DNA of 64,000 nt from Betaproteobacteria bacterium Ga0077523 (lineage in GTDB: Bacteria; Pseudomonadota; Gammaproteobacteria; Burkholderiales; Ga0077523): positions 166,835 to 230,834 of the forward strand of contig LNDQ01000112.1 of NCBI GenBank assembly GCA_001464695.1, given 5' to 3'. Below the pieces are notes generated by a model that did no database searches, had not been told where the DNA came from, and saw only the letters and a list, made by a program, of their open reading frames with translations. Position 1 is the first letter of the stretch, and every line of letters begins with the position of its first letter. Both the position numbers and the translations under genes were made by a program. Below, one piece after another: positions 1 through 64,000 of the stretch.

Positions 1-522
1 TTCGGGAAACCGCAGTGGGGGCAGTTCGTGGGACCACTCGCGGTAGTAGCGCTGGTCGTAGGCGTCGGTCGTCTCGCTTTCCCATCCGGCGAAGATCAAT
101 GCGTCTTCAACCTTCTGCAAATGGGCTCTCGGCACCATCAGATCGACGTCTTCGAAGATGCGACCGTGGCCGGTGCGCGACCCGAGCGCCGCGTAGGCCG
201 CTCCCTTCAAGAGGACGATGGGCCCGTCGTAGTCGCCCAGCGCCTCCGCCACGGCACGCAGTTCCACACCTGCCATCGCTGCGCGCTGTAAGGACACGCG
301 ATAGTCGCTTTCGAGCATTTGCGCGGCCGCTTGCGGAATCCTCGCGAGCATTCCGGCAGCGCTCAGGCGCGCATGGAGCGCACCCAGCAGTTTGGCGCTG
401 CGCCCCGCCCGGACGGCGAGGTCCCAGTCGGCCGGCGACCAGCCCAACGCTTCGTCCGGCTGGGTGAGCAGCGACAGCAACAGTCGGGCGTGCCGTGCAG
501 GCGGCGGGTTCGAAGCGGCCAT
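1..522 (-). CDS. Nucleotidyltransferase family protein (3'-truncated by window edge)
   Basis: This reading frame has no stop before base 1, so it is missing from the ORF track. Translating the minus strand from the ATG at 522 gives 174 codons, beginning MAASNPPPARH. It contains VLLKGAAYAALG followed by GRIFEDVDLMV, the GS...DxD-like core of the PF14907-type nucleotidyltransferases. The C-terminal half lies outside the window. It follows the HprK-like kinase by 47 bp on the same strand, an arrangement known for HPr-rel-A loci, where the substrate is unknown. Nucleotidyl transfer to a peptide or small molecule is inferred only. The start is supported by the short gap and by the lack of a competing frame. 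Confidence 0.75.
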   Translation of the reverse strand, partial: MAASNPPPARHARLLLSLLTQPDEALGWSPADWDLAVRAGRSAKLLGALHARLSAAGMLARIPQAAAQMLESDYRVSLQRAAMAGVELRAVAEALGDYDGPIVLLKGAAYAALGSRTGHGRIFEDVDLMVPRAHLQKVEDALIFAGWESETTDAYDQRYYREWSHELPPLRFPE

Positions 523-569
523 GGAAAGTGGGGCAGTCCCGCATCCTACTGCACGGGACCGCGGGTGCG

Positions 570-1496
570 TCAGTGACGTCTTGCTGCCACGGTATCGACC
601 AGCGAGTCGACAGTCTGAATGCCAGAAGCGAGATCGGAGTAGGTGAGCCGATAGCACTCGCACGCTTCGATCACCTTGCAGGCGGCTTCGAAGCCCGCGG
701 CGCCGAGCACTTCGTAGTTGAACGAATTCACGACCAGCTTGGAGAAAGCCTGGGAGCGACCCATTGCCTCGAGAGTGGTCTCGGCGTCCGCTTGGTAGAG
801 CGGAAAGATGACGAGGCCGGGTTCGGCGGGCGCATGCCGTCGTTCGACGCTGGTCAAGTCGGGCGCGAGGTGCGCCACCGTGCCCTTGCGGGTCTTCGGA
901 AAGGACGGGCCCAGTCGCGCCTGAGGGAACCGGGTCCGGATCACGTCGATCGATGCGTTCTTCAAGGCCGCGCCCTTCAGCATCGGCAACAACGCGCCGT
1001 CCTCAAAGCGAACGACCCCGAACTCGTCGGACAACAGCCGATAGCCGCTCAACATCAAGGCGGCCGTCAGCGTGCTCTTGCCGGAGCCAGGCACCGCCGG
1101 CAGGACGATGCCCACACCGCGCTTTTCCACCACGCCCGAGTGCAGCAGCAGGCAGTGGTTGTAGCGTTCGGCGAGAGTCCAGTTCACGCCCCACTCGAGC
1201 AGCGGCAAGTGGGTGTCGGCGGGGAACGGCTCGAACGGACGGTTGCCGTCGACGTCGAACTCGACTTGCGGGTGAATGAACCGCCGCACGCCCGGAACGC
1301 GTCGCACGGACGCGCTGACCTGGCAGAACGCGTCGGCATCGATGAGCGGAAACTCTGCGTACACGGCGCCGAGGGCTGCCGCCAGCCCCTTCGAATCGCT
1401 CCGCACCCGGATCGACGCCGACCCGATGTCGAGCACGATGCCGCTGGCATCCAGGCGCCGGGCCAGCGCAGCAGCGGACAACTCACCGATACGCAT
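570..1496 (-). CDS. HprK-related kinase A (HPr-rel-A system)
   Basis: The 308-residue protein has a P-loop (GSGKST, about residues 137-142) and a downstream LLSDEFGVV segment. Both match the C-terminal kinase domain of HPr kinase/phosphorylase. The N-terminal 120 residues do not look like the HprK regulatory domain. No HPr or other PTS gene is nearby, so the substrate is probably not HPr. The start ATG overlaps the end of the PqqD-like gene by 14 bp, implying translational coupling. HprK homologues of this kind also phosphorylate peptides in some lasso-peptide clusters, so a peptide substrate is plausible but inferred. Confidence 0.85.
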   Translation of the reverse strand: MRIGELSAAALARRLDASGIVLDIGSASIRVRSDSKGLAAALGAVYAEFPLIDADAFCQVSASVRRVPGVRRFIHPQVEFDVDGNRPFEPFPADTHLPLLEWGVNWTLAERYNHCLLLHSGVVEKRGVGIVLPAVPGSGKSTLTAALMLSGYRLLSDEFGVVRFEDGALLPMLKGAALKNASIDVIRTRFPQARLGPSFPKTRKGTVAHLAPDLTSVERRHAPAEPGLVIFPLYQADAETTLEAMGRSQAFSKLVVNSFNYEVLGAAGFEAACKVIEACECYRLTYSDLASGIQTVDSLVDTVAARRH

Positions 1497-1773
1497 AGTC
1501 CGTCGCTACGGCAACCAGCCGCAAGTCCGTGAGCTGCGCCAGGGCATCGACGACGAACCGTTCGGCGTTGGTGGCATCGAGGTCGCTGGCTTCCAAGGCC
1601 GTGTCGACCAGGTCCTGCAAGGAGCAGGGTCCGGCGCCCAGCGCTTCCAGCACCGTGCCCACGAGCAGGTCGACGACGTGGGTTTCCCAGCGCAGCGGGT
1701 TGAAGACCGCGCAGCCGTCGTCGAAGAAATGAAGACGCGTTCCGGTCGCGTCGGCGAGGACCCAGCGAGGCAC
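1483..1773 (-). CDS. PqqD-like peptide chaperone of HPr-rel-A system
   Basis: This 96-residue protein has the compact PqqD layout: an N-terminal strand pair (RLHFFDDGCAVFNPLRWETHVV), a central helix, and a C-terminal winged-helix-like helix (FVVDALAQLTDLRLV). PqqD-type proteins bind the leader peptides of ribosomally made, modified peptides. It lies 49 bp downstream of the Cys-rich secreted protein gene and overlaps the kinase gene. Family assignment rests on length, pattern and the HprK neighbour. Peptide binding is inferred from the family. Confidence 0.8.
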   Translation of the reverse strand: MPRWVLADATGTRLHFFDDGCAVFNPLRWETHVVDLLVGTVLEALGAGPCSLQDLVDTALEASDLDATNAERFVVDALAQLTDLRLVAVATDYAYR

Positions 1774-1822
1774 CGGCTATCGACTCCGGACCGGCGCGTT
1801 ACTCAACGCCGGGACAGCCGTA

Positions 1823-2323
1823 TCACTTCGGCCGCAGCGAGGTCCAGCAGGAGTTGGTGCACTTATTGGAACCCGAATAGGATTCCCAGTGATAAGCGCA
1901 AGGCGTGCCCGAACTGTTGATCTTGACCAGGCAGTGCTTGAAGCTCGGCGTGGACGGCATGTGCTCGATGATGCCGGGGCCGCCCGGTACGTAGGAGCAC
2001 GTCTTCGGCGTGACCGTATCCGGCGAGTATCGATCAAGCTCGTAGTAGCAGCTGCCGTTCATGCTCTTGATGAACTTGCGGCCCCACAGTCGCGTTGACT
2101 TGCCGTTGACGGGCACTGTCAGCTCGCACGGCTGGCACTTCCAGCGCATCCACTCGTCCGGCGTGTCGCACAGGAGCTTGTGGGGTGTGGGTTTCTGCGC
2201 ATCGCGCTCGAGGCAGCGGTTGCTGGCCAGGGCGGTGGCGGAGGACGGACGAACGGTCAGGATGACTGGCGCCGCCAGTCCAGCCTGAATGATCTTGCGC
2301 CGCTTTGCTTGCTGCTTGTCCAT
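1823..2323 (-). CDS. Small Cys-rich protein with Tat-like leader; possible target of the HPr-rel-A cassette
   Basis: I do not recognise this family. The ORF track starts at a TTG (2338); I prefer the ATG at 2323, giving MDKQQAKRRKIIQAG, because the sigma-54-like element at 2364-2378 would leave a normal-length leader for it. The N-terminus has a twin-arginine-like KRRKIIQ run followed by a hydrophobic stretch, suggesting export. The mature part (about 130 residues) carries around nine cysteines, several in short spacings such as CQPCEL, CSYV and KCTNSCW. It directly precedes the PqqD-like and HprK-like genes, so it is the obvious candidate substrate of that cassette, but this is inference from position. 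Confidence 0.6.
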   Translation of the reverse strand: MDKQQAKRRKIIQAGLAAPVILTVRPSSATALASNRCLERDAQKPTPHKLLCDTPDEWMRWKCQPCELTVPVNGKSTRLWGRKFIKSMNGSCYYELDRYSPDTVTPKTCSYVPGGPGIIEHMPSTPSFKHCLVKINSSGTPCAYHWESYSGSNKCTNSCWTSLRPK

Positions 2324-2363
2324 GGGGATCGACCGCAAAACTCTGAGAAGTGCAGCGAATATA

Positions 2364-2378
2364 GCAAGACGGGTTCCA
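2364..2378 (-). promoter_or_regulatory. Sigma-54 (-24/-12) promoter-like element upstream of the Cys-rich protein
   Basis: The minus strand reads TGGAACCCGTCTTGC against the consensus TGGCACGnnnnTTGC. The invariant GG and GC have exact spacing and the TTGC box is complete; two consensus positions differ. It lies 41 nt from the preferred ATG at 2323. Seen by eye only. Confidence 0.5.
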
Positions 2379-2474
2379 GTCGGAGCGTCTTGTTCAACTC
2401 GCTGAGTTGGCTGATATTTTTGAGACGCTTTGAGAAGTGCTTGGAGGTTCGGTGTAAGAAAATTCGACGTCCTG

Positions 2475-4940
2475 CTAGTTCTCCGGGCGGCTTCGATGGT
2501 CGGCCCCGGCCCGGACCTTTCGCCGCAAGGCGTGCGGATAACGTCGCAGTACCAGCGCCAGCCAAAGGATCAGCATCAGCCACATCGTTAGCCGCGGCAC
2601 GTCGACCAGACTGTCGAACAGGCCGACCGTCACGAAGCCCAGCAGGCTCGCCAGCGGCACGGCGGCCAAGAGTCCGGCGGCCTTGCCGCGGATCGCCAGA
2701 CGGCCCAGAGCCACCAGCAGCGTGGCACCTAACGCAACCAGGCCGAGGATGCCCTGCTCGATGTAGACGTGCAGCCCGAGGTTCTTGGCGTGCCAAGGCA
2801 GGTGCTGGCGGTCGGACGAGAAGAACCAATACGCGGGACCAGCTTCGAAGTCGCCGTTCCTCACGATGCTGCGGCTGCGGCCGTCGATCACCTCGAGGTC
2901 GTCCACGTCGACCGCGCCGGCCCCGTCGAGATCCACCGAGACGGATGCCAGGCGGGGCGCGTACCAGGGGCCCGGATCGAGGTTTCCCGGTTCGGTGACG
3001 CCTTCCACGACCTGCCAGTCGCCCGCCTTGACTGCGATCGGGCGGACGACGCAATCGTCGGTGTACAGCAGGTGCTTGCGGCAGACTTCGATGCGCACCA
3101 CCGAGTCGCTCGATGCCCGCACCCGCGCCCGGTAGGCGAACGGACCCTTCACGTCGAGCGGTGCGGCCTGGGTGACGCGGAACATCTCACCGAAGCCCAG
3201 CAAGTGCCGTGGCGGACCAAGGCGCAGAAACGTCTCGCCGCCCGTGTCCAGCACCTGCCAGGTGCCTGGAAACAGCCCCTGGGGAACAGTCCAGAAGTAG
3301 CCTTCGGAATAGCGGCCGGCGCCGATGCCGAGCCAGCGGTCGGCTTCCGTCTGGATCAGCGACGCGCCGTGTTCCCAGTGAACGAGCCGCCCCTCGAGAT
3401 CTGCGCCCACCGTCGACGCACGCGTATGGAAGTAGTAACTGCCGAACACGGCGGCTGCGAGCAGGCTCGCCAGACCCACCGTCCCCGCGACCAGCGCACC
3501 GCGGGCGCTCGGATGCCACAACCCCTTGCGGCTCAATGCTTGTGCGACGCCCGGCAGGGCGACGAGAACACCCGCGACGAGTGCTTCCGGGAGCGCCTGT
3601 TCGCCGCCCCAATGCACGGGGATAGCGACGGCACTGGCGATGATCCAGGCGAACACGGCCAGACCGACGACGCGGACGCCGGCCACGTCCGGCCCGCGGC
3701 TCAACTGCCACGACAGCAGTGCGCCGGCCAGCGCAGCCACCAGGAACATTGCGTAAGGCCCCTTGGGAATCAGGGAAGCGGCCCACCCACTGGCGAGCGC
3801 TACGGCGGCACCGAGCACGACGGCGATCACGAACTCGATCCGGCGCATGCCGGCCAGGCGTCCCGCGAGCGTGTAAGTCAGGCCGGCACTCAGCAGCATG
3901 GCTGCCGCACCCCGATAGCCGCCGTGGTGAAACGCCAGCATCGCTACCACGATGGCGCTGACCACCGCCGCGCCCAGTGCGACCAACGGGCCGTTCCGCG
4001 CCGGCCTGGGCCCCTCGCCCTGGCTCGCGAGCGCCACGGCGCCGAGCGCCGCGCCGATGACCGCCAGCGCCAGGTACAGGCCGCGCGAGAACGTGGTGAG
4101 CAGGGCGTAGCTGCCCACCGCGAGGATTGACAGGCACAGAATCAGGCGCCATGGCGAGTGACGCGACGACCACGCCGCGTAGAGCGCGAAGGGTACGGTG
4201 AGTGCCAGCCAGCCATCGAGCGCGGCACCGCCCACGTGCATTTCCCAGAACAGTGCCGTGGTGCGGTAGTCCTGGCTGAAGTCGGTGAGGCCGGGGAAAG
4301 CGAGGCGCTCCCAGAGTGCCGCTAGAGAGGCCGTGCCGAGGCCGAGCGCGAGCCCGAGGCAAAGACGTTGGAAGGCGGCTTCGCCGTCGCGCCGCAGCGC
4401 CGAATGCAGGAACGGCAGCAACAGCAAAGGCAACAGATAGCCCTTGGCGACGCGGACCGCATTCATGCTGCCCGAGTAACCGGTCCACGCTGCGAAGCTC
4501 TCCGGCGGAAACTCGCTCATGCCGCGCGCGAGCGCGATGAGGGCGGACAGCGCGATCGCGAGGATGCCGGCCCACGCCGTGACGCCAGCCCGGAAGGGCG
4601 AACGCTCGTCCGCACCGAGCGGTGCACGCTCGGCGATCGCGCGCAGGCTCAGGCATGCGACTGTCGTGAGCAACAGGGCGTCGCTCTCGGTGACGTGGAT
4701 CTGCCCGCTCCAACGGGCGAGGTCCGCAATCGGCCAGAGGGCGGGGAGCAGCAGCAACCAGGTATCCGGCCGCGCGATCACGATGCTCCCGTAGAGCACC
4801 AGGGGCACGAGCATCACCCAAGGGCCGTACGCGTGACCGGCGAGCCACCAGGCGAGTGCTACGCCCGACAGCGGTAGTGCCACGAAAGCGTAGCCCCGCA
4901 ATGCTCGCGACGGCCGGCCGCGTTGCTGAGCGGGTTCCAT
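2475..4940 (-). CDS. O-antigen ligase / Wzy-like membrane protein with large periplasmic insert
   Basis: The 821-residue polytopic membrane protein has at least a dozen hydrophobic segments (for example VALPLSGVALAWWLAGHAYG-like at the start). A Wzy_C/WaaL-type core includes LLTTFSRGLYLALAVIG and, later, WLGIGAGRYSEGY, the typical large-loop motif of O-antigen ligases and polymerases. About 170 residues between the WLGIGAG motif and the last membrane segments are soluble and beta-rich (VRIEVCRKHLLYTDDCV, SVSVDLDGAGAVDVDDLEV, NGDFEAGPAYWF), resembling a carbohydrate-binding module in the periplasm. It follows the beta-helix gene by 12 bp. It probably polymerises or ligates glycan; which one is not decidable. 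Confidence 0.78.
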   Translation of the reverse strand: MEPAQQRGRPSRALRGYAFVALPLSGVALAWWLAGHAYGPWVMLVPLVLYGSIVIARPDTWLLLLPALWPIADLARWSGQIHVTESDALLLTTVACLSLRAIAERAPLGADERSPFRAGVTAWAGILAIALSALIALARGMSEFPPESFAAWTGYSGSMNAVRVAKGYLLPLLLLPFLHSALRRDGEAAFQRLCLGLALGLGTASLAALWERLAFPGLTDFSQDYRTTALFWEMHVGGAALDGWLALTVPFALYAAWSSRHSPWRLILCLSILAVGSYALLTTFSRGLYLALAVIGAALGAVALASQGEGPRPARNGPLVALGAAVVSAIVVAMLAFHHGGYRGAAAMLLSAGLTYTLAGRLAGMRRIEFVIAVVLGAAVALASGWAASLIPKGPYAMFLVAALAGALLSWQLSRGPDVAGVRVVGLAVFAWIIASAVAIPVHWGGEQALPEALVAGVLVALPGVAQALSRKGLWHPSARGALVAGTVGLASLLAAAVFGSYYFHTRASTVGADLEGRLVHWEHGASLIQTEADRWLGIGAGRYSEGYFWTVPQGLFPGTWQVLDTGGETFLRLGPPRHLLGFGEMFRVTQAAPLDVKGPFAYRARVRASSDSVVRIEVCRKHLLYTDDCVVRPIAVKAGDWQVVEGVTEPGNLDPGPWYAPRLASVSVDLDGAGAVDVDDLEVIDGRSRSIVRNGDFEAGPAYWFFSSDRQHLPWHAKNLGLHVYIEQGILGLVALGATLLVALGRLAIRGKAAGLLAAVPLASLLGFVTVGLFDSLVDVPRLTMWLMLILWLALVLRRYPHALRRKVRAGADHRSRPEN

Positions 4941-4952
4941 CGGCGTCCTACC

Positions 4953-6170
4953 TCATGGTCCCAGGGACTGAACTGCGCCAGGACTCAGCCGTCCATCCGG
5001 CCGCAGTGCCTTCGTCGACGCGGGTTGCACGTACTCGGCCGTGGGTCGCAGCGACATGCCGCGGATAACGGGAGCCGGATTGGCGCGACCTACCAGCGGT
5101 GACGAAGCCTTGAGGCGCAGATCAAGCCGTGGCGCCAGCACGAAGTCCGACCACGCGGTGAGAGTCACGTCGTCTCGCGTGACCTTGGCCGCTCCCAGAT
5201 TCAGCGTGCCCGGCCCGACGAGGATGTTGTTGGAAAGCATGGCCACGGCCGCGCCCCGCTCCACGTGCACGAACACCCCGCCTTCGGTGCGGTCGTTCAT
5301 GATCGTGTTGTGCGACAGGTACAGCTCGTTGGTACCGGCGGTATAACCCTCGCGTCCATAGGCGATGATGATGGGGTTCTCCGTCGCGTTCGACTGCTGG
5401 ATCAGGTTGCCGATCACGAAGGCCAACCCGCCGTTGGGAAATTCGAGTTCGTAGCTCGCGTTGCCGTCGAACTCGTCGGTGAGCCGGTTGTAGAGAATGT
5501 GATTCTCGCGCGCCCGGCTCTTCAGCAGGTGTCCCACCTTGCCACGGTGGAACCAGCTGCCCTTGACGGTCAGCCGTGCGATCGAACCTGCGTAGAGGTT
5601 GTGGGTGTACCCATCGCCCGTGCCGTTGCGTTCGAACTCCGAATTCTCGATGACGAGTTCGGCCGCACCGTCGTTGGCGGCGAGGATACCGTTCTCGTTG
5701 TCGCGGAACGCACAGCCACGCACCGTGAGCCGCCCCCGTTCGTGGCGGATGCCGGCGCCGTTGCGATCGATCACCTTCGCGTCGCGGAACTCCAGGTTCT
5801 CGACCAGCATGTCGTCGGTGCGCACGACCCAGATTCCCTTGGCCTCTGCCGCGAGGCCGGTCGCGAACAGCGTCGGGCGGCCGCCCACCCCGCGCACGGT
5901 GATGCGCCGTTGTGTCCACACAGCGACGTCGCCCAGATAATCGCCGGGATCCACTTCGATGGTATCGCCGTCGCGAGCGATCTTCGCGGCTTCCGCGATG
6001 CGCTTGTAAGTTCGAGCCCGTCCCACCTGTATTACCGTTGATGACCGAGAGACCACTTCGGTCAAGTCGCGCGGACCGGTCGCAGCGGTCTTGGCATTGC
6101 CGGCTTCGAGAGGACAACCGATGGTTGTAAACGCAAGTCCCCACGCCAGCACCCGCAAGGTCCGTCTCAT
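4953..6170 (-). CDS. Secreted right-handed parallel beta-helix repeat protein
   Basis: The 405-residue protein starts at the ATG at 6170 (MRRTLRVLAWGLAFTTIG), which opens a signal peptide. The 61 extra residues of the longer ORF read as non-coding upstream DNA. After the signal come the parallel beta-helix hallmarks: AAKIARDGDTIEVDPGDYLGDVAVW, then coils such as LVENLEFRDAKV, LTVRGCAFRDNENGI, ELVIENSEFERN and LTVKGSWFHRG. These folds occur in polysaccharide lyases, epimerases and surface proteins. No catalytic residues could be assigned. Its place next to the ligase-like gene suggests a role in periplasmic glycan modification or trimming. Confidence 0.75.
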   Translation of the reverse strand: MRRTLRVLAWGLAFTTIGCPLEAGNAKTAATGPRDLTEVVSRSSTVIQVGRARTYKRIAEAAKIARDGDTIEVDPGDYLGDVAVWTQRRITVRGVGGRPTLFATGLAAEAKGIWVVRTDDMLVENLEFRDAKVIDRNGAGIRHERGRLTVRGCAFRDNENGILAANDGAAELVIENSEFERNGTGDGYTHNLYAGSIARLTVKGSWFHRGKVGHLLKSRARENHILYNRLTDEFDGNASYELEFPNGGLAFVIGNLIQQSNATENPIIIAYGREGYTAGTNELYLSHNTIMNDRTEGGVFVHVERGAAVAMLSNNILVGPGTLNLGAAKVTRDDVTLTAWSDFVLAPRLDLRLKASSPLVGRANPAPVIRGMSLRPTAEYVQPASTKALRPDGRLSPGAVQSLGP

Positions 6171-6456
6171 GAAGCCTTGACCGGTAATTGATGACTGACC
6201 ATTGCTCGCGGCATTCTCAAAGAAATTCTTGTCTTGACCCAATTTACTAGAGTTGTTGGGGACAACGAACGTGTTCCTGGTTGACCAATTCGCGAAAGAT
6301 GCGCTACATCGTGCAGGGGGCGGGAGAAGCCGCTTGATGTACGGCGCCCGCAATCGGCCCAGGCGATCATCGCGCGATTCGATCTCGCTCCGGTGGGCAC
6401 TAACGCTCGCGAAACAATTCGCGTGGACGACGCGACAGAGCGAGGACTCGGCAAGT

Positions 6457-7029
6457 TCAACGCCCGCGCCCGCCCTTGCCGAGTTCGAGACGGATGGGTT
6501 GCCTCGTCCGCCACGGATTCACCTCAACCACAGTCCCCGCGTTTCGCCACCCGGCTCGTGCGAATGCTCGAAGCGACGGCGTATTCGTGAACCACACTCG
6601 CGCGAAGAGTCTCGTGAAACCTCGCGTAACCATTGACTCGGCCGACCCGGATATGAGCCGCGCGGCAATCTGCCGACCTCTGAGCTCTGGCGCAGTGACG
6701 ATCTGTACGAGCTTCGCCTCAGTGTCCGCCAGGGGCCAATACCCTCTTGTCCGGTAGCGCTCTCCGAACCAATAGATGCACACGGCTACAACTTGCCCAT
6801 CCTCGAACCACCCAAAGGCTATCGCTTCGGACCCGCAGTACCAGGATTGCTCCCGAACAACTTGATCCGAAGAACGCAGGATATCGTCGGCAGATACACA
6901 GCGGATGCTTCCTCCCCCGCTGTCGGCTGCAATCGAGGCACGCATTCCCGAGTCTGGGTAAGTGAGTATCCGGTACACCGAGTAGTCCCCAAAGACCAGT
7001 CTTGCGATGCCCTTTAGCGTTTCCTTCAT
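6457..7029 (-). CDS. GNAT family N-acetyltransferase
   Basis: The 190-residue protein has a GNAT core: VVAVCIYWFG (strand), then KLVQIVTAPELRGRQIAARLI, the acetyl-CoA binding motif A (V/I-x-x-xxRGxxIA), followed by RVWFTNTPSLRAFARAGW, the usual motif B. Substrate is unknown; an amino sugar or amino-acid side group of the glycan is likely from context. It lies 10 bp downstream of the next acyltransferase-like gene. GC content of 6.2-9.0 kb looks lower than its surroundings, as seen for exchangeable surface-glycan genes. Confidence 0.75.
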   Translation of the reverse strand: MKETLKGIARLVFGDYSVYRILTYPDSGMRASIAADSGGGSIRCVSADDILRSSDQVVREQSWYCGSEAIAFGWFEDGQVVAVCIYWFGERYRTRGYWPLADTEAKLVQIVTAPELRGRQIAARLISGSAESMVTRGFTRLFARVWFTNTPSLRAFARAGWRNAGTVVEVNPWRTRQPIRLELGKGGRGR

Positions 7030-7039
7030 TGATCAGCTT

Positions 7040-7966
7040 CTATGTTCGACCGAAACGTATGACTCGCCGAATTCTTGCTCTCAGCCCGAACTTGTCGAGT
7101 GCCCTACCCAATGCAGACGAAAACGAGGAGAACGCGCTGTGCGCTCGCACGAGGAGAACATTCCTCACATTGCGACGAATGAACATTGCGTTCACACGCA
7201 GCGACTGGTGCGTCGCGAAGAATCGCTTGTGCTCGGACTGTCCCTCCGTGAAATCGAAGCACTCGAAAAGCGCTTCCTCGAATAGTTGCTCGATGGCCAG
7301 CCACTGGAGAATCGTACCAACCGAGTATGTGATGTACTCAGGGTCGTAACCGAGATACTGGTACAAGAGGACCCCATTCTCGACGGGGCAAAACAAGTAA
7401 GACACCGGCGTGTTCTTGTGGAACAAGATGTACGCGCGTACGAGGCCATCGGCAGCTCTGCGCAGGGTATCTTGGCGAAAAGACTCGGCGTCTGGGAGAC
7501 CGGCATCTAGAAGTCGCTCCTGGTACGTTTTTGACGAAACTGCACGCGCCAAGATGAAAAATTCGACCAGCTCATCTGGCGTACGATACGTTCGCCATTT
7601 CAGCTCTCCGTCACAGTGGTCAGAGTACTTGCGAATCTTGCGTAGCAATGTGGATCTAGACTTCGCCGAAAACTTCGCTTTGTAGGCGTCGAACGACGTC
7701 CCAAGGTCGATGTAGCTGTGGAAGTAGGTTGCGAACACGTAGCACAGATATCTGCCGGCCCGATGAATTTTCGGCACTGGGGCCGAGACCGCGATTCCAC
7801 GGACGAGAAAGCCCTCGCTTCCTGCTTCCGGCGCCTCAGCGGGAGGTTGAGGTAGGTCAACAGGAGGAATGTTCTCGTTGATGGCGATCGAGCGAACACA
7901 CAATGGCAGCTCGATGCTGAACAGCGTCAGGTCACTCAACTGAAACTTGAGTGGAACCTGCTTCAT
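7040..7966 (-). CDS. GNAT/CelD-type acyltransferase of glycan cluster
   Basis: I choose the ATG at 7966 (MKQVPLKFQ), 11 bp after the upstream deacetylase stop; the longer ORF would overlap it by 55 bp. The roughly 308-residue protein has the FemAB/BcsL (Acetyltransf_6) pattern: AKFSAKSRSTLLRKIRKY, then VRAYILFHKNTPVSYLFCPV, YLGYDPEYITYSVGTILQW, and FECFDFTEGQSEHKRFFA near the C-terminus. Such proteins transfer acyl or aminoacyl groups, often onto amino sugars. It differs from the XrtA-typical FemAB protein at 38.8 kb. Substrate unknown. Confidence 0.75.
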   Translation of the reverse strand: MKQVPLKFQLSDLTLFSIELPLCVRSIAINENIPPVDLPQPPAEAPEAGSEGFLVRGIAVSAPVPKIHRAGRYLCYVFATYFHSYIDLGTSFDAYKAKFSAKSRSTLLRKIRKYSDHCDGELKWRTYRTPDELVEFFILARAVSSKTYQERLLDAGLPDAESFRQDTLRRAADGLVRAYILFHKNTPVSYLFCPVENGVLLYQYLGYDPEYITYSVGTILQWLAIEQLFEEALFECFDFTEGQSEHKRFFATHQSLRVNAMFIRRNVRNVLLVRAHSAFSSFSSALGRALDKFGLRARIRRVIRFGRT

Positions 7967-7977
7967 GTGCCAGTGAA

Positions 7978-8940
7978 TCAACCGTACCTCCGTCGGGACA
8001 ATTGTTCGACCATTCTTGCCGCGGTTGTCCACAGGGGCGACGACAGGGGTGGTGGTTGTGCGTCCGCATAGACTGCGTTCAAGTCACTGAAACCGGAGAC
8101 GCGAAAGCAATCTCGGTTCTTGTCGAGAAACGAGCACAATTTCTCGAAACGATCGACAACAACGGGATCGACGCTATTGCGCTTTGCGTTGAGCAGTTCG
8201 AAGTTGTGCGACAACAACACGAAGCTACGGCGTTCCGTCTCAAGCGCGCGCCACATCAGTCGTTCAATTTCTCTGCTCGAGCAAGCGGTCAACTGAACGT
8301 GACGGAGGGCCGATGTCCCATCAGAGAACACTGTCATGGGGTACTCATAGACCCCGTCCACTAGGCACGAATCAGTCACAACGGTGCCGGGAAGTACACC
8401 GCTTTGTGGGCCGGAGGTACTCGCGTTGTAGCTGCTGTCAAACTCGATGCCGTTGTTCCTGAGAGCCGTGAGAGAAGCTCTGTTGAATCCGAAGCTGCCC
8501 GCCCGGAATGCACGGATCGACCCGCCACCCGCGTCGCGCAGCAAGGCGGCACCCAGGCCGATCAGGTGAGCCTGATCCTCCATCGACAGCATGTGAAGGA
8601 ACTGCACTTTTCTGTCTATCGACGACAGTAGTTTGGGTTCGGCCTCGTCGGCCCATTCCGTATGAAGATGTAGCTGAATCTCCTGATCGGCTTGCTTCAG
8701 GAGGCCAACGATCTCCTCTAAGGGGTCTGTGCCAAAACGCGTCGCAAAGAGAGGCTCCACGAAAAAAACCCCCCGCAGTCCGTGGTCGCGGAGAGCTCTT
8801 GTTTGGTAGGGCAGGCCGTAATCACCGTGAGGGGTTTGGCCATAGACGTAACGACGAAACGCGTCGGGAAACTTCGCGTCGAGGTTTTCCCATCCATCAC
8901 ACCAGATCTCGACGTCGACCGTCAGGAAAACATCCAACAT
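7978..8940 (-). CDS. Polysaccharide deacetylase-like protein
   Basis: The 320-residue protein opens with LDVFLTVDVEIW, a NodB-type metal-binding segment (D-x-E form), followed by FFVEPLFATRFG, EIQLHLHTEW (second histidine motif) and IRAFRAGSFGFN (RxGxF motif). These match the carbohydrate esterase 4 fold, with divergent spacing seen in glycan-locus members. It would remove N- or O-acetyl groups from the polymer or its precursor. No signal peptide is visible, so it may act in the cytoplasm. It forms a tight pair with the downstream acyltransferase (11 bp gap). Confidence 0.78.
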   Translation of the reverse strand: MLDVFLTVDVEIWCDGWENLDAKFPDAFRRYVYGQTPHGDYGLPYQTRALRDHGLRGVFFVEPLFATRFGTDPLEEIVGLLKQADQEIQLHLHTEWADEAEPKLLSSIDRKVQFLHMLSMEDQAHLIGLGAALLRDAGGGSIRAFRAGSFGFNRASLTALRNNGIEFDSSYNASTSGPQSGVLPGTVVTDSCLVDGVYEYPMTVFSDGTSALRHVQLTACSSREIERLMWRALETERRSFVLLSHNFELLNAKRNSVDPVVVDRFEKLCSFLDKNRDCFRVSGFSDLNAVYADAQPPPLSSPLWTTAARMVEQLSRRRYG

Positions 8941-8986
8941 GGTAGCCTCGATGATAAGGATTTCTCTCGGAACGTCTTGAATAGTA

Positions 8987-10767
8987 CTAGCGTCCGAGCG
9001 TGAAGCTAGGGCAGTGACGATCGATCCATTGCGCCAGCAGCATCAGAATCCATACGGCTTCCCCATAGAACCCGGGATGCGCCGGCAGCTCCCGCGCGAA
9101 CAACTCGTCCACGAACTGCTGCCGTACCAGCCCGCGCCCGATCAGGCTGGTGACACTGTCGCGGGCAAAGGTCTGCAAAGCGGTGTCGCGCAGCACCCAC
9201 GCACCGAACGGCAGACCGAAACCATGCTTGGACTTGGTGAGAATCGCGTCCGGCAGAAAGCCGCGCGACGCTTCCTTGAAGAACGGTCGCAGCCGCATCC
9301 CGCGTAACTTGTCGGTGGGCGGCAGGTGGTTGGCGAAATCCACCAGCGCGTCGTCCAGCATCGGAAACCGCACGTCGCACCCGGCGAGTTCGCAGGTGTG
9401 CACCACTTTCGGCAGATCGGCGTCTTCCAGCGTGTACTTGAGGTCGAAGGCGAGCTGACGGTTCAGCACCGACGCATCATCGCAGCGCGCGAACACCGAT
9501 GCTTCGTCGCGCGCCGGCGCGCTTTCGTCGACCGCACGCAGGAACGCGGGGCTCAGCATCCGGGCCGTGCCGAGACGGGCGAGCAGGTTGTAGGTGCGCT
9601 GGCGCGCTGGCAGAGGTACGTTGGCCTGGGCGACGTAGCTCGCCGCCTTCTTCACCACGGGAATCGCGCGCGCCAGGGGGGCTGACAAGAGCGGATCGAG
9701 CAAGCCGTGGCGCAAGGCCGTCGGTACGCGCCCGTAGGCCTCGAACACGGCCTGCTTCGCGTAGCGCGTGTTGCCGCCGAACAGCTCGTCACCGCCGTCG
9801 CCCGCCAGCATGCGGTTCACGCCGGTCGCGTGGGCGCGCGCGGCACAGAAGTACGCCGGCAGCGCCGAGGAGTTGCCGAACGGTTGATCGTAGTGCTCGG
9901 CGAGTTTCGGCACGCCCGCCACAATGTCCGCTGGCGTCACGTAGTACTCGTGATGCTCGACGCCGAAATGCTTCGCCGCGATGCGCGCGTACGACATCTC
10001 GTCGTAGCCGGCTGCGTCGAATCCGATGGACCACGCCCGCGTGGCTGATCCGTTCGCCTTGGCGAGCCAGCCGACGACGCTCGAGCTGTCGGTGCCGCCG
10101 CTCAGGAAAGCGCCGACCGCGCCGCCGCGTGCTTCGCGCGTCACGGCGTCGCTCAGGAGCGCCCGGAAGCGTTCGGACTTCTGCGCCGTGGAGGACCCGC
10201 CGGAGCTGTCGTAGGTGGGGCTCCAATAGCGGCGCACGTCCAGACGGCCGGCACGGAACTCGGCGTAGTGCGCCGCTTCCAGCCGCCGCACTCCTTCGAA
10301 CACCGTTGTGGGCGACGGGATCACGTGGAAGTACATGTAGTCGTACAGCGCCTGCAGCGACAGACGGCTGCCCGCCGGCAGTGCCGCCGCCACTTCGTCA
10401 GCGTAGCGCGATCGCCTGCGATCAGCGTGTTGCCACCCGGCGCGTCGTGGGCCACGAAGGCAAAGCCGCCGGACAAGTCGTCGAGCAACGCGGGACCCCG
10501 TTGCCGGTAGGCTTCGAGAATGGCCTGGGCCGATGCGCGATCGGGCGCGGGCGCCCTCCGCCAGGGATGCCCAACGACAGCGCAGTACCCTCGGTCGTCG
10601 GTGTGCACATCGATGAATCCGCCTTCGGTGCAGTCGAGCGAGGCTGCACCCACGGTGAACGAGCGCGAGCAGCGCTGCGCGACATCGGGCGCCTGGCGCA
10701 CCCGCTCACGCAACGCGGTGGCGGCCTCGGTCGCCCGCGCGGCCACGGCGATCAGACTGTGCCTCAT
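8987..10767 (-). pseudogene. Asparagine synthase-like amidotransferase, frameshifted with apparent internal deletion
   Basis: Two frames are needed. The N-terminal part starts at ATG 10767 (MRHSLIAVAARAT), overlapping the deacetylase stop as ATGA, and runs to GGNTLIAGDR near 10410. The rest (8987-10393 in the track) continues in another frame as RYADEVAAALPAG...LYDYMYFHVIPSP and carries the ATP pyrophosphatase motif SGGTDSSSVVG and GDGGDELFGGN. Between GDR and ADEV the family normally has roughly 20 more residues (the GxRPLYY...FAS region), so bases appear to be missing in a non-multiple of three. The N-terminus also lacks the catalytic Cys2 of glutaminases. It is either a genuine broken gene or an assembly error. 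The C-terminal domain is intact. Confidence 0.75.
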
Positions 10768-11726
10768 GCTGCGACCGACGAGGGGCTCGAAGAGCTCGCG
10801 AGGTGCCGGGCCATGCGCACGGCGAAGCGCGACAGGGTGCGGTCCCACGGCGTGAAGCGCGGCAACTGGAAACGATCGGAGGCGGCATCGGCGAAGCCTT
10901 GTGCCGTGCTCACCGCAGCGTCGAACCCTGCGGCGCGTGCGAGGCCGACGTCGCGCGGTGTGTAGTCCTTGCCCGGGCGTCCGTTCGGATAGGCGAACAG
11001 CGTGACCGGTGTTTCGGTGATGGCCTCGAGCCGGCGCTTGGATGCCGCGATCTCTTCGCGCGCAGTGGATTCGTTCTCGACTGCGAGGATCGGATGCAGA
11101 TGGGTGTGAGCACCGATCGTCACCAACGGCGAGCGGGCCAGTGTCTTCAGTTGCGCGGATGTGAGCATGAGGTCGCCAGGTGGTGTCACGCCGGCAGTCT
11201 GTGCGATGGCGGCAGCAAGCGGGGTGCGTTCGACCAGCGGGCGATACTTCACGAGCGGCAGCAGGACGTCGAGCGCGCGCCGGCGCGCCTCGACACCTTC
11301 GACATCGATGACCGGCAGACCGTGTGCAGCAAGATCGAGCCGGGGTCCGCGGCAACCGCGGACCGATTCGATGATGACGTCGTTCCACATGCAGCCGCCG
11401 TCGAGATAGCCGTCAGCGACGAAGACCGTGGCGGGCACCGCATGCTTTTCCAGCAGCGGCAGCAGGCGGGTCAGATTGTCGGCGTAGCCGTCGTCGAGCG
11501 TCAGGCTGGCTGCGGCTGCGGGTAGCGTGCCTTCGCCGAGCCTTCGCACGGCTTCCGCGAGCGGCAAGACGGTGAACCAGCGGCGCAGGAAGCCCAGGAT
11601 CGCGTCGAACTGCTGCACGTCCGGTTCCGACGGCAGCAGCGCATCGGGTGCCGACTTGATGCTGTGATAGATGAAGATGTTCAGCTTGCCGCGGCCCAGC
11701 AGGCCGTAGGGGGTCCAGGAGGTCAT
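10764..11726 (-). CDS. Polysaccharide deacetylase (CE4/NodB-type)
   Basis: Start chosen at ATG 11726 (MTSWTPYGLLGRGKLNIF); the 55 upstream residues of the long ORF lie over the neighbouring gene. The 320-residue protein shows IFIYHSI, ASLTLDDGYADN (metal and catalytic Asp pair), ATVFVADGYLDGG, VTIGAHTHLHPIL (His-x-x-x-His) and LFAYPNGRPGKDY, all classic NodB motifs in order. It would deacetylate N-acetyl amino sugars of the exopolysaccharide or its lipid-linked repeat. It sits 11 bp after the PLP decarboxylase gene and is coupled to the asparagine synthase by an ATGA overlap. Confidence 0.88.
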   Translation of the reverse strand: MTSWTPYGLLGRGKLNIFIYHSIKSAPDALLPSEPDVQQFDAILGFLRRWFTVLPLAEAVRRLGEGTLPAAAASLTLDDGYADNLTRLLPLLEKHAVPATVFVADGYLDGGCMWNDVIIESVRGCRGPRLDLAAHGLPVIDVEGVEARRRALDVLLPLVKYRPLVERTPLAAAIAQTAGVTPPGDLMLTSAQLKTLARSPLVTIGAHTHLHPILAVENESTAREEIAASKRRLEAITETPVTLFAYPNGRPGKDYTPRDVGLARAAGFDAAVSTAQGFADAASDRFQLPRFTPWDRTLSRFAVRMARHLASSSSPSSVAA

Positions 11727-11737
11727 CTCGATAGGAT

Positions 11738-12985
11738 TTATACGAGGACTTCCAGCGGGTGCGGATGGCTCAGGAACTGCAGCGGACTCGACGTGTAGCC
11801 GTAGGCACCGGACAGCAGCACGCACGCGAAGTCCCCCACCTTCGCCCGCGGCAGCTTCAGGTGATCGCCCAGCAGATCGAGCGGTGTGCACAGCGGCCCG
11901 ACGATCGAAGCCTCCTCTTCGGCGGGCGCGTCGGCGCGATTGCCGATGAGCGCCGGATAGTTCTTGCGGATGACCTGACCGAAGTTGCCCGAGGCGGCGA
12001 GATGATGGTTGAGACCACCATCGGTCACGAGGAACGTGTGGCCGCGCGAGACCTTGCGATCGACGATGCGTGTGACGTACACGCCGCCGTGCGCAACGAG
12101 ATAGCGGCCGAGTTCGATCATCAGTTTTGCTTGAGGCAGGCGAACGCGCGCGTCGGCTGCAACGGCACGCAAGTTGTCCATCACCGGCAGCAGATCAAGC
12201 GATTGATCGCCGGGGAAGTACGGCACGCCGAAACCACCACCGAGATTCAGCATGCGCACGGGCGCCGGCGCGTCCGCGGCGAGACGCACCGCAAGCTCGA
12301 GCGTCTTGCGCTGCGCGTCGCACAGTGCTTCTGCCTTCAGGTTCTGCGAACCGCTGTAGACATGGAAGCCGCGGAACTCGATCGGGTGACGGCCGATCTC
12401 GGCCAACACCTCGGGCACCTGCTCGGCGTCGATGCCGAACTGTTTCGGTCCACCGGCCATCTTCATGCCCGAGGCTTTCAGTTCGAAATCCGGATTCACG
12501 CGCACGGCAACGCGCGGCTTCACGCCCAGCGCCTTGCCGGCAGCCAGGAGCGCATCCAGTTCGTGCGGCGATTCGAGGTTGATGGTGACGCCTGCCGCCA
12601 CCGCTTGCCACAGCTCGATGGGTCGCTTGCCCGGTCCGGCGAAGCTCATCTCCGCCGGATCGGCGCCGGCATCGAGGGCGACCTTCATCTCGCCCGCCGA
12701 TGCGAGGTCGAGCCCGTCGACCAGGCCCACCATCATCTGCACCACCGCCGGCATCGGGTTTGCCTTCATGGCGTAGTGCAGGTCGATCTCGCGCGGCAGC
12801 GCCGCACGCAAGGCGCGCACGTGCGCCGAAATGATCGTGCGGTCGTAGGCGAAGAACGGCGTGCTGCCTACCCGTGCCGCGAGTCGCTCGAGCGGCATGC
12901 CGCCGATCAGGAGCTGGCCGTTCTCGATGGGGAACGGGTTGGCGATCACCGTGCCGGGAGCGAGGGCGGGGTTGGGGGCGTTCAT
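11738..12985 (-). CDS. Pyridoxal-dependent decarboxylase, exosortase A system-associated
   Basis: The 415-residue protein is a fold-III PLP enzyme related to diaminopimelate and ornithine decarboxylases. It starts at ATG 12985 (MNAPNPALAPG), not at the ORF-track start, which runs through a GC-rich palindrome and the ligase gene. Motifs: LHYAMKANPMP (PLP-binding Lys), GFHVYSGSQNL, LNLGGGFGVPYF (phosphate-binding Gly-rich loop), ELGRYLVAHGG, and VGPLCTPLDLLG (active-site Cys). It matches the exosortase-linked decarboxylase family, next to the acyl ligase and acyl carrier protein as usual. It may act on an amino acid loaded by those partners; the actual substrate is unknown. Confidence 0.9.
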   Translation of the reverse strand: MNAPNPALAPGTVIANPFPIENGQLLIGGMPLERLAARVGSTPFFAYDRTIISAHVRALRAALPREIDLHYAMKANPMPAVVQMMVGLVDGLDLASAGEMKVALDAGADPAEMSFAGPGKRPIELWQAVAAGVTINLESPHELDALLAAGKALGVKPRVAVRVNPDFELKASGMKMAGGPKQFGIDAEQVPEVLAEIGRHPIEFRGFHVYSGSQNLKAEALCDAQRKTLELAVRLAADAPAPVRMLNLGGGFGVPYFPGDQSLDLLPVMDNLRAVAADARVRLPQAKLMIELGRYLVAHGGVYVTRIVDRKVSRGHTFLVTDGGLNHHLAASGNFGQVIRKNYPALIGNRADAPAEEEASIVGPLCTPLDLLGDHLKLPRAKVGDFACVLLSGAYGYTSSPLQFLSHPHPLEVLV

Positions 12986-13033
12986 GGGTGCGGAGGGGTG
13001 GTGGTGGGGAGGTGGCGGTGGCGGCTGCGGCTG

Positions 13034-13074
13034 CCCCCATCCCAACCTTCCCCGGGGGAAGGTTGGGATGGGGG
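13034..13074. repeat. Perfect 20-bp-arm palindrome between ligase and decarboxylase genes
   Basis: CCCCCATCCCAACCTTCCCC is followed, after a single G, by its exact reverse complement. It lies in the 116-bp gap between the acyl ligase stop and the decarboxylase start. The left-arm core recurs alone near 16693. It resembles the REP-like intergenic palindromes of betaproteobacteria. As RNA it would form a very stable hairpin that could attenuate transcription or protect mRNA. No T-run follows on the minus strand. Confidence 0.8.
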
Positions 13075-13101
13075 CCAGATCGTCCGACACCTCACCCGAC
13101 C

Positions 13102-14700
13102 TCAAGATTGCACCGCATTCTCGAACATCGACCGGAACTCGTCCGCGAGCAGCTTGCGGTCGATCTTGCCGTTCGGATTGCGCGGCAGGTTGCCGGTGCG
13201 CAACTCGATGTGCTTCGGCACCATGTAGCCGGGCAGCGTCTGCTGGCACGCAGCCTTGAGTGCCGCGACGTCGATCTCGGGTTTCGCGGGCACCACGACC
13301 AGCACCACCGCCTGGCCCAGTTGATCGTGCGCCACACCCAGCGCTGCGACTTCCGCGACCAGGCCGGTGCGATACACCACCTCTTCGATCTCGGTCGGGC
13401 TCACCCGGTAGCCGGAGGTCTTGATCATCTCGTCGCGCCGGCCGACGAAGTACAGGAAACCTTCTTCGTCCGCATACACGGTGTCGCCCGAGAACACCGC
13501 GTACTCCGGCAGCACGTAGCCGCCTTCGCGACCCGGCAGCGGCTTGTAGCGCTCCGCCGTTTTCTCCGGATCGTTCCAATAGCCCATGCCGACCAGTGCC
13601 CCGCGATGCACTAGCTCGCCCGGCTCACGCGGTGCGCACGGCGTGCCGTCTTCGCGTAGCACGAGGATCTCCGCATTCGGAATGCCTTTGCCGATGGAGT
13701 CGGGCCGTCGATCCACTTCTTCCGGCGGCAGATAGGTGGAACGGAACGCCTCGGTCAGGCCGTACATGAGGTACGCCTTCGTCTTCGGCAACCGCGAGCG
13801 CAGCGCATCGAGCGTCGTCCGCGGCATGCGCCCGCCGGTGTTGGCGATGTAGCGCAGGTGATCCGCCACGCTGTCCGGCCACGGATGCTGGATCAACTGG
13901 AACCACAGCGGTGGCACCGCGGTGAGACCGGTGATGCGTTCGGCGGCGAGCGCCCTGATCGCATCCTTGGGCAGGAAGAAGTTATGCAGCACCGCGCACG
14001 CGCCGGTGTGGAAACTGGTGGTGAGCTGGCTGAATCCGGCGTCGAACGACAGCGGCAGCGCCGCGAGCAACCGATCTTCGGCGTGATTGCCGAGATAGCT
14101 CGACACGCTGATGCCGCCCCACACGATGTTGCGCTGGGACAGCATCACGCCCTTCGGGCGGCCGGTGCTGCCCGAGGTGTAGAAGATGGCCGCGAGGTCG
14201 GTGTCGATCACGCGATGGACTGTGCGCGCGGCGTCTGAGCCGCTCATGAGCGCCGCCCACTCCATCACTGCCAGCGAACGGGATGCGTCTGCAGGCGCGG
14301 CATCCACCGTCACCGCCACGCGCAGATCCTCGCAGCTCGCGAGAGTCGGCGCCAGCAGCGCCAACCGGTCGGCCGAAGTCACCAGCACGCGCACGTTGCA
14401 GTCGCGCAGGATGTGGCCGACCTGGTCGGCCTTCAGCAGCGGATTGACCGGCACGAACACGAGGCCTGCCGTGGCGGCGCCGAACATCGCCACGATGTTC
14501 TCGCGGCGTTTCTCGAGATAGATGGCGACGCGCTCGCCGCGAGTGAGGTTGAGGCGGAGCAGGCCCTGGGCGAAGGCCGCGCATTCGGATTGCAGGGCGG
14601 CGTAGGAAACGTCGATGCCGTCGGAGCGGATCGCGGGACGGGCTTCGCGACCTTCCGGTCGCAGGAGGTCGGAAACGATGGTGCGGGTGATGGTGCTCAT
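13102..14700 (-). CDS. Acyl-CoA ligase (AMP-forming), exosortase A system-associated
   Basis: The 532-residue adenylate-forming enzyme starts at ATG 14700; the TTG at 14703 is less likely. Motifs in order: IFYTSGSTGRPKGVMLSQ (P-loop A3, about residue 175), the A5 region YLMYGLTEAFRST, FSGDTVYADEEGFLYFVGRRDEMIKTSGYRVSPTEIEE (A7-A8), and PRNPNGKIDRKLL (A10 Lys). It activates a carboxylic or amino acid as acyl-AMP for CoA or, more likely here, for the acyl carrier protein encoded at 15.58 kb. It belongs to the conserved exosortase-associated ligase/decarboxylase/hydrolase set. Confidence 0.9.
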   Translation of the reverse strand: MSTITRTIVSDLLRPEGREARPAIRSDGIDVSYAALQSECAAFAQGLLRLNLTRGERVAIYLEKRRENIVAMFGAATAGLVFVPVNPLLKADQVGHILRDCNVRVLVTSADRLALLAPTLASCEDLRVAVTVDAAPADASRSLAVMEWAALMSGSDAARTVHRVIDTDLAAIFYTSGSTGRPKGVMLSQRNIVWGGISVSSYLGNHAEDRLLAALPLSFDAGFSQLTTSFHTGACAVLHNFFLPKDAIRALAAERITGLTAVPPLWFQLIQHPWPDSVADHLRYIANTGGRMPRTTLDALRSRLPKTKAYLMYGLTEAFRSTYLPPEEVDRRPDSIGKGIPNAEILVLREDGTPCAPREPGELVHRGALVGMGYWNDPEKTAERYKPLPGREGGYVLPEYAVFSGDTVYADEEGFLYFVGRRDEMIKTSGYRVSPTEIEEVVYRTGLVAEVAALGVAHDQLGQAVVLVVVPAKPEIDVAALKAACQQTLPGYMVPKHIELRTGNLPRNPNGKIDRKLLADEFRSMFENAVQS

Positions 14701-14748
14701 CAATGCGGCTTGAGTGGTGGATTCGGGCGAGCGCGCGATGGCGCTCGT

Positions 14749-15444
14749 TCAGAAGGACGTCGGGGCGCGGACCTGCAACACCGGCCGGCGCTCGGCGCTG
14801 GTGCAAAGATGCACGAACGGCGCCTGCGACAGGAGCGACAGTTGCAGCGGGCCGGCGATGAAGTAGCAACTCCAGCCCACGCGTGCGGCCTCGAGCCGGG
14901 CATGGCTGCGCAGCGAATCGGGCGCGAACGCGGAGATGCGGCTCATGGTCCAGTTGACGCCGCGGCCATGGAGGTTGGCGTTCATCGCCTCCCACAGGCG
15001 CGCGAACACGCGGCCCACGCGGTACTCGGGCGCCACCCAGATGTCGAAGTCCCACGCGGCCTCGCCGGCAGGCATGGGGACGAACAGCGAACGGACGTCG
15101 TCCTCCTCGTACGGACCGACCATGGCCCACTGGAAGCCCACGAACCTGCCCTTCATGAACGCCCCCAGGCAGAACGCCCCGTCGCGGTAACGGCGTTCGA
15201 TCACCTCCATGGGGCGGTCCCAAGCCAGGGTCCGGGCCTCGTCGATTTCCACGGGGCGGATTTCGAGGCTGGCAGAGCGGGCCACGCCGGCCAGGGTGAC
15301 CGAAGCCACGGGCTGGGCGACCAGCACATAGCGCTGGATGCGGCAGCGGCCCCCGGTCGCCGCGGCGAGCAGCCGGCCGATGAGGAACAGCGTGCCGTCG
15401 AACGGCCCGAAGGTCCGGAAGGCGTCTCGCAGCTTGGAAATCAT
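14749..15444 (-). CDS. GNAT-like acyltransferase
   Basis: Start chosen at ATG 15444 (MISKLRDAFRTFG); earlier residues of the ORF are low-complexity upstream sequence. The 231-residue protein has a GNAT-like core: FVGFQWAMVG, FDIWVAPEYRVGRVFARLWEAMNANLHGRG (acetyl-CoA loop and following helix) and a C-terminal hydrophobic block. It is read divergently from the acyl carrier protein and lies 48 bp upstream of the acyl ligase, so it may transfer the acyl group made by that pathway. Family membership is moderately certain; substrate unknown. Confidence 0.65.
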   Translation of the reverse strand: MISKLRDAFRTFGPFDGTLFLIGRLLAAATGGRCRIQRYVLVAQPVASVTLAGVARSASLEIRPVEIDEARTLAWDRPMEVIERRYRDGAFCLGAFMKGRFVGFQWAMVGPYEEDDVRSLFVPMPAGEAAWDFDIWVAPEYRVGRVFARLWEAMNANLHGRGVNWTMSRISAFAPDSLRSHARLEAARVGWSCYFIAGPLQLSLLSQAPFVHLCTSAERRPVLQVRAPTSF

Positions 15445-15525
15445 GTTCGTGGTGGGGGGCACAGCGGGGCGGGAACCGGCTTCGTTCTTGCTAAAGTCGG
15501 CGGATCCAGCGGCACTGCTTGATGG

Positions 15526-15546
15526 GATAATCGCGGCCCGATTATC
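15526..15546. promoter_or_regulatory. Palindrome in divergent intergenic region (operator candidate)
   Basis: GATAATCG-cggcc-CGATTATC is a perfect inverted repeat with 8-bp arms. It lies in the 135-bp gap between the divergent GNAT (minus) and acyl carrier protein (plus) genes, about 33 bp before the latter. It overlaps a -10-like GGATAAT. It could be a repressor-dimer site controlling both transcription units. Confidence 0.45.
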
Positions 15547-15579
15547 GCTCACCCCTCATCCCCCCCAGGTTTTTCCCCA

Positions 15580-15852
15580 ATGAACATGTCCGATGCCCGT
15601 TCTGCCACGGTCGAAGCCGTGCGCGCCATCCTGGAACAGACCCTGTCCCTGGGTGGCCGCGCCGCCCAGTTGGCCGATGGATCCCGACTGCTGGGTGCCA
15701 TCCCCGAACTCGACTCCATGGCCGTGGTGAACGTGCTGACCGCTATCGAAGACCGCTTCGGCGTCACCGTCGAGGACGACGAGTTGGACGCGCAAACCTT
15801 TGCGACCTTCGGCGCGCTCGTGGCGTTCGTGGACAGCAAGATACAAGCCTGA
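15580..15852 (+). CDS. Acyl carrier protein
   Basis: The 90-residue protein has the ACP fold pattern: helix I (AVRAILEQTLSLG), the phosphopantetheine site ELDSMAVVNVLTAIED with the modifiable Ser, and VEDDELDAQTFATFGALVAFV as helix III. It holds acyl or aminoacyl groups for the adjoining ligase, decarboxylase and hydrolases. It is the first gene of a plus-strand operon (stop TGA is followed at once by GTGATG of hydrolase 2). Start could also be the ATG two codons later. Confidence 0.92.
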   Translation: MNMSDARSATVEAVRAILEQTLSLGGRAAQLADGSRLLGAIPELDSMAVVNVLTAIEDRFGVTVEDDELDAQTFATFGALVAFVDSKIQA

Positions 15853-15855
15853 GTG

Positions 15856-16683
15856 ATGTCCGGTCCGCCCCGCCTCGAGGCGGGTTTCAGGGACTTCGGC
15901 ACCGGGGACCGGTTCTGCGTGCAATGGACCCCCGCTGCGGGGGAGTTCCGAGGCGCTTTGCTGCATATTCCGGCCTTTGGCGAGGAAATGAACAAGAGCC
16001 GCCGAACTGCGGCCGTGGCGGCTCGGCACATGGCTGCAGCGGGCTACGTTGTCAGATTCATCGACGCGTATGGCACGGGCGACAGTCCAGGCGAATTCGG
16101 GGAAGCAACCTGGCGCATTTGGGTCGACGACTTCCGAGCTGCGGCTGCGGAGCTGGCCCGGACGATCGGTGGCCCGGTGATCCCATGGGGGCATCGGGCG
16201 GGTTGCCTGCTGTTGCCCGAACTGGTCGCCGCGGGCGCGAACGTACTTCTGTGGCAACCGGTGACGTCCGGTGACCAGCACCTCACACAGATCCTCCGGT
16301 TGAAGGTGGCCGCCGACACTTTCGCCGGCCATGCGACGCCGGCGACCACCAAGTCGCTGAGGGGGCAGCTCGACGCTGGCAGTTCGCTCGAGATTGCCGG
16401 CTACGTACTCAACCCGGACCTGGTGTTGCCGCTGGCGCAGCGGACGCTGTCGTCGTGGTCTGCGAAGCCGGCGGCGATCGACTGGATCGAGACTGGGCCC
16501 GAGCCGGCGAGCGAACCGTCGCCGGGTAGTGCACGGACGATAGCGGCACTCAAGGACCTTGGTATCCGCGTTGGGTACTCGCACGTGGTCGGGGAGCCTT
16601 TCTGGATGACACTGGAGATTGCCGAGAATCGCGCGATGGGGGAGAGGTCGGTCGAGGTGCTGGAAGCGGAGGTGGCGGTGTGA
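15856..16683 (+). CDS. Hydrolase 2, exosortase A system-associated (alpha/beta-hydrolase fold)
   Basis: Starts at ATG 15856 (a GTG at 15853 directly follows the ACP stop). The roughly 275-residue protein has LLHIPAFGEEMNKSRRTAAVAARHMAAAGYVVRFIDAYGTGDS, typical of the exosortase-linked hydrolase 2 family. At the position of the nucleophile elbow it reads WGHRAGCLL, without the usual Ser/Cys in GxSxG. Either the fold is non-catalytic or another residue serves. It could release or move acyl groups from the ACP. Confidence 0.85.
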   Translation: MSGPPRLEAGFRDFGTGDRFCVQWTPAAGEFRGALLHIPAFGEEMNKSRRTAAVAARHMAAAGYVVRFIDAYGTGDSPGEFGEATWRIWVDDFRAAAAELARTIGGPVIPWGHRAGCLLLPELVAAGANVLLWQPVTSGDQHLTQILRLKVAADTFAGHATPATTKSLRGQLDAGSSLEIAGYVLNPDLVLPLAQRTLSSWSAKPAAIDWIETGPEPASEPSPGSARTIAALKDLGIRVGYSHVVGEPFWMTLEIAENRAMGERSVEVLEAEVAV

Positions 16684-16738
16684 GGTTGCGTTGCCCCCAT
16701 CCCAACAAAGAGCACCCAGCAGCTCAAGGCAACTCCCC

Positions 16739-17581
16739 ATGAACCCCACCGAGCGCGCCGTCGTATTCGACTGCGAAGGCGACCGTCTCATCGGCATCCT
16801 GAGCGAACCGCCGCAAGCGCGCTCCGACCTGGCCGTGCTCATCATCGTTGGCGGCCCGCAGTACCGCGTGGGGAGTCACCGGCAGTTCGTGCACCTCAGC
16901 CGCCATCTCGCGGCCGAGGGTTGGCCCACATTCCGATTCGACTATCGCGGCATGGGCGACGCCGAAGGCGACATGCGCCCGTTCGATCGCGTGGATGCGG
17001 ATATCCGCGCCGCGATCGACGCGCTCATGGCCGCGCGGCCGTCCGTGCGCCGCGTGATCCTGTGGGGGCTGTGCGACGGTGCCTCGGCCGCCATGATGTA
17101 TGCGGGGTCGGACCCCCGCGTTGCCGGCCTGGCCATGGCGAACCCCTGGGTGCGCGACGCGCAGACGCAGGCCGCAACACAGGTGAAGCACTACTACGGC
17201 GGCCGGCTGCTGTCGGGCGCCTTCTGGAAGAAGCTGTTGTCCGGGGGCGTGGATATCGGTGCGGCCGCCAGGGAAGGCACGGCAGCGTTGACGCGCGCCT
17301 TCGGACCCAAACGCACCCCGACCGAGGACGCGACCTTCCAGACCCGCATGCTCACCGGTTGGCAACGCAACGCCGGGCCTGCTCTGGTGCTCATCAGCGG
17401 CAACGATCTCACCGCGAAGGAGTTTCTCGAGCGCGTAGCACGTGAACCCGCCTGGCAGGCGCAACTTGCCAGCCCGGCGTGTCGGCGTTTCGACCTTGCC
17501 GAGGCCGACCACACGTTTTCCACAGCGAGCTGGAAGTCGGTCGCCGCGGCGCGCGTGAGCACCTGGCTGGCGGAACTGTGA
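16739..17581 (+). CDS. Hydrolase 1, exosortase A system-associated (alpha/beta-hydrolase fold)
   Basis: Starts at ATG 16739 (MNPTERAVVFDCEGD); the 40 extra N-terminal residues of the ORF fall in the gap. The 280-residue protein shows LIIVGGPQYRVGSHRQFVHLSRHLA (oxyanion region), FRFDYRGMGDAEGD, ILWGLCDGASAAMMY (nucleophile elbow with Cys instead of Ser) and a late EADHTFS, a plausible catalytic His. It is the usual partner of hydrolase 2. Thioester or ester cleavage of an acyl-ACP intermediate is inferred. Confidence 0.88.
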   Translation: MNPTERAVVFDCEGDRLIGILSEPPQARSDLAVLIIVGGPQYRVGSHRQFVHLSRHLAAEGWPTFRFDYRGMGDAEGDMRPFDRVDADIRAAIDALMAARPSVRRVILWGLCDGASAAMMYAGSDPRVAGLAMANPWVRDAQTQAATQVKHYYGGRLLSGAFWKKLLSGGVDIGAAAREGTAALTRAFGPKRTPTEDATFQTRMLTGWQRNAGPALVLISGNDLTAKEFLERVAREPAWQAQLASPACRRFDLAEADHTFSTASWKSVAAARVSTWLAEL

Positions 17582-18813
17582 TGCGACGCGTCTTGATGAT
17601 CGCGTACCACTTCCCGCCATTCGCGGGCAGCAGCGGTGTGCAGCGCACGTTGCGGTTCGTGCAGCAGTTGCCGGCGCATGGGTGGCAGCCAGTCGTGCTG
17701 ACGGTGCGTCCGCAGGCTTTCGAACAGACCAGCGAGGACCTCATGGCGAGCGTGCCGGCGGAGGTGCCGGTGTACCGCGCGTTCGCTCTGGATGCGCAGC
17801 GTCATCTGTCATTCCGCGGTCGCTATCCAGGAGCGCTCGCACGACCCGACCGGTGGGTGTCGTGGGCCTTCGGCGCGATCCCGCAAATCCTGACGATTCT
17901 GCGGAAGGAACGTCCGGCCGTGGTCTGGAGCACCTACCCCATCGCAACCGCGCACATCGTGGGTTCCATGGCGCATCGCTGGTCGCGATTGCCCTGGGTG
18001 GCGGATTTTCGCGACCCGATGGCCCAGGACGACTATCCGACCGATCCGGCCACGTGGCGTTCGTTCGCTCGGATCGAGGCCCATGCCGTGAAGCGAGCGG
18101 CGGTCTCGGTTTTCACCACGCGCAGTGCTGCGCAGACTTATCGGACGCGCTATCCGGCCGCGGCCGATCGCATCGTCACCATCGAAAACGGCTACGACGA
18201 AGAGAGCTTCGCCGGCATCGCGCCGGGGGTGGACCAGGTTCGTGGTGGCCGGATCACGCTCCTGCACAGCGGTGTCGTGTATCCGGTCGAACGTGATCCT
18301 TCGGTGTTCTTCTCGGTGCTGGCCCACCTGAAACGCAGCGGCGTGGTGTCGAAGGGATCGTTTTGCGTGCGCTTCCGGGCGTCTGGAAACGACGCCCTGC
18401 TCCGGAGACTTGCCTCCGAGCATGGAATCGAAGACCTGATCGAACTGGCCCCCTCGATCCCGTACCGGGCCGCACTAGCGGAAATGAGCGAGGTCGACGG
18501 CTTGCTGGTGTTACAGGCATCCAACTGCAACGAGCAGATACCGGCCAAGGCGTACGAATACCTGCGCACTTATCGACCGCTGGTGGGCCTGGCCGATCCG
18601 GCGGGAGATACGGGAGATCTGCTGCGCCGTTCGGGGGTTCCGTACATCGCCGCGTTGCACGACGCCGCGGGCATCGAGCAGGCGCTTCGCCGCTATCTCA
18701 TCGATGCGGCGGCTGGTAGCGCGGCGGTTCCGTCACGAGAGAGTGTCGAACTTCATTCGCGTGCGGCGCGGACGAAACAACTGGCGGAGATTTTCAATCG
18801 GTTGGCCAGATGA
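17581..18813 (+). CDS. Glycosyltransferase family 4-type
   Basis: The start ATG at 17581 overlaps the hydrolase 1 stop (TGATG). The 410-residue GT-B protein opens with VLMIAYHFPPFAGSSGVQRTLRFVQQL, the typical N-terminal domain of PelF/GT4-like enzymes. It continues with VADFRDPMAQDDYP, ENGYDEESFAG, LLHSGVVYP and a C-terminal nucleotide-sugar region (LQASNCNEQIPAKAYEYL). It adds one sugar to the repeat unit; donor unknown. It is the last gene of the acyl-carrier operon and faces the PEP-CTERM gene head-on. Confidence 0.85.
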   Translation: MRRVLMIAYHFPPFAGSSGVQRTLRFVQQLPAHGWQPVVLTVRPQAFEQTSEDLMASVPAEVPVYRAFALDAQRHLSFRGRYPGALARPDRWVSWAFGAIPQILTILRKERPAVVWSTYPIATAHIVGSMAHRWSRLPWVADFRDPMAQDDYPTDPATWRSFARIEAHAVKRAAVSVFTTRSAAQTYRTRYPAAADRIVTIENGYDEESFAGIAPGVDQVRGGRITLLHSGVVYPVERDPSVFFSVLAHLKRSGVVSKGSFCVRFRASGNDALLRRLASEHGIEDLIELAPSIPYRAALAEMSEVDGLLVLQASNCNEQIPAKAYEYLRTYRPLVGLADPAGDTGDLLRRSGVPYIAALHDAAGIEQALRRYLIDAAAGSAAVPSRESVELHSRAARTKQLAEIFNRLAR

Positions 18814-18829
18814 GCGGACTGGCCAACCG
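18799..18829. terminator. Inverted repeat between convergent genes (possible bidirectional terminator)
   Basis: CGGTTGGCCAG-atgagcgga-CTGGCCAACCG has perfect 11-bp arms and a 9-nt loop. It spans the glycosyltransferase stop codon and the gap to the oppositely oriented PEP-CTERM gene. No T-run follows on either strand, so termination is only suggested by position. Confidence 0.45.
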
Positions 18830-18842
18830 CACTGAGCACGAA

Positions 18843-20309
18843 CTAGGCTCGTCGCCGGCGCATCAAGTTCCAGCCGACCATCCCGAGTCCGGTCAGTATC
18901 AGCGCATACGTACCCGGCTCCGGCACCGGGTTGATCCAACCGTCCGGACGGTAGAGCCAGATGTCGCCTTCGGTGATACCGTCGAGTGCGACAAATGCAC
19001 CGAGATTTGAAGCGTACTTCCATTTACCGCGTATTCCACCGCTGATCGGATCGTCACTGGCCGGGCGGGCATTGGCCGCGAGCAGGTCACCGTCGGTGAC
19101 GAGGGTGAGCGACCACGTGTCTCCGATCAAACCGGAGTCCGGAGCCTCGAGCCTCCAGACGTCGCCGCCGCCAGACCAAACCCAGAATGCATCCGTGGCG
19201 GGATCCCAGTCGATGCCAGCCAACCGAGAATCGGAAATCGTGCCACCGGACACCGTCAACGCGATCGCCTGGCTGCGGTTGGCAACACCGCCAAGTGTAT
19301 CCGTATCCCAGACTACAAATGGCTGGCCCGGAGTGTCGCTCATGGACACGTAAAAACCGCTCAACGGATCCATTGCAGCCGCGCCGTACGCTACGGGGCC
19401 GGTAAACCAGCTGCCGATTACCGAGACGGTATCCTGGGAAGGATCAGTGACGTCCGTGATCTGATAGCGGAACAGATACTTGTCTGTGCCACCACCTACC
19501 GTCCCCGTGAAGTAGACAACATCTTGCCCCTCTTCCACTACGGCTGCCGTTGTGCCGTCAAGATTTCCGATGGCCAACGAACCTGCGGACGTCGTAAAGG
19601 AAAACTTGTCCCTTACGTCCCTGTTTTGCCACATTTGGCCGCCCAGAACTGCAGGATCAACTGCTGAACCTGTCGTGCCGCCGACTTTGGTGCCGTCTGC
19701 CTTCGAAGGATCGAACAGATACGGCCCTGTGGTCCGCAACGATCCGCCGGGATCCTGAATCTGCTGGGTGCCACCCGTGTTGTAGGATGCTCCACCCAGT
19801 GTGATCATGCGGTCGGCGACCGCGAGATACTCGTTGTTGTCGTAAGTATGAATCGATGTGGGGGCGTTGATGGCGCCATCAACTGGCACATAGAGTCCGC
19901 CGGACAATAGAGTAACTTGGCTAGGAAGGGACGCCAGTTCCCACAGCTGACTGCTTCCGCTCCACCGGTAGACCTCGTTGCCAGCGTAGTTCTGGTGGCC
20001 GCCACCGAAAAGTAACAGGTCGCCGCGAGCAGCGTCCCATGCAAAGCTGCTCCAAGCCGAGATAATTGCGCTTGGCGATGCGTGGCTTCCCCCAGAAAGC
20101 GGACGATCAGCGAGGTCGGGCCAGGCATCGGAGAAGCTGTTTAGATTGACCCTTGACCAAGTTCCGTCCGCCGCTCCCTCCAGGATGGAAAGAAGATTGC
20201 TATTGTCAGCATCGGCCATGGCGTGCGAGCTCGACAACACAGACCCAGCAAGCGCCAAGGTCATTGCTCCGTTGCGAATCCACGAAAATCTGGTTCGAGG
20301 CATTCTCAT
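18843..20309 (-). CDS. PEP-CTERM sorting domain protein with kelch-like repeats
   Basis: The 488-residue protein begins with a signal peptide (about residues 1-32, ending SSHAMA). It ends with PVPEPGTYALILTGLGMVGWNLMRRRRA: the PEP motif, a membrane span and an Arg-rich tail, which is the XrtA recognition signal. The body contains repeating segments such as LLLFGGGHQNYAGNEVYRW and YFTGTVGGGTDKYLFRY, resembling kelch/beta-propeller blades. It would be exported, cleaved at the PEP region by XrtA and probably attached to the matrix. A sigma-54-like element lies upstream. It is divergent from the GT2 gene. Confidence 0.88.
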   Translation of the reverse strand: MRMPRTRFSWIRNGAMTLALAGSVLSSSHAMADADNSNLLSILEGAADGTWSRVNLNSFSDAWPDLADRPLSGGSHASPSAIISAWSSFAWDAARGDLLLFGGGHQNYAGNEVYRWSGSSQLWELASLPSQVTLLSGGLYVPVDGAINAPTSIHTYDNNEYLAVADRMITLGGASYNTGGTQQIQDPGGSLRTTGPYLFDPSKADGTKVGGTTGSAVDPAVLGGQMWQNRDVRDKFSFTTSAGSLAIGNLDGTTAAVVEEGQDVVYFTGTVGGGTDKYLFRYQITDVTDPSQDTVSVIGSWFTGPVAYGAAAMDPLSGFYVSMSDTPGQPFVVWDTDTLGGVANRSQAIALTVSGGTISDSRLAGIDWDPATDAFWVWSGGGDVWRLEAPDSGLIGDTWSLTLVTDGDLLAANARPASDDPISGGIRGKWKYASNLGAFVALDGITEGDIWLYRPDGWINPVPEPGTYALILTGLGMVGWNLMRRRRA

Positions 20310-20388
20310 GAGTGCACCCCACTAATCATGAATGAAAATACCCGATACACCCCGGAACGAGGTTGTCGGGCCTGAATGTGGCACGGCA

Positions 20389-20403
20389 GCAATACTTGCA
20401 CCA
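20389..20403 (-). promoter_or_regulatory. Sigma-54 (-24/-12) promoter-like element upstream of PEP-CTERM gene
   Basis: The minus strand reads TGGTGCAAGTATTGC. GG and GC are exactly spaced and TTGC is complete, with three mismatches elsewhere to TGGCACGnnnnTTGC. It lies about 80 nt before the start at 20309. Weaker than the sites at 51.5 kb and 2.4 kb. Confidence 0.35.
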
Positions 20404-20580
20404 CTCCACTAACTCCTATCCTGTTAAGACGTTAGCGTCCGACGCCTACAGTTGGTGTGTTGACTGTCAAGAATGTCGACAGTGCTCCCAAGCAGTACTG
20501 ATCTCACCGGTGAAGGTTCTGAACCTTAAACTCACCGTGCGCCGAACCGAATTCGAACTCGCATTCTAAGGATGAAATTC

Positions 20581-21489
20581 ATGGCTGGTGGTCAACGATT
20601 TCCTGTAATGGTTCTTGCCTACAACGAAGAGGCGCAGATTGAAGCATGCTTGGACAGTATTTTTGCGGCGAACGCTGACATGGAGTTCGACGTCTTCGTT
20701 ATGGCGAACGGTTGTACCGACGGGACGGAACACATAGTTCGTGACTACGCATCGAGGCGCCCGGAGGTGCACCTGGTCTCGATTGCTTTAGGAGACAAGT
20801 GCAATGCGTGGAATGTCTTCATCCACGAGACCGTTCCGCAGCACTGCGCCGACCGCGAGATTTACTTCTTCATGGATGGCGACGCGCGCAGCGGCCCAAG
20901 CGCACTGCTCAATTTGGCAAAGGCCTTGCGGGAAGACACTCATGCGCACGCTGCCTCGGCTCCTCCGGGATCCGGGCGCGACAAGAAGAAGGACTGGACC
21001 GCATTGGTGGATAACCGCGCTCTCGTCGCGAATCTGTATGCATTGCGCGGTTCCTTTGTTGACCGATTGCGAGACCTTCGTGTCAAGTTGCCGCTTAAGT
21101 TGGAGGGCGACGACGGCTTGCTGGGCGCCTTGATCAAGTGGGATCTGAAGCCCGGGAAGGGCTGGGACGATACGCTGATTCATCCCTGCACCGATGCATG
21201 GTTCGAATTTGACCCTGTGCCCATGACCAGCGTTCAGGAATGGAGGAAGTATTGGCGTCGTCTCATACGATACGGACGACGGCGGTATGAGTTTGCCCTC
21301 CTGGGTCAGCGCCTTCCGAAACTGGGCTTGGCTGGATTACCTACCGATATTCAGGAGATCTACGGGGAGGCGGATCAACTCTCTCTTGGTTGGGAAGGCA
21401 TATATACCGTCACCCACGCGCTGGCGCTGCGCGAAATGCGTCACGTTGCACGTACAAAGGCCGCAGCCGCCAGCGTACCGCCCAAGTAG
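20581..21489 (+). CDS. Glycosyltransferase family 2
   Basis: I prefer the ATG at 20581, which has AAGGA eight bases upstream; the ORF-track ATG at 20572 has none. The roughly 302-residue protein has a GT-A fold start (FPVMVLAYNEEAQIEACLDSIF), VMANGCTDGT and the DxD-type metal site YFFMDGDARSG. A basic C-terminal region (RKYWRRLIRYGRRRYEF) may contact the membrane. It transfers a sugar from a nucleotide donor. It stands alone on the plus strand between minus-strand genes and lies in the lower-GC region. Confidence 0.85.
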   Translation: MAGGQRFPVMVLAYNEEAQIEACLDSIFAANADMEFDVFVMANGCTDGTEHIVRDYASRRPEVHLVSIALGDKCNAWNVFIHETVPQHCADREIYFFMDGDARSGPSALLNLAKALREDTHAHAASAPPGSGRDKKKDWTALVDNRALVANLYALRGSFVDRLRDLRVKLPLKLEGDDGLLGALIKWDLKPGKGWDDTLIHPCTDAWFEFDPVPMTSVQEWRKYWRRLIRYGRRRYEFALLGQRLPKLGLAGLPTDIQEIYGEADQLSLGWEGIYTVTHALALREMRHVARTKAAAASVPPK

Positions 21490-21545
21490 GTGCTTCTATT
21501 GGGATTACTCACGTCAACGGCAGCGTGCGTACGAGGTGCTGGAAG

Positions 21546-22280
21546 TTACGGTCGGGCGGCTTCAGCCGGGTTCCTTTGCATGAAGCAGTTCAATTCTTGA
21601 AGTCCGCCTATCGGCGTGCGCGAAACGACCGTCAGATCGTACAGTTCAAAGCCCGCATTCTCGTAGACCGATAATGCCTCAATGAAATGAGGCATTCCGC
21701 GGTAGATCGGACGCACCGACAATTCTGACTGCAGCCCATGAATCCTGAGCAGGCATTCTTGGGCACCGGCGAACACTTCAAGGTCAAACCCCTGCGTATC
21801 CATTTTGAGAAAAATTCGCTTAGCAGGCAGTTCCCGCATCAACTGCGGAAACAAGCTGTTGAGTTGACGAATCTCAATGCACTCAACCTCGACATTTTTT
21901 TGTCGCCCGACAGGCTCAAGGATCGAACTCATAACCGTGAGATCGGCGAAGACGTTGATACTGGCAGTCCCGTCCTCCCGACCGAGCGCACAGTTGAAGC
22001 CACGCCACTTCGCGTCTTTGCGAAACAAAGCCTCCAAGATCGAATACTCTCGGCGCAGGGGCTCGAACGAGACGATTTGTCCCCGGTACCCCATCTGCCT
22101 CAGTTCCGTCGCGAACTGCCCACGATTCGCACCGACATCCAGCACCATGTCAATGTCAAGACTTCGCAGCAAGTCACGCAAATGCGTCAACTCAAGATAG
22201 CGACAAATCGGATTCTCTGGTGCGCGAATGTTCGCGGCAACCGCGGACAAAGCTAATCTCTTGACGAGCTTCCCGATCAT
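21546..22280 (-). CDS. FkbM family methyltransferase
   Basis: The 244-residue protein has the SAM-binding motif DMVLDVGANRGQFATEL, then IVSFEPLRREYSIL, and the FkbM-typical IFLKMDTQGFDLEVFAGA and a C-terminal VYENAGFELYDL segment. FkbM proteins O-methylate sugars or small molecules. In a polysaccharide locus, capping or decorating methylation of a sugar is most likely. Confidence 0.85.
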   Translation of the reverse strand: MIGKLVKRLALSAVAANIRAPENPICRYLELTHLRDLLRSLDIDMVLDVGANRGQFATELRQMGYRGQIVSFEPLRREYSILEALFRKDAKWRGFNCALGREDGTASINVFADLTVMSSILEPVGRQKNVEVECIEIRQLNSLFPQLMRELPAKRIFLKMDTQGFDLEVFAGAQECLLRIHGLQSELSVRPIYRGMPHFIEALSVYENAGFELYDLTVVSRTPIGGLQELNCFMQRNPAEAARP

Positions 22281-22352
22281 CGGGCGATGATTTCCAAAAA
22301 TGCAATCATGTATTCGGTGCAGCTCCAGGCGGGCTTGGAGGTCAACGCTCTC

Positions 22353-23069
22353 TCAATCGGCCCATCGACCGGCCTCTCGCAACTTGTTTCTGAGGCCCGG
22401 CAGTTGGAAGCCAAGAGCGTAGGCCTTCTTCGCGTGCTCCAAGGCTCGGTCATAGTCCTTCAGTTCAAAGAGTACCAGTCCGAGGTTGTAGTGGACATTG
22501 CCCGTGTCCACGCCCAGCTCGATGGCATCGTTGAATGCATCCACAGCGCCTTTGGCGTTGCCTATTCTGCTGAGGTAGTAGCCAAGGACGACCCTCACTT
22601 GCCCGTCGTCTGGTTGGAACTGAATAGCCCGGGAGAACCAGCAATCAATGCTGTACAGCGAATCGGTGGGCTTGGCCTTCTTCTCGCGCAGGGCTAGTTT
22701 CGCCATCGCGAGCAAGGCCCGATGATGGTTCGGAAACGCTCGCAGCGTGTACGAAATGTCGCCCGCCAACCGGCCCTCCTGCCCTGCAACGAGACTCTCT
22801 ACCTGCGGCGTGAAATGATGGCTCTCGACCAAGACGATGGTCTCAGGGTTGGCTCGCGTGTAGTCGAACGGGCCAAATGCGTTGGCAAGCTTGCCGCACT
22901 CCTCGTCGCCCACGGCACTCCAAGCACTTGTCGTGAGCACACACGAGGCAACGGCCACTGACAACCAACGCGAGTACCTTTCGATGAATCCCCTGGACAG
23001 GATCCGGCGGGACCGAATGGTGCCAGCGGGCACGTCCGAAACGCTTCTGACCAACGCAGATTGCTTCAT
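22353..23069 (-). CDS. TPR-repeat protein with N-terminal membrane anchor/signal
   Basis: The 238-residue protein has a hydrophobic segment at about residues 35-52 (WLSVAVASCVLTTSAWS), a signal peptide or anchor after a basic N-terminus. Three to four TPR-like helical pairs follow: FPNHHRALLAMAKLAL, DDGQVRVVLGYYLSRIGNAKGAVDAFNDAI and GNVHYNLGLVLFELKDYDRALEHAKKAYALG. It is probably a periplasmic scaffold. It lies 72 bp upstream of the FkbM gene, on the same strand. No enzymatic role visible. Confidence 0.7.
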   Translation of the reverse strand: MKQSALVRSVSDVPAGTIRSRRILSRGFIERYSRWLSVAVASCVLTTSAWSAVGDEECGKLANAFGPFDYTRANPETIVLVESHHFTPQVESLVAGQEGRLAGDISYTLRAFPNHHRALLAMAKLALREKKAKPTDSLYSIDCWFSRAIQFQPDDGQVRVVLGYYLSRIGNAKGAVDAFNDAIELGVDTGNVHYNLGLVLFELKDYDRALEHAKKAYALGFQLPGLRNKLREAGRWAD

Positions 23070-23115
23070 ATACGCGCTTCCGTGAAACGATGGGATGGCA
23101 TGCGGCTCAATGAGA

Positions 23116-23886
23116 TTACGTCATTCGCTGTGAACTCGTCTCCTTGGACAACCGGATGTGAATCCAGTTGGCATGCGGTTTCCTGACGGACGTTTGAGCG
23201 ATCTGGATGTAGAACGCGGTCCGAGTGAATATTTTCTGCATAAAGTTTCGAGGTGGCGCTGGTTTCAGGGCACTCCCGCAGTGAACGCAAGGCTCGTCCT
23301 GGGCATAAGTTCCGTAGGGATTACCAGCTAGGTCCATCAGGAAGGCAGAGATCGCGTTCGTAACGGCATTGGTAGTTCCCACGAACGACTGTCCATCAAC
23401 CCGACACGATGCGAACAGAGCGCGAATCTTCTCTTCGTCGAACGAATTCTGGTGTCCCCAGGGCGGGTTCCTTCCTCCGCAGGAGTAGCAGGTTGTGCGG
23501 CCCACGCGAATATCCTGCCTGTAGGGGACGCCGATAAGCACATAACGACTGGAGACCCTCGCCAACTCTGCGCATGCTCGGGCCAACGTGCTTGGTGGAA
23601 GATGCTCCAACACTTCAGCACAGACGACAATATCAAACGAATTGTCAGGAAATTCCAACCGGGTCACATCGCCTTTGACGCAATGGACTCGGGTATCGTC
23701 CACCGACGGCGTTTCCAGATCAAGCGCCGTGACGGCAAGGCCACGGTCCGCCATGAGTCTGGAGATGAACCCATCGCGGGCGCCAACATCCAGAGCGCTT
23801 TCGATACCTGGCGGCATCAGTCCAAGCAGGTCACCGATCCGCTCTTGCTCACGTGCGCTCTCCCGATACTCGGAAAGACTCATCAT
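23116..23886 (-). CDS. Class I SAM-dependent methyltransferase with zinc-ribbon-like Cys pairs
   Basis: Start chosen at ATG 23886, which has GGAG five bases upstream; upstream residues of the ORF do not look coding. The 256-residue protein has the SAM motif IESALDVGARDGFISRLM, ALDLETP, VHCVKGDVTRLEF and IVVCAEVLEHLPPS. Two Cys pairs (CYSCGGRN and CVHCGS) suggest a bound zinc. It probably methylates a sugar or carrier in the glycan pathway. A 198-bp gap separates it from the upstream flippase gene. Confidence 0.8.
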   Translation of the reverse strand: MMSLSEYRESAREQERIGDLLGLMPPGIESALDVGARDGFISRLMADRGLAVTALDLETPSVDDTRVHCVKGDVTRLEFPDNSFDIVVCAEVLEHLPPSTLARACAELARVSSRYVLIGVPYRQDIRVGRTTCYSCGGRNPPWGHQNSFDEEKIRALFASCRVDGQSFVGTTNAVTNAISAFLMDLAGNPYGTYAQDEPCVHCGSALKPAPPRNFMQKIFTRTAFYIQIAQTSVRKPHANWIHIRLSKETSSQRMT

Positions 23887-24084
23887 TGCTCCACTCTCGA
23901 CCATCGAATTCTGTTTATGCTGAAAAGGTGTGTGAACCGGCTGACTGCACAAAGCGATCAACGGAATCTGGTGACTCCAAGACGCGATCGCCATCGTGAG
24001 GGATTTCCGCCTTGGTGTTCCTCGGCCATATTGAGGCGTCAAGCACAACGTCCAGTCTCATGAACCGCGCCGTCTCATTAGGCA

Positions 24085-25596
24085 TCAGAGCGTCGTTCGT
24101 TTCATGATCCACGACCGCAGCAGTTCGAGAATCTTTCGCTCCGTGCTGTCCGGCCGCCCAACGAAGGCCCATAGCGCTAGTATGGCCAACGCGTACACCA
24201 GCGCGCCAATCGTGCATAGGCTCACCAACTCAGCGAACGTTGAGTATCGTTCTGATTGCTCGAGAAACCAGCGATAAGTTGTTAGAACTGCCCCCACCAT
24301 AAGCGTTGACGCGACCAGGGGTCGGAGCAGGTACTTACCCATCCCCGGGAAAGGTACGCCTGATAGCCTCGTGAAGAGAACGCGAATTGCGACGAGCCCA
24401 AGTACGCTCGCGAAGCAATGAGCAGCAGCAGCACCGGTGGTTCCAAATCGCATACAGGCAACCACGGTGACCGGAAGCGAGACAAGCAAAACGCCGGCAG
24501 AAAGTAGAGAAAACGCCCGCGGTTTTCCGAGCGCCAGGAGCACTATATAGAGATTCGATTGCAGGGCGGTCGCGAGCCCACTCAGTGCAACGATCTGAAT
24601 GATCGGAACGGCTTCTGTCCATTGACTGCCTAGGAGGAGTGCGACTGCTGGCTCGGCAACGCACAGGATCCCAAGGGACACCGGGAAGCCAATGAAGCAA
24701 ATCATCCCAAATACTGCTCCGAACCGCTGCGCGAGCTGATCGGGGTCATCTGACAATCTAGCGTAGGCCGGGAAGACGGATCGGTTAAGAGGTGCGATCA
24801 GTTCCGTCGCCGGCAGCGACGCGATCTCTACGGCGACGTTGTAGATCCCCAAGCCATGGCTGCCAACGGTACGTCCGAGGATGAAGTCAGTCGACCTGCT
24901 TCTCAAGAACTGTACGAAGCTGGACACGAAGATCCATTTCGAGAAATGAAACAGATCATCTCGAGCCGCCAATGAGAATCGAGGACGGAAGGGATGGAGG
25001 CGGTAGCTGATCCACACCGATACGAGCGTCCCAACGACAACCCCAGCAATAAGCGCCCAGTAGGAACGCAAAGTGAGCGCCAATCCAATCGTGACCACAA
25101 ATGTGGCCATGCGCTTCGCAATCTGAAATCGGAACTCACTCTTGAAGTCCAACTCTTTTCGAAATGCCACAGTACCGATGTTCGCGAATCCCCCAACCAC
25201 GGAGCTGATCGCGAGGACGGGCAGAATCAGCTCCAGGCGAGGTTCCCGGTAGAATGCGGCGGCGGGCACAGCGACTACCAGCAAGAGCACGGCAATCGCG
25301 GAACCGAAGATGACGTTGAACGTCCATGCCGTGTCATAGTGGGCGCGCCCTGTCTGTTGCCGTTGTATGAGCGCAGTATCGAAGCCGAATGCCGACATTA
25401 ACTCGAGCAGGGCCACTACAGCCACCGCCATCGCAACCAGTCCGAAATCGTTGGGAGTAAGGATGCGCGCGAGGATGATGGTGCTAAACAAGCCGACGCC
25501 ACGCTCGACTAGCTTCAAGCCCATCATCCAGGCGGCACCGAGCGCAATCTGCCGGGTTGTCGCAGGTCGTGACTGCTCTTGTGGTGACACGGCCAT
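24085..25596 (-). CDS. Lipopolysaccharide/polysaccharide flippase (MOP superfamily, Wzx-like)
   Basis: The 503-residue protein has about 12-14 membrane segments. The N-terminus (ALGAAWMMGLKLVERGVGLFSTIILARILTPNDFGLVAMA) is characteristic of the polysaccharide_synt_3/Wzx group, with a later GIYNVAVEIASLPATELIAPLNRSVFPAYARL. It moves lipid-linked repeat units from the cytoplasmic to the periplasmic leaflet. It is followed downstream by methyltransferase genes and preceded by the O-glycosylation ligase. Confidence 0.9.
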   Translation of the reverse strand: MAVSPQEQSRPATTRQIALGAAWMMGLKLVERGVGLFSTIILARILTPNDFGLVAMAVAVVALLELMSAFGFDTALIQRQQTGRAHYDTAWTFNVIFGSAIAVLLLVVAVPAAAFYREPRLELILPVLAISSVVGGFANIGTVAFRKELDFKSEFRFQIAKRMATFVVTIGLALTLRSYWALIAGVVVGTLVSVWISYRLHPFRPRFSLAARDDLFHFSKWIFVSSFVQFLRSRSTDFILGRTVGSHGLGIYNVAVEIASLPATELIAPLNRSVFPAYARLSDDPDQLAQRFGAVFGMICFIGFPVSLGILCVAEPAVALLLGSQWTEAVPIIQIVALSGLATALQSNLYIVLLALGKPRAFSLLSAGVLLVSLPVTVVACMRFGTTGAAAAHCFASVLGLVAIRVLFTRLSGVPFPGMGKYLLRPLVASTLMVGAVLTTYRWFLEQSERYSTFAELVSLCTIGALVYALAILALWAFVGRPDSTERKILELLRSWIMKRTTL

Positions 25597-25758
25597 CAGG
25601 TCACGAACTCAGCTTCGGCGACCAAGGCAGGTTCACGGCGATTCGATGCTGCCTGGTCGATCGTACCGACGCGCGGCAACGACGAGAAGCCTGTGAGGGA
25701 CACTTGGACGGGATCGAGGGTTCTCAGGAATGGGACGGCACCTCGCAAGTGCACAATC

Positions 25759-27048
25759 TCAAGCCGCGAGCTGCTCGCGCCCAGAGGCCGCCGGCAATTC
25801 TTGAGGTACCTGTTGGTGCTTTGACAGCCACGCCTTGGTCATGACGACCAAGGCAAGCACGTTGTACGGAAGGTCGAAGTAGGCAAGACTCAGAAACGCA
25901 CCACCAACCGCGTAGCCGACCAGACTGACCTGACACATCGACCCTAAATGACGGCACCAAGCCAGGTCTTCCCTCGCCTTTCCATGCCGGCGCAGGTACG
26001 CAGCGCCTCGCCATGTAAACCACCACATTAGGAGCCAGATTGCGAGCCCGACCCATCCCTGTTCACCGAGAACCTGCAAGTAGATGGAGTGCGCAGCGTG
26101 GATGTCTTCGGGTTCCGGGGCATACTTGGTGAAGATATCGGGTTCGTAGATCGCAAACCCCCCCCCGGTACCCGGATGATCGTTGGCCAGATTGAAGGCC
26201 ATCGCCCACGCATTGAGCCGCCCTAGTGCCGAACCATCCGTTTCGTAGGTCTCGATGGTGTACATTCGCTCCGTCCAAGCGCTGGGCATGAATGCAAGCA
26301 GCGCCAAGCCCACGCAGACGAGCAGAACACCAAGAATGCCCTTGCGGTCGCTTCGCCACCACAAGAACGTGGACATGGCAAAAATTGCGAGAAGGGCGCC
26401 TCTGGAGTGACTTCCTAGCGCGGCGGCTGCGCACAGTGCCATCGACGCCAAGAGAATCCACTTCAACCACCGCAGCTGTCGCGGCGCGACGAGGTAGATG
26501 TAGTAGATCAACGGGATCACCAAGATGATCGCGAGCGCGATCTCGTTGTTGCCTTCAATGAATCCGCCGGGACCCCAGACGCGATGATTGCCTCCCGTCA
26601 CCAGCGTGAAGATGCCGCCCTTGACTCCATAGAACCCAATGGAGAACACAACGACCCACAGGAACCACTGAATGTGCTCCTTCTTGTAGATAAGCGCGAT
26701 CGTCAGAATGATCATGACGTCGATCTTCAGAACGCGCGTTAGCATCTCCCAACTTTCCGAGGGGTAGTAGGAAAAAGGCCAGGTAGCGCTGATCCACACC
26801 ATGAATAGCACCAGACAGATGACCGCGGGGTCACCGAAGGGGTTTCGTCGTTCACGCGTTAACACGAAGCCGATCATTGTCGCGGACGCGACTATCAACG
26901 CCACTGGCATGCTAGTTATGAAGCCCCAACCGAGCGCGTGCGGGTTCATCACACTGACCCACGTCCACATAATGACGCCGATCCATGGTCGAAACAGGGC
27001 TGCAGCAGAACCCGAGAGAATAATCGTCAATATGACCAAATCACGCAT
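25759..27048 (-). CDS. Putative O-glycosylation ligase, exosortase A system-associated
   Basis: The 429-residue polytopic membrane protein opens with MRDLVILTIILSGSAAALFRPWIGVIMWTWVSVMNPH, a signature start of the exosortase-linked O-ligase family. It has the WaaL/PglL-type periplasmic loop motif GGGFAIYEPDIFTKYAPEPEDIHAAHSIYLQVLGEQGW. It would transfer the lipid-linked glycan to protein, possibly to PEP-CTERM proteins, whose Ser/Thr-rich regions would suit. That acceptor is inferred. GC is somewhat lower here than to the right. Confidence 0.9.
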   Translation of the reverse strand: MRDLVILTIILSGSAAALFRPWIGVIMWTWVSVMNPHALGWGFITSMPVALIVASATMIGFVLTRERRNPFGDPAVICLVLFMVWISATWPFSYYPSESWEMLTRVLKIDVMIILTIALIYKKEHIQWFLWVVVFSIGFYGVKGGIFTLVTGGNHRVWGPGGFIEGNNEIALAIILVIPLIYYIYLVAPRQLRWLKWILLASMALCAAAALGSHSRGALLAIFAMSTFLWWRSDRKGILGVLLVCVGLALLAFMPSAWTERMYTIETYETDGSALGRLNAWAMAFNLANDHPGTGGGFAIYEPDIFTKYAPEPEDIHAAHSIYLQVLGEQGWVGLAIWLLMWWFTWRGAAYLRRHGKAREDLAWCRHLGSMCQVSLVGYAVGGAFLSLAYFDLPYNVLALVVMTKAWLSKHQQVPQELPAASGREQLAA

Positions 27049-27084
27049 GATGAGATTCCTCCGCGCGATACTCGAATGCAGTCC

Positions 27085-28317
27085 TCACAAGGCGACTTCC
27101 CTGCATCGAAGAGATCTCATGGCGAGAACCGATTCGAACAATTCAACCTGGGCACGAGATGTAGCGTCCCAACCAAACTGCTCTGCGTATGTCCTCAGAA
27201 CGTTCGGATCCGTTCGTCGGCGCAGCACCTTGTCGATCGCCGCTTCCAATGCGTCGGCGGTACGCGGTTCGAACAGTTCGCCCGCTACGGGCTCGCGGAC
27301 AATCTCGGGTGTACTGGCCAGTCGTGTCGCGACCACCGGCGTGCCACAGGCCATGCTTTCGAGCAGCACGTTGGGCCAACCTTCCCGGCTCGAGGCGAGC
27401 ACGAGGCAGTCCGCGGCGGCATACCATGGCGCCAGTTCTGCATTGACCACTGCCCCGGCAAATCGCACCGACTCGGCGATGCCGCGAGCCTCTGCCTGCG
27501 CTTGAAGTCGCCCGCGCTCCTCGCCATCTCCCACGATCGCAAGGAAAGCGTCGGTACCTTGCTGGCGCAGGCGGGCGATCGCATCGATCACGATGTCATT
27601 GCCCTTGAGTTCCACCAGATGACCCACGGTGAGTAGGATTCGTGCGGCCTCAGGCAATCCGAGCGCACGCCTGGACTCCACTTTGTCGAGGAGCCGGAAA
27701 CGCTGGAGATCCACCCCATTGCGCAGGGCGAGCAGCCGTTCGGCGGGGGCATTCAACCCGGCCAGGACCTGGATCAGGGCTTTACTCACCCCAATCGAGG
27801 CGGCAGCGCGCCGAGCGGTCCACTGGATCAGGCGCCGAGGTACTGCGAACTGCGGTAGCACGTTGAGGTCGGTGCCTCGCGCCGTAACGACGAACGGTTT
27901 GCCGAACCAGCGCGCCAGCAAGCCGGCCGCTACACCGTCAGGGTAGTAGTAGTGCGCGTCGATCAGGTCGAAGTCGAAGCCTTCCCGGATGAGCTTCGCG
28001 ATGGCACGACGAGCACCAAGGGCGAGCGCAAACGGGGCGATGCTCATGCCGACTTTTGGCGGCAGCAGATAACGAGGGTGAGACACCTCAACATCGTGCC
28101 GGCGTTCGAAGGCAGGCGTGGCGGCCATCCGGGCCCAGTCACCAAAGCGCGGGTCGGTCGACGGAAACCACGGTACGGGCGCGACGACGCGCGTCTCCAC
28201 CGCGCCGGTCGCCAACAGATGGCGCAAGCGGGTCTCGACGAAAATCCCATGCAGCGGCCGCGCTGTGCTGGGATACAGCGTGGAGAACAGCAGCGTGCGG
28301 ATGCGTGCGGCGCTCAT
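27085..28317 (-). CDS. Glycosyltransferase family 4 (GT-B)
   Basis: The true start is ATG 28317 (MSAARIRTLLFSTLYPST), overlapping the upstream amidotransferase stop as ATGA. The 410-residue protein has GT-B features: PLHGIFVETRLRHLLATG, FDLIDAHYYYPDGVAAGLLA, LRNGVDLQRF, LLTVGHLVELKGNDIVIDAI and the EX7E-type ASSREGWPNVLLESMACGTPVV. It adds a sugar to the repeat unit. It is part of the XrtA operon that continues to 47.9 kb. Confidence 0.9.
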   Translation of the reverse strand: MSAARIRTLLFSTLYPSTARPLHGIFVETRLRHLLATGAVETRVVAPVPWFPSTDPRFGDWARMAATPAFERRHDVEVSHPRYLLPPKVGMSIAPFALALGARRAIAKLIREGFDFDLIDAHYYYPDGVAAGLLARWFGKPFVVTARGTDLNVLPQFAVPRRLIQWTARRAAASIGVSKALIQVLAGLNAPAERLLALRNGVDLQRFRLLDKVESRRALGLPEAARILLTVGHLVELKGNDIVIDAIARLRQQGTDAFLAIVGDGEERGRLQAQAEARGIAESVRFAGAVVNAELAPWYAAADCLVLASSREGWPNVLLESMACGTPVVATRLASTPEIVREPVAGELFEPRTADALEAAIDKVLRRRTDPNVLRTYAEQFGWDATSRAQVELFESVLAMRSLRCREVAL

Positions 28318-30206
28318 CGATGCAGGTGCGCGAGAAATCCATCGAACATGAGCAGGGTCCAGATGGGCGCACTGTAATCCCGCCGACCCGACTGGTGATG
28401 GTCGACGAGCTCTTCCAGGTAGCGGCGCTCGAACCAGCCGGTACCTTCCAGGCGAGGGCCAAGAAGGGATTCGCGCACGCGATTCGCCAGCGGGCCGCGA
28501 AACCACCGCGCCAGGGGCACGGCAAAGCCCATCTTGGGGCGGTACAGAATCTCGCGCGACAAGTGCGGTTCCATGGCCCGCTTGAAGAGCCACTTGCCCT
28601 GACCCTCGTGCAGCTTGAGCGACGAGGGCAGGGTCGCGAGCCATTCCACCAGGGGGTGGTCCATCAGCGGCTCGCGCACTTCCAGTGCGTGCGCCATGCT
28701 GGCACGGTCGACCTTCGTGTTGATGTCGCCTACAAGATAGGTCTTCAGGTCGAGGTACTGGATCAAGGCCAGCGCATCGTCGGTGCCGGCGGCGCGCGCG
28801 TGGCGGCGGAATACTTCCACCGCGTTGTAGCCCCCGAGTTCACGCTGGAATGACGGCGAGAACAGGCGTTGCCTCATGGGATCGCGCAGGATCGACATGC
28901 TGTGGAAATAAGCTTCCACGCTGTCCCGAGCCAGGGACTCGAAGGTGCTCTTGGCGCGGAACACTCGCGGAGCCCAGTCCGCCTTTGGATAGAGGCAACC
29001 CAAGGTCCCGAATATCGAGCGCCGCAGGCCGAGGGGCAGCAAGGCGCGCACCTTTTCTTCGTTCGCATGCAGGCGATAGCGTCGGTACCCACCGAAGCTC
29101 TCATCACCGCCATCCCCCGACAGGGCTACCGTCACGTGACGGCGCGCCAGTTCGCAAACGCGGTAGGTCGGCAGGGAGGAACTGTCGGCGTAAGGTTCGT
29201 CGTAGGTGGCGACCAACCGGTCGATGAGGTCGAAGTCGTCGCTCTCGACCCGATCGACGTGATGCTCGGTGCGATACCGCTCCGCCACCTCGCGCGCGTA
29301 GGCTGATTCGTCGAAGGCCGGGTCAGCGAACGCGATCGAGCACGTCGTGACGGGCGCTGTCGACTCCATGGACATCGCCGCGACCACGGCCGACGAATCG
29401 ACGCCGCCGGAAAGGAATGCGCCCAGAGGCACCTCTGAAATCATGCGCAGCCGCACCGATTCGCGCAGGCGGCGCAGCAGTTCCTCCGACGCTTCCTCGT
29501 GCGATACGCGCGCGTCGAGACTGAAGCGGACGTCCCAGTAGGCGCGCGACTCGCCGAGCGCCTGGCCACGGCGCACCGACAGCACATGCGCTGGGGGCAG
29601 CTTGCGGCAGCTCTTGAAGATGGTGCGCGGTTCGGGCACGTAGCCCAGCGCGAAGTACTCTTCGATGGCGAGTGGATCGAGGTCGCGCCGCGGCAGTCCC
29701 GTGGACAGTAGCGACTTCAGTTCCGACCCGAACAGCAGCAAGCCATCCTGCGTTTCTGCATAGAAGAACGGCTTCACGCCCAGACGGTCGCGTGCGAGAA
29801 ACAGGGTTTCGCGATTCCGGTCCCACAGGGCAAAGGCAAACATGCCGCGGAACCGATCCACACAGGCCTCGCCCCAGGCTTCCCACGCGTGCACGATGAC
29901 TTCCGTGTCGCTGCGGGTGCGGAACGTGTGGCCCAGCGCGGTCAGTTCCGGGATCAGCTCCTGGAAGTTGTAGATCTCGCCGTTGAAGACCACGACGACG
30001 GAGTGGTCCTCGTTGAACAGCGGTTGCTGCCCGCTTGCCACGTCGATGATGGCAAGGCGCCGGTGTCCGAGTCCGACGCCGGGTTCCAGGTGCAGGCCAC
30101 CGCCATCCGGGCCGCGGTGATGCTGACTTTCGTTCATGCGGTCGAGCAGCGAGCGATCGATGTCTCTCGTGCCGCGTAGATCGAAGATGCCGACGATGCC
30201 GCACAT
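28314..30206 (-). CDS. XrtA/PEP-CTERM system amidotransferase (asparagine synthase family, first copy)
   Basis: Start at ATG 30206 gives MCGIVGIFDLRG, which exposes the catalytic Cys2 of class II glutaminases; the ORF-track start hides it. The 630-residue protein has RGPDGGG and VVFNGEIYNFQEL in the glutaminase domain, GRDRLGVKPFFY-like linker and GAFLSGGVDSSAVVAAM (ATP pyrophosphatase). It transfers ammonia from glutamine to a carboxylate, probably a uronic acid of the glycan rather than aspartate. It is one of three asparagine-synthase-like genes here. Confidence 0.92.
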   Translation of the reverse strand: MCGIVGIFDLRGTRDIDRSLLDRMNESQHHRGPDGGGLHLEPGVGLGHRRLAIIDVASGQQPLFNEDHSVVVVFNGEIYNFQELIPELTALGHTFRTRSDTEVIVHAWEAWGEACVDRFRGMFAFALWDRNRETLFLARDRLGVKPFFYAETQDGLLLFGSELKSLLSTGLPRRDLDPLAIEEYFALGYVPEPRTIFKSCRKLPPAHVLSVRRGQALGESRAYWDVRFSLDARVSHEEASEELLRRLRESVRLRMISEVPLGAFLSGGVDSSAVVAAMSMESTAPVTTCSIAFADPAFDESAYAREVAERYRTEHHVDRVESDDFDLIDRLVATYDEPYADSSSLPTYRVCELARRHVTVALSGDGGDESFGGYRRYRLHANEEKVRALLPLGLRRSIFGTLGCLYPKADWAPRVFRAKSTFESLARDSVEAYFHSMSILRDPMRQRLFSPSFQRELGGYNAVEVFRRHARAAGTDDALALIQYLDLKTYLVGDINTKVDRASMAHALEVREPLMDHPLVEWLATLPSSLKLHEGQGKWLFKRAMEPHLSREILYRPKMGFAVPLARWFRGPLANRVRESLLGPRLEGTGWFERRYLEELVDHHQSGRRDYSAPIWTLLMFDGFLAHLHR

Positions 30207-30219
30207 GATGCTTGGGTTC

Positions 30220-31449
30220 CTAGCGAATGCTGCGAACGGAATGGTGGTGCCAGGTCGTGGCCGATACGCCGTAGCCACGGGCGGCGAGTTGGCTTTCGTA
30301 GAGCTGTGAGTAGGCGTCCACCATCACTGGCAGGCTGAAGCGGGCCAGGGCTTCCTTGCGGGCGTTGCGCGCCTGCTCCCGTCGCACGTCGGGCTGTCGA
30401 AGGTAGTCGACGATGGAATGCGCCAGTGCGCCGCTATCGGCGCGGGGCACGAGCGTCCCCGTGTGCCCGTCGGTCACCAGTTCCGGATTGCCACCGACCT
30501 CGGTCGCGAGCACGGGGATCCCGGAGGCCATCGCCTCGAGTATCGTGTTCGAGATGCCTTCGGACAGCGACGGCAGCACGAACAGGTCGAGGCTGCGCAG
30601 GACTTCCGGCACATTGTTCAGAGCGCCGGGCAGCCAAGCCTGTTGGCTCAGCCCGTGGCTCTCGAGGGTCCGCAGCGCCTCGGCCCGCAACGGACCTTCG
30701 CCGACCATGACGAGCCGCAGCCGTTGCGCTATCTCAGGCGCCATCTCGGTTGCCGTGATGAACGCGCGTACGAGGTTCAGGGGGTCCTTGACGGGGTCCA
30801 TCCTTCCGACGGTCCCGACGACGAGATCATCCTCGCCGGCAAAGCCGAGAGGGGTCACCCGTTCGGGCTTTGCGTCCACCGGGTGGAAGCGCTCCGTGTC
30901 GACCCCGTTACAGATATGCGTGACACGCCTGCCCGGAATGCCGATGCGCTCGATGAGGTAGCGCTCGAGATCGTGCGACACGGCCACGTAGTGATGAACC
31001 GCGGGCCGCAAGGCGCGGCGCACCGCCAGGTACTTCCAGTTGTTGCCATCGGGGTCGTCGGCGTTGCGCCCGTGTTCGCTATGGATGCGAACCGGTACGG
31101 CGGCCAGCGCTGCGGCGGGCTGATGCTCCAGGGCAGCGATGTTGCGCGTGTGTACGACCGCAGGCCGTAGCTGTCGCAACAGGCGCAGCATGCGCGCGTG
31201 GGTGACCGGGCTGTTGCCGGGAGGCTTGCGCAAGGCGTGCAGTTCGACATCCGGACGGGTGATGCGCTTGCTGAAGTCCGTGTAGTCGGTCAGGCAGATC
31301 ACGGCATGCCGAAAGCGGTCTTCCGGCATGCGGTTCAGCAGGTTGACCAGGCCGTTCTCCAATCCGCCCCAGTCGAGGCGGAAGATGACGTGCGCGATCA
31401 GCGGCCGCGGATCGTGGCCGGCAGGGCGGTGCTGGCCGAAGGCCGACAT
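30220..31449 (-). CDS. TIGR03088-type PEP-CTERM/XrtA system glycosyltransferase
   Basis: Start at ATG 31449 overlaps the exosortase stop (TGATG). The 409-residue GT-B enzyme has IAHVIFRLDWGGLENGLVNLLNRMP, HTRNIAALEHQPAAALA, ICNGVDTERFHPVD, VGRMDPVKDPLNLVRAFI and LPSLSEGISNTILEAMASGIPVLA. These match the glycosyltransferase that commonly follows exosortase A. It builds the exopolysaccharide repeat. It is cotranscribed with xrtA. Confidence 0.9.
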   Translation of the reverse strand: MSAFGQHRPAGHDPRPLIAHVIFRLDWGGLENGLVNLLNRMPEDRFRHAVICLTDYTDFSKRITRPDVELHALRKPPGNSPVTHARMLRLLRQLRPAVVHTRNIAALEHQPAAALAAVPVRIHSEHGRNADDPDGNNWKYLAVRRALRPAVHHYVAVSHDLERYLIERIGIPGRRVTHICNGVDTERFHPVDAKPERVTPLGFAGEDDLVVGTVGRMDPVKDPLNLVRAFITATEMAPEIAQRLRLVMVGEGPLRAEALRTLESHGLSQQAWLPGALNNVPEVLRSLDLFVLPSLSEGISNTILEAMASGIPVLATEVGGNPELVTDGHTGTLVPRADSGALAHSIVDYLRQPDVRREQARNARKEALARFSLPVMVDAYSQLYESQLAARGYGVSATTWHHHSVRSIR

Positions 31450-33032
31450 CAGCGCGCCACCGGGTCCGCGACCCCCACGGTGCCGAGCGTGGGGCGCAGT
31501 TGCTGGGCGATGTCCTGCAGGCGAGCTCGAGCCGCGGCCACGTCTTCGCCGTCGATCGGGGTGATCAGGGCGACACCGGTGCTGTCGGTACCCCGACCCG
31601 ACAAGCGGGCGCGCATCAGCGCGATCTTGGCATCGACGAACCCGCTCGCTTCCATGCCGCCGATCAGCGACCACTGCCAGGAAAGCACGTGTACACCGCG
31701 CGCACCGATCTCGCGCTCGACCACCTGGAAGTCTGGCGCAATGGCGCCGATCACCCTATCGCGTCGCACCAGAACGCGCCATTCGGAATCGAAGTCCACC
31801 ATGGTGGAGCCGTCGAAGGTGGTGAGCTTCGTCCCGCCGGAATCCGAGGCGTACCGCGCAACGTGGACGTCCACTGTGCCTTGGTCTCGACGATACTGAG
31901 CGGATGCTCGTGCCGTCGGATTCTCGAAAGGCGGGCGCCATGAGAGCTGCGGGTCACCTGTGTGCGTCCACATGCCGAGTGCGGGTGCCAGTTCGACCTG
32001 GTAGGTGCCACGCGATGCTGCGTCAGCAGCGTCGATCGCAAACGCTGCCAGCGGCGCCACGGCCGAAAGTGTGGCCGTCGCAGCTGCAGCCAACCATACC
32101 GGGCGCATGGTGGCGTGGGCTCGCGTAGCGGACGACACCGGCCCGGCGATCTCCGGACGGCCGTCGCTCATGAACCGCACACCGAAGTAGAACAGGGCCG
32201 TCATTACGATCCCGAAGAACACCCATCCGTAAATCAGGTGGTCCACACCCACCGCGATCGTGTTGTTGCTGTAGTGTCCCAGCAGGACAATCATGTAGGC
32301 ACGCAGCCAATTGGCCACGATGGGCACGATCACGGCCAGCACGACGAACACCCAGCGCCGCCGGTTCGACCGGAAATTGAGGTAGGCAAACAGGCTGCCT
32401 GCAAACAGGGAGACGATCAGGTATCGCACCCCGCTGCACTCCTGAACCACCGACCATTCGCCGGAAGGAATCACGAAATTGTTGCCCTCGCGGAACACCG
32501 GAACGCCGGTCATGCGCAGTGCGGTGACCGTGAAATCGGCGGTGAGGTCGATCAGTTGCGGAATGAACACCTCGCCGAAGGGCCACGCGAACAGCAGGAA
32601 GGCCAGCGGGAACGCAGCGCGGCGCGCGAAATCCCGGCCGAGAACGGTGATCAGTGTCACAGGCACTGCGGCGACCAGCGCGAGGTCGCGGAAGCTCTTG
32701 ATGTTCGACGCGTACCCGAGGAACCAGAGCATGCCGAGGAGAGCAAGCAGCGCCAATCCGGGCCACCACGGCCGCCAATCCACCCCGGCGAACTTGGCCC
32801 GTTCCCGCCAGAGCAGCCACGCGCTCACCGGCACCACGAGAAATCCATGGTTGTACGAAACCGAATTGTTCCAGGTGTCGATGACCCCCAGCGCAGTCGG
32901 CCAGTGCACCAGCAGCAGGGCCAGGACCGCGATCACGGCCACCAGCCAGAGTTGGCGCGCGGACCCCGAGCCGATGCGGGGCGAGGCGTTGGGGGTGAGT
33001 TCGGGCGGATTCATGCGCGAGTGATCCGGCAT
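31449..33032 (-). CDS. xrtA: Exosortase A fused to EpsI-like domain
   Basis: The 527-residue inner-membrane protein has about eight hydrophobic spans in its first 290 residues. The transpeptidase-like catalytic triad is visible: Cys in VVQECSGVRYLIV (about residue 199), Arg in NWLRAYMIVLLGHY (about 244) and His in VDHLIYGWVFF (about 265). Residues after about 310 form the soluble EpsI-type domain (WRPPFENPTARASAQY, MVDFDSEWRVL), fused as in other XrtA proteins. It cleaves PEP-CTERM tails and probably transfers the protein to an acceptor. The start could be the ATG at 33014; the one used lies 6 bp after the dehydrogenase stop. Confidence 0.95.
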   Translation of the reverse strand: MPDHSRMNPPELTPNASPRIGSGSARQLWLVAVIAVLALLLVHWPTALGVIDTWNNSVSYNHGFLVVPVSAWLLWRERAKFAGVDWRPWWPGLALLALLGMLWFLGYASNIKSFRDLALVAAVPVTLITVLGRDFARRAAFPLAFLLFAWPFGEVFIPQLIDLTADFTVTALRMTGVPVFREGNNFVIPSGEWSVVQECSGVRYLIVSLFAGSLFAYLNFRSNRRRWVFVVLAVIVPIVANWLRAYMIVLLGHYSNNTIAVGVDHLIYGWVFFGIVMTALFYFGVRFMSDGRPEIAGPVSSATRAHATMRPVWLAAAATATLSAVAPLAAFAIDAADAASRGTYQVELAPALGMWTHTGDPQLSWRPPFENPTARASAQYRRDQGTVDVHVARYASDSGGTKLTTFDGSTMVDFDSEWRVLVRRDRVIGAIAPDFQVVEREIGARGVHVLSWQWSLIGGMEASGFVDAKIALMRARLSGRGTDSTGVALITPIDGEDVAAARARLQDIAQQLRPTLGTVGVADPVAR

Positions 33033-33038
33033 TCGCCG

Positions 33039-34355
33039 TTACCAGCAAAGACCTTCGTACTGGCCGGGAATCGAGCCACGTTCCGGCAGGCTTGCGAGGT
33101 CGAGCACCTTCTGATGCGGCTTGAGGTGCTGCCGCAGGGCCTCCACCACGCGCCGGTCCTGCATCCCGACGATGACGATCTCGGCGTGGCCGATCACCTC
33201 GGCCACGTCCGGTCGCAGCAACTGGCCGATGTGGGGCAGGTGCTGTTCGATGAAGCGGCGGTTTGCACCCAGCAGGCTCGACAGGTGCACCTCCGGGTCG
33301 TAGACGAGCAGGTTGAGGCCCTTGCCGATCAGGTGCTCGGCCATGGTCACCAGCGGGCTCTCGCGCAGATCGTCGGTGCCTGGCTTGAACGACAGCCCCA
33401 GCATGCCGACGCGTCGCGCGCCCGAGCCCAGAACCTTGGACAGGGCAAGATCGATGTGCGCGCGATTGGACTGCAGGATGCTGCCCAGCATCGGCAGTTC
33501 CACGTCACGGGTCTTGGCGAGATACATTGTTGCCCGCAGGTCCTTCGGCAGGCACGAGCCGCCGAACGCGAAGCCCGGCTTGAGGTAGGCGCGCGAGATG
33601 TTGAGCTGCGTGTCCTGGCAGACGAGATCCATCACCGCGAACGGGTCCACGCCGAGCGCTTCACACAGCCGTGCCGTCTCGTTGGCGAAGGTGATCTTCA
33701 GCGCGTGGAAGTTGTTGCAGCAGTACTTCACGGTCTCCGCGGCACGAATGGTGGTCACGCGAAACTCGCAGGGCAGATGTCCGAACAGGGCGCGCAGCGC
33801 GGCGACCGCGGGCTCACCGCGTGAACCGACGATGGTGAACGGCGGCTTGTCGTAGTCGCGGATGGAGCTGCCTTCGCGCAGGAACTCGGGTTGGAAGCAG
33901 ACGTGAAAGTCGACGCCTTCCTTCTTGCCCGATTCACGTTCGAGCAACGGCAGCAGCATTTCCTCGACCGTTCCAGGGACCACCGTGGAGCGGAACACGA
34001 AGACGTGACCATTCGGTTTGGTGCGCAGCGCCGCCCCCATCTCCTGGGCGACGCGCAGCAACGCGCCTTGATCCTGGCTGCCGTTCGGGGCAGACGGTGT
34101 GCCTACGCAGATGAGCGACACGCCGGTGGCACCCAGTGCCTCGGCGACGTTCTGCGATACGGTGACCTTGCCGCTCGCCACCACCGCCGCCATGAGATCG
34201 ACCATTCCCTCTTCCACCACCGGGGTCTTGCCGGCGGCGATGAGGTCCAGCTTGGCCCGGTCGATGTCCACCCCGACCACTTGATGGCCGTCTCGAGCCA
34301 GGCAGGCGAGCGATACGGCGCCTACGTAGCCGAGACCGAAGATGCTGATGTTCAA
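33039..34355 (-). CDS. Nucleotide-sugar dehydrogenase (UDP-glucose/GDP-mannose dehydrogenase family)
   Basis: The best start is a TTG at 34355 (reads NISIFGLGYVGAVS), overlapping the previous stop as TTGA; the ORF-track start is far upstream in another gene. The 438-residue protein has the NAD-binding GLGYVG, CVGTPSAPNG, CFQPEFLREGSS, a KYCCNNFHALKITFANE helix and the catalytic FGGSCLPKDLRA with its Cys. It resembles GDP-mannose dehydrogenase (AlgD) most at its N-terminus. It makes a sugar acid, a natural acceptor for the amidotransferases nearby. Exact donor not decidable. Confidence 0.9.
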   Translation of the reverse strand: MNISIFGLGYVGAVSLACLARDGHQVVGVDIDRAKLDLIAAGKTPVVEEGMVDLMAAVVASGKVTVSQNVAEALGATGVSLICVGTPSAPNGSQDQGALLRVAQEMGAALRTKPNGHVFVFRSTVVPGTVEEMLLPLLERESGKKEGVDFHVCFQPEFLREGSSIRDYDKPPFTIVGSRGEPAVAALRALFGHLPCEFRVTTIRAAETVKYCCNNFHALKITFANETARLCEALGVDPFAVMDLVCQDTQLNISRAYLKPGFAFGGSCLPKDLRATMYLAKTRDVELPMLGSILQSNRAHIDLALSKVLGSGARRVGMLGLSFKPGTDDLRESPLVTMAEHLIGKGLNLLVYDPEVHLSSLLGANRRFIEQHLPHIGQLLRPDVAEVIGHAEIVIVGMQDRRVVEALRQHLKPHQKVLDLASLPERGSIPGQYEGLCW

Positions 34356-35581
34356 GTTTGCAATGCCCCTGCGTTGGAATTGTCGGTAGTGGCGCGAGAT
34401 GAACCCATGCAGCGTTCGATGATGCGGTCGAGCCGGCGCATGGACTGGTCCCAGGCGTGATGCGAGAGAATGCGTTCGCGACCTGCCGTGGCGAGCCGGC
34501 GCCGCTCGTCCCGGTCGTCCATGAGCCGTGAGATAGCGCGAACGTAGTCGTCGGACGTGTCGCAGACCAGGAAATGATGCTGATCCTGTGCATCCACGCC
34601 GCCGGCCGCGACGCGGCTGGTGACCACCGGCACGCCCATGGCCATGCCTTCGAGAATCTTGTTCTGGGTGCCGCGCGCGATGTTGAGCGGCGCGATCATG
34701 CAGGCCGATCGTTGCACGTACGGCCGCACATCCGGTACCGACCCGGTCACGGTGACCCCCGGCAACTCGCCCAGCTTGCGTACCGCGGGCGACGGATCGG
34801 CGCCGACGATGAGGAGCTTGGTGCCCGGGCGGTGCGCCTGCAGCAGCGGCAACGTGGTGCGGCAGAAGTCGAACATGCACTCCTGGTTCGGGTAGTAGTC
34901 CATGCGTCCGACGAAGCAGATCGTGTCGGCGTCATAGGGCGCATCGGACGGGGCGAAGTACTGGTGATCGACGCCGTTCGGAAACCAGTCCGACGCCACG
35001 CCGGTACCGTAGCTCTCCAGCGTCTCCCACTCGGCCCGTGTGGTGGCCGTGCACAGATCGAACTTGCGCGCGAGGCGCTTCTCGGCACGCTCCATCTTCC
35101 AGCCTTCCAGCCGGTAACCGAGCGACAGCGGAAACGGTTTGGCATCGGCGTACTCGAACCACTTCTGCGAATCCATGTCGCCGAAGTCGAGGATCTTGGG
35201 TATGTCGCGTACGTCCTCGACGTACTGGGCCACCGAAGAGCAATGCACGAAGATGAGGTCGAAGCGCTCGGCCGCGAGCAGGCCGCGCACGCGTGCCGCC
35301 AGATCCGGCGAATAGAAGAACCCCATGGACGAAGGTTCGAGCGACGGCAGCCGTACCACCATGCGCAGCGCCTGGACGTCGTTGCGCACCTGGCCGATCT
35401 CGAAGCGCTTGCAGTAGGGCGCGATGCCCTGCGCATCGGCCGCTTCGGCAGCCGAGCGGGCGAGGGAAGCCACGGTCACCTCATGCTGGGCGTTCAGGTG
35501 CCGGATCATGTTGAACGGGCGAATCTTGCCGCCGCGCTTGGGCGGGTAGGGAAAGCGGTGGCAGACGTAGAGGATCTTCAT
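34352..35581 (-). CDS. TIGR03087-type PEP-CTERM/XrtA system glycosyltransferase
   Basis: Start at ATG 35581 overlaps the amidotransferase stop as ATGA. The 409-residue protein begins MKILYVCHRFPYPPKRGGKIRPFNMIRHL and has HCSSVAQYVEDVRDIPKILDFGDMDSQKW, WFPNGVDHQYF, ICFVGRMDYYPNQECM and IAPLNIARGTQNKILEGMAMGVPVV. These are hallmarks of this exosortase-specific GT4 family. It forms part of a chain of overlapping genes. Confidence 0.92.
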   Translation of the reverse strand: MKILYVCHRFPYPPKRGGKIRPFNMIRHLNAQHEVTVASLARSAAEAADAQGIAPYCKRFEIGQVRNDVQALRMVVRLPSLEPSSMGFFYSPDLAARVRGLLAAERFDLIFVHCSSVAQYVEDVRDIPKILDFGDMDSQKWFEYADAKPFPLSLGYRLEGWKMERAEKRLARKFDLCTATTRAEWETLESYGTGVASDWFPNGVDHQYFAPSDAPYDADTICFVGRMDYYPNQECMFDFCRTTLPLLQAHRPGTKLLIVGADPSPAVRKLGELPGVTVTGSVPDVRPYVQRSACMIAPLNIARGTQNKILEGMAMGVPVVTSRVAAGGVDAQDQHHFLVCDTSDDYVRAISRLMDDRDERRRLATAGRERILSHHAWDQSMRRLDRIIERCMGSSRATTDNSNAGALQT

Positions 35582-37503
35582 GCCGCGACCGCCGCGAGCT
35601 CGTCGGTGACGTCGACCGGTGTCTGTCCGTCGAGAAAGATGCGGCTCCAGATCTCGAGGTTCATGAGCGCCAGCAACTGGTCGGTCCCGTCGATGCGATT
35701 CGCATCGTGGTCCGCCATCAGTCTCCCGATCACGCCATGGTCGAAGAGACCGCGGCGGTGCACGCTCTGAGGCGAGAGCAGTTCGCGCATCACCTTGGCG
35801 AGGTCGCGCTTCAGCCATGCGCCCATGGGTGTGCCGAAGCCGCGCTTCTTCCGGTGCAGGATGTCGTCCGGTAGCGTGTCGGCGAGCGCCGCCTTCAGCA
35901 CGTGTTTCAACTGACCGCCCTTCAGCTTGAGGCTCTCGGGGATGCGGGCCGCGAGTTCGACCAGTTCGTGATCGAGCAGCGGTACGCGGCATTCGAGCGA
36001 CACGGCCATGCTCATCTTGTCGGTCAGCATCAGCAGGTCGTCGGGCAGCTGCGTTTCGGCGTCGACACTCAACATGCGGTTGAGTCCGTCGCTGCTGGTG
36101 GCCGTCGCGAAGGCGGCGTCGATCGCGTCCCATGCATCCTGGCGACCGTTCTTCAGCAACTCTCCCCGGACTTCAGGCGAGAACACCTGCACGTATGCGT
36201 GATAGCGTTGCTCGAATGTCTGCTCGGCGGACGCCAGGAACGCCTTCCCGAGACGCAGCATGTTGAGGAGCGGCGAGTGGCGGTCGCTGGGTAGTCGGCG
36301 GGCTCCGGCCACCATGGCGCTGCGCAACCAGTGCGGCAGCTTCTCGAAATAGTTCTGGTAGTGGTTGCCGAGGTACCGGCGGTAGCCGCCGAAGAGCTCG
36401 TCGCCCCCCACGCCGGACAGGATCACCGTGACGTCACGTCGGGCGAATTCCGAGACGAGATAGGTGGTCACGAACGCCGTGTCGGCGATCGGCTCGTCGA
36501 GATGCCATATGAGCCGTGGCAGCAGGGACACCACGTCCGGCTTGACCACGATCTCGCGGTGCTCGGTCTTGAACAGCTCGCTTACGCGACGCGCGTAGGG
36601 CAGTTCGTTGTAGAGATTCTCGGCGGTTCCGCCTTCGAAGCCGATGGAGTAGGTCTTGATCGGCCGTTCGCTGTGCGCAGCCATGAACGCGACGACGGCG
36701 CTCGAATCGATTCCGCCCGACAGGAAGGCGCCGATGGGAACGTCGCTCACCATCTGCATGCGCACCGACTCTTCCAGTTGTGCGCGCACGGCGTCGGTCC
36801 ATTGGGCGGCGCTCATCGAACTGTCGATCTGCGGCGAGAGTTGCCAGTAGCGCCGCTGCTCCACTCCCGACTCGGTCACCACCAGCAGTGTGGCCGGCGG
36901 CAGCTTGGTGACACCGCGAAACAACGATTGGGGTGCGGGCACGTAGCCCAGGCGAAGATAAGAGTCGAGGGCGGCGAGGTCCAGTTCTGCCCGTACGCCG
37001 GGGATGGCGAGCAGGGCCTTCGCTTCGCTCGCGAAGGCGATGCGCTGCTGGTCGCGCATCACATAGATGGGCTTGATGCCGAGGCGGTCGCGTCCGATCA
37101 ACAGGCGCCGCCGGCGCGCATCCCAGAGCGCGAATCCGAACATCCCGTTGAGGCGCTGGACGAAGGCGTCGCCGTACTCGGCGTAGAGATACAGCAGTAC
37201 CTCGCAATCCGAACCGGTCTTGAAGCGGTAGCCCTGGTCCTGCAGCTCGGCGCGCAGCTCGCGGAAGTTGTAGATCTCGCCGTTGCAGACGACCCACAGC
37301 ATGCCGTCTTCGCTGGACAGCGGTTGGTGGCCACCGGCGAGGTCGATGATGGAAAGGCGCCGCATGCCGATGCCGCACGGGCCGTCCAGATGCTGGCCCT
37401 CGTCGTCCGGCCCGCGATGGGTGGTGATGCGGCCCATGGCCGTCAGCAATGCGGATTCGACCGGGCGGCCGTCGAAGCGATAGATGCCGTGGATGCCGCA
37501 CAT
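35578..37503 (-). CDS. XrtA/PEP-CTERM system amidotransferase (asparagine synthase family, second copy)
   Basis: The 641-residue protein starts MCGIHGIYRFDGRP with Cys2 exposed. It has TTHRGPDDEGQH and CNGEIYNFRELRAEL (glutaminase), LIGRDRLGIKPIYVMRDQ and GAFLSGGIDSSAVVAFM (PP-loop), then SGVGGDELFGGYRRYLG. Length and gene order (glycosyltransferase on each side) match the standard XrtA amidotransferase. It amidates a carboxylated sugar or a small acceptor. The start lies 6 bp after the upstream glycosyltransferase stop. Confidence 0.94.
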   Translation of the reverse strand: MCGIHGIYRFDGRPVESALLTAMGRITTHRGPDDEGQHLDGPCGIGMRRLSIIDLAGGHQPLSSEDGMLWVVCNGEIYNFRELRAELQDQGYRFKTGSDCEVLLYLYAEYGDAFVQRLNGMFGFALWDARRRRLLIGRDRLGIKPIYVMRDQQRIAFASEAKALLAIPGVRAELDLAALDSYLRLGYVPAPQSLFRGVTKLPPATLLVVTESGVEQRRYWQLSPQIDSSMSAAQWTDAVRAQLEESVRMQMVSDVPIGAFLSGGIDSSAVVAFMAAHSERPIKTYSIGFEGGTAENLYNELPYARRVSELFKTEHREIVVKPDVVSLLPRLIWHLDEPIADTAFVTTYLVSEFARRDVTVILSGVGGDELFGGYRRYLGNHYQNYFEKLPHWLRSAMVAGARRLPSDRHSPLLNMLRLGKAFLASAEQTFEQRYHAYVQVFSPEVRGELLKNGRQDAWDAIDAAFATATSSDGLNRMLSVDAETQLPDDLLMLTDKMSMAVSLECRVPLLDHELVELAARIPESLKLKGGQLKHVLKAALADTLPDDILHRKKRGFGTPMGAWLKRDLAKVMRELLSPQSVHRRGLFDHGVIGRLMADHDANRIDGTDQLLALMNLEIWSRIFLDGQTPVDVTDELAAVAA

Positions 37504-37509
37504 GGCGCG

Positions 37510-38736
37510 TCAGGCCCTTGCCACGACGCCGGCAGGCGCCGCCAACCGGCTGTAGACCGGTTCATAGTTCGCTACGCTCCGCGCCCAGGTGCGCTCGCTT
37601 TCGACGAAGCGGCGCCCCTGCTCGCGGATGCGGTCCCACTCCTGGCGCTGCCCGAGCACGCGCTCGATGGTCGAAGCCAGGGCGGCGACATCGCCGGCGG
37701 GGAACAGGTATCCGGTCTGTCCGTCGCGGATCAATTCACGGTGCCCGCCTACGTCCGAGGCGATCAGCACACGTCCCTGCGCCATCGCCTCGAGCGGCTT
37801 CAGGGGCGTCACCAGCTCGGTGAGGCGGATGGGCTTGCGCGGATAGACGAGGAGGTCGACCAGATCGTAGTACTGCTGCACCTCGCGCTGCGGGACGCGC
37901 CCGGTGAACACGACCCGATCGGTCAGATTGAGCTCCTGCGTCAGGGTTTCGAGGTTCGCCTGCTGCGGCCCGCCGCCGAGCAGCAGCAGCTTGAGATCCG
38001 GGTGGCGCGGGGCCAGCGTGCCCAGGGCTTCGATCAAGTGGTCCAGTCCTTCGTAGCCATAGAACGATCCGGCGAATCCGAGGACGGTCGCACCCTGCAG
38101 GCCGAGGCGTGCGCGCAATTCCGGATCCGGGGTGGATCCGAAGCGAAAGGCGTTGGTGTCCACTGCGTTCGGGATGACCGTGACGCGCTCGCCTGGGATG
38201 CCACGCGAAGTGATCTCCCGGCGCAGACCCTCGCAGATCGTGGTGACGTGGTTCGCATGGCGCAGCGCGAAGGTCTCGAGCGCACGCGAAATCCGGTAAC
38301 GCAGGCTCCCTTCCGTCGTCGTGCCGTGATCCACAGCCCCGTCCTCCCAGAGCGCGCGCACTTCGTAGACGACCGGCACGCCGCGGCGGCGGCCGGCGTA
38401 GATCGCCGGCAACGCGTTGAGGACCGGCGAGTGAGCGTGCACGACATCGGGACGGTGCCGATCGATCAATCCGAGAAGCCGCCGCGTGGTCGCGATCATC
38501 TCGTCGAAGTAGGCGCCGCCGGGAAGGCGCGACAACCATCCAGAGGTGAACGGTGTGCGTTCGAACGTCCAGCCGTCGGCCTCGTCCTGGGCGACACCGG
38601 TCGGCCCCTGCCGAGGTGTCGTGACATGGATGGTCTGCCATCCACGGCTGCGCTGTTCGCGCAGGATGGCCACCGTCCGGAACGCATAACCGCTGTGCAG
38701 CGGCAGCGAATGATCGAGTACGTGCAGGATGAGCAT
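37510..38736 (-). CDS. TIGR04063-type PEP-CTERM/exosortase A-associated glycosyltransferase
   Basis: The 408-residue GT-B protein begins MLILHVLDHSLPLHSGYAFRTVAIL, a near-invariant start of this exosortase family. Other motifs: HAHSPVLNALPAIYAGRRRGVPVVYEVRALWED, IPNAVDTNAF, VLGFAGSFYGYEGLDHLI and VYPRKPIRLTELVTPLKPLEAMA. It transfers a sugar during repeat-unit assembly. It follows the FemAB-like gene after 74 bp. Confidence 0.93.
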   Translation of the reverse strand: MLILHVLDHSLPLHSGYAFRTVAILREQRSRGWQTIHVTTPRQGPTGVAQDEADGWTFERTPFTSGWLSRLPGGAYFDEMIATTRRLLGLIDRHRPDVVHAHSPVLNALPAIYAGRRRGVPVVYEVRALWEDGAVDHGTTTEGSLRYRISRALETFALRHANHVTTICEGLRREITSRGIPGERVTVIPNAVDTNAFRFGSTPDPELRARLGLQGATVLGFAGSFYGYEGLDHLIEALGTLAPRHPDLKLLLLGGGPQQANLETLTQELNLTDRVVFTGRVPQREVQQYYDLVDLLVYPRKPIRLTELVTPLKPLEAMAQGRVLIASDVGGHRELIRDGQTGYLFPAGDVAALASTIERVLGQRQEWDRIREQGRRFVESERTWARSVANYEPVYSRLAAPAGVVARA

Positions 38737-38810
38737 GGACGGGCGCGAGCGATCTCAGGCCCGGACGGCGGTGCCGGAAGCGTGCGGCGGTACCTGCATG
38801 CCAGCGGCCG

Positions 38811-39884
38811 TCAACCCAGATGGCGCGACAGCCGCGCACCCAGGAAATTGACCACCGGCCGCGGCAGGCGGCGCCACGTCTCGATCATCAGCCGGTACTT
38901 CGGATTGAGCGGATTGTTCTGCGGAATCGAATCGCCGGCGTACAGGCTGTACTCGTAATGCAACGGCGCCGGTTCGAAACCCCAGTTCTTCTTGAAGTCG
39001 AACGACCCCGTGCCCTGCTTGCTGCGGCCGTAGTCGAACACCTTGAGGCCGCGTTCGCAGGCACGCCGCATGAGCTCCCAGTACTTGAAGTCGTTGGCGG
39101 CGAGGTCGCGTGCGGCGACTGTGTCGCCGGCGTAGTACGGCAGCACCTCGTCGCGGAAGTAGAACGAAAGCACGCCGGACACCGGGACCCCCGCGGCGTC
39201 GACCACGATCAATGCTTCGCAACGCTCGCCGAAGGCGGCTTTCAGTTCCGCGAACCAGCGCTTCGGCATCGGCGGTGTCCCGTGCCGATGCACGTTGTCG
39301 GCGTAGAGGTCGAAGAAGCGATCGATCGTCTTGTCGATCTCACTCCTGAGACCATTCTTGATGCCTTTGCGTACCATCGCGCGCTGCTTGCGCGGGATGG
39401 CGTTCATGTTCGCTTCGACGTCCGCCTCGAGGTGCTTGCGGAACGTGACGTACAGATCCTGCTCGGGCCAGGACGGCTCGCGCCGCTCGCGGTTGCGCAG
39501 TTCCAGGTGGGCCGCACCGGCCTGCTTCGCGAGGTTGTTCGCGGCGTGATGCAGCGCCGCGATCGCCTTGGGGTCACTGGAAGCACAGCCGCCATAGACT
39601 GCGAATGGCAGCGAGGTGACGGCGTGGCCGAACAAGCGGCTCTTGATCTGCACGAGCGGCAGCACGCCGACGATCTCGCTGTCGCGCTGTGCGAAGAGAA
39701 AGTGCGCTCGATGACGGAAGACGCGCTCGATCAGATCGTGCCACGCACTCTGATGAAAGAACGTTGCATCCGGGCACGAGGCCACGAACGCATCCCAGCG
39801 CGCCCGGTCGGAACTTCGCATCCGGTGGACTTCGATGTCGCCGACGCCGAGCGCGCCACCGGTCTCCGCTTGCATGTGCATCAT
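38811..39884 (-). CDS. FemAB family XrtA/PEP-CTERM system-associated protein
   Basis: The 357-residue protein overlaps the deacetylase stop by ATGA. It has two GNAT-like halves, with FFHQSAWHDLIERVF, AVYGGCASSDPKAI, NAIPRKQRAMVRKGIKNGL (FemAB basic helix), SGVLSFYFRDEVLPYYAGD and FDYGRSKQGTGSFDFKKNWGF near the end. FemAB proteins use aminoacyl-tRNA or acyl donors; in XrtA loci they are thought to modify the glycan or its carrier. Acceptor unknown. Confidence 0.92.
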   Translation of the reverse strand: MMHMQAETGGALGVGDIEVHRMRSSDRARWDAFVASCPDATFFHQSAWHDLIERVFRHRAHFLFAQRDSEIVGVLPLVQIKSRLFGHAVTSLPFAVYGGCASSDPKAIAALHHAANNLAKQAGAAHLELRNRERREPSWPEQDLYVTFRKHLEADVEANMNAIPRKQRAMVRKGIKNGLRSEIDKTIDRFFDLYADNVHRHGTPPMPKRWFAELKAAFGERCEALIVVDAAGVPVSGVLSFYFRDEVLPYYAGDTVAARDLAANDFKYWELMRRACERGLKVFDYGRSKQGTGSFDFKKNWGFEPAPLHYEYSLYAGDSIPQNNPLNPKYRLMIETWRRLPRPVVNFLGARLSRHLG

Positions 39885-40723
39885 GTCTCGAGAAACACCT
39901 GGTCCATGCGACCCCAGCGGAAATCCGACAGCAGGCGCTTCAGCTTGTCTTCGTTGCGATGCAGATTCACGTAGTGACGAAAGCGCGTCTTCGCGTCAGC
40001 TTCGCGGATGCGCGGCTGTCCCGGGTCGATCTCCCACGGGTGGAAATAGAACATCGCCGGCTTCTGATCCAGCCGGTTCACGCGCTGGATGAGCCACTTC
40101 GAGACGGGGTAGGGAAACAGACGGAAGTAGCCGCCACCGCCGGTGGGCACATTGGTATTCATCATCCGCGACGTGGTCACCGGGATCTCGATGAGCCCGG
40201 GCCGCACTTCGAACGGAAAGCGGGGCGCATCGGGCATGCCGTAGTGATCGTGCCGGACCGGATACACGCTGGAGCTGTAGCGATACCCGGCGTCGAGCAG
40301 GCAATCGAATGCCCAGAGATTCGCGTGGCCGATGGAAAAACTGGGCGCGCGGTAACCCCGCACTTCGCGGCCTGCGATCTGCTCCAGCACTGCCTTGGCG
40401 CGGACCACATCGTCGCGGAAATCGGTGTGGGACTGCTCCGTCGCGCGATGATGGCTGTAACCGTGGCTGGCCAGCTCGTGGCCGCCGTCGACGATGCGGC
40501 GCACGACCGCGGGATAGCGCTCTGCGATCCAGCCCAGGGTAAAGAACGTCGCCGTCGCGCGATGCTCGGTGAGCAGGCCGAGGATGACGTCGACGTTGCG
40601 CTCGACCCGGCACGGCATCGTTTCCCACCGGCTGCGCTCGATGTAGGGTGCGAGCGCCGAGACCTGGAAGTAGTCCTCGACGTCGATCGTGAGTGCGTTG
40701 ACGATGGGTGATTGTTGCAGCAT
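39881..40723 (-). CDS. XrtA system polysaccharide deacetylase
   Basis: Start at ATG 40723 (MLQQSPIVNALTIDVEDYFQV); the upstream half of the long ORF is a shadow of the epimerase gene. The 280-residue protein has TIDVEDYF (metal site), ATFFTLGWIAERYPAVVRRIVDGGHELASHGYSHH (second metal motif) and VRGYRAPSFSI, matching NodB deacetylases and the specific exosortase-linked subfamily (FRLFPYPVSKWLIQRVN, MFYFHPWEIDPGQPR). It removes N-acetyl groups from the nascent glycan. It lies 11 bp after the epimerase gene. Confidence 0.93.
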   Translation of the reverse strand: MLQQSPIVNALTIDVEDYFQVSALAPYIERSRWETMPCRVERNVDVILGLLTEHRATATFFTLGWIAERYPAVVRRIVDGGHELASHGYSHHRATEQSHTDFRDDVVRAKAVLEQIAGREVRGYRAPSFSIGHANLWAFDCLLDAGYRYSSSVYPVRHDHYGMPDAPRFPFEVRPGLIEIPVTTSRMMNTNVPTGGGGYFRLFPYPVSKWLIQRVNRLDQKPAMFYFHPWEIDPGQPRIREADAKTRFRHYVNLHRNEDKLKRLLSDFRWGRMDQVFLET

Positions 40724-40734
40724 GGCGCGTTGGC

Positions 40735-41889
40735 TCAATGGGTCACGCGCTGCGCGATCCATCCTGCGAGATGCTCCGCTATGCGTGGCGCCGCGCTGCC
40801 GTCCCACAGCTCCGGCACGCGACCGCGCTTGCCACCGGTGGCGAGCACGGCATCGAGCTCGCGCAGGATGGCGTGGCGGTTGGTCCCGACCAGCGTGTTG
40901 GTGCCTTGTTCGATGGTGATCGGTCGCTCGGTGTTCTCGCGCAACGTGAGGCATGGCACGCCGAGTGCGGTGGTTTCTTCCTGGATGCCGCCGGAGTCCG
41001 TCAATACGATCGTGGCGGCCGACATCAAGCCCAGCATCTCGAGATAACCGAGCGGTTGCACGGTGAGAATGCGGCTGTCGCTCAATCGGCCGGCGAGGCC
41101 GAAGCGCTCGATGTTGGCGCGTGTGCGCGGATGCAGCGGCAGCAGCAGCGGCAAACGTCGGCTCGCGTCGGCGAGTGTCTCGATGAGATCGCCCAGGGTA
41201 TCGGCCTGGTCGACGTTCGACGGCCGATGGAGCGTGACTATGCCGAACTGCTGCCAGTCGGCGAGCGCCTTCTCGCCAACACCGGCCCGCGCGAGCGAGG
41301 TCGCGGCGGGCACCGCACGCGGCTTGTGCGCGAACAGCGAGTCGATCATGAGATTGCCGACGAAATGCACGCGCTCGTCGGCGATGCCTTCGCGCACGAG
41401 GTTGCCATGGGCCGTGCGCTCGGTGGTGTAGAGCAGGTCCGAGATCTGGTCGGTGAGCACACGGTTGATCTCTTCCGGCATGCGCCGATCGTTGCTCCTG
41501 AGGCCCGCCTCCACGTGCACCAGCGGTACGTCCTTCTTCACCGCCACGAGCCCGCAAGCGATGGTCGAGTTGACGTCGCCCACGACCACGACGCAGGAAG
41601 GGCGATGCGTGTCGACGACAGGCTCGAAGCGTTTCATGATTTCGGCGGTCTGCACCGCGTGCGTTCCGGAGCCCACTTCGAGATTGACGTCGGGCGTTGG
41701 AAGCTGCAGATCGCGGAACAACTGGTCGTTCATGAAGGCGTCGTAGTGCTGCCCGGTGTGCACCAGCAACGCCGGCGGCATGTCGGCGCGGTTGCCGAAG
41801 GCCCGGATGAGCGGCGCCATCTTCATGTAGTTGGGGCGCGCGCCAACCACGCACAGCACCGGACCGGCCGCGCTTTCGATCTTGCCCAT
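40735..41889 (-). CDS. wecB: UDP-N-acetylglucosamine 2-epimerase (non-hydrolysing)
   Basis: The 384-residue protein has VLCVVGARPNYMKMAPLIRAF, LLVHTGQHYD, VVVVGDVNST, LVHVEAGLRSNDRRMPEEINRVLTDQISDLL, ITLHRPSNVD and LTDSGGIQEETTALGVPCLTLRENTERP. These are full-length hallmarks of WecB-type epimerases, which interconvert UDP-GlcNAc and UDP-ManNAc. With the dehydrogenase nearby it suggests an N-acetylmannosamine or its uronic acid in the polymer, though the dehydrogenase resembles AlgD at its start. It follows the ATPase gene by 7 bp. Confidence 0.94.
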   Translation of the reverse strand: MGKIESAAGPVLCVVGARPNYMKMAPLIRAFGNRADMPPALLVHTGQHYDAFMNDQLFRDLQLPTPDVNLEVGSGTHAVQTAEIMKRFEPVVDTHRPSCVVVVGDVNSTIACGLVAVKKDVPLVHVEAGLRSNDRRMPEEINRVLTDQISDLLYTTERTAHGNLVREGIADERVHFVGNLMIDSLFAHKPRAVPAATSLARAGVGEKALADWQQFGIVTLHRPSNVDQADTLGDLIETLADASRRLPLLLPLHPRTRANIERFGLAGRLSDSRILTVQPLGYLEMLGLMSAATIVLTDSGGIQEETTALGVPCLTLRENTERPITIEQGTNTLVGTNRHAILRELDAVLATGGKRGRVPELWDGSAAPRIAEHLAGWIAQRVTH

Positions 41890-41896
41890 GGACAGG

Positions 41897-42922
41897 TCAG
41901 GGCTCCTGGCGAGCGGCGGGCTCGATCACGCGCACCAACCGTCGCAGCGTGTTCAAGACGACGGTGAGGGTCTTTTCGAGCCGTACGACGCGTTCGGTGA
42001 GGTGTTCACCCTCTTCCGGGGGGGCCAACCCGGCGGCGACCGGCTCTAGTCCTTCGCCCGGATCGCGCGACTGTGTCGGGTCGACGTTGCCGTGGGTGGT
42101 GGCCGGACCGAGTTCGTCCTTGAGTTCGTCGGCGACCGTATTGACGTCCTCGGGTTTGATCGTGGTGGCGTCGCGCAGGAACGCCATCAGCAGCAGCCGG
42201 TTGCAAACGAGGTTGATGCGGCGCGGAATGCCTGCCGTGAACGCGAAGATGCTGTCCATCGTGCCCGCCTCGAACGAGGGCTTCTTCTTCTTCCAACCCA
42301 CGTGGACCATGCGGTGCTCGATGTAGCGCTGGGTTTCCTGCCGGTCGAGAGCGCCCAGGTGGTAGGACGCAATCACGCGCTGGCGGAGTTGCTGCATCGT
42401 CGGGTGTTGCATGACCCGGCGCAACTCGGGCTGGCCGACCAGAAAGCTCTGCAGCAGTCCGCGGCCGCCTACCTGGAAATTGGAGAGCATGCGCAATTCT
42501 TCGATGGCGCGGGCGGTCAGGTTCTGCGCTTCGTCGACGATCAAGAGGGCGCGTTTGCGCTCCAGCGCGATGGTCTTGAGGAACTGCTCGAGCTCCGACA
42601 GGAGCGAGCCCTTGTCCGTGCCCTTGGACTGCAGGCCGAACGCGGCGCACACGGCACGCACGAGGTCGTCCGCATCGAGCATGGTGCTTACCAGGTGTGC
42701 GGCGACGACCTTGGAGGCATCCAGGTGCGCGAGCAGGTTGCGCACGATCGTGGTCTTTCCCGCCCCAACCTCGCCGGTGATGACGATGAAGCCCTCACCC
42801 TGATAAAGGCCGTACTCGAGGTAGGCGTAGGCGCGTTTGTGGATCGGACTCTCGTAGTAGAAGTCCGGGTCGGGGCTGAGCTTGAACGGGTTGCCGGTCA
42901 GGCCGAAGAAGGCTTCGTACAT
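41897..42922 (-). CDS. XrtA/PEP-CTERM system-associated ATPase (ExeA-like AAA)
   Basis: The 341-residue protein starts MYEAFFGLTGNPFKLSPDPDFYYES. It has Walker A in VITGEVGAGKTTIVRNLL (about residue 50), Walker B LLIVDEAQNLT and GIPRRINLVCNRLLL. These match the GspA/ExeA-like ATPase always found in XrtA loci. It probably drives or regulates assembly of the export machinery. The C-terminal 80 residues are poorly conserved and helical (VRLEKTLTVVLNTLRRL). Confidence 0.94.
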   Translation of the reverse strand: MYEAFFGLTGNPFKLSPDPDFYYESPIHKRAYAYLEYGLYQGEGFIVITGEVGAGKTTIVRNLLAHLDASKVVAAHLVSTMLDADDLVRAVCAAFGLQSKGTDKGSLLSELEQFLKTIALERKRALLIVDEAQNLTARAIEELRMLSNFQVGGRGLLQSFLVGQPELRRVMQHPTMQQLRQRVIASYHLGALDRQETQRYIEHRMVHVGWKKKKPSFEAGTMDSIFAFTAGIPRRINLVCNRLLLMAFLRDATTIKPEDVNTVADELKDELGPATTHGNVDPTQSRDPGEGLEPVAAGLAPPEEGEHLTERVVRLEKTLTVVLNTLRRLVRVIEPAARQEP

Positions 42923-42930
42923 GGCGGCCT

Positions 42931-44475
42931 CTAGAAGAAGGTGTGAGAGAGGGAGACAAGCACGGCACGTTCCCGATAGTCGGGGAAATTGTTGGAATTG
43001 AAGACCTGCCAGCGCAAGCCCACTGTGCCGTAGGTCTTGGGAGAGATCTGCCGGGACAGGCCCATGTTGAAGATGGTCTGCACTGATTCGAACGCCGGGG
43101 TGCCGGCTGCAGTCGCAGCACCCTCAACGAAAAGTCGATTGAGACTCATTGTTCCAGTCAACATTGGGTCGAGCTTGTGCGACACGATCACACCGCCACC
43201 CCGCTGAGTGATTGTGCCGAAGTTGTTGAATGGATCGACAGAGCTGGCTGCAACTGCCTCGGTCAAGGGCGTTGTCTTGCGCCAATACATGCTCAGTGTG
43301 ACCGTAGTCCGGTTGCCTATGATGGCGATGGCAGGTTCGATGCTCTCCGTCAGGAGCACTCTTGGTGTGAAGATAGGTGTCGGACTCCCCAGGAGGGAAC
43401 TGAAACCGCTTTGCGCAAGCAGCTGATTAACAAATAGTTCTCGTTGTACTGGGTCCGGAATTGCCTGAGCAAAAAGGGCGTCGAGCGATGTGCGCAAGCC
43501 GGAGTTGCTGGAGGATGTGAACTGCTGAATCTGCTGCTGGGATGTCTGAATGCGACGACCGGCGCGAAGTGTCCAACCCGTGAACGCCGTTCGGTAGGTA
43601 GCGTCAATATCGAACGAATTGCCGAAGAACCGTCGCTCGATATTGGCTTTGACTTCCGTTCTCGGCGATGGCTTCCAGTTGAATCCGCCACCGTAAATGG
43701 GCCCCTTCTGCTCACTGAACACGAAATCATTCGACTCGTATCCTCCGGTGGCAATCAGCTGGAAGTCGGTGTCAACATTTGCGGTGGCGCGCAATCGTGC
43801 TAGCTGAGAGATGAAGGCCGGCTGACTACCGTACTCGACGCTGTAGTAGTTGTAGTCAAACGACGGAACGATAAACGTTCCGCCTACACCGTCCCATCGT
43901 GTGGTAAAGGCATTGCCATAAGAGTCAGGCCGTTGGCCGGTACTGAAGGTCGTGTAGGTGATTTCGTCGCGGATTGTGTACTGCGATCCGCCGGGGAGCC
44001 GTCCTCGGATGTAAGGGGCTAGAGAGAGTGTGGTTGCTTCGGTGCGGTTTGCAGTGGAGCTTCCAATGTCGCCCGGTTGCGGACCAAAGGGCGATAAGAA
44101 AGTCTGAAATATGTTCGCGCGCGCATCGACATAGAAAAAGTTCTCGATGACTTGGAGATTTGCATCACTGTAAAGCGTGTTGCGTACGGTGCTTTCGCCT
44201 GTGCCGGCCATATACCATAGAAGACTCGGCGAATAGCGTGCATTAACCTTGAGGCGCGCTCCGTTCTTGTTCACGCCGAAAGTGGGCGTGACGATGTTGA
44301 AGATGTCTGCCTCCTGGAGTTCCTTCGGCCGCAGTCGGGCGTTGTCAGAAAGTGTCACCGTTCCAGATACGGACAACGATGGCCTCCACTCCGCACCTTG
44401 CGTGATCGGCGTTAGCGCTAGCGAGGTCGACAGCGTTAGAAGCGCAAGCCAAGTCCGTTTCATCCGGCATGCCAT
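42931..44475 (-). CDS. TIGR03016-type PEP-CTERM system-associated outer membrane beta-barrel
   Basis: The 514-residue protein has a signal peptide (MKRTWLALLTLSTSLALTP, so the real start may be ATG 44463). Alternating hydrophobic/polar strands fill the rest and it ends in LVSLSHTFF, the C-terminal Phe signature of outer-membrane proteins. The start SGTVTLSDNARLRPKELQEADIFNIVTPTFGV is typical of the exosortase-linked family. It is thought to form the outer-membrane pore or anchor for the exopolysaccharide. GC is lower than in the adjoining genes. Confidence 0.9.
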   Translation of the reverse strand: MACRMKRTWLALLTLSTSLALTPITQGAEWRPSLSVSGTVTLSDNARLRPKELQEADIFNIVTPTFGVNKNGARLKVNARYSPSLLWYMAGTGESTVRNTLYSDANLQVIENFFYVDARANIFQTFLSPFGPQPGDIGSSTANRTEATTLSLAPYIRGRLPGGSQYTIRDEITYTTFSTGQRPDSYGNAFTTRWDGVGGTFIVPSFDYNYYSVEYGSQPAFISQLARLRATANVDTDFQLIATGGYESNDFVFSEQKGPIYGGGFNWKPSPRTEVKANIERRFFGNSFDIDATYRTAFTGWTLRAGRRIQTSQQQIQQFTSSSNSGLRTSLDALFAQAIPDPVQRELFVNQLLAQSGFSSLLGSPTPIFTPRVLLTESIEPAIAIIGNRTTVTLSMYWRKTTPLTEAVAASSVDPFNNFGTITQRGGGVIVSHKLDPMLTGTMSLNRLFVEGAATAAGTPAFESVQTIFNMGLSRQISPKTYGTVGLRWQVFNSNNFPDYRERAVLVSLSHTFF

Positions 44476-44495
44476 GGAACGAAGGCCGGCCCTGG

Positions 44496-45584
44496 TCAGG
44501 AAGTTGAGGAGCCGTAGTAGTAGTAGTAGCCCGCTTCCTGTGAGGTCGTCTTGTTGAGCAGCGTCATGACGACCGGGCAGGCCTCGAGCGCATCCAGCGC
44601 TTCGAGAACCATGGATTGCGAGGTACGCTCGGCTTCGATGACGAACACGATCTGGCCCATGTAGCGGGCGAGCACTCGCGGTTCCGGAGCCGCCAGGATA
44701 GGCGGCGAATCGAAGATGAGTATGCGGTCTTCGTAGCGCGATGCGACTTCGTTCACCAGGTTCTCCATGGCCTTGCTCGCCAGCAGTTCGGTGGAGTGGT
44801 GATGACGCGTCCCCGCCGAGATGAAGCTCAAGCGGCCAAGGTTGGTGCGGACAAGCACATCGCTTACGTCGAGGCTCGGATTGACCAGGAGGTCGATCAA
44901 CCCCTTGGACGGGGGCATGCCCATCAGTGAGGCAAGGCTTGGACGGGTGGGGTCGCCTTCGACCAGAAGCACGGTGCTGTCGCGTTCCATCGCGATGCTC
45001 ATCGCGAGGTTCAGCGAAACGTAACTCTTGCCCTCACCGGGCACAGCGCTCGTGATCATGATGCGCCGCGCATTCTCGACCGGGACCGCGGATTTTCCGA
45101 CACAATTGTTGAGGAGCGGACGCTTGGCTACTCGGAACTCGTTGGCGATCCGCGATTGCGGCATGTCGGGGGTCAGCAATCCGCGTTCTGCCAACCGGGT
45201 GAAGTCGATGTCGAAGCGGCGTGCGCGCTGCTGCGGCGTCGTGGCTTCACTTGTGTCGACGACCGTAGCTGTGCGGTCCATGTCTGCGCGACCGGCTTCC
45301 AGTGTTGACGGTGCTTGGGAGTCGGCCGCGTTGGGTCGCACATGGCGGCGGACCACGCTCGGCAGGGCTTCGGGTTCTTTGGTGACCACCACCGGCGCGG
45401 GTGGTTCCGCCACCGGATGTTCGTTCAGGCTGCGCAGGCGTTGAGCGGCGAGTTCGACGAGGCTCAGGGATTTGTCGGCGGGCGGTGCTTCCGGTGCTTC
45501 GGGTATTGAGAGCTCCCCTGACACTTCCTGTCCGGCTTTCCGCAACTGTTCCAGCCGCTGCGCGGCCTGCTCGATCAGACTCAT
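44496..45584 (-). CDS. XrtA-associated tyrosine autokinase
   Basis: The 362-residue cytoplasmic BY-kinase has IMITSAVPGEGKSYVSLNLAMSIA (Walker A), VLLVEGDPTRPSLASLMG (Walker A'), ILIFDSPPILA (Walker B) and a C-terminal tyrosine cluster EAGYYYYYGSSTS for autophosphorylation. Its N-terminus repeats a helix twice: MSLIEQAAQRLEQLRKAG and LSLVELAAQRLRSLNEHP, probably contacts for the chain-length protein. It controls polymer length with the next gene. The order is the standard XrtA one. Confidence 0.93.
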   Translation of the reverse strand: MSLIEQAAQRLEQLRKAGQEVSGELSIPEAPEAPPADKSLSLVELAAQRLRSLNEHPVAEPPAPVVVTKEPEALPSVVRRHVRPNAADSQAPSTLEAGRADMDRTATVVDTSEATTPQQRARRFDIDFTRLAERGLLTPDMPQSRIANEFRVAKRPLLNNCVGKSAVPVENARRIMITSAVPGEGKSYVSLNLAMSIAMERDSTVLLVEGDPTRPSLASLMGMPPSKGLIDLLVNPSLDVSDVLVRTNLGRLSFISAGTRHHHSTELLASKAMENLVNEVASRYEDRILIFDSPPILAAPEPRVLARYMGQIVFVIEAERTSQSMVLEALDALEACPVVMTLLNKTTSQEAGYYYYYGSSTS

Positions 45585-45598
45585 TTCGGAACCCTGGG

Positions 45599-47200
45599 CT
45601 AGGCCGTGCGCATGATGAGAAGGAGGACGGCCAGTGCCGACCCGAACGCAGCAACGAGACCGGCGATTCCCCCGAAGAACGCGTAGTTCGACAGTCGCTT
45701 ACGCTTTCTGGTGGCGCTCACATCCTGCAGCGATACGGTGCCCAGCACGGGGCGCTGGGTCGCGCGTCGCAGGCCACGAACCGAGTGGAACACCGGGAAC
45801 AGCTGGCTGTACACGAGGCTCGCGAAAACACCGGCCACGAGGGCCACCCCGAACGCCGCTCCCAGCAGGAGAATCCGGTTGGGTGCCACGGGTTTGTTGG
45901 AAACCCGGGGCGGATCGATGATGCGGAAATCAGCGACCGACGAAGACTGCTCGAGCTGGCTCGTCATCATCGCCGACTCGCGCCGCGACAGCAGGTTGTC
46001 GTAGTTGCTCTTCTGCACCGCGTAGTCGCGGTTGAGCTGCACCAGTTCTTCCTCCAGCTCGGGCTTCAGGCGGGCCGTGTTACGCACCTGTGAAAGCTTG
46101 GATTCGATCTCCTCGACCTTGCCCTTGAGTGCTGCCGTGTTGGCTTCGGCTTCGGCGAGCGACAGCTTCAATTGCTGGTATACGGGATTGCGGTCGAGCG
46201 ACGAGGTGGCGCGCTTCGGATCGGCCTTGCGTGCGGCGGCCTTGGCGGCGTAGGCCGCCTTCTTCTCTTCGACCTGCTTGTCGCGATCCTTCTCCAGATC
46301 GGCCAGCACGCGCCGCGTCCCGATGACATCGGGATGCTGGTCGGTATAGGTGCGCAACAACTCGTCGAGATTCTTCTTCAGCGTGTCGATCCGGGCGTCG
46401 AGCTCCGGGACGCTCGCCATGAAGGGATCGTCTTTCTGGCCGGGACCGTCCGTGGGTTCGGGCAGGAACACCGGGTCCTCGCCCGCCAGTTCCCGCTTCA
46501 ACGCGTCGCGCGACTGGATCGCAGCCCGTAGCTCGATGCGCGCGGTGCTGGCTTGCGCTTCGAGAGCGGTCATTGCCGAGATTGCGTTGTCACCACCCCC
46601 GAACGAACTCAGGTTCTTCAGCTTGAAATCCTTCAAGCGGCGTTCAGCTTCCTGGAGCCGGCGCTCGTACTCCTGAATCTGCTGGTCGATGAACTGCTGC
46701 GCCTTCTGGGTATCGCGGCGCTTGTCGCCCAACCCCGATTCGACGAAGATCGATAGCAGGGAGTCCACCACGCGTTTCGCCTTGTCCGTGCTCGGATCGC
46801 GGTAGTTGATCACGTAGAGGTTGTCCGCCGGCGACCCGCCGAGCTGGATGCTCTTCATGATCTTGTCGATCAGCGCATCTCGCTGCTCCGGGGTCTTGGC
46901 CTCGAGATCCAGGTCCGCCATGCGCACCAGCTTCTCCATGTTCGGCCGCGTGATCAATGTGCGGCTGATCATGGCGATCTGGAGGTCGACATTCGGCTGC
47001 ACCGCGAGGCCGCTCATCAGCGGCTTCAACACCGATTGCGTGTCGACGTAGACCCGGGCGCTGGCCTCGTACTTGTCTGGGATGACCATCACGACCACCA
47101 GCCCGGCGACACCGACCAACCATGCGGCGGTGAGCCCGACGAAGCGTCGGCGCCACATGCCTCGCGTGTAGTCGAGGGTTTCGGCGATGATGGGATTCAC
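45599..47200 (-). CDS. XrtA system polysaccharide chain length determinant protein (Wzz-like)
   Basis: The 533-residue inner-membrane protein has two membrane spans: FVGLTAAWLVGVAGLVVVMVI (about 20-40) and IAGLVAAFGSALAVLLLIM at the C-terminus. In between is a long periplasmic coiled coil (QFIDQQIQEYERRLQEAERRLKDFKLKNLS, KLSLAEAEANTAALKGKVEEIESKL). A proline-rich PPRVSNKPVAPNR segment precedes the second span. These are the marks of Wzz/GumC-type copolymerases. It pairs with the kinase, 14 bp downstream. Confidence 0.94.
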   Translation of the reverse strand: MNPIIAETLDYTRGMWRRRFVGLTAAWLVGVAGLVVVMVIPDKYEASARVYVDTQSVLKPLMSGLAVQPNVDLQIAMISRTLITRPNMEKLVRMADLDLEAKTPEQRDALIDKIMKSIQLGGSPADNLYVINYRDPSTDKAKRVVDSLLSIFVESGLGDKRRDTQKAQQFIDQQIQEYERRLQEAERRLKDFKLKNLSSFGGGDNAISAMTALEAQASTARIELRAAIQSRDALKRELAGEDPVFLPEPTDGPGQKDDPFMASVPELDARIDTLKKNLDELLRTYTDQHPDVIGTRRVLADLEKDRDKQVEEKKAAYAAKAAARKADPKRATSSLDRNPVYQQLKLSLAEAEANTAALKGKVEEIESKLSQVRNTARLKPELEEELVQLNRDYAVQKSNYDNLLSRRESAMMTSQLEQSSSVADFRIIDPPRVSNKPVAPNRILLLGAAFGVALVAGVFASLVYSQLFPVFHSVRGLRRATQRPVLGTVSLQDVSATRKRKRLSNYAFFGGIAGLVAAFGSALAVLLLIMRTA

Positions 47201-47243
47201 GATGCGCTACCTCGGTCAGGACGCGATGGAAGGAGGGAGGCGG

Positions 47244-47882
47244 TCAGAACCAGCCCTGGGGAATGACCAGCACGTCGCCCGGCTTCATGTCGACGTTGGC
47301 GCTGATGTCCCCGCGGCGCAGAAGGTCCTTTAGCTTGACGGTATAGAGCTTATTGCCGGCCGGGTCAGGCCTGACCAGTGTGGTGCGATTGCCATCGGCG
47401 AAGTCGGTAATGCCTCCCACGGCAATCATGACGTCAAGCAGCGTCATGTTTTGACGATACGGGAGGGCCTGCGGTTTGGAGGCTTCGCCCACGACGCGGA
47501 TCTGCTCGCTGTAGGGGCCTACGAATCCGGTCACGACCACCGTTACGACGGGGTCGCGGATGTACTTGGAGAGCGCCTTTTCGACATCTCGTGCCAGTGT
47601 GGTGGGGTTCTTGCCGATCGCAGGAAGATCTTCCACCAGCGGGAAGCTGATCTTTCCATCGGGCCTTACTGGCGCGGAGTAGCTGAGATCCGCGTTTCGC
47701 CAAACGATTACGTTGACTGTGTCCCCCGGGCCAACGAGGTATTTGTAGTCCGGGGTCGCCGCCACTTTCGGCGCCGGCGGGTACGAAAACTTGGTCGAGC
47801 AGCCGGTGGCCAGGGTGAGGAAAAGCACCATAAGCACCGAATTCAGAAAGGAAATTTTCGACAGAGACTGCGCCGATTTCAT
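47244..47882 (-). CDS. XrtA/PEP-CTERM system exopolysaccharide export lipoprotein (Wza-like)
   Basis: Start chosen at ATG 47882 (MKSAQSLSKISFLNSVL), which gives a proper lipoprotein signal ending LATGC. The rest of the ORF-track start is upstream DNA. The 212-residue protein has KYLVGPGDTVNVIVW (SLBB/poly-export domain), VRPDGKISFPLVEDLPAIGKNPTTLARDVEKAL and VVGEASKPQALPYRQNMTLLDVMIAVGG. It would form the periplasmic/outer-membrane export channel with the beta-barrel. It is the promoter-proximal gene of the 47.9-to-27 kb run. Confidence 0.93.
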   Translation of the reverse strand: MKSAQSLSKISFLNSVLMVLFLTLATGCSTKFSYPPAPKVAATPDYKYLVGPGDTVNVIVWRNADLSYSAPVRPDGKISFPLVEDLPAIGKNPTTLARDVEKALSKYIRDPVVTVVVTGFVGPYSEQIRVVGEASKPQALPYRQNMTLLDVMIAVGGITDFADGNRTTLVRPDPAGNKLYTVKLKDLLRRGDISANVDMKPGDVLVIPQGWF

Positions 47883-48391
47883 CTTTGGCCCCTCTTGGAT
47901 GGTGGTCTGGCCCAACAAGTGGCGGTGGATGCCACTCCCGGAGACCCTGAAACGTTCCACGTTCGAATCCCGGTCAAGGGATACGAAGCCTATCATTTTG
48001 TGAGTTTTTGACAACCCGATACTGCGGATTCCTGGGGACTATCAATACGGCGGGGCACCAGGTCCGGCTCAAGTTCCGCCAAGCTGTGGAGCAGGGATCG
48101 TGCCGCGGCCCCGACCAAAACGATAACGCCGTTTCGTGACGTTGGCGTCACTCAGTTCCCGGCTGCAGTGAAGTGGTTCCGATTGGCGACGCTCTGAATG
48201 ATGCCCTTAACATCAATTCGCTCAACTCATCTGTTATCCTGCCGTAAAAGCCCATCGTATGACGTAGGGTCACCCGCCTCAGAGTCCGGGATCTTCAGGT
48301 TCGTCCTCTCGCTTGCTTACTACCGCCATTCCGTTTTTCCGGGGGGCGTCCCGATGCAATCCGTGACCCCGTCTTCTCTGGAGGCGATGTC
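47883..48391. other. Divergent intergenic region, no gene found
   Basis: About 509 bp separate the export lipoprotein (minus) and the acyltransferase (plus). Short ORFs here lack plausible starts and are judged spurious. It must hold promoters for both directions. A TGGCGGAACTTGAGC stretch on the minus strand has GG/GC spaced as a sigma-54 site but poor identity elsewhere. The palindrome at 48136 is listed separately. Confidence 0.6.
48136..48151. promoter_or_regulatory. Perfect palindrome, operator candidate
   Basis: GTGACG-ttgg-CGTCAC is a 16-bp inverted repeat with 6-bp arms. It sits mid-way in the divergent region between the exopolysaccharide export operon and the acyltransferase gene. 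It looks like a dimeric regulator site. No specific regulator is assigned. Confidence 0.4.
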
Positions 48392-49234
48392 TTGATCAAG
48401 GATGGTGTCGTGAACGCACAAATCGATGCGCAACCCGGGGATGAGTTCGACAGCAGCACGCCCGCGGAAGCGCTCAGGTCACGTTTTTCGGTTTTACCTG
48501 GAGCATCGGAGCAAGTGCGTAACGAAGTTTTCCGCCTGCGGCATGAGATTTTCTGTGACGAGTTCAGACTGTTCGACAAGCGAATGGACGGCCTCGAACA
48601 GGATGAATTCGATGCCCATTCCGTCCAGCTGCTGCTGAAGCACGCGCGGACGGGTCAACCGGTCGGCTGCGTTCGGGTCGTCAAGACCCGTCCCGGCAAT
48701 CACGCCTACCCGCTTCCATTCGAGAAGTACTGTGGCGAGATGCTGAACCAGACCACCATCGATCTATCGAGCCTGCCTCGCGACAAGATCGCCGAGGTGT
48801 CTCGCCTGGGTGTGGCACCGACGTTCCGGCGCCGCAAGGGCGAGGCCCATCGCCCGGCACCGTTGCTCGACGCAGGTGTCGAGAACTCGGATCACGTCGA
48901 GAACCCGCGGCGCTACCCGTACATCCTTATTTCGCTCTACCTGGGATCGGTGGCGATCGCCCACCACGAAGGGATCGAAACTCTCTTCACCTTCACCGAG
49001 ATCCGCTTGGTCGAGCATTTCCAGCGCCTCGGCGTGCCGATCACTCCGATCCATCCGCCGGTGTCGCACAAAGGCGTTCGCCTGCCTTGCATGCTGGATG
49101 TCAACGAGACCGTTGCCGGATTTCAGCCGTACGTGCGAGGGCTGTACGACGAAATCGTTTCGCAGATGGACCGCCAGTACTCGGGTGGCATGAGTGACGG
49201 GCTCGAGATAAAGACGGGTAAGTCCGCCACCTGA
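48392..49234 (+). CDS. PEP-CTERM/exosortase system-associated acyltransferase (N-acyl amino acid synthase-like)
   Basis: Start at TTG 48392, with GGAGG seven bases upstream; a GTG at 48410 is an alternative. The 280-residue protein has FSVLPGASEQVRNEVFRLRHEIFCDEF (GNAT/AHL-synthase-like N-terminus), VGCVRVVKTRPGN, KIAEVSRLGVAPTFRRRKGE, YPYILISLYLGSVAIAHHEGIETLFTFTEIRLVEHFQRLGVPI. This pattern defines the exosortase-associated acyltransferase family, related to long-chain N-acyl amino acid synthases reported near PEP-CTERM loci. It would use an acyl-ACP, possibly from the ACP at 15.6 kb. Product unknown. Confidence 0.88.
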   Translation: MIKDGVVNAQIDAQPGDEFDSSTPAEALRSRFSVLPGASEQVRNEVFRLRHEIFCDEFRLFDKRMDGLEQDEFDAHSVQLLLKHARTGQPVGCVRVVKTRPGNHAYPLPFEKYCGEMLNQTTIDLSSLPRDKIAEVSRLGVAPTFRRRKGEAHRPAPLLDAGVENSDHVENPRRYPYILISLYLGSVAIAHHEGIETLFTFTEIRLVEHFQRLGVPITPIHPPVSHKGVRLPCMLDVNETVAGFQPYVRGLYDEIVSQMDRQYSGGMSDGLEIKTGKSAT

Positions 49235-49248
49235 ATCGAATCGTTTCG

Positions 49249-50308
49249 GTGAGCGCCCGCAACGTGAAGATACCGGAACCGGCGCGCAGTGTTCTCGAAC
49301 TCGCGCGCTGGGCACCTAGCGCAGACAACACTCAGCCCTGGCGGTTCTCTGTGGTGGACGGACACCGTTTTACAGTCCACCTGTATGACACGAGCGATGA
49401 TTGCGTCTACGACCTGGATGGCAGGATATCTCAGATCGCGTGGGGCACGTTGCTTGAGAACATCGCAATCGCCGCGACTGCAAGAGCGTGTCGTGCGCAC
49501 TTTTCGTTTCGTTTGAGGGTCGGCGAAGAACGCGGGGAGATCGATGTCCTGCTAGACCCGGAATCGTCCGGAACGCCGTTCCCTACGAATGAAGCCCCTC
49601 TTGGCGGAACAAAAATCAGCACTCGAAGCGAGTGTCGCCCCAAATCATCGCGTTCTATGGCATGAGGGTTGGCTACAGCGGATCACGATGGCCCGGCTAC
49701 TGGCTCTGAATGGCAAAGTTAGGTTGTTGCTTCCCGAGGCCTTCGACGTACATCGACGGTCGATCGAATGGGGTGCTTTTCAAAGCGAAGATCGGATTCC
49801 GGATCACGCTATCGGACTCGATCCGATCCTACTCAAGGTTACTGAGTGGGCATTCCGATCTTGGGAGCGCCTTGACTTTCTCAACAGATACCTTGCCGGC
49901 ACAGTGTTCCCGCGGCTAGAACTCGATTTCTTCCCGGCTGTTCGATGCGGGGCACATTTCGCGCTGATTGCGACCTCGGTCCCCCAAACAAAAGAGCAAT
50001 TCATTGATGGTGGGCGGGCGGTCCAACGATTCTGGCTGACAGCAGACTGTTTAGGTTTGAAGCTTCAACCTGCGGTCAGTCCGCTGGTTTTCGCGCGCTA
50101 TCTGAACGAGCATCTAACCTTTACGGCAAACGATTACATACGACTACTTGCCGAAGAAGTTCGGGATGGTATGGCAAGCATTCTCGGTGGTAGATCCGTG
50201 TTGAAGTCTACTGTGTTCGCGGGACGAATCGGGTTTGGCAAACCGCCAAAATCGCGATCTGTCCGATTGCCGCTTTCGAGATTGATAGTGCCGAAGTCTC
50301 CTCAATAG
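49249..50308 (+). pseudogene. Nitroreductase-like protein, frameshifted
   Basis: Two frames make one protein. The first (GTG 49249) gives SVLELARWAPSADNTQPWRFSVVDGH, the FMN-binding start of nitroreductase-fold proteins, up to IDVLLDP near 49560. The second frame continues TRNRPERRSLRMKPLLAEQKSALEAS through HFALIATSV...DGGRAVQRFWLTADCLGLKLQPAVSP to 50308. The junction falls near 49553-49570 and about 20 residues usual in relatives seem absent. The family resembles the C-terminal half of MoeY/Rv1355c, whose N-terminal half is ThiF-like. It follows the acyltransferase by 14 bp. Real loss or assembly error. Confidence 0.7.
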
Positions 50309-50456
50309 GCATGTGGTCCATGCGTGGCGTCTGACCACGACGATCAAGCGATTGACCTTCCCTAACGCTGGTGCACTCAAGTCGCCCCGCAATGAGAGAA
50401 GAAGTGGAGACTGGTTACCATCGCTGCGTCCGAAAGGTCCATCTAGGTACCAGAAA

Positions 50457-50486
50457 GCAGAAGGGCTCCCAAGGGAGCCCTTCTGC
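50457..50486. terminator. Strong hairpin between convergent genes (bidirectional terminator)
   Basis: GCAGAAGGGCTCCC-aa-GGGAGCCCTTCTGC has perfect 14-bp arms. It lies in the 197-bp gap between the nitroreductase-like gene (plus) and the PEP-CTERM gene (minus), ending 20 bp before the latter's stop. The A/T-rich stem ends provide short T stretches. Confidence 0.7.
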
Positions 50487-50505
50487 CAAATACTGTCGTG
50501 TCGCA

Positions 50506-51414
50506 CTAGGCGAGATTCGTGTTCCGCTTTCCACGCCGTGAGAAGCTACCGAGCGCAACAGCCGCAAGTCCTAGTAGAGCAAGAGAGCCCGGCTCAGGAA
50601 TGTAGTTTGCACGAACCGGATCGTTGCTGATCAGTTGCCACTTATCTGCGTCCGGAACGTTCGGAGAGGCAGATGCGCAAATCGCGCCAGGCAGCAAGCT
50701 TGAATTCGGGCACACAGTCCCTTGCGCCAGAAGGTCACGCGCACCAAACGGGGTCCCGAATCCATTCGTATCGAAATTCGACTCGTGGCTTCCGCCCGTT
50801 ACGTTGAGGTAACCAGCGAAGTCGCCGTTCAACGGGAAACCGGTCGATACCACGGTACCCCGAAACTCTGTACCGGCCGCGGCGATTCCATCTGCGGACT
50901 CAGTCGAGAGGAAGAGCGCCCCACCCACGACGTTGCTTACTGTGTTGTAGCAAAGGTCGCCAATCGCGCATCCGCCGCCAGCGGCAGCATATCCCTGCAA
51001 GCCTTGCCCGGAATTCAGATTGATGGGGTTGATGTAGAAGTCGAAGGCTCCGTCCGACGTCGTGTAGTCAAATCCGCCTGCGCTGGGAACAACGGTCGCA
51101 ACTGTCTGATGGAACACGCCGGAGATGAAAGCTCCGTCTTGGCCGGAAGTCCAGACATTGAAAGCATCGCCGTTCGTGTCGATTCCGGAGATGGAGGTAA
51201 CCCGGAGCACCCCAAAAATGGTAGCGCCAGGGGTCAAATCCAAGTTCGTTCCGGTTCCACTCGCTCCAGCACCGAGCACTCCCACGTTCTCGAAGTTCTG
51301 GAACTTGATTTCAAGGGGACCGGTATAGCCGCCAAGTGAAAAAACAGGCGCCGCTTGGGATCCGGTTGCAGCAATTCCGAGGGCTAGAATGGCTGCGCTA
51401 AGTACCTTTTTCAT
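50506..51414 (-). CDS. PEP-CTERM sorting domain protein
   Basis: The 302-residue protein has a signal peptide (MKKVLSAAILALGIAATGSQA). It ends NYIPEPGSLALLGLAAVALGSFSRRGKR, the PEP motif, hydrophobic span and basic tail. The mature part is Gly/Ser/Thr/Asn-rich and beta-strand-like (GVLGAGASGTGTNLDLTPGATIFGVLRV) with one close Cys pair (CAIGDLC). It should be exported and processed by XrtA, then displayed or shed into the matrix. A well-matched sigma-54 element lies 53 nt upstream. Confidence 0.9.
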   Translation of the reverse strand: MKKVLSAAILALGIAATGSQAAPVFSLGGYTGPLEIKFQNFENVGVLGAGASGTGTNLDLTPGATIFGVLRVTSISGIDTNGDAFNVWTSGQDGAFISGVFHQTVATVVPSAGGFDYTTSDGAFDFYINPINLNSGQGLQGYAAAGGGCAIGDLCYNTVSNVVGGALFLSTESADGIAAAGTEFRGTVVSTGFPLNGDFAGYLNVTGGSHESNFDTNGFGTPFGARDLLAQGTVCPNSSLLPGAICASASPNVPDADKWQLISNDPVRANYIPEPGSLALLGLAAVALGSFSRRGKRNTNLA

Positions 51415-51827
51415 TTCGGTTGTCTCCTGAGTAACGTCGGAAAGTGCGTCTGCGCCAAACGTATAGGCATACAGTGTGCCAACGAAAAATACCTATAATT
51501 ATGAATAAGTTGAGATCATTTTTTTTCTTGCAGCACTCCAGCTGCAAGAGTCTTGTCAGGAAAACCGACAGTCTGGCATTGGTCCGAGCCGGCGCTTTTT
51601 TTTTGCGTGCGTCCCGGCGGATAGGCTTTTGGCTACGTAACTATTTGATGCTGCGACTGTGGATGCTCTGACTAGGCCCTCGCGTAGTCACCTCGGCTGC
51701 GTGGCTGACTGTTTGGCTTGCCCTTGCGTGCCCTGACGACCGTCAGGTCTGTCGAATTCTGAGTTGCGGCGACCTGCTAGAACAACTCTGCGTCACGCTA
51801 GGAATCACGACGTGCCTTCCCGGACGC
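51415..51827. other. Intergenic region before the PEP-CTERM gene, no gene found
   Basis: About 413 bp between two minus-strand genes. The part next to 51414 holds the sigma-54 element. The remainder has a run of nine T at about 51597-51605 without a convincing stem. The short ORF at 51444 starts within the promoter and is judged spurious. Base composition is AT-richer than the ABC transporter genes. Confidence 0.6.
51467..51481 (-). promoter_or_regulatory. Sigma-54 (-24/-12) promoter element upstream of PEP-CTERM gene
   Basis: The minus strand reads TGGCACACTGTATGC, preceded by T, against TGGCACGnnnnTTGC. Only two consensus bases differ and GG/GC spacing is exact. It lies 53 nt before the ATG at 51414, leaving a 5' leader of about 40 nt that contains an AGGAG ribosome site. 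Confidence 0.65.
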
Positions 51828-53105
51828 CTAGACGCTCTGCCGCAGGGCCTCGACGACCTTCACGCGCGATACGCGCAGAGCCGGGACCAGCGCCGCGAGC
51901 ACCGTAGCCGCAAAGCTGATGGCAAAGCCCACGGCGATGGCCTGTGGCGTGAGCTGGATGTACGCGGTGTAAGACAAATCGGCATTCGGTGGCGGCGGCA
52001 TCGGAATTCCCACCTTCGAGACACCGTACGCCACCGCCCAGGCGACGCCGACGCCGATGACGCCACCGATGACCCCGAGCATGGTGTTCTCCAGCATCAC
52101 CAGCCGGAAAATGAGGCCGCTACGGTTGCCCAGGGCCCGGGCGGTGCCGAACTCGGCAACCCGTTCGAAGACGGAGGTGTTGACGGCGTTCACCACGCTC
52201 AACAGCACCATCAGCAGGATGATGAGCTGCAGACCCCCGAACTGGCGGTGATACAGCTCCACCGTCTTGGGGTAGAAGTCGTTCAGCTGGTCCCAGGTCC
52301 GCACTTCCTGGTCCCGCCAGACCGTACGCTCGGTGAGGATGCGCGCGACTTCCTTGGTGTCAGCGGTGCGCTTCAGCGCCACCACGAGCGTGTTGGCGCT
52401 CTTGGTGTTGAGCAGTTCTTGCGCTGCAGCAAGCGGCATCTTGATGGCACGATTGTCGTACTCCTTCGAGAAGGTCTGGAAGGTGCCGACCACCTCGAGG
52501 TCGAGCGTGTTGGTGGCCCCGTCCGAAGTGCTCACTACTACAACCACCTGGGCCCCGGGCTTCAGCTTCAGGGCGCTCGCGACCCCGTGCCCGAGGATGG
52601 CGGTGTAGTGGTCCTTGGCGTTGAGCCGGCGGCCCGACGACATCTTGAGGAAGGTGCCGAGCTTCTCTTCCTTCTCGGGCTCGATGCCCTCGCCGATGAT
52701 CGCGAGGTCGGCCTTGCCGTTATTGAGCAGGCCCGAGAACGAGAGCCGTGCCATCACGTCGTCCACCTGCGGCAGCGAGGTGATGCGCTCGCGATCGCCC
52801 TCGACGTCGGCCACCAGGTACTTGTCGGGCTGGTGCGACCCGTAGGTGTAGTAGCCGCCCTTGGCGAGCTGGATGTGGCCGGTCTGGGAGTGGACGATGG
52901 CCTCGGCGAGCTGCACGAAGATGTCCTCGACGAACCCCTGGCTCAGGATCAATGCCGCCGTTCCGAAGGCGACCGAGGCGAGGATCGAGGCCGCGCGACC
53001 CTTGTGGCGCAGCAGGTTGCGATACGCGAGGCGCAGCACCACCGAGAACGGTGTGCGGGTGGCCTTGGTGCGCTTGGCCGGCCTATCGGGCGTGTCTGAG
53101 AGCAT
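51828..53105 (-). CDS. ABC transporter permease (FtsX/MacB-type), second subunit
   Basis: Start at ATG 53105 (MLSDTPDRPAKR), overlapping the upstream permease gene by 23 bp in another frame. The 425-residue protein has an N-terminal membrane span (ILASVAFGTAALILSQGFVEDIF), a large periplasmic domain, and three C-terminal spans (LQLIILLMVLLSVVNAVNTSVFERVAEFGTARALG, then GVIGGVIGVGVAWAVAYG and VGFAISFAATVLAALVPALRVSRVKVVEALR). This is the FtsX-type layout of mechanotransmission and lipoprotein/lipid exporters. It is 41% or so of a two-permease pair; partner and ATPase are nearby. Confidence 0.88.
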   Translation of the reverse strand: MLSDTPDRPAKRTKATRTPFSVVLRLAYRNLLRHKGRAASILASVAFGTAALILSQGFVEDIFVQLAEAIVHSQTGHIQLAKGGYYTYGSHQPDKYLVADVEGDRERITSLPQVDDVMARLSFSGLLNNGKADLAIIGEGIEPEKEEKLGTFLKMSSGRRLNAKDHYTAILGHGVASALKLKPGAQVVVVVSTSDGATNTLDLEVVGTFQTFSKEYDNRAIKMPLAAAQELLNTKSANTLVVALKRTADTKEVARILTERTVWRDQEVRTWDQLNDFYPKTVELYHRQFGGLQLIILLMVLLSVVNAVNTSVFERVAEFGTARALGNRSGLIFRLVMLENTMLGVIGGVIGVGVAWAVAYGVSKVGIPMPPPPNADLSYTAYIQLTPQAIAVGFAISFAATVLAALVPALRVSRVKVVEALRQSV

Positions 53106-54369
53106 CGACGATCGACAGACGGGAAGCTTTCCACGCCGGGAAGACCCCGGCCAGGAATGCGGTGCCCACGGAGAGCAGCATCGCATCTGCCACGAGCCAC
53201 GGGGTCACCAGGATGCCGGCCACGTAGCTGCTGGCCATCCCGGGCGGTGGCGGCATCGGAATACCGACGTGGCTGATGAAGCGGGCGAGCGCGATGCCGA
53301 GGATCACCCCGATGGTGCCGCCCACCACGCCCATGACCGTGCCCTCGACCAGGAACCGGCGCAGCACGGTGCGGCGCGTGTCGCCCAGCGCCATGCAGGT
53401 GCCGATCTCGCCGGTGCGGTCGCGCACGTTGGTCATCATGGTGTTCGAGATGCTGAGGATGATGATGAAGGCGATCATCAGCTTGACCACCAGCACCTGC
53501 TTGGAGAAGAGCGACACGGTCTTGTTGTAGAAGTCCGCGGCCGACGTTTCGTACCAGGGCGTGAGCTGCAGCTCCTGTTGCGGCACCTTGTCGCGGATGC
53601 GCTTCATGGTGCGGTCGGTCTGGGAGGTCTTGTCCAGCAACACCAGCCAGGCGTGCACGCCTTCGGTCCGGAGGAGCCCCTGCGAGGTCTTGAGGGGCAG
53701 GCGCAGGGCAAAATCGTCGTAGGCCTTGGTGATGGTGGAGAAGATGCCCGTGACCTTCACCTCCAGGGCGTTGATGCCGCCCGACTGCGTGTTCGCCACC
53801 AGGACGACCGTATCGCCGGTCTTCACGCCCAGGTTCTGGGCGAGACCCTGGCCGACGATGACCTCCTTGGCGTCGGTGGTCGATAGATCCGCGCCTTCGA
53901 GCAGCTTGAGCGTACCCGAGAGCTTGCGCTCCCGCTCCGGATCCACGCCGTCAGCCATGAACGAGACGGTGGATTCGCCGACGCTGATGAGGCCGTTGAA
54001 CGAAAGCCGTGGTGCGACGGTATCGACCTGGGGGAACGCTTCGATCAACTCGCGGGTGTCGTTCTTCTCCGGAATGAGATAGCGAAACGGATCGGCCGCG
54101 CCCGCGTCCAGGTAGCCCGGACGGCTCACGATGATGTGGCCGATGCGCGCGCGGATGGTGCCCTCGCGCATCGTGTCGTAGTTCCACTCGAAGAAGCCCG
54201 AGGCGAGCAGCAGCGCGACCACGCCCGACGCGATGGCCGACAGGCCGATGGCGCTGCGCCGCCGCTGGCGCACCACGTTGCGGGCCGCCAGCGAAAGGTC
54301 GAGCCTGAGGACGGCCCAGCGCTTGGCAAGCCAATCCTTCAGGAGCTCACGCTGGTATTGGGAGAACAT
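53083..54369 (-). CDS. ABC transporter permease (FtsX/MacB-type), first subunit
   Basis: The 428-residue protein has the same architecture as its downstream partner: LSLAARNVVRQRRRSAIGLSAIASGVVALLLASGFFEW at the N-terminus, a periplasmic domain of about 230 residues, and three C-terminal spans from VLVVKLMIAFIIILSISNTMMTNVRDRTGEIGTCMALGDTRR. The two are clearly paralogues, each with a VGIPMPPPP loop before the last span. They form a heterodimer in the inner membrane, with the ATPase at 57.2 kb, to extract or export a lipidic or protein substrate. Confidence 0.88.
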   Translation of the reverse strand: MFSQYQRELLKDWLAKRWAVLRLDLSLAARNVVRQRRRSAIGLSAIASGVVALLLASGFFEWNYDTMREGTIRARIGHIIVSRPGYLDAGAADPFRYLIPEKNDTRELIEAFPQVDTVAPRLSFNGLISVGESTVSFMADGVDPERERKLSGTLKLLEGADLSTTDAKEVIVGQGLAQNLGVKTGDTVVLVANTQSGGINALEVKVTGIFSTITKAYDDFALRLPLKTSQGLLRTEGVHAWLVLLDKTSQTDRTMKRIRDKVPQQELQLTPWYETSAADFYNKTVSLFSKQVLVVKLMIAFIIILSISNTMMTNVRDRTGEIGTCMALGDTRRTVLRRFLVEGTVMGVVGGTIGVILGIALARFISHVGIPMPPPPGMASSYVAGILVTPWLVADAMLLSVGTAFLAGVFPAWKASRLSIVDALRHAR

Positions 54370-54492
54370 GCTTTCGGGATAGCCGCTGTTCCGGCGTGCT
54401 TGGGGCTGCGCGTGAGGTCACTATACTAGCGGGATGTTCCGGGTCGACGTAACAAAGCCGCTCGGCCGCTGCCACACAAGAGAGGGACAATC

Positions 54493-55374
54493 ATGGCGCC
54501 AGCACCCCGTCCGTTCGACTATTCCGAGGCTTTCTCCCGCAACGTCGGCTGGGTCACCGAAGCCGAACTGAAGACGCTGCGCAACAAGCGCGTCGCCATC
54601 GCGGGGCTCGGTGGCGTCGGCGGGCTGCACCTGCTCACGCTCACGCGCATGGGCGTGGGGAAGTTCAATCTGTCGGAGTTCGATGATTTCGATCTGCCCA
54701 ACTTCAATCGGCAGGTGGGCGCGATGATGAGCACGGTGGGCCGGCCCAAGCTCGACGTGCTGATCGAGATGGCGAAGGACATCAATCCGGAACTCGACAT
54801 CCGTGCGTTTCCCGGCGGCGTCAACGAATCGAACCTGCCCGACTTCCTCGACGGGGTGGACGTGTACGTCGACGGCATCGACTACTTCGCGTTCGACGCA
54901 CGGCGTGCCACCTATGCCGCGTGTGCGCGCAAGGGCATTCCCGCGACCATCGCCGTGCCCCTGGGCATGGGCGCCTCGGGGCTCACGTTCCTGCCGGGCG
55001 GCATGTCCTTCGACGACTACTTCGGCATGGCGGGCCAGCCGGAGCTGGAGCAGGCCATCCGCTTTCTCGTCGGCGTCTCGCCCGCGATGCTGCAACGAAC
55101 CTACGTGGCCGACCCGACTCGCGTGAATCTCGCCAAGCGCACCGGACCGTCGACGCCCATGGCGTGCATGATCTGCGCCGGCGTGGCCGCAACCGAGGCG
55201 GTGAAGCTGATGCTGGGCCGGGGCGACATCATCGCGGCACCGAGAGGGTTCCACTACGACGCCTACCGCAACAAGTACGTGAAGACGTGGCGCCCGTGGG
55301 GCCACCGCAATCCGATCACGCGGGTCATGCTGGCGATCATCAAGGCGCAGCTGCGACGCATGGGGGCGATGTGA
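54493..55374 (+). CDS. ThiF/MoeB/HesA family adenylyltransferase
   Basis: The 293-residue E1-like protein has the nucleotide site VAIAGLGGVGGLHLLTLTRMGVGKFNLSEFDDFDLPNFNRQVGA, then DVYVDGIDYFAFDARRATYAACARKGIP. These are core features of ThiF-fold enzymes that adenylate a carboxylate or C-terminus. A CMIC pair near the C-terminus is the only possible metal pair, so the zinc site is incomplete. It starts 15 bases after an AGAGGGA ribosome-site-like stretch. The nitroreductase-like gene at 49.2 kb would be its fusion partner in MoeY/Rv1355c-type proteins. Substrate unknown. Confidence 0.85.
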   Translation: MAPAPRPFDYSEAFSRNVGWVTEAELKTLRNKRVAIAGLGGVGGLHLLTLTRMGVGKFNLSEFDDFDLPNFNRQVGAMMSTVGRPKLDVLIEMAKDINPELDIRAFPGGVNESNLPDFLDGVDVYVDGIDYFAFDARRATYAACARKGIPATIAVPLGMGASGLTFLPGGMSFDDYFGMAGQPELEQAIRFLVGVSPAMLQRTYVADPTRVNLAKRTGPSTPMACMICAGVAATEAVKLMLGRGDIIAAPRGFHYDAYRNKYVKTWRPWGHRNPITRVMLAIIKAQLRRMGAM

Positions 55375-55479
55375 TGCAGCGGCGGGCTGGTCTCGCGACG
55401 AGCATCCGCTCGTCGGGGAGGGAATGTCGCGAGTGGGAAGTTCATCGCGCGCGGTGACGGATCGCGCGCCGGCGCTTCC

Positions 55480-55524
55480 GAAGTACGCCCCCTCCCCCGG
55501 CTACGCCGGGGGAGGATGTACTTC
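55480..55524. repeat. Long imperfect palindrome between convergent genes
   Basis: GAAGTAC...CCTCCCCCGGC-TAC-GCCGGGGGAGG...GTACTTC: 11-bp GC-rich inner arms plus 7-bp outer arms. It lies between the ThiF-like gene (plus) and the outer-membrane protein gene (minus). It fits a bidirectional terminator or a REP-like element. Confidence 0.65.
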
Positions 55525-55548
55525 ACGCGATCGACCACGTCGTCTACC

Positions 55549-57144
55549 TCAGAAGTCGTACCGCGTCTCGACATACACACGATCGCGGTCGCGATAGCGG
55601 CCGATGAACCCGGTGATCGGTCCGTCGAAGATGTCGACGCCGAATGCCACGCGCAGGTTGGGTTGCAGTTTCCAGATGAGGCGCGGACGCGACAGGTATT
55701 CGCGCCGGTTGAGGCTCTGGATGTGCAGGATCTCCGCTTCCCACTTCGAGAACAGCTTCACGTTGAGCAGGAAGCTCATCCCGCTTTCGACACGGTCGAA
55801 GTACAGATCTGGGTCGTGCTCGCGGTAGATCCGCTGGAAGCCTTGCACGTTGAGCCGGGTGTCGCGCGGCAAGGTGAAGTCGAGGCCGAGCACCCAGTCC
55901 CAGGTGTCCTGTCGCACCAATCCGGTCGGCTCGCTGGTGCGGGTCACGTTGAAGCTGCGGCCATCGGTGTAGATGACCTCACCCTTCAGCACAGCCGGGC
56001 CGAGATCCTTGGACAGGGTGCCGCCCGCCTGCCAGATGCGATCGTGGCGCGCCTGCCAGGTGACCGTCGGCACGGGGGCGACGACGATTTCGCGCTGGAA
56101 AGTGGCAGAGGCATCGGTGCTGCGGTAGTAGAACGCAGTCAGGTCCCATCCGGCCTTGAGGGTGGAGGCGCGCGCCCCGTAGTTGGAATTGTTGAGGTCG
56201 CGGTCGGGAATGACCTCGGCGCGGAACTGCTGCTGGAAGCCGGGGGGCGGCGGTGCCTGGATCGGAAAGAACTCCGACCCGGGTTTGCCGATGTTGTCGT
56301 AGCTGTTGTACGGGATCCAGATGACCTCGAAGTGCGAGTCGCCGGCGAAATACTCGGCACGCGCCGCCCATTGGGGAATGCGGATGATGTCGAACGTGGG
56401 CAGCACGAACGAGCGCAGGTCCTTGGCCGACACGACGTCGGCGAAGAACAGGCCCACCATCTCGCCCCACACGATGTTCTGGCGGCCCAACCGGAGATCG
56501 ACAGCCCCGGCGCTGGTGTCGACGTAGGTCTCGCCGACCAGGAAGTCGGCGCGCTGATCTTGCTTCACCTCCTCGTTGTAGAAGCCGGAGTTGAAGTACA
56601 CAGGGTCGACGTCCCCGCGGATCGTGGCCTTCCATTTGAGGTTGGCGCCCGCCTGGCCCGACGCGCCGATCTGCCCCCGGAACACGCCGCGCGACCAGTG
56701 CGACGGATCGGCGTAGGTGTAGGCCGTCTCCTGCTGGACGAAGCCCTTGAACTTGATGTTCGCCGGTCGCGCTTCGGGCTCCTTGGCCGTCGCGGCCGCT
56801 GCCGTGCCGGTACCAAAGAGTTCGTCCTTGCTCGACGGGGCCGTGTCGCCGAACAGCTCATCCTTCGATGCGGGCGCCTTTGGTTCGCTCTTGGCCGCGG
56901 CGGCCGCTGGTGCAGCGGCTGGTGCGGCAGGTGGTGCCGCTGGTTTGGTCGTGCCAAAGAGGTCGTCCTTGCTGAGCGGTACATCCTCTTCCGTCGGCTT
57001 GGCTGGGGCCGGCTTGGGCTGCGCGGGCTTCTTCTTGGGGTCCGTCTGCGCCACCCGGGCCGGCTTCTTGGCCTCCGCGCCCCACGACGCAACAGGCAAG
57101 GCGACGGCGATGGCGATCAGGTACAGCGCAAGCGTTCTCGGCAT
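55549..57144 (-). CDS. Outer membrane beta-barrel protein (DUF1302-like) with repeated SKDELFG linker
   Basis: Start chosen at ATG 57144 (MPRTLALYLIAIAVALPVASWG), a clear signal peptide; ATG 57165 is possible. After it, a Pro/Ala/Lys-rich linker of about 100 residues contains three copies of a short motif: LSKDDLFGTT, ASKDELFGDT and SSKDELFGTG. The remaining 400 residues are alternating strands (DLRLGRQNIVWGEMVGLFFADVV) ending RDRVYVETRYDF, with a final Phe as in outer-membrane proteins. It resembles DUF1302 proteins that partner LolA-like proteins. Probably the outer-membrane end of the ABC system. Confidence 0.78.
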   Translation of the reverse strand: MPRTLALYLIAIAVALPVASWGAEAKKPARVAQTDPKKKPAQPKPAPAKPTEEDVPLSKDDLFGTTKPAAPPAAPAAAPAAAAAKSEPKAPASKDELFGDTAPSSKDELFGTGTAAAATAKEPEARPANIKFKGFVQQETAYTYADPSHWSRGVFRGQIGASGQAGANLKWKATIRGDVDPVYFNSGFYNEEVKQDQRADFLVGETYVDTSAGAVDLRLGRQNIVWGEMVGLFFADVVSAKDLRSFVLPTFDIIRIPQWAARAEYFAGDSHFEVIWIPYNSYDNIGKPGSEFFPIQAPPPPGFQQQFRAEVIPDRDLNNSNYGARASTLKAGWDLTAFYYRSTDASATFQREIVVAPVPTVTWQARHDRIWQAGGTLSKDLGPAVLKGEVIYTDGRSFNVTRTSEPTGLVRQDTWDWVLGLDFTLPRDTRLNVQGFQRIYREHDPDLYFDRVESGMSFLLNVKLFSKWEAEILHIQSLNRREYLSRPRLIWKLQPNLRVAFGVDIFDGPITGFIGRYRDRDRVYVETRYDF

Positions 57145-57245
57145 GGAGCGGTCCTGGATGTGCATTTCAGCCCTCGCCGGGCCGCCCCAAGAGGGCTGGC
57201 CCCCTGGGGGGAGAGGCCGCGAGGCCTATCGGGGGGGACTTCACG

Positions 57246-58004
57246 TCAAGTCTCGACCGGCACGGGCGCGGCGGTGCGTCGCGGGACCGGTGTGGTCTGC
57301 CACTGGCCGTCCTTGCGAACGCCGAGCAGGCGCATCACCCCGTCCTCGATGGTGACGAGGCGGTCGGCTGCGTCGATCACCTTCTTGTCGTGGGTGGAGA
57401 AGATGAAGGTGGTGCGGGAGCGGCGATTGATGTCTCGCATGAGCGCGAGGATGCCCTCGCCCGTCTTGTGATCGAGGTTGGCGGTGGGTTCGTCGGCCAG
57501 CACGATCTCGGGCTTCGTGACGAGTGCACGAGCGATCGCGACGCGTTGCCGCTGGCCGCCGGAGAGCTGGTTGGGCCGGTGCTTGCCGAACTTCTCGAGG
57601 CCGACCATCTGCAGCATCGCGTTGACGCGCTCGGCGCGATCCTCCTTGTCGAGCTCCGGCATCTGCAGCAGGGGATACTCGACGTTCTCGAAGGCCGTGA
57701 GGACCGGAAAGAGGTTGAAGGTCTGGAAGACGAAGCCGATGTTGCGGGCGCGCAGGTTGGCGAGCTGGTCGGGGGTGCGGCCCGATACGTCGTGCCCGGC
57801 GATGGCAACCTTTCCCTTGGACGGGGTGTCGATGCAACCGATGATGTTGAGCAGGGTGGACTTGCCGCTCCCGGACGGGCCGGCGATGGCGAGGAAGACG
57901 CCGCGCTCCACCGTGAGGGTGACGTCGTCCAGGGCGAGCACCGTGTGCTCCCCCAGCCGGTACTCCTTGGTGACTCTTTCGACTTCTACGACCGGCTCAG
58001 CCAT
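57246..58004 (-). CDS. ABC transporter ATP-binding protein (LolD/MacB-type)
   Basis: The 252-residue protein has Walker [15 protein letters not shown]-loop [22 protein letters not shown], signature [15 protein letters not shown], Walker [13 protein letters not shown] and switch His STHDKKV. Sequence is of the LolD/MacB group that powers FtsX-type permeases. It lies 101 bp from the outer-membrane gene, while the permeases lie 2.9 kb away on the other side, so the transporter genes are split by ThiF and the barrel. A short GC-rich palindromic stretch fills the gap to 57166. Confidence 0.92.
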
Positions 58005-58072
58005 GGGTTTTCGTGGTACTTGAGGTTTTTGGAATTATCATACTGAGCCACAAGGAAAAAGACGAGACGACA

Positions 58073-58858
58073 ATGTTACGGATCCCGGCCTTTCTACGGC
58101 TCGCCAGGCACCTTACGGGTGCGGCGGCCGCGTCAATGCTCTTTTCGGCGGTTCCCGGAATTTCTCAAGCCGAGGAGGATCCGGACGCTGCCGCTCGCGC
58201 CATCCTCCAGAAATCCGACGAGATCCGCTTCCCGGTGACGGGCTTCGAGGTGGCGGTCCGGATCCGCTCGATCGAAGGCGGCGACGCCCCGGAGGTGCGC
58301 GAATTCAAGGTGCTGTCCAAGGGCAACGAGAACACCATCGTGCTTACCACGTCACCGGCTTCCGAGCGCGGGCAGATCCTGCTCATGAAGGCCCGCGACC
58401 TGTGGCTGTTCGTGCCCAACGTGTCGCAGCCGGTGCGACTGTCGCTGTCGCAACGCCTGACAGGAGTGGTCTCCAACGGGGATATCGCCCGGGCCAACTT
58501 CAGCGGTGACTACAACCCGAAACTGGTGGGGAGCGAGACCATCGACGGGCAGGCCTACCATGTGCTTGAGCTGACGGCGATCGATCGTGCGGTCACTTAC
58601 CAGAAGGTCAAGTACTGGGTGAAGCAGTCCAGCAACGCGCCGCTCAAGGCCGAGTTCTACTCGCTGTCGGGGCGGCTCCTCAAGACCTGCAGCTACGAAG
58701 ACTACAAGCAGCTCGGCGGCAAGGTGCGGCCGACCAAGCTGGTGATGGTCGACGCGCTCAAGGAAGACACCCGGTCCTTCATGGACTACGAGGACATGAA
58801 GAACCGCGAGTTGCCGGACAAGGTGTTCACCAAGGAGTACCTGAAGAAGCTGGAGTGA
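58073..58858 (+). CDS. Outer membrane lipoprotein-sorting protein (LolA-like)
   Basis: Start at ATG 58073 (MLRIPAFLRLARHLTGAAAASMLF), a signal peptide; 20 residues of the ORF track before it are dropped. The 261-residue protein has ARAILQKSDEIRFPVTGFEVAVRIRS, RDLWLFVPNVSQPVRLSLSQRLTG and YHVLELTAIDRAVTYQKVKYWVKQSSNAPLKAEFYSLSGRLLKTCSYEDYKQLGG, hallmarks of the LolA/LppX fold (PF17131). It would carry a hydrophobic cargo across the periplasm for the ABC system. It is divergent from the ATPase. Confidence 0.88.
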   Translation: MLRIPAFLRLARHLTGAAAASMLFSAVPGISQAEEDPDAAARAILQKSDEIRFPVTGFEVAVRIRSIEGGDAPEVREFKVLSKGNENTIVLTTSPASERGQILLMKARDLWLFVPNVSQPVRLSLSQRLTGVVSNGDIARANFSGDYNPKLVGSETIDGQAYHVLELTAIDRAVTYQKVKYWVKQSSNAPLKAEFYSLSGRLLKTCSYEDYKQLGGKVRPTKLVMVDALKEDTRSFMDYEDMKNRELPDKVFTKEYLKKLE

Positions 58859-58875
58859 CCCGCGGGGTCGTTTTT
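58857..58875 (+). terminator. Rho-independent terminator after LolA-like gene
   Basis: GACCC-gcg-GGGTC followed by G and five T. The hairpin begins within the stop codon of the LolA-like gene and ends before prsT. The 5-bp stem is short but nearly all G/C. Confidence 0.55.
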
Positions 58876-58955
58876 CGTCTCGGGAGCGTCGGGATCACCA
58901 GCGCTGCCGACCCGTCCGTCCCACGAAACCCCGGTTTCGCGCCGTGGATCACGCC

Positions 58956-61757
58956 ATGAACAGAAATTCCGCCCTGCTCGCCGTTGCCCTGCTGCTGTCC
59001 GGTCCCTCCGGGGCCTGGGCGCGCGAGGACAAGGCCGCCAGCTTCTATGAGGACGCCCTCACTCGCCTGGAAAAGCAGGACCAGGCTGGCGCGATCATCC
59101 AGCTCAAGAACGCACTGCAGGCCGACCCGCGCATGGTGTCCGCCCATCTGTTGCTGGGCCGGGCGTACCTGCAGAACGGCCAGGCCGACGCCGCCCAGGA
59201 ATCGCTCGAAACGGCGCTGCGGCTCGGTGCTGCCCGCAGCCAGGTGGCGCTGCTGCTGGCGCGCGCCATGGTGGATCAGGGAAAGCCCAAGGAAGTGCTC
59301 GAACGGTTCACCCCGGAGTCGGTCCCGCCCAACGAACGCGCCGAGTTGCTGGTCGTGCGCGGCGAGGCGTTGAAGCAGCAGGGTGACTACAAGGGTGCCA
59401 CCCAGAGTTTCGAAACCGCGCGGTCAACCGATCCGGGTTCCAACACCGCGGCGCTGGCGCTGGCCGATGCCTATGCGCGGCAGGGCCGCCCGGTGGAGGC
59501 GAAGCGCCTGGTGGACGAGGCGGTGGCTCGGTCGCCGGACGAAGCGCGGGTCTGGTACTCGAAGGCGGCCGTGTTGCACGCGGCGCGCGATTTCGACGGG
59601 GCCCTGCAGTCCTACGCGAAGGCCCTGGAGATCCAGCCCAAGAACACCGAAGCGCGCGTCGGACGCGTGTCGCTCCTGTTCGACCTCGGGCGCGACAAGG
59701 AGGCCTTGCCGGACCTCGACTACCTCAAGCGCGAGAGCCCGCAGGAACCGCGTGGCGCGTACTACCGCGCGCTGTATGCGAACAAGATTGGCGATGGCAA
59801 GAGCACGCAGGCGGCGCTGACCGAAGTGACGGCCCTGCTCGACCCCGTTCCGCCCGACATCCTCCGTGCCCGCGCGCCCGAGATGCTGATGATCGGTGCC
59901 TTGGCGCACCACGGCCTGGGTGAGAGCGAGAAAGCGATTCGCTACCTGGAGGCGTTCATCCAGGCCAATCCTGGCAACCCCGGGGCACGCAAGCTCCTGG
60001 CGTCCATCTATATCAGCCGCAAGGAGCACACGCGCGCCATCGACACGCTCGAGGTGGGGGTGCGCCACGCCCCGAAAGACCCGCAATTGCTCGCCCTGCT
60101 AGCGAGTGCTTACATGGCGGTGGGTAAGAATCAGATGGCCGCGCGCTTTCTCGAGCAGGCCATGGAGACCGGTGGCAGTTCGCCGGATGTGAACGCCACC
60201 CTGGGGTTCAATCTGCTGCAGTCGGGTCAGCAGGAGCTCGGCATCCAGTACCTCCAACGGGCCTTCGACAAGGATTCGTCGCGCGGCAACCTCGGGACAT
60301 CGCTCGCCGTGCTGTATGTCCGGCGCGGTGAACACAAGAAAGCCACGACAGTCATCGACAAGCTGCTGCAACGGCAGCCCGACAATGCAGTGGTACTCAA
60401 CCTGTCGGGCGCGACCAAGGCGGCTCTGGGTGACCGCGCCGGGGCCCGGGCGGCCTACGAGAAGGCGCTGCGCTCCGACCCGATGTTGTCGGCGGCACGG
60501 CTCAATCTTGCCAAGCTCGACAAGGCCGAAGGGAAGATGGATGCGGCACGCAACCGCCTGCTCGCCCTCCACAAGGAGGACGCCAAGAGCCCCCAGCCCA
60601 TGTACGAGCTCGCGCTGCTCGAGAGCCAGGCCGGGCACATGGCAGAAGCGATCCGCTGGCTCGAGCGGCTGCGTGCGGCTGATCCGGGTCATGTAGCCGG
60701 CGGTCTGCTGCTGGCTGAGCTGAATATCCAGAACGGGCAGTCGAAGAAGGCGCTGGAGGTGTTGCAGGCGCTGCAACCGGTGGCGCAGAACAACCTGGAC
60801 GTCAACGGCGCACTCGCCACGGCGCTGATCGTGAATGACGACCGCAAAGGGGCGCAGACCGTGCTGACGCGGATGACCCGGGTGGCGGAGTACGACCCGG
60901 CATGGCAGCACCGGATCGCCCAGCTTCAGGTGCAGGCTGGCAACACGCCGGGTGCCATCTACAGCCTCGACAAGGCGCTGACAGCGGATGCCAAATACCT
61001 GCCGGCGCGGGTCCTGCAGGTGGAGATCGATGTCAGCGAGAACCGGCTCGACCAGGCAGAAACCCGGGCCCGGGCGATCCTGGCGTCGCACCCGGCGGAC
61101 GGCGAGGGGTATCGCCTGCTGGGAGACATCGCCATTCGCCGCGGAAAGTATTCCGACGGCGCCGGCATGTACCGGAATGCACTCGCCAAATCGGCGACCA
61201 CGCCGAATGCCCTGCGCGTGTTCAACGCGACGCTGGCTGCCGGTGATGCCAAAGGAGCGACAGCGTTCCTGGAAAACTGGGTGAAATCCCATCCGGCCGA
61301 CGGTGTGACCCAACAGGCGCTGGCCGAAGGCTACCTGCGCCAGGGCGAGTATGCGGCCGCACGGTCGCGCTACGAAGCCTTGCTGGCCACGGGGGTGGAG
61401 GCGCCGTCCGTGCTGAACAACCTCGCCGTCATCTCCGATCGCCTGGGCGATGGGGCCAAAGCGGTGGAGTACGCCCAGCGCGCCGTGAAGGTGGCTCCCG
61501 GCGACCCGGGTGTTCTCGACACCATCGGCTGGCTGCTGGTGCGGAGGGGCGACTTCGATACCGGTCTCAAGCACCTGCGTGAGGCCAAGGTCCGCGATCC
61601 GCGGAATCCGGAGATCCGTTTCCATCTGGCGAGTGCCCTGGCGATGGGCGGGCGCAAGTCTGAAGCCCGCCAGGAACTCACCCTGCTTTTGTCGGATACT
61701 CCCACCTTCACGGGCGCGAACGACGCCCGGGCGCTGCTCAAGGAATTGGGGGGTTGA
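58956..61757 (+). CDS. prsT: PEP-CTERM system TPR-repeat protein PrsT
   Basis: Start at ATG 58956 (MNRNSALLAVALLLSGPSGAWA), a signal peptide. The 933-residue protein is a chain of about 20 TPR units, for example AGAIIQLKNALQADPRMVSAHLLLGRAYLQNGQADAAQESLETALRLG and KAVEYAQRAVKVAPGDPGVLDTIGWLLVRRGDFDTGLKHLREA. It matches the PrsT family always linked to PEP-CTERM/XrtA systems. It probably scaffolds the periplasmic part of polymer assembly or sorting. The two PEP-CTERM genes follow on the same strand. PrsK and PrsR, its usual partners, are not seen here. Confidence 0.93.
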   Translation: MNRNSALLAVALLLSGPSGAWAREDKAASFYEDALTRLEKQDQAGAIIQLKNALQADPRMVSAHLLLGRAYLQNGQADAAQESLETALRLGAARSQVALLLARAMVDQGKPKEVLERFTPESVPPNERAELLVVRGEALKQQGDYKGATQSFETARSTDPGSNTAALALADAYARQGRPVEAKRLVDEAVARSPDEARVWYSKAAVLHAARDFDGALQSYAKALEIQPKNTEARVGRVSLLFDLGRDKEALPDLDYLKRESPQEPRGAYYRALYANKIGDGKSTQAALTEVTALLDPVPPDILRARAPEMLMIGALAHHGLGESEKAIRYLEAFIQANPGNPGARKLLASIYISRKEHTRAIDTLEVGVRHAPKDPQLLALLASAYMAVGKNQMAARFLEQAMETGGSSPDVNATLGFNLLQSGQQELGIQYLQRAFDKDSSRGNLGTSLAVLYVRRGEHKKATTVIDKLLQRQPDNAVVLNLSGATKAALGDRAGARAAYEKALRSDPMLSAARLNLAKLDKAEGKMDAARNRLLALHKEDAKSPQPMYELALLESQAGHMAEAIRWLERLRAADPGHVAGGLLLAELNIQNGQSKKALEVLQALQPVAQNNLDVNGALATALIVNDDRKGAQTVLTRMTRVAEYDPAWQHRIAQLQVQAGNTPGAIYSLDKALTADAKYLPARVLQVEIDVSENRLDQAETRARAILASHPADGEGYRLLGDIAIRRGKYSDGAGMYRNALAKSATTPNALRVFNATLAAGDAKGATAFLENWVKSHPADGVTQQALAEGYLRQGEYAAARSRYEALLATGVEAPSVLNNLAVISDRLGDGAKAVEYAQRAVKVAPGDPGVLDTIGWLLVRRGDFDTGLKHLREAKVRDPRNPEIRFHLASALAMGGRKSEARQELTLLLSDTPTFTGANDARALLKELGG

Positions 61758-61839
61758 GGGTGTCGAGACGGTTTACAGCCCCCTGAAGCCCGATTCACGG
61801 TTGAGCTGCAAATCCTTGTTGTTTTGTGAGATTTTGCAC

Positions 61840-61854
61840 TGGCTTGTGGCTTGC
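61840..61854 (+). promoter_or_regulatory. Sigma-54 (-24/-12) promoter element upstream of PEP-CTERM gene
   Basis: The plus strand reads TGGCTTGTGGCTTGC against TGGCACGnnnnTTGC. Two consensus bases differ and GG/GC spacing is exact. It lies 49 nt before the GTG at 61904, nearly the same distance as the site upstream of 51414. This also argues against the ORF-track start at 61826, which would lie upstream of the promoter. Confidence 0.6.
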
Positions 61855-61903
61855 TTTGAGGAGGCCCAAGCCAAACCATGAATTTCGGGCGGGGGACTTA
61901 ACC

Positions 61904-62815
61904 GTGAAGCTGAAACAAATCATTCTGACGTCGGCGTATGCGATCGCTCTGGGCACTGGCGGCCTGGCGCACGCTAACACCACCTACAACTGGACCTGGT
62001 CGACCACGCTGTCAGGCAACCCGCCTGCTGACAACGGCTCCTGGACGCCATCTACCACCACCGGTGACTGGTGCTCCGGCATGACCACCAGCTCCATGTC
62101 GGGCTACGGCAACTGCGCGCGCTGGGGTGGGTCCGAAACGCCGGCCTCGCCAGCGACCAATGTGCTGCAAGTCACCGCGTTCTCCAACACCGGCAGCCTT
62201 CCTTCCGGCGCAGCGACCGGTGACAACCGCATCGAAACCGCCTACCTGTCCTTCTGGGGCTCGAGCGGCGTCGGTGTCGTGAACCGCAGTACCGGTGGTT
62301 CGGATTCGGGCGAAGGCCTGTCCACCACGCCGCCCAGCGCCACCAACGGCGAGCACTCTGTCGACAACCAGGGTCGGACCGACATGGTCCTGCTCACCTT
62401 CGATCGGGCCATCAGCCTGACGGGCGTGGACATCGGCTGGAGCCAGACCGACAGCGACATCACGGTCCTTGCCTTCAACTCTGCCGCCACCCCGGACTCG
62501 CTGGTGGGGCAGACCTACGGCGGTCTGCAATCCGGCTGGCAACTCGTCGGCCACTATGCCGACGCCGATGCCGTGGCCGTGCAGGGCATCTCCACCTCGA
62601 TCACCTCCCGCTACTGGCTGGTCGGTGCGTACAACGCCCTGGTCGACCCCAACGGCTTGAGCAAGGGCAACGACTACGTGAAGATCAAGGGCTTCACCGC
62701 TTCCGAGACCATCAAGAAAGTCCCGGAACCGGCTGGAATGTCCATGGCCTTGATCGCGCTGGCCAGTGGTGCGTTCGTCACGCTACGTCGTCGCAGCCGC
62801 CGCACGGCGGACTGA
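61904..62815 (+). CDS. PEP-CTERM surface protein (XDP1-like)
   Basis: I place the start at GTG 61904 (reads VKLKQIILTSAYAIALGTGGLAHA), with GGGGG about eight bases upstream. The 303-residue protein has a signal peptide and ends KKVPEPAGMSMALIALASGAFVTLRRRSRR. The body has NWTWSTTLSGN, LPSGAATGDNRIETAYLSFWGSSGVGVVNRSTGG, HSVDNQGRTDMVLLTFDRAISLTGVDIGWSQTDSDITVLAFNS and GNDYVKIKGF, matching the exosortase-dependent surface protein XDP1 as remembered. PEPAG replaces the more usual PEPGx. Confidence 0.85.
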   Translation: MKLKQIILTSAYAIALGTGGLAHANTTYNWTWSTTLSGNPPADNGSWTPSTTTGDWCSGMTTSSMSGYGNCARWGGSETPASPATNVLQVTAFSNTGSLPSGAATGDNRIETAYLSFWGSSGVGVVNRSTGGSDSGEGLSTTPPSATNGEHSVDNQGRTDMVLLTFDRAISLTGVDIGWSQTDSDITVLAFNSAATPDSLVGQTYGGLQSGWQLVGHYADADAVAVQGISTSITSRYWLVGAYNALVDPNGLSKGNDYVKIKGFTASETIKKVPEPAGMSMALIALASGAFVTLRRRSRRTAD

Positions 62816-62865
62816 CCAACGTTTCCTGAAGGGGTCGTCCACCACGGCGCGACCCGGAGACGCTG

Positions 62866-62888
62866 ATGGCCGGACGCACTCCGGCCAT
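62866..62888 (+). terminator. Hairpin after XDP1-like gene
   Basis: ATGGCCGGA-cgcac-TCCGGCCAT is a perfect 9-bp stem about 50 bp past the stop codon. No T-run follows, so it could instead stabilise or attenuate the message into the next PEP-CTERM gene. Confidence 0.4.
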
Positions 62889-63004
62889 CTGACTTTCAGA
62901 CACACCAACAACGGATACGCTTCCGTCGTCATCCCTGGAGGGATGGAAGCGAATCCGAGCCGAGCGGGCCGAACGACGGCACGCTTGAAGACCGGGAGTT
63001 GAAA

Positions 63005-63730
63005 ATGAAGAAGCTAGCTCAGTCGATGAAGTGGACTTCCCTTGCAGTGCTCGCCATCGCTTCGGTCGTGGGTGCGCCCGGCGCCCACGCAGCTGCCGTG
63101 GCAGTCTTCTGCTCCAGTCTGACAGGGACGCCTACTGCGAATCTCGGCGCCGTGACCGCGACCACTTGCACCGACGTGCTCGAGAACACGTCGCGCGGCA
63201 CCAGCGGCTTCACCGACTATTACACCGGGTTCGACGGTGGCGGCTGGACCCAGGTGTCGGCGTTCGATCCCAACTCCGACAGCAACAGCATCAGCAGCCT
63301 GTTCTTCGACAGCATGCTCTGGACCGCAGTGACGTCGCCGCAGAACTTCAGCTCGACGCAGTCGGCGGGCTGGACGCTCACTGTCGATGCTCAGGACCCG
63401 ACCACCCCCCCGACCTTTCCCCGAACCTACGACCTGCTGTTGGTGATGGTCCGAGGCACCGGCAGCTCCGCCGACTCGCTCGGGTATCTGCTGGAGGATT
63501 TCACGTATTCCCAGCTCGGCACGGCACAGGGTCGGTTCAGTGCGACTTTCCTCGCGTCCGACAACATCGTGCGCGGCATGGACGTCTACGCCCGAGCGGT
63601 CGGTTCCACGAACCCACCCGGCGTGCCCGAGCCCGGGTCGATGCTGCTCCTCGTGATTGCCACGGCGGCTGCCATCGGCGTAGGGAAATCGAGCGTGTCG
63701 TCGCGGCGCGAACGACGCACGGTCGGGTAG
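63005..63730 (+). CDS. PEP-CTERM sorting domain protein
   Basis: Start at ATG 63005 (MKKLAQSMKWTSLAVLAIASVVGAPGAHA), the ORF-track TTG being two codons earlier. The 241-residue protein has a signal peptide and ends PPGVPEPGSMLLLVIATAAAIGVGKSSVSSRRERR. The tail after the span is longer than usual and has few basic residues before RRERR. The mature region is Ser/Thr/Gly-rich (TGTPTANLGAVTATTCTDVLENTSRGTSG). No well-matched sigma-54 site was found upstream; it may be read through from the preceding PEP-CTERM gene. Confidence 0.85.
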   Translation: MKKLAQSMKWTSLAVLAIASVVGAPGAHAAAVAVFCSSLTGTPTANLGAVTATTCTDVLENTSRGTSGFTDYYTGFDGGGWTQVSAFDPNSDSNSISSLFFDSMLWTAVTSPQNFSSTQSAGWTLTVDAQDPTTPPTFPRTYDLLLVMVRGTGSSADSLGYLLEDFTYSQLGTAQGRFSATFLASDNIVRGMDVYARAVGSTNPPGVPEPGSMLLLVIATAAAIGVGKSSVSSRRERRTVG

Positions 63731-63847
63731 CAGCTCACCCTGCCGCAGTCCCTGCGGTCTCGCGACGCGAGGGTCTGGTACGGCGCAATCGATTCGGCTA
63801 GGATTGCGGGCTTCCTTTCATTGCTGATTCTGCGGTGAAGGATCAGA

Positions 63848-63923
<76 letters not shown>

Positions 63924-63929
63924 ACAATG

Positions 63930-63960
63930 AAAGCCCGCGTTCGCGGGCTTTCGCGTTTTC
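63930..63960 (+). terminator. Rho-independent terminator after tRNA-Phe
   Basis: AAAGCCCGCG-tt-CGCGGGCTTT is a perfect 10-bp stem starting six bases past the tRNA CCA end, followed by CGCGTTTTCTTT. Confidence 0.85.
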
Positions 63961-64000
63961 TTTCCCCCACCCTAACCCTCCCCCACGCTGCGCGCGGGGG

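Follow-up and report, generated by a model that had tools for sequence, protein, structure and literature searches.

An exosortase-linked acyltransferase and ThiF locus with a disrupted flavin oxidase gene: a likely Gram-negative version of the acyl-oxazolone pathway

Genes of the locus

The window, by which we mean the whole stretch of 64,000 nucleotides analysed, contains an XrtA/EPS locus that directly precedes a stretch holding an acyltransferase gene, a nitroreductase-like gene and a ThiF gene, all three of which were placed on the plus strand by open reading frames and profile searches. The neighbouring EPS/PEP-CTERM locus is anchored by exosortase A (XrtA; 31449..33032, minus strand; TIGR03109, 323.7 bits against a cut-off of 208) and also has two XrtA/PEP-CTERM-system amidotransferase genes (28314-30278 and 35578-37503). 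A first-pass annotation of this DNA had described nitroreductase and ThiF halves lying next to the acyltransferase, which is correct for the oxidase, at a spacing of 15 nt, but not for ThiF, which is 5.3 kb away beyond the broken oxidase gene, a PEP-CTERM gene and two ABC permease genes. A scan for promoters and terminators found such signals to be no commoner than in shuffled sequence.

The acyltransferase (48392..49234, plus strand) matches TIGR03694, the PEP-CTERM/exosortase-associated subfamily, with 209.7 bits against a curated cut-off of 111.95, and the exosortase with which this family is associated, XrtA, is encoded in the same genome. Acetyltransf_5 and Autoind_synth also score above their Pfam cut-offs, and FeeM (PF21926) scores below its own (21.1 against 27 bits). 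A structural model (pLDDT 81.6) matches the AHL synthases TofI, BjaI and LasI as well as the N-acyl amino acid synthase FeeM (2g0b), and residues E69, D74, R95, E135, S137 and R138 are invariant among 31 relatives. The resemblance to N-acyl amino acid synthases seen in the first-pass annotation is thus matched by the modelled fold; amino acid N-acylation is the predicted activity, and the TIGR03694 match and the AHL-synthase/FeeM fold together point to the N-acyl amino acid synthase of the Oxz/Tyz/Trz pathway. Among characterised acyltransferases encoded near genes of this kind, the closest are OxzA, TyzA and FeeM, which belong to a different subfamily from TIGR03694.

The ThiF-like protein (54493..55374, plus strand) belongs to the PRK08223 family (NF006077/PRK08223, 444 bits against a cut-off of 266; Pfam ThiF, 134 bits), the closest solved relatives of its profile being TcdA, MoeB and ThiF. 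Residues N70, R73, Q74, K86, D127 and D130 are invariant in 15 relatives, so that the conserved adenylation residues (the region of R73, K86 and D130) are retained, and the protein also matches the Rv1355c, PRK14851 and PRK14852 profiles; ATP-dependent cyclisation of an N-acyl amino acid is predicted. A role as a MoeB/ThiF cofactor adenylyltransferase was considered and rejected at scores of 50-76 bits against equivalog cut-offs of 159-376. By their profile matches, ThiF and the oxidase each correspond to one half of Rv1355c- and PRK14851-type fusion proteins, as had been proposed, although the name MoeY used in that proposal is a misannotation, since Rv1355c is now TrzS.

Between the oxidase and ThiF lie, on the minus strand, a gene for a PEP-CTERM protein (50506..51414; PF07589, 22.5 bits) and two for LolCE-like ABC permeases, the second at 51828..53186 (MacB_PCD and FtsX matches; below the LolCE cut-off) and the first at 53083..54369 (identified by profile matches). 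The PEP-CTERM protein has no homology to the one at the same site in the closest relative, L031, a locus from the same genus, and its gene is probably incidental to the cluster. Past ThiF come genes for a DUF1302 outer-membrane protein (55549..57165, minus strand; PF06980, 47.7 bits), a LolD-like ABC ATPase (57246..58004, minus strand; ABC_tran, 125 bits, with LolD the best match but below cut-off) and a LolA-like periplasmic carrier (58013..58858, plus strand; PF17131, 173.7 bits), which with the permeases form a candidate exporter. We rejected its identification as the canonical Lol lipoprotein exporter: the permeases score 119.7 and 88.6 bits against the LolCE cut-off of 362, and a true LolCE gene (514 bits) is found elsewhere in the genome, so that the transporter of the window is an extra copy.

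The disrupted oxidase gene

The nitroreductase-like gene reported in the first-pass annotation is present (approximately 49249-50308) but not intact, its N- and C-terminal parts lying in different frames. The N-terminal fragment (49249..49665, plus strand) has Acg-family, Rv1355c and PRK14851 matches, and the C-terminal fragment (49589..50308, plus strand, in another frame that is open from 49556) covers the remainder of the Rv1355c and PRK14851 profiles. Homologues are intact flavin-dependent oxidases of about 360 amino acids, and comparison with the intact 364-residue oxidase at the same place in L031 reveals a 44-nt gap at about 49569, after which the N-terminal frame runs into a stop. The gap costs some 14 residues, including the position of an arginine that is invariant in an alignment of 36 family members. 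An intact relative gave a model of pLDDT 93.9 whose best match among solved structures is Acg (2ymv), the template also used for the oxidase domain of TrzS (PMC12856293). The intact flavin-dependent oxidase of the Oxz/Tyz/Trz pathway, retained in L031 and most relatives, is therefore lacking at this locus, and a search of the window's genome, a draft of 156 contigs and 87% completeness, returned only the two pieces and no other copy of the family.

An error of assembly or consensus, with the full three-enzyme pathway intact in the organism, would account for the break and is in keeping with the draft state of the genome and with the conserved appearance of the rest of both fragments. We consider it unlikely, as the change is a gap of 44 nt rather than a single-base error and the divergence extends beyond it: the stretch from the oxidase to the permeases is only 56-63% identical to L031 at the protein level, the oxidase included, whereas the acyltransferase reaches 95% and ThiF 99%. 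This difference, together with the differing PEP-CTERM gene, suggests that the segment has probably been replaced or is under relaxed constraint. Three further genomes of the genus (G001, G006 and G009) keep ThiF but have no oxidase, from which we conclude that loss of the oxidase is recurrent. Since the oxidase gene is disrupted, the pathway probably does not proceed through all three of its steps in this genome.

The frameshifting gap and the failure to find a second copy could also be taken as signs that the whole cluster is decaying in this lineage, the acyltransferase and ThiF being non-functional relics. This is very unlikely, given that both genes are intact, retain their family-invariant residues and show the high identities to L031 quoted above, and that the same three genomes of the genus hold on to ThiF without the oxidase. 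In two of them, G006 and G009, a methyltransferase takes the place of the oxidase. A UbiE-like methyltransferase gene, beside ThiF and FeeM-type acyltransferase genes, was found in four loci (L030:8940-9671, L032:8888, L051:12421 and L099:11986), two of them from the window's genus, and the oxidase in none of these (p=8e-4); we found no description in the literature searched of a methyltransferase replacing the oxidase in such loci.

Occurrence of the genes in other genomes

An alignment scan for ThiF in 84,980 species genomes gave 80 loci, to which 14 relatives were added, and 20 loci around another ThiF-type gene (TcdA/MoeB-like) served as controls; the profiles were built from the survey loci. 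Partner genes within 10 kb were counted in those 54 scan loci that have 6 kb or more of sequence on each side; these are the loci most closely related to the window's ThiF and do not form a random sample. The oxidase was found near ThiF in 46 of these 54 loci and an acyltransferase of either type in 37 (TIGR03694-like in 24, FeeM/OxzA-like in 16), neither occurring in any of the 20 controls, and for this reason the association of ThiF, oxidase and acyltransferase is not a matter of chance. The first-pass annotation had named a lack of such co-occurrence as grounds for abandoning its idea, which has thus survived the comparison. When a single locus is taken for each named genus or lineage (n=39), the oxidase is seen in 34, an acyltransferase in 30 and the permease in 21.

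Among 60 related genomes, ThiF scores above its cut-off in 15, XrtA above its own in 20 and both do so in 14; ThiF therefore occurs in 14 of the 20 genomes with XrtA but 1 of the 40 others (Fisher p=3e-8, treating related genomes as independent). Oxidase and ThiF are associated across the same genomes with p=1.6e-8, again by Fisher test with related genomes treated as independent and with one contig-truncated ThiF counted as present. ThiF and the oxidase form a single protein in L028, L033, L041, L046 and others. In the NCBI model PRK14852 (989 positions), FeeM-type acyltransferases match positions 26-216, ThiF 312-586 and the oxidase from 619 onwards; the presence of all three parts in one chain is strong support for a single pathway. 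A group of Oxalobacteraceae-type loci from Janthinobacterium, Duganella and Rugamonas (L050, L057, L062, L067, L071, L076-L078, L086, L088 and L096) has ThiF and the oxidase, and the two acyltransferase profiles found no acyltransferase within 10 kb of ThiF in the Janthinobacterium/Duganella group.

It might be argued that the acyltransferase instead serves the exosortase/EPS system, acylating a PEP-CTERM protein, a sugar or a lipid carrier, and that ThiF and the oxidase belong to a separate pathway that happens to lie nearby. The TIGR03694 family is named after its exosortase association, four genomes (G016, G026, G031 and G049) have it in the absence of ThiF, and the window's own genome has a second TIGR03694 acyltransferase (L142; G000:C108:68777-69457) with neither ThiF nor oxidase nearby. 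Nevertheless, TIGR03694-type genes adjoin ThiF or oxidase genes in many loci distant from EPS genes (Thauera, Azoarcus, Zoogloea), FeeM-type synthases are found in the same position and in PRK14852 form one chain with ThiF and the oxidase, and a profile search of the window's genome (87% complete) found no FeeM-type synthase above cut-off that could supply ThiF instead, so that we regard a separate role as quite unlikely. The acyltransferase of L142 is conserved in G008 and G009.

The candidate exporter genes are also enriched around ThiF, with the permease near it in 25 of 54 loci and the ATPase in 15 (1 of 20 controls for each), DUF1302 in 15 and LolA in 14 (0 of 20 controls for both); all four parts are together in 8 of the 54. 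Orthologues of the permease and of the DUF1302 protein, which appear to be inherited together, occur in exactly the same 13 of the 60 genomes, and 12 of these 13 also have XrtA. A block of acyltransferase, permease and permease, divergent from ThiF-oxidase, recurs in Thauera, Azoarcus, Parazoarcus and Rhodocyclaceae, and some Gammaproteobacteria have an MMPL pump nearby, either by itself or accompanied by LolA-like and DUF1302 genes. The set is also seen without ThiF, in L153 and L154 with no acyltransferase and in L155-L157 with TIGR03694 only, and its cargo may therefore be broader. We infer a probable but unproven function for the ABC/LolA/DUF1302 set in exporting the lipid of the cluster. 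Our literature searches found no report joining exosortase with DUF1302, LolA or LolC, and none describing linkage of the ThiF cluster to the LolCE-like ABC/LolA-like/DUF1302 set or to MMPL.

Several loci carry further variations. Of 54 loci, 22 have a UGT-type glycosyltransferase gene in the neighbourhood of ThiF, which suggests glycosylated products in some lineages; this gene stands immediately after the oxidase at L028:1450-2685, L029:11815-13059 and L033:7821-9023. At L081:520-1746 a cyclic-nucleotide-binding domain is fused to a FeeM-type acyltransferase adjoining a ThiF-oxidase pair, and the synthesis of N-acyl amino acids may be under cAMP-type control there. An N-terminal PAS domain is fused to an MMPL pump near ThiF-oxidase at L061:16451-19138, with a similar ORF in L081.

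Proposed pathway and comparison with known systems

By its gene content, with the exception of the disrupted oxidase, the locus is a member of the Oxz/Tyz/Trz pathway. What the present work establishes is the identity of the genes, the folds, the conserved residues, the co-occurrence and the break in the oxidase gene, and the chemistry of the three enzymatic steps is known from other species; that these particular proteins would perform them, with which amino acid and acyl chain, and the export step, is inferred. The acyltransferase would take a fatty acyl group from acyl-CoA or acyl-ACP and attach it to an amino acid at the amino group, and the ThiF-like protein, with ATP, would activate the carboxylate for ring closure with the amide to give an acyl-oxazolone, which in relatives the flavin-dependent oxidase would desaturate with O2. 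The LolCE/LolD-like ABC transporter, LolA-like carrier and DUF1302 protein may then export the lipid across the envelope. With the frameshifting deletion in the oxidase gene, the desaturation step would be lost here, and synthesis should consequently go no further than the N-acyl amino acid or the oxazolone in its saturated form.

We therefore favour, as the likely explanation, an exosortase-linked, Gram-negative version of the acyl-oxazolone/N-acyl-dehydroamino acid pathway, with a likely exporter, that is stalled or altered here by loss of the oxidase. The first-pass annotation had anticipated a pathway to a modified N-acyl amino acid, and the gene families and their co-occurrence support this outline; it is, however, not a new proposal, since the biochemistry is known and published for OxzAB, TyzABC and TrzAS (PMC10404671, PMC12856293). 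Its chemistry is also in need of amendment, in that ThiF of those known systems cyclises the N-acyl amino acid to the oxazolone rather than merely activating a carboxylate, and their flavin enzyme is an O2-dependent desaturase rather than one that reduces or rearranges. The less familiar part, absent from that interpretation, is the neighbouring Lol-like ABC, LolA and DUF1302 genes and the linkage to XrtA. These tie a recently discovered class of lipids to the exosortase matrix system, whose connection with N-acyl amino acid synthases was recognised in 2011 (Craig et al., as cited in a passage of PMC4897644) and left unexplained, and they provide candidate genes for the export of lipids of which PMC10404671 says that the fate in the cell is unknown. 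More tentatively, and with rather less confidence than we place in the pathway itself, we suggest that exosortase-bearing bacteria export acyl amino acids or acyl-oxazolones across the envelope to the cell surface by a Lol-like ABC or MMPL pump, a LolA-like carrier and DUF1302, as part of the biology of their PEP-CTERM matrix, and that a methyltransferase may stand in for the oxidase.

A close parallel is TyzABC of M. tuberculosis (Rv2336, Rv2338c and Rv2337c), in which TyzA N-acylates Tyr or Phe, the ThiF protein TyzB cyclises with ATP and TyzC desaturates with O2, and near which lies the lipid transporter gene mmpL9 (PMC10404671). The window shares with it separate genes for acyltransferase, ThiF cyclase and flavin oxidase and a transporter gene nearby, but differs in its acyltransferase subfamily, its Gram-negative exosortase setting, its ABC/LolA/DUF1302 set in place of MmpL and its broken oxidase. 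TrzA/TrzS (Rv1356c/Rv1355c) carry out the same chemistry on Trp, with cyclisation first (PMC12856293), and OxzAB of Pseudoalteromonas rubra is cited as an acyl-oxazolone maker in passages of PMC10404671 and PMC12856293; the same three domains are found in these systems and in the window, where ThiF matches one half of the Rv1355c profile and the oxidase the other, but ThiF and the oxidase are fused in them and separate here.

A trio of N-acyl amino acid synthase (NAS), ThiF-like protein and flavin enzyme of the nitroreductase type, like that of the window, has been proposed for kyonggic acid, thalassotalic acid and the stieleriacines, in whose producers the oxazolone was unseen and the role of ThiF was termed enigmatic (PMC12479983). 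Massilia kyonggiensis is of the same taxonomic order as several of the survey loci, and the clusters of Stieleria also carry a UbiE-like methyltransferase, as do four survey loci; the products are open-chain N-acyl dehydrotyrosines, and a link to an exporter or exosortase is absent from the discussion in PMC12479983. For the putative exporter, a precedent is offered by the monoterpene efflux system AmeABCD, which combines a DUF1302 outer-membrane protein, a LolA-superfamily periplasmic protein and an inner-membrane pump (PMC6394551); the trio is alike, though the pump of AmeABCD is of the RND type and its substrate a monoterpene, whereas the window has an ABC pump and some Gammaproteobacteria an MMPL pump.
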